DNA from: Saccoglossus kowalevskii
Taxonomy: Eukaryota; Hemichordata; Enteropneusta; Harrimaniidae
Assembly: GCF_000003605.2 (NCBI RefSeq)
Contig: NW_003157409.1
Coordinates: 1-37,206 of the forward strand
Direction: 5' to 3'
Length of the DNA: 37,206 bases
Shown piece by piece: positions 1 to 37,206 of this stretch. Within the stretch, counting starts at the first letter, position 1. Each line of letters starts with the position of its first letter. Below the pieces are notes generated by a model. It made no database searches. It saw only the letters and a list, made by a program, of their open reading frames with translations, and had not been told where the DNA came from. The translations under genes and the position numbers were made by a program.

Positions 1-1136
1 TCACATGCCTCCATTCCAAGCATGGGAGTACACATGCATCTAATCCACACAAGGGAGTACACATGCCTCTAATCCAAACATGGGAGTACGCATGCCTTAA
101 TCCAAACATGGGAGCACACATGCCTCTAATCCAAACATCGGAGTACACATGCCTTAATCCAAACATGGGAGTACATGTGACTCGGGTCAAACATGGGAGT
201 ACATATGCCTCTAATCCAAACATGGGAGTACACATGCCTTAATCCAAACATGGGAGTACATATGACTCGGGTCAAACATGGGAGTACATATGCCTCTAAT
301 CCAAACATGGGAGTACGCATGCCTCCATTCCAAACATGGGAGTACACATGCATCTAATCCACACATGGGAGTACACATGCCTCTAATCCAAACATGGGAG
401 TACACATGCCTCTAATGCAAATATGGTAGGACACACACCTCTAATCCAAACATGGGAGTACACATGCCTTATTCCAAACATGGGAGTACACATGCCTCTA
501 ATCCAAACACGGGAGAACACATGACTCAATCCACACATGCGAGTACATATGACTCAGGTCAAACATGGGAGTGCATATGCCTCTAATCCAAACATGGGAG
601 TACACATGCCTCTATTCTAAACATGGGAGTACATATGACTCTATTCCAAACATGGGAGTACATATGCCTCTAATCCAAACATGGGAGTACACGTGCCTTA
701 ATCCAAACATGGGAGTACATATGACTCGGGTCAAACATGGGAGTACATATGCCTCTAATCCAATCATGGGAGTACACATGCCTCCATTCCAAACATGGGA
801 GTACACATGCATCTAATCCACACAAGGAGTACACATGCCTCTAATCCAAACATGGGAGTACACATGCCTTATTCCAAACATGGGAGTACACATGCCTCTA
901 ATCCAAACACGGGAGAACACATGACTCAATCCAAACATGCGAGTACATATGACTCAGGTCAAACATGGGAGTGCATATGCCTCTAATCCAAACATGGGAG
1001 TACACATGCCTCTATTCCAAACATGGAGGTACACAGCTATCTCATACAAACACGGGAGTACACATGCTACTAATCCAATTATGGGAGTACATATGCCTAT
1101 AATCAAAACATGGGAGTACACATGCCTCTAATCCAA
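1..1136. repeat. HOR-A-derived block, rearranged
   Basis: The window opens with HOR-A monomers 19-23. A new A unit starts at 135 (acatcggag monomer). Its first three monomers are doubled, adding 85 bp relative to the matching block at 35640. The unit runs to about 840, with one extra monomer between 15 and 16 as in the copy near 2200. It then jumps back to monomers 9-13. A short HOR-B piece at about 1011-1107 carries the cagctatctcatac and gctactaatcc variants. A one-base loss occurs at about 828 (acaagg for acaaggg). No gene is present. Confidence 0.8.
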
Positions 1137-1795
1137 ACATCGGAGTACATGTGCCTTAATCCAAACATGGGAGTACATATGACTCGGGTCAAACATGGGA
1201 GTACATATGCCTCTAATCCAAACATGGGAGTACGCATGCCTCCATTCCAAACATGGGAGTACACATGCATCTAATCCACACATGGGAGTACACATGCCTC
1301 TAATCCAAACATGGGAGTACACATGCCTCTAATGCAAACATGGTAGGACACACACCTCTAATCCAAACATGGGAGTACACATGCCTTATTCCAAACATGG
1401 GAGTACACATGCCTCTAATCCAAACACGGGAGAACACATGACTCAATCCAAACATGCGAGTACATATGACTCAGGTCAAACATGGGAGTGCATATGCCTC
1501 TAATCCAAACATGGGAGTACACATGCCTCTATTCTAAACATGGGAGTACATATGACTCTATTCCAAACATGGGAGTACACATGCCTTAATCCAAACATGG
1601 GAGTACATATGACTCGGGTCAAACATGGGAGTACATATGCCTCTAATCCAATCATGGGAGTACACATGCCTCCATTCCAAGCATGGGAGTACACATGCAT
1701 CTAATCCACACAAGGGAGTACACATGCCTCTAATCCAAACATGGGAGTACACATGCCTTAATCCAAACATGGGAGCACACATGCCTCTAATCCAA
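1137..1795. repeat. HOR-A reference unit, 23-mer of 659 bp
   Basis: I parsed this unit completely into 23 monomers. Monomers 1, 2, 9, 11, 12, 16, 17 and 22 are 28 bp and the rest 29 bp, which sums to 659. Landmarks in order are: 1 acatcggag; 2 and 17 gactcgggtcaa; 4 gtacgcatgc; 5 and 20 gcatctaatccac; 8 acatggtaggacacac; 9 ccttattccaa; 11 acacgggagaac; 12 acatgcgag; 14 ctctattctaa; 19 tcatggg; 20 gcatggg; 21 acaaggg; 23 gggagcacac. The next unit begins at exactly 1796. The length is not a multiple of three, which argues against coding. Confidence 0.92.
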
Positions 1796-2434
1796 ACATC
1801 GGAGTACATGTGCCTTAATCCAAACATGGGAGTACATATGACTCGGGTCAAACATGGGAGTACATATGCCTCTAATCCAAACATGGGAGTACGCATGCCT
1901 CCATTCCAAACATGGGAGTACACATGCATCTAATCCACACATGGGAGTACACATGCCTCTAATCCAAACATGGGAGTACACATGCCTCTAATGCAAACAT
2001 GGTAGGACACACACCTCTAATCCAAACATGGGAGTACACATGCCTTATTCCAAACATGGGAGTACACATGCCTCTAATCCAAACACGGGAGAACACATGA
2101 CTCAATCCAAACATGCGAGTACATATGACTCAGGTCAAACATGGGAGTGCATATGCCTCTAATCCAAACATGGGAGTACACATGCCTCTATTCTAAACAT
2201 GGGAGTACATATGACTCTATTCCAAACATGGGAGTACATATGCCTCTAATCCAAACATGGGAGTACACATGCCTTAATCCAAACATGGGAGTACATATGA
2301 CTCGGGTCAAACATGGGAGTACATATGCCTCTAATCCAATCATGGGAGTACACATGCCTCCATTCCAAACATGGGAGTACACATGCATCTAATCCACACA
2401 AGGGAGTACACATGCCTCTAATCCAAACATGGGA
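1796..2434. repeat. HOR-A unit, truncated on the right
   Basis: This is the second tandem A unit. It follows monomers 1-21, with one extra gtacatatgc monomer inserted after monomer 15 (about 2225-2253). At about 2425 it switches into cassette C instead of completing monomers 22-23. Its long-range partner is at 28406. No gene is present. Confidence 0.85.
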
Positions 2435-2944
2435 GCACACTTGCCTATAATCCAAACATGGGAGTGCATATGCCTCTAATCTAAACATGGGAGTACATAT
2501 GCCTCTAATCCAAACATGGGAGTGCATATGCCTCAAATCCAAACACGGGAGTGCATATGCCTCTAATCTAAACATTAGAGTACATATGCCTCTAATCCAA
2601 ACATGGGAGTGCATATGCCTCAAATCCAAACACGGGAGTACACATGCCTCTTATCCAAACATAGGAGTACACATACCTCTAATGCAAACATGGGAGTACG
2701 TATGCCTATAATCCAAACATGGGAGTACACGTGCCTTAATCCAAACATGGGAGTACACATGCCTTAATCCAAAAATGAGAGTACACATGCCTCTAATCCA
2801 AACACGGGAGAACACATGCCTCAATCCAAACATGCGAGTACATATGACTCAGGTCAAACATGGGAGTGCATATGCCTCTAATCCAAACATGGGAGTACAC
2901 ATGCCTCTATTCTAAACATGGGAGTACATATGACTCTATTCCAA
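2435..2944. repeat. Cassette C, with an 87-bp (3-monomer) tandem duplication
   Basis: This is a distinct monomer set, with gtgcatatgc cores, ctctaatctaa and ctcaaatccaa tails, and an acattagag monomer. Three monomers (87 bp) are tandemly doubled at 2464-2550 and 2551-2637. Because 87 is a multiple of three, frames stay open here on both strands without being genes. The block ends with A-like monomers 11-15. The only other copy in the window is at about 29045-29554. Confidence 0.8.
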
Positions 2945-3318
2945 ACATGGGGGTACACATGCTTCTAATCCAAACATGGGAGTACACATGGCACTAATCC
3001 AAACATGGGAGTGCACATGCCTCTATTCCAAATATGGGAGAGCACATGCCTCTAATGGAAACATAGGAGTACACATGCATCTAATCCAAACATGGGAGTA
3101 CACATGCCTCTATACCAAACTGGGAATAAACATGGCTCTAATTCAAACATTGGGATGCATAAACCTCTAATCCAAACATGGGAGTACACATGCCTTAATC
3201 CAAACATGGGAGTACATAATACTCGGGTCAAACATGGGAGTATATATGCCTCTAATCCAAACATGGGAGTACACATGCCTCTATTCTAAACATGGGAGTA
3301 CATATGACTCTATTCCAA
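2945..3318. repeat. B start plus shortened cassette D
   Basis: The block starts with the acatgggggtac monomer that marks HOR-B starts, then moves into D-type monomers (gggatgcataaacc, gtatatatgcc). Compared with its copy at 29555 it lacks two monomers (58 bp) after about 3112. Both copies share the rare tacataatactcggg variant, at about 3213 and 29881, which shows common descent. Confidence 0.75.
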
Positions 3319-4472
3319 ACATGGGGGTACACATGCTTCTAATCCAAACATGGGAGTACACATGCCTCTAATCCAAACATGGGAGTGTACATGCCTCTAT
3401 TCCAAAGATGGGAGAGCACATGACTCTAATGGAAACATGGGAGTGCACATGCCTTTAATCCAAACATGGAAGTACACATGGCTCTAATGCAAACATGGGA
3501 GTACACATGCCTCTATACCAATCTGGGAATAAACATGGCTCTAATTCAAACACGGGAGTGCATAAGCCTCTAATGCAAACATGGGAGTGCATATTCCTCA
3601 AATCCAAACATGGGAGTACACATGCCTCTAATCCAAACATATGTGTACACATGCCTCTAATCCAAACATGGCAGTACATATGCCTATAATCAAAACGTAG
3701 GAGTTCACATGCCTCTATACCAAACTGGGAATAAACATGGCTCTAATTCAAACATGGGAGTGCATAAGCCTCTAATGCAAACATAGGAGTACACATACCT
3801 CTAATGCAAACATGGGAGTACACATGTCTCTCATCCAACATGGGAGTACACATGCCTTTATACCAAACATGGGAGTGCACATGCCTCTATTCCAAACATG
3901 GAGGTACACAGCTATCTCATACAAACACGGGAGTACACATGCCTCTAATCCAAACATGGGAGTACATATGCCTCTATTCCAAACATGGAAGTGCACATGC
4001 CTCTAATCCAAACATGGGAGTACATATACCTCTAATCCAAACAAGGGAGTACATATGCCTCTAATCCAAACATGGAAGTGCACATGCCTCTAATCCAAAC
4101 ATGGGAGTACACATGCCTCTAATGCAAACATGGAAGTACACATGTCTCTCATACAAACATGGGAGTACACATGCTACTAATCCAATTATGGGAGTACATA
4201 TGCCTCTAATCCAAACATGGGAGTACGCATGCCTCCATTCCAAACATGGGAGTACACATGCATCTAATCCACACATGGGAGTACACATGCCTTATTCCAA
4301 ACATGGGAGTACACATGCCTCTAATCCAAACACGGGAGAACACATGACTCAATCCAAACATGCGAGTACATATGACTCAGGTCAAACATGGGAGTGCATA
4401 TGCCTCTAATCCAAACATGGGAGTACACATGCCTCTATTCTAAACATGGGAGTACATATGACTCTATTCCAA
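3319..4472. repeat. HOR-B unit, 1,154-bp version
   Basis: The unit starts at the acatgggggtac monomer, and the next B start is exactly 1,154 bp on. Diagnostic monomers include agatgggagagcac, a 28-bp tctgggaataaac form, actgggaataaac, acatatgag, cagctatctcatac, acaaggg, gctactaatcc and ttatggg. It also holds an A-like stretch (gtacgcatgc, then gcatctaatccac). A one-base deletion at about 3838 (tcatccaacatggg) is shared with the distant copy 23531-24684. No gene is present. Confidence 0.85.
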
Positions 4473-5599
4473 ACATGGGGGTACACATGCTTCTAATCCA
4501 AACATGGGAGTACACATGCCTCTAATCCAAACATGGGAGTGTACATGCCTCTATTCCAAAGATAGGAGAGCACATGACTCTAATGGAAACATGGGAGTGC
4601 ACATGCCTTTAATCCAAACATGGAAGTACACATGGCTCTAATGCAAACATGGGAGTACACATGCCTCTATACCAATCTGGGAATAAACATGGCTCTAATT
4701 CAAACACGGGAGTGCATAAGCCTCTAATGCAAACATAGGAGTGCATATTCCTCAAATCCAAACATGGGAGTACACATGCCTCTAATCCAAACATATGAGT
4801 ACACATGCCTCTAATCCAAACATGGCAGTACATATGCCTATAATCAAAACGTGGGAGTACACATGCCTCTATACCAAACTGGGAATAAACATGGCTCTAA
4901 TTCAAACATGGGAGTGCATAAGCCTCTAATGCAAACATATGAGTACACATGCCTCTAATGCAAACATGGGAGTACACATGTCTCTCATCCAAACATGGGA
5001 GTAAACATGCCTTTATACCAAACATGGGAGTGCACATGCCTCTATTCCAAACATGGAGGTACACAGCTATCTCATACAAACACGGGAGTACACATGCCTC
5101 TAATCCAAACATGGGAGTACATATGCCTCTAATCCAAACATGGAAGTGCACATGCCTCTAATCCAAACATGGGAGTACATATACCTCCAATCAAAACAAG
5201 GGAGTACATATGCCTCTAATCCAAACATGGAAGTGCACATGCCTCTAATCCAAACATGGGAGTACACATGCCTCTAATGCTAACATGGAAGTACACATGT
5301 CTCTCATACAAACATGGGAGTACACATGCTACTAATCCAATTATGGGAGTACATATGCCTCTAATCCAAACATGGGAGTACACATGCCTTAATCCAAACA
5401 TGGGAGTACATATGACTCGGGTCAAACATGGGAGTACTTATGCCTCTAATCCAAACATGGGAGTACACATGCCTCCATTCCAAACATGGGAGTACACATG
5501 CATCTAATGCACACATGGGAGTACACATGCCTCTAATCCAAACATGGAAGTACATATGCCTATAATCAAAACATGGGAGTACACATGCCTCTAATCCAA
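4473..5599. repeat. HOR-B run with bridge into HOR-A
   Basis: HOR-B monomers 1-31 are followed by a bridge of A-like monomers: gactcgggtcaa, gtacttatgc, ctccattccaa and gcatctaatgcac. The gtacttatgc monomer is a transversion variant that marks this bridge throughout the window. The segment from 5181, recognisable by cctccaatcaaaac, is shared with 15916 onward. Confidence 0.75.
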
Positions 5600-5970
5600 A
5601 CATCGGAGTACATGTGTCTTAATCCAAACATGGGAGTACATATGACTCGGGTCAAACATGGGAGTACATATGCCTCTAATCCAAACATGGGAGTATGCAT
5701 GCCTCCATTCCAAACATGGGAGTACACATGCATCTAATCCACACATGGGAGTATACACATGCCTCTAATCCAAACATGGGAGTACACATGCCTCTAATGC
5801 AAACATGGTAGGACACACACCTCTAATCCAAACATGGGAGTACACATGCCTTATTCCAAACATGGGAGTACACATGCCTCTAATCCAAACACGGGAGAAC
5901 ACATGACTCAATCCAAACATGCGAGTACATATGACTCAGGTCAAACATGGGAGTGCATATGCCTCTAATC
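5600..5970. repeat. HOR-A fragment, monomers 1-13
   Basis: The fragment starts at an acatcggag monomer with gtgtctt in place of gtgcctt. It has gtatgcatgc where the reference A unit has gtacgcatgc, and a two-base expansion of the core (gtatacacatgc) at 5751-5762. After monomer 13 it joins HOR-B. The same three private variants occur at 16335 and 32957. Confidence 0.8.
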
Positions 5971-6923
5971 CAAACATGGAAGTACACATGGCTCTAATGC
6001 AAACATGGGAGTACACATGCCTCTATACCAATCTGGGAATAAACATGGCTCTAATTCAAACACGGGAGTGCATAAGCCTCTAATGCAAACATAGGAGTGC
6101 ATATTCCTCAAATCCAAACATGGGAGTACACATGCCTCTAATCCAAACATATGAGTACACATGCCTCTAATCCAAACATGGCAGTACATATGCCTATAAT
6201 CAAAACGTGGGAGTACACATGCCTCTATACCAAAATGGGAATAAACATGGCTCTAATTCAAACATGGGAGTGCATAAGCCTCAAATGCAAACATAGGAGT
6301 ACACACCTCTCTAATCCAAACATGGGAGTACACATGCCTTTAATCCAAACATGGAAGTACACATGCCTCTAATGCAAACATGGCAGTACACATGCCTCTA
6401 TACCAAACTGGGAATAAACATGGCTCTAATTCAAACATGGGAGTGCATAAGCCTCAAATGCAAACATAGGAGTACACACCTCTCTAATCCAAACATGGGA
6501 GTACACATGCCTTCAATCCAAACATGGAAGTGCACATGCCTCTAATCCAAACATGGGAGTACACATGCCTCTATTGCAAACATGGAAGTACACATGTCTC
6601 TCATACAAACATGGGAGTACACATGCTACTAATCCAATTATGGGAGTACATATGCCTCTAATCCAAACATGGGAGCACACATGCCTTAATCCAAACATGG
6701 GAGTACACATGCCTTAATCCAAACATGGAAGTGCACATGCCTCTAACCCAAACATGGGAGTACACATGCCTCTAATCCAAACACGGGAGAACACATGACT
6801 CAATCCAAACATGCGAGTACATATGACTCAGGTCAAACATGGGAGTGCATATGCCTCTAATCCAAACATGGGAGTACACATGCCTCTATTCTAAACATGG
6901 GAGTACATATGACTCTATTCCAA
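5971..6923. repeat. HOR-B fragment with a 173-bp tandem duplication
   Basis: HOR-B monomers 6-16 lead into a duplicated six-monomer segment: 6242-6414 and 6415-6587 are 173 bp apart and share gcctcaaatgc followed by acacacctctc. The same 173-bp doubling is found at about 16775-17120. The end is made of A-like monomers 10-15. No gene is present. Confidence 0.75.
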
Positions 6924-7788
6924 ACATGGGGGTACACATGCTTCTAATCCAAACATGGGAGTACACATGCCTCTAATCCAAACATGGGAGTGTACATGCC
7001 TCTATTCCAAAGATGGGAGAGCACATGACTCTAATGGAAACATGGGAGTGCACATGCCTTTAATCCAAACATGGAAGTACACATGGCTCTAATGCAAACA
7101 TGGGAGTACACATGACTCTATACCAATCTGGGAATAAACATGGCTCTAATTCAAACACGGGAGTGCATAAGCCTCTAATGCAAACATAGGAGTGCATATT
7201 CCTCAAATCCAAACATGGGAGTACACATGCCTCTAATCCAAACATATGAGTACACATGCCTCTAATCCAAACATGGCAGTACATATGCCTATAATCAAAA
7301 CGTGGGAGTACACATGCCTCTATACCAAACTGGGAATAAACATGGCTCTAATTCAAACATGGGAGTGCATAAGCCTCTAATGCAAACATAGGAGTACACA
7401 TGCCTCTAATGCAAACATGGGAGTACACATGTCTCTCATCCAAACATGGGAGTACACATGCCTTTATACCAAACATGGGAGTGCACATGCCTCTATTCCA
7501 AACATGGAGGTACACAGCTATCTCATACAAACACGGGAGTACACATGCCTCTAATCCAAACATGGGAGTACATATGCCTCTAATCCAAACATGGAAGCAC
7601 ACATGCCTTAATCCAAACATGGGAGTACACATGCCTCTAATCCAAACACGGGAGAACACATGACTCAATCCAAACATGCGAGTACACATGACTCAGGTCA
7701 AACATGGGAGTGCATATGCCTCTAATCCAAACATGGGAGTACACATGCCTCTATTCTAAACATGGGAGTACATATGACTCAATTCCAA
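6924..7788. repeat. HOR-B unit, 865-bp short version
   Basis: The block runs from one acatgggggtac monomer to the next, a distance of 865 bp. Compared with the 1,096-bp unit it lacks the run from gtacatatacc through ttatggg, about eight monomers. It joins near 7590 at a hybrid gaagcacac monomer, which looks like the product of unequal exchange. Confidence 0.8.
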
Positions 7789-9412
7789 ACATGGGGGTAC
7801 ACATGCTTCTAATCCAAACATGGGAGTACACATGCCTCTAATCCAAACATGGGAGTGTACATGCCTCTATTCCAAAGATGGGAGAGCACATGACTCTAAT
7901 GGAAACATGGGAGTGCACATGCCTTTAATCCAAACATGGAAGTACACATGGCTCTAATGCAAACATGGGAGTACACATGCCTTTATACCAATCTGGGAAT
8001 AAACATGGCTCTAATTCAACCACGGGAGTGCATAAGCCTCTAATGCAAACATAGGAGTGCATATTCCTCAAATCCAAACATGGGAGTACACATGCCTCTA
8101 ATCCAAACATATGAGTACACATGCCTCTAATCCAAACATGGCAGTACGTATGCCTATAATCAAAACGTGGGAGTACACATGCCTCTATACCAAACTGGGA
8201 ATAAACATGGCTCTAATTCAAACATGGGAGTGCATAAGCCTCTAATGCAAACATAGGAGTACACATGCCTCTAATGCAAACATGGGAGTACATATGCCTC
8301 TAATCCAAACATGGAAGTGCACATGCCTCTAATCCAAACATGGGAGTACATATACCTCTAATCCAAACAAGGGAGTACATATGCCTCTAATCCAAACATG
8401 GAAGTGCACATGCCTCTAATCCAAACATGGGAGTACACATGCCTCTAATGCTAACATGGAAGTACACATGTCTCTCATACAAACATGGGAGTACACATGC
8501 TACTAATCCAATTATGGGAGTACATATGCCTCTAATCCAAACATGGGAGTACACATGCCTTAATCCAAACATGGGAGTACATATGACTCGGGTCAAACAT
8601 GGGAGTACTTATGCCTCTAATCCAAACATGGGAGTACACATGCCTCCATTCCAAACATGGGAGTTCACATGCATCTAATGCACACATGGGAGTACACATG
8701 CCTCTAATCCAAACATGGAAGTACATATACCTCTAATCCAAACAAGGGAGTACATATGCCTCTAATCCAAACATGGAAGTGCACATGCCTCTAATCCAAA
8801 CATGGGAGTACATATACCTCTAATCCAAACAAGGGAGTACATATGCCTCTAATCCAAACATGGAAGTGCACATGCCTCTAATCCAAACATGGGAGTACAC
8901 ATGCCTCTAATCCAAACATGGAAGTACACATGTCTCTCATACAAACATGGGAGTACACATGCTACTAATCCAATTATGAGAGTACACATGCCTCTAATGC
9001 AAACATGGGAGGACACATGTCTCTCATCCAAACATGGGAGTACACATGCCTTTATACCAAACATGGGAGTGCACATGCCTCTATTCCAAACATGGAGGTA
9101 CACAGCTATCTCATACAAACACGGGAGTACACATGCTACTAATCCAATTATGGGAGTACATACATGTATGCCTCTAATCCAAACATGGGAGTACACATGC
9201 CTTAATCCAAACATGGGAGTACATATGACTCGGGTCAAACATGGGAGTACTTATGCCTCTAATCCAAACATGGGAGTACACATGCCTCCATTCCAAACAT
9301 GGGAGTACACATGTATCTGATGCACACATGGGAGTACACATGCCTCTAATCCAAACATGGGAGTACATATGCCTATAATCAAAACATGGGAGTACACATG
9401 CCTCTAATCCAA
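7789..9412. repeat. HOR-B run with internal duplications
   Basis: A B start is followed by a shortened series in which the gtgcac, gtacatatacc and acaaggg trio is repeated several times (about 8320-8880). The part at 7740-8714 matches 20512-21486 at a constant spacing of 12,772 bp. From about 8850 it matches 26525 onward. At 9156-9171 the core is expanded by six bases. Confidence 0.75.
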
Positions 9413-10504
9413 ACATCGGAGTACATGTGCCTTAATCCAAACATGGGAGTACGTATGACTCGGGTCAAACATGGGAGTACATATGCCTCTAATCCAAACA
9501 TGGGAGTACGCATGCCTCCATTCCAAACATGGGAGTACACATGCATCTAATCCACACATGGGAGTACACATGCCTCTAATCCAAACATGGGAGTACACAT
9601 GCCTCTAATGCAAACATGGTAGGACACACACCTCTAATCCAAACATGGGAGTACACATGCCTTATTCCAAACATGGGAGTACACATGCCTCTAATCCAAA
9701 CACGGGAGAACACATGACTCAATCCAAACATGCGAGTACATATGACTCAGGTCAAACATGGGAGTGCATATGCCTCTAATCCAAACATGGGAGTACACAT
9801 GCCTCTATTCTAAACATGGGAGTACATATGACTCTATTCCAAACATGGGAGTACATATGCCTCTAATCCAAACATGGGAGTACACATGCCTTAATCCAAA
9901 CATGGGAGTACATATGACTCGGGTCAGACATGGGAGTACATATGCCTCTAATCCAATCATGGGAGTACACATGCCTCCATTCCAAGCATGGGAGTACACA
10001 TGCATCTAATCCACACAAGGGAGTACACATGCCTCTAATCCAAACATGGGAGTACACATGCCTTAATCCAATTATGGGAGTACACATGCCTCTAATGCAA
10101 ACAAGGGAGTACACATGTCTCTCATCCAAACATGGGAGTACACATGCCTTTATACCAAACATGGGAGTGCACATGCCTCTATTCCAAACATGGAGGTACA
10201 CAGCTATCTCATACAAACACGGGAGTACACATGCTACTAATCCAATTATGGGAGTACATATGCCTCTAATCCAAACATGGGAGTACACATGCCTTAATCC
10301 AAACATGGGAGTACATTTGACTCGGGTCAAACATGGGAGTACTTATGCCTCTAATCCAAACATGGGAGTACACATGCCTCCATTCCAAACATGGGAGTAC
10401 ACATGCATCTAATCCACACATGGGAGTACACATGCCTCTAATCCAATCATGGGAGTACATATGCCTATAATCAAAACATGGGAGTACACATGCCTCTAAT
10501 CCAA
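9413..10504. repeat. HOR-A unit with inserted HOR-B segment
   Basis: The A unit starts with acatcggag and keeps the extra monomer after 15. At about 10070 it switches to B monomers (tgcaaacaaggg, ctctcatcc, cagctatctcatac, gctactaatcc). It then returns through the gtacttatgc bridge to the next A start at 10505. A 1,092-bp spacing between A starts results. No gene is present. Confidence 0.78.
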
Positions 10505-11163
10505 ACATCGGAGTACATGTGCCTTAATCCAAACATGGGAGTACATATGACTCGGGTCAAACATGGGAGTACATATGCCTCTAATCCAAACATGGGAGTA
10601 CGCATGCCTCCATTCCAAACATGGGAGTACACATGCATCTAATCCACACATGGGAGTACACATGCCTCTAATCCAAACATGGGAGTACACATGCCTCTAA
10701 TGCAAACATGGTAGGACACACACCTCTAATCCAAACATGGGAGTACACATGCCTTATTCCAAACATGGGAGTACACATGCCTCTAATCCAAACACGGGAG
10801 AACACATGACTCAATCCAAACATGCGAGTACATATGACTCAGGTCAAACATGGGAGTGCATATGCCTCTAATCCAAACATGGGAGTACACATGCCTCTAT
10901 TCTAAACATGGGAGTACATATGACTCTATTCCAAACATGGGAGTACACATGACTTAATCCAAACATGGGAGTACATATGACTCGGGTCAAACATGGGAGT
11001 ACATATGCCTCTAATCCAATCATGGGAGTACACATGCCTCCATTCCAAGCATGGGAGTACACATGCATCTAATCCACACAAGGGAGTACACATGCCTCTA
11101 ATCCAAACATGGGAGTACACATGCCTTAATCCAAACATGGGAGCACACATGCCTCTAATCCAA
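10505..11163. repeat. HOR-A complete unit, 659 bp
   Basis: This is a full 23-mer; the next acatcggag start is exactly 659 bp on. Monomer 16 carries the private variant gacttaatcc (10951-10960). That variant is shared with the unit at 27088 and absent from the unit at 1137 and from the unit directly after 27088. Confidence 0.9.
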
Positions 11164-11880
11164 ACATCGGAGTACATGTGCCTTAATCCAAACATGGGAG
11201 TACATATGACTCGGGTCAAACATGGGAGTACATATGCCTCTAATCCAAACATGGGAGTACGCATGCCTCCATTCCAAACATGGGAGTACACATGCATCTA
11301 ATCCACACATGGGAGTACACATGCCTCTAATCCAAACATGGGAGTACACATGCCTCTAATGCAAACATGGTAGGACACACACCTCTAATCCAAACATGGG
11401 AGTACACATGCCTTATTCCAAACATGGGAGTACACATGCCTCTAATCCAAACACGGGAGAACACATGACTCAATCCAAACATGCGAGTACATATGACTCA
11501 GGTCAAACATGGGAGTGCATATGCCTCTAATCCAAACATGGGAGTACACATGCCTCTAATGCAAACATGGTAGGACACACACCTCTAATCCAAACATGGG
11601 AGTACACATGCCTTATTCCAAACATGGGAGTACACATGCCTCTAATCCAAACACGGGAGAACACATGACTCAATCCAAACATGCGAGTACATATGACTCA
11701 GGTCAAACATGGGAGTGCATATGCCTCTAATCCAAACATGGGAGTACACATGCCTCTATTCCAAACATGGAGGTACACAGCTATCTCATACAAACACGGG
11801 AGTACACATGCTACTAATCCAATTATGGGAGTACATATGCCTATAATCAAAACATGGGAGTACACATGCCTCTAATCCAA
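11164..11880. repeat. HOR-A unit with 200-bp tandem duplication
   Basis: Monomers 1-13 are followed by a return to monomer 7. The acatggtaggacacac monomer therefore occurs at 11365 and again at 11565, exactly 200 bp apart (seven monomers, three of them 28 bp). The unit then exits through a HOR-B piece (cagctatctcatac, gctactaatcc, ttatggg). The whole arrangement recurs 990 bp downstream. Confidence 0.82.
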
Positions 11881-12066
11881 ACATGGGGAAGTACATATGC
11901 CTTTAATCCAAAACATGGGAAGGTGCACATGACTCGGGTCAAACATGGGGAGTACATATACCTTTAATTCCAAAACAAGGGGAGTACATATGCCTTTAAT
12001 CCAAACAATGGAAGTGCACATGCCTTTTAATCCAAAACATGGGAGTACACATGCCTTTTAATGCAC
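11881..12066. repeat. Six monomers with clustered homopolymer insertions
   Basis: Six monomers occupy 186 bp where about 173 are expected. The extra bases sit in runs: acatgggga, aaaacatggg, cttttaatcc, acaagggg and acaatgg. No other stretch of the window averages 31 bp per monomer. The block lies exactly between two copies of a 990-bp repeat. It may be a poorly polished assembly join; real decay of a few monomers is the alternative. Confidence 0.8.
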
Positions 12067-13071
12067 ACATGGGAGTACACATGCCTCTAATCCAAACATG
12101 GGAGTACATATGCCTATAATCAAAACATGGGAGTACACATGCCTCTAATCCAAACATCGGAGTACATGTGCCTTAATCCAAACATGGGAGTACATATGAC
12201 TCGGGTCAAACATGGGAGTACATATGCCTCTAATCCAAACATGGGAGTACGCATGCCTCCATTCCAAACATGGGAGTACACATGCATCTAATCCACACAT
12301 GGGAGTACACATGCCTCTAATCCAAACATGGGAGTACACATGCCTCTAATGCAAACATGGTAGGACACACACCTCTAATCCAAACATGGGAGTACACATG
12401 CCTTATTCCAAACATGGGAGTACACATGCCTCTAATCCAAACACGGGAGAACACATGACTCAATCCAAACATGCGAGTACATATGACTCAGGTCAAACAT
12501 GGGAGTGCATATGCCTCTAATCCAAACATGGGAGTACACATGCCTCTAATGCAAACATGGTAGGACACACACCTCTAATCCAAACATGGGAGTACACATG
12601 CCTTATTCCAAACATGGGAGTACACATGCCTCTAATCCAAACACGGGAGAACACATGACTCAATCCAAACATGCGAGTACATATGACTCAGGTCAAACAT
12701 GGGAGTGCATATGCCTCTAATCCAAACATGGGAGTACACATGCCTCTATTCCAAACATGGAGGTACACAGCTATCTCATACAAACACGGGAGTACACATG
12801 CTACTAATCCAATTATGGGAGTACATATGCCTCTAATCCAAACATGGGAGTACACATGCCTTAATCCAAACATGGGAGTACATATGACTCGGGTCAAACA
12901 TGGGAGTACTTATGCCTCTAATCCAAACATGGGAGTACACATGCCTCCATTCCAAACATGGGAGTACACATGCATCTAATGCACACATGGGAGTACACAT
13001 GCCTCTAATCCAATCATGGGAGTACATATGCCTATAATCAAAACATGGGAGTACACATGCCTCTAATCCAA
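12067..13071. repeat. Second copy of the 990-bp A/B arrangement
   Basis: An A start at 12154 lies 990 bp after the one at 11164. The 200-bp duplication is repeated too, with acatggtaggacacac at 12355 and 12555. The exit through cagctatctcatac and gctactaatcc matches as well. It then passes through the gtacttatgc bridge toward the A start at 13072. No gene is present. Confidence 0.8.
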
Positions 13072-13190
13072 ACATCGGAGTACATGTGCCTTAATCCAAA
13101 CATGGGAGTACATATGACTCGGGTCAAACATGGGAGTACATATGCCTCTAATCCAAACATGGGAGTACGCATGCCTCCATTCCAAACATG
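13072..13190. repeat. HOR-A fragment, monomers 1-4
   Basis: The fragment starts with acatcggag and stops after the gtacgcatgc, ctccattccaa monomer. It is joined to a D-like monomer beginning acatggtagtac. Confidence 0.75.
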
Positions 13191-13906
13191 GTAGTACACA
13201 TGCCTCTAATCCAAACACGGGAGTACACATGCCTTAATCCAAACATGAGTGTACTCATGGCTTTAGTGCAAATATGGAGTGCACTTGCCTCTAATTCAAA
13301 CATAGGAATACACATGGCTCTATTCCAAGCATGGGACTACTCATGCCTCTATTCCAAACATGGAGGTACACAACTATCTCATACAAACACGGGAGTACAC
13401 ATGCCTCTAATCCAAACATGGGAGTACATATGCCTCTAATCCAAACATGGAAGTGCACATGCCTCTAATCCAAACATGGGAGTACATATACCTCTAATCC
13501 AAACAAGGAAGTACATATGCCTCTAATCCAAACATGGAAGTGCACATGCCTCTAATCCAAACATGGGAGTACACATGCCTGTAATGCAAACATAGAAGTA
13601 CACATGTCTCTCATACAAATATGGGAGTACACATGCTACTAATCCAATTATGGGAGTACATATGCCTCTAATCCAAACATGGGAGTACACATGCCTTAAT
13701 CCAAACATGGGAGTACATATGACTCGGGTCAAACATGGGAGTACTTATGCCTCTAATCCAAACATGGGAGTACACATGCCTCCATTCCAAACATGGGAGT
13801 ACACATGCATCTCATGCACACATGGGAGTACACATGCCTCTAATCCAAACATGGGAGTACATATGCCTATAATCAAAACATGGGAGTACACAAGCCTCTA
13901 ATCCAA
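13191..13906. repeat. Partial cassette D, HOR-B and bridge
   Basis: D monomers (gtgtactcatggc, then a 28-bp atatggagtgcacttgcc, gaatacacatggc, gactactcatgcc) lead into HOR-B monomers 21-31. The gactcgggtcaa and gtacttatgc bridge follows. No gene or unique sequence is visible. Confidence 0.72.
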
Positions 13907-14028
13907 ACATCGGAGTACACGTGCCTTAATCCAAACATGGGAGTACATATGACTCGGGTCAAACATGGGAGTACATATGCCTCTAATCCAAACATGGGAG
14001 TACGCATGCCGCCATTCCAAACATGGGA
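13907..14028. repeat. HOR-A fragment, monomers 1-4
   Basis: This is an acatcggag start with gtacacgtgcc, so it carries a CACGTG. It runs to gtacgcatgc with a one-base change (ccgccattcc) and then joins cassette D at a gtacacatggcac monomer. Confidence 0.72.
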
Positions 14029-15085
14029 GTACACATGGCACTAATCCAAACATGGGAGTGCACATGCCTCTATTCCAAATATGGGAGAGCACATGCCTCT
14101 AATGGAAACATGGGAGTACACATGCCTCTAATCCAAACATGGGAGTACACATGCCTCTATTCCAAACATGGAGGTACACAGCGATCTCATGCAAACATGG
14201 GAGTACACATGCCTCTATACCAAACTGGGAATAAACATGGCTCTAATTCAAACATTGGGATGCATAAACCTCTAATCCAAACATGGGAGTACACATGCCT
14301 TAATCCAAACATGGGAGTACATATGACTCGGGTCAAACATGGGAGTATATATGCCTCTACTCCAAACATGGGAGTACACATGCCTCTATTCCAAACATGG
14401 GAGTACACATGCCTATAATCCAAACATGGAAGTACACATGCCTTAATCCAAACATGAGTGTACTCATGGCTCTATTGCAAATATGGAGTGCACTTGCCTC
14501 TAATTCAAACATAGGAATACACATGGCTCTATTCCAAACATGGGACTACACATGCCTCTATTCCAAACATGGAGGTACACAGCTATCTCATACAAACACG
14601 GGAGTACACATGCCTCTAATCCAAACATGGGAGTACATATGCCTCTAATCCAAACATGGAAGTGCACATGCCTCTAATCCAAACATGGGAGTACATATAC
14701 CTCTAATCCAAACAAGGGAGTACATATGCCTCTAATCCAAACATGGAAGTGCACATGCCTCTAATCCTAACATGGGAGTACACATGCCTCTAATGCAAAC
14801 ATGGAAGTACACATGTCTCTCATACAAACATGGGAGTACACATGCTACTAATCCAATTATGGGAGTACATATGCCTCTAATCCAAACATGGGAGTACACA
14901 TGCCTTAATCCAAACATGGGAGTACACATGCCTCTAATCCAAACACGGGAGAACACATGACTCAATCCAAACATGCGAGTACATATGACTCAGGTCAAAC
15001 ATGGGAGTGCATATGCCTCTAATCCAAACATTGGAGTACACATGCCTCTATTCTAAACATGGGAGTACATATGACTCAATTCCAA
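14029..15085. repeat. Cassette D followed by HOR-B
   Basis: This is the most regular D copy: gtacacatggcac, agagcacatgcc, cagcgatctc, actgggaataaac, attgggatgcataaacc, gtatatatgcc, gtgtactcatggc, atatggagtgc, gaatacacatggc and gactacacatgcc. HOR-B monomers 21-38 follow. It matches 17832-18776 at spacing 3,809 bp, dropping to 3,802 bp after the deletion cluster in that copy. No gene is present. Confidence 0.8.
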
Positions 15086-15549
15086 ACATGGGGGTACACA
15101 TGCTTCTAATCCAAACATGGGAGTACACATGCCTCTAATCCAAACATGGGAGTGTACATGCCTCTATTCCAAAGATGGGAGAGCACATGACTCTAATGGA
15201 AACATGGGAGTGCACATGCCTTTAATCCAAACATGGAAGTACACATGGCTCTAATGCAAACATGGGAGTACACATGCCTCTATACCAATTTGGGAATAAA
15301 CATGGCTCTAATCCAAACACGGGAGTACGTATGCCTATAATCAAAAACGTGGGAGTACACATACCTCTATACCAAACATGGGAATAAACATGTCTCTAAT
15401 TCAAACATGGGAGTGCATAAGCCTCTAATGCAAACATAGGAGTACACATGCCTCTAATGCAAACATGGGAGTACATATGCCTCTAATCCAAACATGGAAG
15501 TGCACATGCCTCTAATCCAAACATGGGAGTACATATACCTCTAATCCAA
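15086..15549. repeat. Shortened HOR-B unit
   Basis: The block goes from acatgggggtac through tctgggaataaac to gtacgtatgcc, then jumps to the gtacatatgcc, gtgcac and gtacatatacc series. An extra A in caaaaacgtggg at about 15335 is a single-base length change not seen in other copies. Confidence 0.72.
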
Positions 15550-16311
15550 ACAAGGGAGTACATATGCCTCTAATCCAAACATGGAAGTGCACATGCCTCT
15601 AATCCAAACATGGGAGTACACATGCCTCTAATGCTAACATGGAAGTACACATGTCTCTCATACAAACATGGGGGTACACATGCTACTAATCCAATTATGG
15701 GAGTACATATGCCTCTAATCCAAACATGGGAGTACACATGCCTTAATCCAAACATGGGAGTACATATGACTCGGGTCAAACATGGGAGTACTTATGCCTC
15801 TAATCCAAACATGGGAGTACACATGCCTCCATTCCAAACATGGGAGTTCACATGCATCTAATGCACACATGGGAGTACACATGCCTCTAATCCAAACATG
15901 GAAGTACATGTACATATACCTCCAATCAAAACAAGGGAGTACATATGCCTCTAATCCAAACATGGAAGTGCACATGCCTCTAATCCAAACATGGGAGTAC
16001 ACATGCCTCTAATGCTAACATGGAAGTACACATGTCTCTCATACAAACATGGGAGTACACATGCTACTAATCCAATTATGGGAGTACATATGCCTCTAAT
16101 CCAAACATGGGAGTACACATGCCTTAATCCAAACATGGGAGTACATATGACTCGGGTCAAACATGGGAGTACTTATGCCTCTAATCCAAACATGGGAGTA
16201 CACATGCCTCCATTCCAAACATGGGAGTACACATGCATCTAATGCACACATGGGAGTACACATGCCTCTAATCCAAACATGGAAGTACATATGCCTATAA
16301 TCAAAACATGG
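15550..16311. repeat. 381-bp tandem duplication, two copies
   Basis: Copies at 15550-15930 and 15931-16311 both start at an acaaggg monomer. Each holds 13 monomers. The first has a six-base core expansion at its end (gtacatgtacatatac, 15904-15919), which accounts for 381 bp. Only scattered substitutions separate the copies over most of the length, for example gagttcac against gagtacac. The two differ at the very end, where the second passes into the atgcctataatc monomer. Confidence 0.85.
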
Positions 16312-16700
16312 GAGTACACATGCCTCTAATCCAAACATCGGAGTACATGTGTCTTAATCCAAACATGGGAGTACATATGACTCGGGTCAAACATGGGAGT
16401 ACATATGCCTCTAATCCAAACATGGGAGTATGCATGCCTCCATTCCAAACATGGGAGTACACATGCATCTAATCCACACATGGGAGTATACACATGCCTC
16501 TAATCCAAACATGGGAGTACACATGCCTCTAATGCAAACATGGTAGGACACACACCTCTAATCCAAACATGGGAGTACACATGCCTTATTCCAAACATGG
16601 GAGTACACATGCCTCTAATCCAAACACGGGTGAACACATGACTCAATCCAAACATGCGAGTACATATGACTCAGGTCAAACATGGGAGTGCATATGCCTC
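16312..16700. repeat. HOR-A fragment, monomers 1-13
   Basis: This is the partner of 5600-5970 at spacing 10,735 bp, with the same gtgtctt, gtatgcatgc and gtatacacatgc (16486-16497) variants. It joins HOR-B after monomer 13. Confidence 0.8.
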
Positions 16701-17800
16701 TAATCCAAACATGGAAGTACACATGGCTCTAATGCAAACATGGGAGTACACATGCCTCTATACCAATCTGGGAATAAACATGGCTCTAATTCAAACATGG
16801 GAGTGCATAAGCCTCAAATGCAAACATAGGAGTACACACCTCTCTAATCCAAACATGGGAGTACACATGCCTTTAATCCAAACATGGAAGTACACATGCC
16901 TCTAATGCAAACATGGCAGTACACATGCCTCTATACCAAACTGGGAATAAACATGGCTCTAATTCAAACATGGGAGTGCATAAGCCTCAAATGCAAACAT
17001 AGGAGTACACACCTCTCTAATCCAAACATGGGAGTACACATGCCTTTAATCCAAACATGGAAGTGCACATGCCTCTAATCCAAACATGGGAGTACACATG
17101 CCTCTATTGCAAACATGGAAGTACACATGTCTCTCATACAAACATGGGAGTACACATGCTACTAATCCAATTATGGGAGTACATATGCCTCTAATCCAAA
17201 CATGGGAGCACACATGCCTTAATCCAAACATGGGAGTACACATGCCTCTAATCCAAACACGGGAGAACACATGACTCAATCCAAACATGCGAGTACACAT
17301 GACTCAGGTCAAACATGGGAGTGCATATGCCTCTAATCCAAACACGGGAGTACACATGCCTCTATTCTAAACATAGGAGTACACATACCTCTAATGCAAA
17401 CATGGGAGTGCACGTGCCTTAATCCAAACATGGGAGTACATATGACTCGGGTCAAACATGGGAGTACATATGCCTCTAATCCAAACATGGGAGTACACAT
17501 GCCTCCATTCCAAACATGGGAGTACACATGCATCTAATCCACACATGGGAGAACACATGCCTCTAATCCAAACTTGGGAGTACACATGCCTTAATGCAAA
17601 CATGGGAGAACACATGCCTCTAATCCAAACTTGGGAGAACACATGCCTCTAATCCAAACACGGGAGAACACATGCCTCAATCCAAACATGCGAGTACATA
17701 TGACTCACGTCAAACATGGGAGTGCATATGCCTCTAATCCAAACATGGGAGTACACATGCCTCTATTCTAAACATGGGAGTACATATGACTCTATTCCAA
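16701..17800. repeat. HOR-B pieces, 173-bp duplication and a gagaacac-rich stretch
   Basis: The 173-bp six-monomer duplication recurs at about 16775-17120. From 17333 an A-like series begins. Between about 17540 and 17680 four monomers carry gagaacac instead of gagtacac and two carry aacttggg, a local spread of variants seen nowhere else in the window. A gcacgtgcc monomer is at about 17411. No gene is present. Confidence 0.72.
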
Positions 17801-18887
17801 ACATGGGGGTACATATGCTTCTAATACAAACATGGGAGTACACATGGCACTAATCCAAACATGGGAGTGCACATGCCTCTATTCCAACTATGGGAGAGCA
17901 CATGCCTCTAATGGAAACATGGGAGTACACATGCCTCTAATCCAAACATGGGAGTACACATGCCTCTATTCCAAACATGGAGGTACACAGCGATCTCATG
18001 CAAACATGGGAGTACACATGCCTCTATACCAAACTGGGAATAAACATGGCTCTAATTCAAACATTGGGATGCATAAACCTCTAATCCAAACATGGGAGTA
18101 CACATGCCTTAATCCAAACATGGGAGTACATATGACTCGGGTCAAACATGGGAGTATATATGCCTCTAATCCAAACATGGGAGTACACATGTCTCTATTC
18201 CAAACATGGTAGTACACATGCCTCTAATCCAAACATGTGAGTACACATGCCTTAATCCAAACATGGGTGTACTCATGGCTCTAGTGCAATATGGAGTGCA
18301 CTTGCCTCTAATTCAACATAGGAATACACATGGCTCTATTCCAAGCATGGACTACTCATGCCTCTATTCAACATGAGTACACAGCTATCTCATACAAACA
18401 CGGGAGTACACATGCCTCTAATCCAAACATGGGAGTACATATGCCTCTAATCCAAACATGGAAGTGCACATGCCTCTATTCCAAACATGGGAGTACATAT
18501 ACCTCTAATCCAAACAAGGGAGTACATATGCCTCTAATCCAAACATGGAAGTGCACATGCCTCTAATCCTAACATGGGAGTACACATGCCTCTAATGCAA
18601 ACATGGAAGTACACATGTCTCTCATACAAACATGGGAGTACACATGCTACTAATCCAATTATGGGAGTACATATGCCTCTAATCCAAACATGGGAGTACA
18701 CATGCCTTAATCCAAACATGGGAGTACACATGCCTCTAATCCAAACACGGGAGAACACATGACTCAATCCAAACATGCGAGTACATATGACTCAGGTCAA
18801 ACATGGGAGTGCATATGCCTCTAATCCAAACATTGGAGTACACATGCCTCTATTCTAAACATGGGAGTACATATGACTCAATTCCAA
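17801..18887. repeat. Cassette D and HOR-B, with a deletion cluster
   Basis: The order matches 14029-15085. Between about 18283 and 18375 seven bases are missing relative to that copy, all from short runs: caatatgg, ttcaacatagg, catggact, then attcaacatgag. A later B segment restores the normal order. Confidence 0.78.
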
Positions 18888-19905
18888 ACATGGGGGTACA
18901 CATGCTTCTAATCCAAACATGGGAGTACACATGCCTCTAATCCAAACATGGGAGTGTACATGCCTCTATTCCAAAAATGGGAGAGCACATGACTCTAATG
19001 GAAACATGGGAGTGCACATGCCTTTAATCCAAACATGGAAGTACACATGGCTCTAATGCAAACATGGGAGTACACATGCCTCTATACCAATCTGGGAATA
19101 AACATGGCTCTAATTCAAACACGGGAGTGCATAAGCCTCTAATGCAAACATAGGAGTGCATATTCCTCAAATCCAAACATGGGAGTACACATGCCTCTAA
19201 TCCAAACATATGAGTACACATGCCTCTAATCCAAACATGGCAGTACATATGCCTCTAATGCAAACATGGCAGTACACATGCCTCTATACCAAACTGGGAA
19301 TAAACATGGCTCTAATTCAAACATGGGAGTGCATAAGCCTCTAATGCAAACATAGGAGTACACATACCTCTAATGCAAACATGGGTGTACACATGTCTCT
19401 CATCCAAACATGGGAGTAAACATGCCTTTATACCAAACATGGGAGTGCACATGCCTCTATTCCAAACATGGAGGTACACAGCTGTCTCATACAAACACGG
19501 GAGTACACATGCCTCTAATCCAAACATGGGAGTACATATGCCTCTAATCCAAACATGGAAGTGCACATGCCTCTAATCCAAACATGGGAGTACATATACC
19601 TCTAATCCAAACAAGGGAGTACATATGCCTCTAATCCAAACATGGAAGTGCACATGCCTCTAATCCTAACATGGGAGTACACATGCCTCTAATGCAAACA
19701 TGGAAGTACACATGTCTCTCATACAAACATGGGAGTACACATGCTACTAATCCAATTATGGGAGTACATATGCCTCTAATCCAAACATGGGAGTACACAT
19801 GCCTTAATCCAAACATGGGAGTACACATGCCTCTAATCCAAACACGGGAGAACACATGACTCAATCCAAACATGCGAGTACATATGACTCGCGTCACACA
19901 TGGGA
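18888..19905. repeat. HOR-B unit with gactcgcgtcac ending
   Basis: The block starts at acatgggggtac and follows B order through acatatgag, cagctgtctcatac and ttatggg. It ends with the rare gactcgcgtcac monomer (around 19886). It lacks the atgcctataatc and acgtggg monomers and has a second ggcagtac monomer instead. Confidence 0.75.
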
Positions 19906-20560
19906 GTACACATGCCTCTAATCCAAACATGGCAGTACATATGCCTCTAATGCAAACATGGCAGTACACATGCCTCTATACCAAACTGGGAATAAACATG
20001 GCTCTAATTCAAACATGGGGAGTGCATAAGCCTCTAATGCAAACATAGGAGTACACATACCTCTAATGCAAACACGGGAGTACACATGTCTCTCATCCAA
20101 ACATGGGAGTAAACATGCCTTTATACCAAACATGGGAGTGCACATGCCTCTATTCCAAACATGGAGGTACACAGCTGTCTCATTCAACATGGGAGTACAC
20201 CATGCTACTAATCCAATTATGGGAGTACATATGCCTCTAATCCAAACATGGGAGTACACATGCCGTAATCCAAACATGGGAGTACACATGCCTCTAATCC
20301 AAACACGGGAGAACACATGACTCAATCCAAACATGCGAGTACATATGACTCGCGTCACACATGGGAGTACACATGCCTCTAATCCAAACATGGCAGTACA
20401 TATGCCTCTAATGCAAACATGGCAGTACACATGCCTCTATACCAAACTGGGAATAAACATGGCTCTAATTCAAACATGGGAGTGCATAAGCCTCTAATGC
20501 AAACATAGGAGTACACATGCCTCTATTCTAAACATGGGAGTACATATGACTCAATTCCAA
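19906..20560. repeat. 461-bp partial duplication with small indels
   Basis: The gactcgcgtcac monomer recurs exactly 461 bp later (19890 against 20351), with the same flanking order, so about 16 monomers are duplicated. This copy holds length changes: an extra G in acatggggagtgc at about 20018, a lost A in cattcaacatggg and an extra C in gtacaccatgc near 20183-20205. A distant copy at about 32099-32370 lacks these. Confidence 0.75.
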
Positions 20561-21542
20561 ATATGGGGGTACACATGCTTCTAATCCAAACATGGGAGTA
20601 CACATGCCTCTAATCCAAACATGGGAGTGTACATGCCTCTATTCCAAAGATGGGAGAGCACATGACTCTAATGGAAACATGGGAGTGCACATGCCTTTAA
20701 TCCAAATATGGAAGTACACATGGCTCTAATGCAAACATGGGAGTACACATGCCTCTATACCAATCTGGGAATAAACATGGCTCTAATTCAAACACGGGAG
20801 TGCATAAGCCTCTAATGCAAACATAGGAGTGCATATTCCTCAAATCCAAACATGGGAGTACACATGCCTCTAATCCAAACATATGAGTACACATGCCTCT
20901 AATCCAAACATGGCAGTACGTATGCCTATAATCAAAACGTGGGAGTACACATGCCTCTATACCAAACTGGGAATAAACATGGCTCTAATTCAAACATGGG
21001 AGTGCATAAGCCTCTAATGCAAACATAGGAGTACACATGCCTCTAATGCAAACATGGGAGTACATATGCCTCTAATCCAAACATGGAAGTGCACATGCCT
21101 CTAATCCAAACATGGGAGTACATATACCTCTAATCCAAACAAGGGAGTACATATGCCTCTAATCCAAACATGGAAGTGCACATGCCTCTAATCCAAACAT
21201 GGGAGTACACATGCCTCTAATGCTAACATGGAAGTACACATGTCTCTCATACAAACATGGGAGTACACATGCTACTAATCCAATTATGGGAGTACATATG
21301 CCTCTAATCCAAACATGGGAGTACACATGCCTTAATCCAAACATGGGAGTACATATGACTCGGGTCAAACATGGGAGTACTTATGCCTCTAATCCAAACA
21401 TGGGAGTACACATGCCTCCATTCCAAACATGGGAGTACACATGCATCTAATGCACACATGGGAGTACACATGCCTCTAATCCAAACATGGAAGTACATAT
21501 GCCTATAATCAAAACATGGGAGTACACATGCCTCTAATCCAA
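20561..21542. repeat. HOR-B unit, first part of a 1,009-bp tandem repeat
   Basis: The B start carries atatgggggtac. From about 20650 the series is repeated 1,009 bp later. The region 20512-21486 also matches 7740-8714 with few differences. Its end uses the gtacttatgc bridge. No gene is present. Confidence 0.78.
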
Positions 21543-22403
21543 ATATCGGAGTACATGTGTCTTAATCCAAACATGGGAGTACATATGACTCGGGTCAAAC
21601 ATGGGAGTACTTATGCCTCTAATCCAAACATGGGAGTACACATGCCTCCATTCCAAACATGGGAGAGCACATGACTCTAATGGAAACATGGGAGTGCACA
21701 TGCCTTTAATCCAAATATGGAAGTACACATGGCTCTAATGCAAACATGGGAGTACACATGCCTCTATACCAATCTGGGAATAAACATGGCTCTAATTCAA
21801 ACACGGGAGTGCATAAGCCTCTAATGCAAACATAGGAGTGCATATTCCTCAAATCCAAACATGGGAGTACACATGCCTCTAATCCAAACATATGAGTACA
21901 CATGCCTCTAATCCAAACATGGCAGTACGTATGCCTATAATCAAAACGTGGGAGTACACATGCCTCTATACCAAACTGGGAATAAACATGGCTCTAATTC
22001 AAACATGGGAGTGCATAAGCCTCTAATGCAAACATAGGAGTACACATGCCTCTAATGCAAACATGGGAGTACATATGCCTCTAATCCAAACATGGAAGTG
22101 CACATGCCTCTAATCCAAACATGGGAGTACATATACCTCTAATCCAAACAAGGGAGTACATATGCCTCTAATCCAAACATGGAAGTGCACATGCCTCTAA
22201 TCCAAACATGGGAGTACACATGCCTCTAATGCTAACATGGAAGTACACATGTCTCTCATACAAACATGGGAGTACACATGCTACTAATCCAATTATGGGA
22301 GTACATATGCCTCTAATCCAAACATGGGAGTACACATGCCTTAATCCAAACATGGGAGTACACATGACTCTAATCCAAACATGGGAGTACTTATGCCTCT
22401 ATT
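21543..22403. repeat. A stub joined to second copy of the 1,009-bp repeat
   Basis: Four A or bridge monomers starting at atatcggag run into a hybrid monomer at about 21658, where acatgggag is fused to the agcacatgactctaatgg tail of HOR-B monomer 4. From there the sequence repeats 20650 onward at spacing 1,009 bp (35 monomers, several of them 28 bp). The hybrid monomer is a clear recombination junction. Confidence 0.8.
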
Positions 22404-23128
22404 CCAAACATGGGAGTACACAGCGTTCTCATTCCAAACATGGGACTACACATGCCTCTATACCAAACTGGGAATAAACATGGCTCTAATTCAAACATTG
22501 GTATGCATAAACCTATAATCCAAACATGGGAGTACACATGCCTTAATCCAAACATGGGAGTACATATGACTCGGGTCAAACATGGGAGTATATATGCCTC
22601 TAATCCAAACATGGGAGTACACATGCCTCTATTCCAAACATGGGAGTACACATGCCTCTCATCCAAACATGGGAGTACACATGCCTTAATCCAAACATGG
22701 GTGTACTCATGGCTCTAGTGCAAATATGGAGTGCACTTGCCTCTAATTCAAACATAGGAATACACATGGCTCTATTCCAAACATGGGACTACACATGCCT
22801 CTATTCCAAACATGGAGGTACACAGCTATCTCATACAAACACGGGAGTACACATGCCTCTAATCCAAACATGGGAGTACATATGCCTCTAATCCAAACAT
22901 GGAAGTGCACATGCCTCTAATCCAAACATGGGAGTACATATACCTCTAATCCAAACAAGGGAGTACATATGCCTCTAATCCAAACATGGAAGTGCACATG
23001 CCTCTAATCCAAACATGGGAGTACACATGCCTCTAATGCACACATGGGAGTACACATGCCTCTAATCCAAACATGGGAGTACATATGCCTATAATCAAAA
23101 CATGGGAGTACACATGCCTCTAATCCAA
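22404..23128. repeat. Cassette D and HOR-B bridge
   Basis: The D order is cagcgttctc, actgggaataaac, gtatgcataaacc, gtatatatgcc, gtgtactcatggc, atatggagtgc and gactacacatgcc, followed by the B series to the A start at 23129. It matches 29724 onward at spacing 7,320 bp. Confidence 0.78.
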
Positions 23129-23530
23129 ACATCGGAGTACATGTGCCTTAATCCAAACATGGGAGTACATATGACTCGGGTCAAACATGGGAGTACATAT
23201 GCTTCTAATCCAAACATGGGAGTACGCATGCCTCCATTCCAAACATGGGAGTACACATGCATCTAATCCACACATGGGAGTACACATGCCTCTAATCCAA
23301 ACATGGGAGTACACATGCCTCTAATGCAAACATGGTAGGACACACACCTCTAATCCAAACATGGGAGTACACAAGCCTCTAATCCAAACACGGGAGAACA
23401 CATGACTCAATCCAAACATGCGAGTACATATGACTCAGGTCAAACATGGGAGTGCATATGCCTCTAATCCAAACATGGGAGTACACATGCCTCTATTCTA
23501 AACATGGGAGTACATATGACTCTATTCCAA
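23129..23530. repeat. HOR-A fragment lacking monomer 9
   Basis: Monomers 1-8 are followed directly by 10-15; the 28-bp ccttattccaa monomer is missing near 23370. The copy at 30449 retains it, which explains the change in spacing from 7,320 to 7,348 bp. Confidence 0.8.
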
Positions 23531-24684
23531 ACATGGGGGTACACATGCTTCTAATCCAAACATGGGAGTACACATGCCTCTAATCCAAACATGGGAGTGT
23601 ACATGCCTCTATTCCAAAGATGGGAGAGCACATGACTCTAATGGAAACATGGGAGTGCACATGCCTTTAATCCAATCATGGAAGTACACATGGCTCTAAT
23701 GCAAACATGGGAGTACACATGCCTCTATACCAATCTGGGAATAAACATGGCTCTAATTCAAACACGGGAGTGCATAAGCCTCTAATGCAAACATGGGAGT
23801 GCATATTCCTCAAATCCAAACATGGGAGTACACATGCCTCTAATCCAAACATATGAGTACACATGCCTCTAATCCAAACATGGCAGTACATATGCCTATA
23901 ATCAAAAAGTAGGAGTACACATGCCTCTATACCAAACTGGGAATAAACATGGCTCTAATTCAAACATGGGAGTGCATAAGCCTCTAATGCAAACATAGGA
24001 GTACACATACCTCTAATGCAAACATGGGAGTACACATGTCTCTCATCCAACATGGGAGTACACATGCCTTTATACCAAACATGGGAGTGCACATGCCTCT
24101 ATTCCAAACATGGAGGTACACAGCTATCTCATACAAACACGGGAGTACACATGCCTCTAATCCAAACATGGGAGTACATATGCCTCTATTCCAAACATGG
24201 AAGTGCACATGCCTCTAATCCAAACATGGGAGTACATATACCTCTAATCCAAACATGGGAGTACATATGCCTCTAATCCAAACATGGAAGTGCACATGCC
24301 TCTAATCCAAACATGGGAGTACACATGCCTCTAATGCAAACATGGAAGTACACATGTCTCTCATACAAACATGGGAGTACACATGCTACTAATCCAATTA
24401 TGGGAGTACATATGCCTCTAATCCAAACATGGGAGTACGCATGCCTCCATTCCAAACATGGGAGTACACATGCATCTAATCCACACATGGGAGTACACAT
24501 GCCTTATTCCAAACATGGGAGTACACATGCCTCTAATCCAAACACGGGAGAACACATGACTCAATCCAAACATGCGAGTACATATGACTCAGGTCAAACA
24601 TGGGAGTGCATATGCCTCTAATCCAAACATGGGAGTACACATGCCTCTATTCTAAACATGGGAGTACATATGACTCTATTCCAA
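23531..24684. repeat. HOR-B unit, 1,154-bp version, second copy
   Basis: This matches 3319-4472 at a constant spacing of 20,212 bp, including the private one-base deletion tcatccaacatggg near 24050. The next B start is exactly 1,154 bp on. Confidence 0.86.
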
Positions 24685-25780
24685 ACATGGGGGTACACAT
24701 GCTTCTAATCCAAACATGGGAGTACACATGCCTCTAATCCAAACATGGGAGTGTACATGCCTCTATTCCAAAGATGGGAGAGCACATGACTCTAATGGAA
24801 ACATGGGAGTGCACATGCCTTTAATCCAAACATGGAAGTACACATGGCTCTAATGCAAACATGGGAGTACACATGCCTCTATACCAATCTGGGAATAAAC
24901 ATGGCTCTAATTCAAACACGGGAGTGCATAAGCCTCTAATGCAAACATAGGAGTGCATATTCCTCAAATCCAAACATGGGAGTACACATGCCTCTAATCC
25001 AAACATATGAGTACACATGCCTCTAATCCAAACATGGCAGTACATATGCCTATAATCAAAACGTAGGAGTACACATGCCTCTATACCAAACTAGGAATAA
25101 ACATGGCTCTAATTCAAACATGGGAGTGCATAAGCCTCTAATGCAAACATAAGAGTACACATGCCTCTAATGCAAACATGGGAGTACACATGTCTCTCAT
25201 CCAACATGGGAGTACACATGCCTTTATACCAAACATGGGAGTGCACATGCCTCTATTCCAAACATGGAGGTACACAGCTATCTCATACAAACACGGGAGT
25301 ACACATGCCTCTAATCCAAACATGGGAGTACATATGTCTCTATTCCAAACATGGAAGTGCACATGCCTCTAATCCAAACATGGGAGTACATATACCTCTA
25401 ATCCAAACAAGGGAGTACATATGCCTCTAATCCAAACATGGAAGTGCACATGCCTCTAATCCAAACATGGGAGTACACATGCCTCTAATGCAAACATGGA
25501 AGTACACATGTCTCTCATACAAACATGGGAGTACACATGCTACTAATCCAATTATGGGAGTACATATGCCTCTAATCCAAACATGGGAGCACACATGCCT
25601 TAATCCAAACATGGGAGTACACATGCCTCTAATCCAAACACGGGAGAACACATGACTCAATCCAAACATGCGAGTACACATGACTCTGGTCAAACATGGG
25701 AGTGCATATGCCTCTAATCCAAACATGGGAGTACACATGCCTCTATTCTGAACATGGGAGTACATATGACTCAATTCCAA
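24685..25780. repeat. HOR-B reference unit, 1,096 bp, 38 monomers
   Basis: This is the most regular B unit. By my count it has 38 monomers, five of them 28 bp (1,097 bp), and one private A is lost in tcatccaacatggg at about 25200, giving 1,096. In order the landmarks are acatgggggtac, gtgtacatgcc, agatgggagagc, ggctctaatgc, tctgggaataaac, gtgcataagcc, gtgcatattcc, acatatgag, ggcagtac, acgtaggag, ctaggaataaac, ctctcatcc, tttatacc, cagctatctc, gtacatatacc, acaaggg, gctactaatcc, ttatggg, acacgggagaac, acatgcgag and ctctattctg. Confidence 0.87.
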
Positions 25781-27087
25781 ACATGGGGGTACACATGCTT
25801 CTAATCCAAACATGGGAGTACACATGCCTCTAATCCAAACATGGGAGTGTACATACCTCTATTCCAAAGATGGGAGAGCACATGACTCTAATGGAAACAT
25901 GGGAGTGCACATGCCTTTAATCCAAACATGGAAGTATACATGGCTCTAATGCAAACATGGGAGTACACATGCCTCTATACCAATCTGGGAATAAACATGG
26001 CTCTAATTCAAACACGGGAGTGCATAAGCCTCTAATGCAAACATAGGAGTGCATATTCCTCAAATCCAAACATGGGAGTACACATGCCTCTAATCCAAAC
26101 ATATGAGTACACATGCCTCTAATCCAAACATGGCAGTACATATGCTTATAATCAAAACGTGGGAGTACACATGCCTCTATACCAAACTGGGAATAAACAT
26201 GGCTCTAATTCAAACATGGGAGTGCATAAGCCTCTAATGCAAACATAGGAGTACACATGCCTCTAATGCAAACATGGGAGTACACATGTCTCTCATCCAA
26301 ACATGGGAGTACACATGCCTTTATACCAAACATGGCAGTGCACATGCCTCTATTTCAAACATGGAGGTACACAGCTATCTCATACAAACACGGGAGTACA
26401 CATGCCTCTAATCCAAACATAGGAGTACATATGCCTCTAATCCAAACATGGAAGTGCACATGCCTCTAATCCAAACATGGGAGTACATATACCTCTAATC
26501 CAAACAAGGGAGTACATATGCCTCTAATCCAAACATGGAAGTGCACATGCCTCCATTCCAAGCATGGGAGTACACATGCCTCTAATCCAAACATGGAAGT
26601 ACACATGTCTCTCATACAAACATGGGAGTACACATGCTACTAATCCAATTATGGGAGTACACATGCCTCTAATGCAAACATGGGAGGACACATGTCTCTC
26701 ATCCAAACATGGGAGTACACATGCCTTTATACCAAACATGGGAGTGCACATGCCTCTATTCCAAACATGGAGGTACACAGCTATCTCATACAAACACGGG
26801 AGTACACATGCTACTAATCCAATTATGGGAGTACATACATGTATGCCTCTAATCCAAACATGGGAGTACACATGCCTTAATCCAAACATGGGAGTACATA
26901 TGACTCGGGTCAAACATGGGAGTACTTATGCCTCTAATCCAAACATGGGAGTACACATGCCTCCATTCCAAACATGGGAGTACACATGCATCTGATGCAC
27001 ACATGGGAGTACACATGCCTCTAATCCAAACATGGGAGTACATATGCCTATAATCAAAACATGGGAGTACACATGCCTCTAATCCAA
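25781..27087. repeat. HOR-B run and bridge to HOR-A
   Basis: A further B unit is extended by a repeated cagctatctcatac and gctactaatcc section. The core expansion gtacatacatgtatgc is at 26831-26846. It matches 8849-9412 at spacing 17,675 bp. It ends in the gtacttatgc bridge before the A start at 27088. Confidence 0.76.
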
Positions 27088-27746
27088 ACATCGGAGTACA
27101 TGTGCCTTAATCCAAACATGGGAGTACATATGACTCGGGTCAAACATGGGAGTACATATGCCTCTAATCCAAACATGGGAGTACGCATGCCTCCATTCCA
27201 AACATGGGAGTACACATGCATCTAATCCACACATGGGAGTACACATGCCTCTAATCCAAACATGGGAGTACACATGCCTCTAATGCAAACATGGTAGGAC
27301 ACACACCTCTAATCCAAACATGGGAGTACACATGCCTTATTCCAAACATGGGAGTACACATGCCTCTAATCCAAACACGGGAGAACACATGACTCAATCC
27401 AAACATGCGAGTACATATGACTCAGGTCAAACATGGGAGTGCATATGCCTCTAATCCAAACATGGGAGTACACATGCCTCTATTCTAAACATGGGAGTAC
27501 ATATGACTCTATTCCAAACATGGGAGTACACATGACTTAATCCAAACATGGGAGTACATATGACTCGGGTCAAACATGGGAGTACATATGCCTCTAATCC
27601 AATCATGGGAGTACACATGCCTCCATTCCAAGCATGGGAGTACACATGCATCTAATCCACACAAGGGAGTACACATGCCTCTAATCCAAACATGGGAGTA
27701 CACATGCCTTAATCCAAACATGGGAGCACACATGCCTCTAATCCAA
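27088..27746. repeat. HOR-A complete unit, 659 bp
   Basis: This is a full 23-mer. Monomer 16 has gacttaatcc (27534), shared with the unit at 10505 and not with its immediate tandem neighbour. Homogenisation here has therefore not been purely between adjacent copies. Confidence 0.9.
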
Positions 27747-28405
27747 ACATCGGAGTACATGTGCCTTAATCCAAACATGGGAGTACATATGACTCGGGTC
27801 AAACATGGGAGTACATATGCCTCTAATCCAAACATGGGAGTACGCATGCCTCCATTCCAAACATGGGAGTACACATGCATCTAATCCACACATGGGAGTA
27901 CACATGCCTCTAATCCAAACATGGGAGTACACATGCCTCTAATGCAAACATGGTAGGACACACACCTCTAATCCAAACATGGGAGTACACATGCCTTATT
28001 CCAAACATGGGAGTACACATGCCTCTAATCCAAACACGGGAGAACACATGACTCAATCCAAACATGCGAGTACATATGACTCAGGTCAAACATGGGAGTG
28101 CATATGCCTCTAATCCAAACATGGGAGTACACATGCCTCTATTCTAAACATGGGAGTACATATGACTCTATTCCAAACATGGGAGTACACATGCCTTAAT
28201 CCAAACATGGGAGTACATATGACTCGGGTCAAACATGGGAGTACATATGCCTCTAATCCAATCATGGGAGTACACATGCCTCCATTCCAAGCATGGGAAT
28301 ACACATGCATCTAATCCACACAAGGAAGTACACATGCCTCTAATCCATACATGGGAGTACACATGCCTTAATCCAAACATGGGAGCACACATGCCTCTAA
28401 TCCAA
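27747..28405. repeat. HOR-A complete unit, 659 bp
   Basis: This is a full 23-mer and the partner of 1137-1795 at spacing 26,610 bp. A few private substitutions are seen: gcatgggaatac, acaaggaagtac and ccatacatggg around 28290-28350. Confidence 0.9.
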
Positions 28406-29044
28406 ACATCGGAGTACATGTGCCTTAATCCAAACATGGGAGTACATATGACTCGGGTCAAACATGGGAGTACATATGCCTCTAATCCAAACATGGGAGT
28501 ACGCATGCCTCCATTCCAAACATGGGAGTACACATGCATCTAATCCACACATGGGAGTACACATGCCTCTAATCCAAACATGGGAGTACACATGCCTCTA
28601 ATGCAAACATGGTAGGACACACACCTCTAATCCAAACATGGGAGTACACATGCCTTATTCCAAACATGGGAGTACACATGCCTCTAATCCAAACACGGGA
28701 GAACACATGACTCAATCCAAACATGCGAGTACATATGACTCAGGTCAAACATGGGAGTGCATAGGCCTCTAATCCAAACATGGGAGTACACATGCCTCTA
28801 TTCTAAACATGGGAGTACATATGACTCTATTCCAAACATGGGAGTACATATGCCTCTAATCCAAACATGGGAGTACACATGCCTTAATCCAAACATGGGA
28901 GTACATATGACTCGGGTCAAACATGGGAGTACATATGCCTCTAATCCAATCATGGGAGTACACATGCCTCCATTCCAAACATGGGAGTACACATGCATCT
29001 AATCCACACAAGGGAGTACACATGCCTCTAATCCAAACATGGGA
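28406..29044. repeat. HOR-A unit, truncated, partner of 1796-2434
   Basis: Monomers 1-21 with the same extra monomer after 15 and the same exit into cassette C. One private change is cataggcc at about 28762. Confidence 0.85.
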
Positions 29045-29554
29045 GCACACTTGCCTATAATCCAAACATGGGAGTGCATATGCCTCTAATCTAAACATGG
29101 GAGTACATATGCCTCTAATCCAAACATGGGAGTGCATATGCCTCAAATCCAAACACGGGAGTGCATATGCCTCTAATCTAAACATTAGAGTACATATGCC
29201 TCTAATCCAAACATGGGAGTGCATATGCCTCAAATCCAAACACGGGAGTACACATGCCTCTTATCCAAACATAGGAGTACACATACCTCTAATGCAAACA
29301 TGGGAGTACGTATGCCTATAATCCAAATATGGGAGTACACGTGCCTTAATCCAAACATGGGAGTACACATGCCTTAATCCAAAAATGAGAGTACACATGC
29401 CTCTAATCCAAACACGGGAGAACACATGCCTCAATCCAAACATGCGAGTACATATGACTCAGGTCAAACATGGGAGTGCATATGCCTCTAATCCAAACAT
29501 GGGAGTACACATGCCTCTATTCTAAACATGGGAGTACATATGACTCTATTCCAA
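29045..29554. repeat. Cassette C, second copy
   Basis: Same 87-bp doubling and acattagag monomer as at 2435-2944, at spacing 26,610 bp. A single substitution (aaatatggg at about 29327) was noticed. Confidence 0.82.
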
Positions 29555-30448
29555 ACATGGGGGTACACATGCTTCTAATCCAAACATGGGAGTACACATG
29601 GCACTAATCCAAACATGGGAGTGCACATGCCTCTATTCCAAATATGGGAGAGCACATGCCTCTAATGGAAACATAGGAGTACACATGCATCTAATCCAAA
29701 CATGGGAGTACACATGCCTCTATTCCAAACATGGAGGTACACAGCGTTCTCATGCAAACATGGGAGTACACATGCCTCTATACCAAACTGGGAATAAACA
29801 TGGCTCTAATTCAAACATTTGGATGCATAAACCTCTAATCCAAACATGGGAGTACACATGCCTTAATCCAAACATGGGAGTACATAATACTCGGGTCAAA
29901 CATGGGAGTATATATGCCTCTAATCCAAACATGGGAGTACACATGCCTCTATTCCAAACATGGGAGTACACATGCCTCTCATCCAAACATGGGAGTACAC
30001 ATGCCTTAATCCAAACATGGGTGTACTCATGGCTCTAGTGCAAATATGGAGTGCACTTGCCTCTAATTCAAACATAGGAATACACATGGCTCTATTCCAA
30101 ACATGGGACTACACATGCCTCTATTCCAAACATGGAGGTACACAGCTATCTCATACAAACACGGGAGTACACATGCCTCTAATCCAAACATGGGAGTACA
30201 TATGCATCTAATCCAAACATGGAAGTGCACATGCCTCTAATCCAAACATGGGAGTACATATACCTCTAATCCAAACAAGGGAGTACATATGCCTCTAATC
30301 CAAACATGGAAGTGCACATGCCTCTAACCCAAACATGGGAGTACACATGCCTCTAATGCACACATGGGAGTACACATGCCTCTAATCCAAACATGGGAGT
30401 ACATATGCCTATAATCAAAACATGGGAGTACACATGCCTCTAATCCAA
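29555..30448. repeat. Full cassette D and HOR-B bridge
   Basis: The B start leads into D, including the two monomers missing at 3112 (cagcgttctc type). The tacataatactcggg variant is at about 29881. From about 29724 it matches 22404 onward at spacing 7,320 bp. This block therefore combines matches to two different distant loci. Confidence 0.78.
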
Positions 30449-30878
30449 ACATCGGAGTACATGTGCCTTAATCCAAACATGGGAGTACATATGACTCGGG
30501 TCAAACATGGGAGTACATATGCCTCTAATCCAAACATGGGAGTACGCATGCCTCCATTCCAAACATGGGAGTACACATGCATCTAATCGACACATGGGAG
30601 TACACATGCCTCTATTCCAAACATGGGAGTACACATGCCTCTAATGCAAACATGGTAGGACACACACCTCTAATCCAAACATGGGAGTACACATGCCTTA
30701 TTCCAAACATGGGAGTACACATGCCTCTAATCCAAACACGGGAGAACACATGACTCAATCCAAACATGCGAGTACATATGACTCAGGTCAAACATGGGAG
30801 TGCATATGCCTCAAATCCAAACATGGGAGTGCACATGCCTCTATTCTAAACATGGGAGTACATATGACTCTATTCCAA
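30449..30878. repeat. HOR-A fragment, monomers 1-15
   Basis: A start at acatcggag, complete through monomer 15, then the B start at 30879. A gcatctaatcgac variant at about 30590 is private. Confidence 0.8.
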
Positions 30879-32956
30879 ACATGGGGGTACACATGCTTCT
30901 AATCCAAACATGGGAGTACACATGCCTCTAATCCAAACATGGGAGTGTACATGCCTCTATTCCAAAGATGGGAGAGCACATGACTCTAATGGAAACATGG
31001 GAGTGCACATGCCTTTAATCCAAACATGGAAGTACACATGGCTCTAATGCAAACATGGGAGTACACATGACTCTATACCAATCTGGGAATAAACATGGCT
31101 CTAATTCAAACACGGGAGTGCATAAGCCTCTAATGCAAACATAGGAGTGCATATTCCTCAAATCCAAACATGGGAGTACACATGCCTCTAATCCAAACAT
31201 ATGAGTACACATGCCTCTAATCCAAACATGGCAGTACATATGCCTATAATCAAAACGTGGGAGTACACATGCCTCTATACCAAACTGGGAATAAACATGG
31301 CTCTAATTCAAACATGGGAGTGCATAAGCCTCAAATGCAAACATAGGAGTACACACCTCTCTAATCCAAACATGGGAGTACACATGCCTTTAATCCAAAC
31401 ATGGAAGTACACATGCCTCTAATGCAAACATGGCAGTACACATGCCTCTATACCAAACTGGGAATAAACATGGCTCTAATTCAAACATGGGAGTGCATAA
31501 GCCTCTAATGCAAACATAGGAGTACACATACCTCTAATGCAAACATGGGTGTACACATGTCTCTCATCCAAACATGGGAGTAAACATGCCTTTATACCAA
31601 ACATGGGAGTGCACATGCCTCTATTCCAAACATGGAGGTACACAGCTGTCTCATACAAACACGGGAGTACACAGCTGTCTCATACAAACACGGGAGTACA
31701 CGTGCCTCTAATCCAAACATGGGAGTACATATGCCTCTAATCCAAACATGGAAGTGCACATGCCTCTAATCCAAACATGGGAGTACATATACCTCTAATC
31801 CAAACAAGGGAGTACATATGCCTCTAATCCAAACATGGAAGTGCACATGCCTCTAATCCAAACATGGGAGTACACATGCCTCTACTGCAAACATGGAAGT
31901 ACACATGTCTCTCATACAAACATGGGAGTACACATGCTACTAATCCAATTATGGGAGTACATATGCCTCTAATCCAAACATGGGAGTACACATGCCTTAA
32001 TCCAAACATGGGAGTACACATGCCTCTAATCCAAACACGGGAGAACACATGACTCAATCCAAACATGCGAGTACATATGACTCGCGTCACACATGGGAGT
32101 ACACATGCCTCTAATCCAAACATGGCAGTACATATGCCTCTAATGCAAACATGGCAGTACACATGCCTCTATACCAAACTGGGAATAAACATGGCTCTAA
32201 TTCAAACATGGGAGTGCATAAGCCTCTAATGCAAACATAGGAGTACACATACCTCTAATGCAAACACGGGAGTACACATGTCTCTCATCCAAACATGGGA
32301 GTAAACATGCCTTTATACCAAACATGGGAGTGCACATGCCTCTATTCCAAACATGGAGGTACACAGCTGTCTCATTCAAACACGGGAGTACACATGCCTC
32401 TAATCCAAACATGGGAGTACATATGCCTCTAATCCAAACATGGAAGTGCACATGCCTCTAATCCAAACATGGGAGTACATATACCTCTAATCCAAACAAG
32501 GGAGTACATATGCCTCTAATCCAAACATGGAAGTGCACATGCCTCTAATCCAAACATGGGAGTACACATGCCTCTAATGCAAACATGGAAGTACACATGT
32601 CTCTCATACAAACATGGGAGTACACATGCTACTAATCCAATTATGGGAGTACATATGCCTCTAATCCAAACATGGGAGTACACATGCCTTAATCCAAACA
32701 TGGGAGTACACATGCCTCTAATCCAAACACGGGAGAACACATGACTCAATCCAAACATGCGAGTACATATGACTCAGGTCAAACATGGGAGTACTTATGC
32801 CTCTAATCCAAACATGGGAGTACACATGCCTCCATTCCAAACATGGGAGTACACATGCATCTAATGCACACATGGGAGTACACATGCCTCTAATCCAAAC
32901 ATGGAAGTACATATGCCTATAATCAAAACATGGGAGTACACATGCCTCTAATCCAA
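30879..32956. repeat. HOR-B run with local duplications
   Basis: Several consecutive B-type series. The cagctgtctcatac, acacggg monomer is doubled at about 31650-31700. The stretch from about 31443 to 32373 matches 19250-20180 at spacing 12,193 bp, including gactcgcgtcac at about 32083. It ends through gtacttatgc into an A start. No gene is present. Confidence 0.75.
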
Positions 32957-33170
32957 ACATCGGAGTACATGTGTCTTAATCCAAACATGGGAGTACATAT
33001 GACTCGTGTCAAACATGGGAGTACATATGCCTCTAATCCAAACATGGGAGTATGCATGCCTCCATTCCAAACATGGGAGTACACATGCATCTAATCCACA
33101 CATGGGAGTATACACATGCCTCTAATCCAAACATGGGAGTACACATGCCTCTAATGCAAACATGGTAGGA
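32957..33170. repeat. HOR-A fragment, monomers 1-7
   Basis: It carries the gtgtctt, gtatgcatgc and gtatacacatgc (33108-33119) variants of the 5600 and 16335 fragments, plus gactcgtgtc in monomer 2. It joins HOR-B after the acatggtagg monomer. Confidence 0.78.
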
Positions 33171-33938
33171 CACACACCTCTAATCCAAACATGGGAGTGC
33201 ATAAGCCTCAAATGCAAACATAGGAGTACACACCTCTCTAATCCAAACATGGGAGTACACATGCCTTTAATCCAAACATGGAAGTACACATGCCTCTAAT
33301 GCAAACATGGCAGTACACATGCCTCTATACCAAACTGGGAATAAACATGGCTCTAATTCAAACATGGGAGTGCATAAGCCTCTAATGCAAACATAGGAGT
33401 ACACATGCCTCTAATGCAAACATGGGAGTACACATGTCTCTCATCCAAACATGGGAGTAAACATGCCTTTATACCAAACATGGGAGTGCACATGCCTCTA
33501 TTCCAAACATGGAGGTACACAGCTGTCTCATACAAACACGGGAGTACACATGCCTCTAATCCAAACATGGGAGTACATATGCCTCTAATCCAAACATGGA
33601 AGTGCACATGCCTCTAATCCAAACATGGGAGTACATATACCTCTAATCCAAACAAGGGAGTACATATGCCTCTAATCCAAACATGGAAGTGCACATGCCT
33701 CTAATCCAAACATGGGAGTACACATGCCTCTAATGCAAACATGGAAGTACACATGCCTTAATCCAAACATGGGAGTACACATGCCTCTAATCCAAACACG
33801 GGAGAACACATGACTCAATCCAAACATGCGAGTACATATGACTCAGGTCAAACATGGGAGTGCATATGCCTCTAATCCAAACATTGGAGTACACATGCCT
33901 CTATTCTAAACATGGGAGTACATATGACTCAATTCCAA
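33171..33938. repeat. HOR-B fragment
   Basis: The gcctcaaatgc and acacacctctc monomers are followed by the B series from actgggaataaac to gaagtacac. A jump at about 33750 goes to the ccttaatccaa monomer, skipping the gctactaatcc and ttatggg monomers. Confidence 0.74.
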
Positions 33939-35036
33939 ACATGGGGGTACACATGCTTCTAATCCAAACATGGGAGTACACATGCCTCTAATCCAAACAT
34001 GGGAGTGTACATGCCTCTATTCCAAAGATGGGAGAGCACATGACTCTAATGGAAACATGGGAGTGCACATGCCTTTAATCCAAACATGGAAGTACACATG
34101 GCTCTAATGCAAACATGGGAGTACACATGCCTCTATACCAATCTGGGAATAAACATGGCTCTAATTCAAACACGGGAGTGCATAAGCCTCTAATGCAAAC
34201 ATAGGAGTGCATATTCCTCAAATCCAAACATGGAAGTACACATGCCTCTAATCCAAACATATGAGTACACATGCCTCTAATCCAAACATGGCAGTACATA
34301 TGCCTATAATCAAAACGTGGGAGTACACATGCCTCTATACCAAACTGGGAATAAACATGGCTCTAATTCAAACATGGGAGTGCATAAGCCTCTAATGCAA
34401 ACATAGGAGTACACATGCCTCTAATGCAAACATGGGAGTACACATGTCTCTCATCCAAACATGGGAGTACACATGCCTTTATACCAAACATGGGAGTGCA
34501 CATGCCTCTATTCCAAACATGGAAGTACACAGCTATCTCATACAAACACGGGAGTACACATGCCTCTAATCCAAACATGGGAGTACATATGCCTCTAATC
34601 CAAACATGGAAGTGCACATGCATCTAATCCAAACATGGGAGTACATATACCTCTAATCCAAACAAGGAAGTGCACATGCCTCTAATCCAAACATGGGAGT
34701 ACACATGCCTCTAATGCAAACATGGAAGTACACATGTCTCTCATACAAACATGGGAGTACACATGCTACTAATCCAATTATGGGAGTACATATGCCTCTA
34801 ATCCAAACATGGGAGTACACATGCCTTAATCCAAACATGGGAGTACATATGACTCGGGTCAAACATGGGAGTACTTATGCCTCTAATCCAAACATGGGAG
34901 TACACATGCCTCCATTCCAAACATGGGAGTACACATGCATCTAATGCACACATGGGAGTACACATGCCTCTAATCCAAACATGGGAGTACATATGCCTAT
35001 AATCAAAACATGGGAGTACACATGCCTCTAATCCAA
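33939..35036. repeat. HOR-B unit and bridge
   Basis: The B start is followed by the standard order. At about 34665 the acaaggg and gtgcac monomers are fused (acaaggaagtgcac), losing one monomer. It exits via ttatggg, gactcgggtcaa and gtacttatgc to the A start at 35037. Confidence 0.76.
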
Positions 35037-35639
35037 ACATCGGAGTACATGTGCCTTAATCCAAACATGGGAGTACATATGACTCGGGTCAAACATGGGA
35101 GTACATATGCCTCTAATCCAAACATGGGTGTACGCATGCCTCCATTCCAAACATGGGAGTACACATGCATCTAATCCACACATGGGAGTACACATGCCTC
35201 TAATCCAAACATGGGAGTACACATGCCTCTAATGCAAACATGGTAGGACACACACCTCTAATCCAAACATGGGAGTACACATGCCTTATTAAAAACATGG
35301 GAGTACACATGCCTCTAATCCAAACACGGGAGAACACATGCCTCTATTCTAAACATGGGAGTACATATGACTCTATTCCAAACATGGGAGTGCATATGCC
35401 TCTAATCCAAACATGGGAGTACACATGCCTTAATCCAAACATGGGAGTACATATGACTCGGGTCAAACATGGGAGTACATATGCCTCTAATCCAATCATG
35501 GAAGTACACATGCCTCCATTCCAAGCATGGGAGTACACATGCATCTAATCCACACAAGGGAGTATACATGCCTCTAATCCAAACATGGGAGTACGCATGC
35601 CTTAATCCAAACATGGGAGCACACATGCCTCTAATCCAA
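35037..35639. repeat. HOR-A unit, 603 bp after a deletion and an insertion
   Basis: Monomer 11 is fused to monomer 14 (acacgggagaacacatgcc then ctattctaa), a net loss of 85 bp. The extra monomer after 15 adds 29 bp. The result is 603 bp to the next acatcggag start, which matches the sum. Confidence 0.85.
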
Positions 35640-36240
35640 ACATCGGAGTACACATGCCTTAATCCAAACATGGGAGTACATATGACTCGGGTCAAACATG
35701 GGAGTACATATGCCTCTAATCCAAACATGGGAGTACGCATGCCTCCATTCCAAACATGGGAGTACACATGCATCTAATCCACACATGGGAGTACACATGC
35801 CTCTAATCCAAACATGGGAGTACACATGCCTCTAATGCAAATATGGTAGGACACACACCTCTAATCCAAACATGGGAGTACACATGCCTTATTCCAAACA
35901 TGGGAGTACACATGCCTCTAATCCAAACACGGGAGAACACATGACTCAATCCACACATGCGAGTACATATGACTCAGGTCAAACATGGGAGTGCATATGC
36001 CTCTAATCCAAACATGGGAGTACACATGCCTCTATTCTAAACATGGGAGTACATATGACTCTATTCCAAACATGGGAGTACATATGCCTCTAATCCAAAC
36101 ATGGGAGTACACGTGCCTTAATCCAAACATGGGAGTACATATGACTCGGGTCAAACATGGGAGTACATATGCCTCTAATCCAATCATGGGAGTACACATG
36201 CCTCCATTCCAAACATGGGAGTACACATGCATCTAATCCA
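35640..36240. repeat. HOR-A block matching the start of the window
   Basis: It shares with 135-834 the variants acatcggagtacacatgcc, aaatatggtagg and ccacacatgcgag. The spacing is 35,505 bp, falling to 35,420 bp because the first window copy has an extra 85-bp trimer. It ends where HOR-B begins. Confidence 0.82.
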
Positions 36241-37206
36241 CACATGGGAGTGCATAAGTCTTAATGCAAACATAGGAGTACACATGCCTTAATGCAAACA
36301 TGGGAGTACTCATGTCTCTCATCCAAACATGGGAGTACACATGCCTTTATACCAAACATGGGAGTGCACATGCCTCTATTCCAAACATGGAGGTACACAG
36401 CTATCTCATACAAACACGGGAGTACACATGCCTCTAATCCATACAAGGGAGTACATATGCCTCTAATCCAAACTTGGAAGTGCACATGCCTCTAATCCAA
36501 ACATGGGAGTACACATGCCTCTAATGCAAACATGGAAGTACACATGTCTCTCATACAAACATGGGAGTACACATGCTACTAATCCAATTATGGGAGTACA
36601 TATGCCTGTAATCCAAACATGGGAGTACACATGCCTTAATCCAAACATGGGAGTACACATGCCTCTAATCCAAACACGGGAGAACACATGACTCAATCCA
36701 AACATGCGAGTACAAATGACTCAGGTCAAACATGGGAGTGCATATGCCTGTAATCCAAACATGGGAGTACACATGCCTCTATTCTAAACATGGGTGTACA
36801 TATGACTCAGTTCCATACATGGGGGTACACATGCTTCTAATCCAAACATGGGAGTACACATGCCTCTAATCCAAACATGGGAGTGTACATGCCTCTATTC
36901 CAAAGATGGGAGAGCACATGACTCTAATGGAAACATGGGAGTGCACATGCCTTTAATCCAAACATGGAAGTACACATGGCTCTAATGCAAACATGGGAGT
37001 ACACATGCCTCTATACCAATCTGGGAATAAACATGGCTCTAATTCAAACACGGGAGTGCATAAGCCTCTAATGCAAACATAGGAGTGCATATTCCTCAAA
37101 TCCAAACATGGAAGTACACATGCCTCTAATCCAAACATATGAGTACACATGCCTAATAATCCAAACATGGCAGTACATATGCCTATAATCAAAACGTGGG
37201 AGTATG
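36241..37206. repeat. HOR-B run to the window edge
   Basis: HOR-B monomers 16-38, then a new B start at 36817, cut by the window end at about monomer 14. Several private substitutions occur (cataagtcttaatgc, aacttggaag, ccatacatgggggtac), so this copy is somewhat more diverged than the internal ones. A two-base insertion (gcctaataatcc) is at about 37155. Confidence 0.76.

Follow-up and report, generated by a model that had tools for sequence, protein, structure and literature searches.

A satellite array of 29-bp monomers and the place of a 659-bp, 23-monomer higher-order repeat within it

The stretch of DNA analysed here (37,206 nt, hereafter the window) carries a short tandem repeat in which a set of 23 variant monomers recurs in the same order, and the question that this raises is whether the 659-bp set was the unit by which the repeat was amplified or is one layer of a more complicated arrangement. 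The whole window proved to be a single satellite array, apparently non-coding. TRF returned one single row with a period of 29, running from end to end as an unbroken tandem array with no foreign insert within it, and comparison of the window with itself by BLAST (1e-5, low-complexity filter off) gave no hit to minus-strand copies, so that the DNA consists of long head-to-tail tandem repeats of the kind that define satellites. Segmentation at the monomer phase yielded 1,292 monomers, 1,003 of them 29 bp and 270 of them 28 bp long; the remaining 19, which include the fragment at either end of the array, have other lengths. They represent 258 distinct sequences, and their mean identity to the consensus is 90%. 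At 11871-12056 a few irregular monomers stand close together, 31-32 bp long and carrying additional bases; they make up 5 of the 19 odd-length monomers, and the spot may be a local degenerate patch; positions 11888-12057 found no partner in the best-partner painting described below. Two identical 35-bp monomers (9138-9172 and 26813-26847) share a 6-bp insertion and sit inside a block copy, 8710-9884 and 26385-27558, marking that copy event.

The observed/expected CpG ratio of the window is 0.15, largely because the consensus has no CpG. The consensus monomer and a spaced two-monomer pattern had no exact match in IMG/VR or in GTDB species genomes, and the 659-bp unit had no blastn match in plasmids or phages, collections from which records of the window's own genome may be missing; together with the low CpG, this is compatible with a eukaryotic host, which is the likely source. 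A coding function was rejected: the 178 open reading frames of at least 60 aa (the longest 170 aa) are scattered and overlapping on both strands inside the repeats, and were judged to be by-products of these, since the mixture of 28- and 29-bp monomers shifts the frame. No tRNA or Rfam match was found in the window, and one 58-base stretch of two monomers, folded as a DNA hairpin, was no better than its shuffles (z -0.16). A CRISPR array, whose repeats may also measure 28-29 bp, was ruled out, as the repeats abut directly, with no spacers. The CENP-B box motif had no exact match in the window; with up to 2 mismatches it occurred at 65 places compared with 16 by chance, and with 1 mismatch at one of these (9450), but the places are not independent, since the same few variant monomers keep recurring. 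The variant monomer that bears TCGGG resembles a degenerate CENP-B box (for example at 9450-9464), and some of the 65 places fall in another variant monomer; given the dependence between copies, the resemblance is only a lead. The box is not universal in any case, being reported absent from the human Y array (PMC8997354).

Table 1. Features of the window, with coordinates, strand and the evidence for each
Feature	Coordinates	Strand	Basis
Head-to-tail satellite array, 29-bp unit, consensus CACATGCCTCTAATCCAAACATGGGAGTA	2..37204	+	TRF, monomer segmentation, BLAST
659-bp, 23-monomer higher-order unit, reference copy	1137..1795	+	BLAST, monomer counts
659-bp copy, 99.8% to reference	10505..11163	+	BLAST
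659-bp copy, 99.8% to reference; 100% to the 10505 copy on ungapped columns	27088..27746	+	BLAST, ungapped columns
659-bp copy, 99.5% to reference	27747..28405	+	BLAST
689-bp 24-mer variant	28406..29094	+	BLAST
Further 24-mer variants (687-689 bp)	220-906, 1796-2484, 9413-10100, 35640-36326	+	BLAST
659-bp tandem order, site 1, about 2.2 copies, 95.4%; 1796 copy is a 689-bp 24-mer	826..2267	+	base-level alignment
659-bp tandem order, site 2, about 2.0 copies, 98.0%; order departs after 11558	10248..11558	+	base-level alignment
659-bp tandem order, site 3, about 3.1 copies, 98.5%	26842..28877	+	base-level alignment
Tandem pair, period about 1,154 bp, 97.8%	3164..5389	+	alignment
Tandem pair, period 1,154 bp, 99.0%	23354..25600	+	alignment
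Tandem pair, period about 1,096 bp, 97.5%	24458..26694	+	alignment
Tandem pair, period 989 bp, 98.9%	11070..12876	+	alignment
Tandem pair, period 1,009 bp, 99.1%	20587..22370	+	alignment
Longest block copy, 98.3% over 2,296 bp, offset 26,610	826..3120 vs 27436-29730	+	
Block copy, 2.2 kb, 98.8%	23376-25621 vs 3164-5410	+	

The order of the monomers is far from random. The longest string of monomers that recurs exactly comprises 38 of them, compared with 3 or 4 in 50 monomer shuffles, tandem sets of at least 8 monomers never arose in 100 shuffles, and once the current monomer is known, the entropy of the one that follows is 1.31 bits as against 3.30 bits in 100 shuffles. The second-order entropy goes in the opposite direction to the first-order one (0.60 bits versus 0.37 in shuffles), an excess that we take to reflect undersampling of monomer pairs, nearly all shuffled pairs being unique, and to which no weight was given. 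Splitting into monomers therefore gave a reproducible order, as the preliminary description of this DNA had anticipated, and its seven starting points for the 23-monomer unit (1137, 1796, 10505, 11164, 27088, 27747 and 28406) do recur in that order far beyond what shuffling produces. The monomer count of the reference unit, 15 monomers of 29 bp plus 8 of 28 bp, also confirmed the composition given there for the 659 bp. Inside this unit, a stretch of 120 bp beginning at 1152 is repeated at 97.5% identity after 430 bp, or 15 monomers, and the 23-mer therefore reads as 15 + 8, that is, as a nested structure itself.

The seven copies differ in length and in closeness to the reference. Those at 10505, 27088 and 27747 align to the reference gap-free at 99.5-99.8%, which makes four such copies at 99.5% or above when the reference is counted, whereas the 1796 and 28406 copies run to 24 monomers (689 bp), and the copy at 11164 is only 92.4% (BLAST) or 95.0% (ungapped columns) identical to the reference. 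The gap-free units are thus more alike than the monomers, which average 90% to their consensus, as expected of a higher-order repeat. With the 659-bp unit as query, BLAST gave 643 rows in the window, of which the 13 that reach 250 bp in length and 92% identity were kept, the other 630 being shorter or more diverged. The members of the family so defined start at 220, 1137, 1796, 9413, 10505, 11164, 12154, 27088, 27747, 28406, 30449, 35037 and 35640; five consist of 24 monomers (687-689 bp) and eight of 23 (652-661 bp), and these filtered members cover 8,658 bp, or 23.3% of the window.

Tandem arrangement of the unit is limited in extent. A strict census at the monomer level, which considered sets of 2 to 89 and required 80% or more of the monomers to match exactly, detected only tandem sets of 7 and 23, the latter at one place (27078-28739). 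Base-level alignment gives three sites with 659-bp tandem order (Table 1), with no more than about 3.1 copies in a row, so that the long unbroken run of a regular higher-order array is not seen. Moreover, the 659-bp period is one of many: tandem-type alignments, defined by an offset between 200 bp and 1.35 times their length, a length of at least 250 bp and an identity of at least 94%, numbered 15, with periods of about 200, 381, 460, 604, 659, 864, 989, 1009, 1096 and 1154 bp. When aligned bases are counted over offsets of less than 3 kb, 659 bp leads narrowly (2,813 bases, compared with 2,674 at about 1,154-1,156 bp and 2,120 at 1,096 bp); it also tops a local ungapped scan that started at a lag of 20, so that the peak suggested by the preliminary description is present. 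A 7-monomer (200-bp) tandem layer with 98.5% identity occurs at 11307-11770 and again at 12297-12760, carried inside the 989-bp tandem pair.

The closest matches within the window lie mostly between distant blocks of the same strand. Pairs of at least 500 bp on the same strand cover 97.5% of the window at 95% identity or more, and 25.1% at 99% identity. Over 1.3 kb, the regions 10259-11558 and 26842-28141 are 99.69% identical, more than the 98.5% between adjacent copies within site 3; this match and the longest block copy (Table 1) indicate that the 659-bp tandem sites are linked to each other by larger block copies. Among block pairs of 300 bp or longer the median length is about 0.5 kb, and a best-partner painting of the window gave 53 segments over 50 bp. 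Exact repeats occur as well, 190 pairs of them at least 200 bp long and one measuring 1,111 bp. A register count found 294 of 294 alignments in phase; as a 29-bp repeat cannot align at 95% unless it is in phase, this outcome is almost inevitable and was given no weight.

The window was cut into 296 tiles of 250 bp, and for each the best partner was sought: its median identity was 99.6% and its median distance 12.8 kb. Partners drawn at random gave 11.1 kb, with medians between 9.1 and 13.0 kb in 200 draws. Best partners beyond 10 kb made up 64.5%, slightly above the largest of 200 random draws (62.8%), an excess that may stem from the search, which settled ties by the first partner met and so can lengthen distances. 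A tie-averaged monomer version, covering the 84.1% of tiles in which 6 or more of 9 monomers matched (15.9% being left out), agrees: the median distance is 444 monomers, and 14.9% of partners lie no more than 104 monomers away. Identity thus does not decay with distance within the window, and best partners are placed as at random. The best partner lies 657-661 bp away for 3 of the 296 tiles, and any partner of at least 95% identity at 655-663 or 684-692 bp exists for 28 of them. The proposal that the whole 23-mer was the unit of amplification therefore stands locally, the set being in tandem at site 3, but does not extend to the array in general: hardly any tile has its best partner one unit away, the sites are joined by larger copies, and the periods of 1,154 and 1,096 bp are covered nearly as well. 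The 23-mer is the clearest layer of a patchwork and not its master unit.

What has to be accounted for, then, is a tandem array with ordered monomers, blocks repeated on the same strand, monomer phase kept and no decay of identity with distance. We favour, with a probability of roughly 0.6, a satellite scrambled by homology-driven block copying, plus some tandem duplication. Nested duplication would have made ordered sets of variant monomers (with lags of 7, 15, 23/24 and about 34-40 monomers), after which blocks of roughly 0.3-2.3 kb would have been copied within the array to destinations independent of distance, with some tandem duplication added on top. Since 1,273 of the 1,292 monomers are 28 or 29 bp long, block joins seldom break the monomer phase, and this, together with the lack of minus-strand hits, points to homology-guided events. 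The route may have been homology-guided repair, either break-induced replication with template switching or gene conversion. Such a pathway is plausible because a break-induced replication model has been put forward for nested higher-order repeats (PMC8997354) and because extensive change of human centromeric arrays is reported to require RAD52 and PIF1 (PMC11034957). The array could belong to pericentromeric or other heterochromatin. A more far-reaching version, in which at least 37 kb are dominated by distance-independent, same-strand, phase-keeping copying of blocks of about 0.3-2 kb, not by exchange between neighbours, and the higher-order sets including the 23-mer are by-products of copy tracts, is put forward only tentatively.

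Forward simulations with mutation were run for arrays of 1,292 monomers and for windows of a 5,000-monomer array under three modes, namely tandem duplication plus deletion, dispersed block replacement and an even mix of the two, over a grid of four length laws, two mutation rates and six seeds per setting that was guided by a first grid with two seeds per setting. By thresholds placed around the observed values after these were known, 39 of 96 dispersed runs were accepted, as against 4 of the 96 mixed runs and 1 of the 96 with tandem events alone; among dispersed blocks averaging 25 monomers, 19 of 24 runs were accepted. Dispersed copying did not reproduce every measure, however. In the larger array it gave a mean best-partner identity of 0.58-0.76 compared with 0.82 observed, and dispersed runs overall had fewer close partners (means of 0.01-0.05 within 45 monomers versus 0.10 observed), and some tandem duplication must therefore be added.

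The same shortage of close partners can be read in favour of unequal crossing-over between sister chromatids, by which tandem duplications of widely varied length would have made the whole layout and dispersed copying would be needless. The 15 tandem-type alignments, with their spread of periods, are what such a process would leave, and the single tandem-only run that was accepted had log-uniform lengths. It was one run among 96, though; tandem-only events averaging 25 monomers placed 53-97% of best partners within 104 monomers, compared with 15% observed, and long events produced colinear runs that were mostly too long, so that we regard tandem duplication as the sole process as unlikely. Whether the 23-mer could nevertheless be the amplification unit of a regular higher-order satellite, of which the window would be the degenerate edge, has to be judged from the features that single it out: the four gap-free copies, the three tandem sites, the top coverage below 3 kb and its standing as the only set of at least 8 monomers in the strict census. 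With only 23% of the window in the filtered 23/24-mer family and so few tiles pairing at one unit length, this appears very improbable.

Assembly error is a serious rival to block copying. Reads of a large and more regular array, joined in the wrong order, would scramble the blocks and erase the distance signal; the window is all repeat, with no unique anchor, the median block length of about 0.5 kb would fit, and misjoins would yield the same distance-free mosaic statistics. Short reads alone would probably have collapsed the exact 1,111-bp repeat and the 190 exact pairs, all of which are kept apart, and the assembly is therefore probably not from short reads alone, while the 53 painted segments imply many changes of partner for a long-read assembly. 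We consider an artefact unlikely and retain homology-driven block copying with some tandem duplication as the preferred reading. Models of satellite evolution differ in whether copies spread to neighbours (unequal exchange) or jump within the array (break-induced replication, conversion), and 29-bp monomers in 258 variants mark copy tracts finely enough that this question could be measured. If block copying here is indeed independent of distance, the array would be a readable record of the tract lengths of break-induced replication or conversion. The satellite family is otherwise ordinary, and the distance-free patchwork is the part that may interest specialists.

No description of a 29-bp satellite with a higher-order repeat was found in open-licence PMC, where a '29-bp repeat' satellite or minisatellite was likewise absent among the matches listed, four monomer pieces of 15-16 bases had no match in the text, and chicken W XhoI repeats gave no match either. 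Three of the matches were of other kinds: '29 bp' in PMC4053949 denotes an indel by which cichlid centromere repeats differ and not a monomer, '659 bp' in PMC10153287 belongs to a 9,659-bp fungal unit, and a 10-base monomer piece in PMC4545945 is a primer for a safflower microsatellite marker. One survey (PMC10153287) holds that most species lack rich higher-order structure. The preliminary description had called a 23-mer of so short a monomer unusual, a view weakened by higher-order repeats of short units already in print. Cervid satellite I and bovine satellite 1.715 are composed of short subrepeats, of 31 bp, which make up a unit of about 1 kb (PMC2760882); compared by description, the monomer here is 29/28 bp instead of 31 bp and no single long unit dominates. 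The 39-bp repeat of hornerin on human chromosome 1 is also a short unit with nested levels of about 0.35, 0.7 and 1.4 kb, its quartic higher-order repeat measuring 1,410 bp (PMC9584774), but it lies within a gene and its 39 bp are whole codons, whereas the 28/29-bp mixture here would shift any reading frame. With alpha satellite the array shares variant monomers in fixed order, amplification of sets and a greater likeness between counterparts of different sets than between neighbours (PMC5615363), but the alpha monomer is about 171 bp, and here each site holds only 2-3 tandem copies, the best copies lie kilobases away and the window has no strict CENP-B box. In organisation the array also resembles the complex higher-order repeats known from mouse, bovids, insects and others, with irregular, interspersed sets of monomers (PMC5615363), from which it differs in having no inverted monomers and no foreign insert; it is best described as satellite DNA with complex higher-order repeats.
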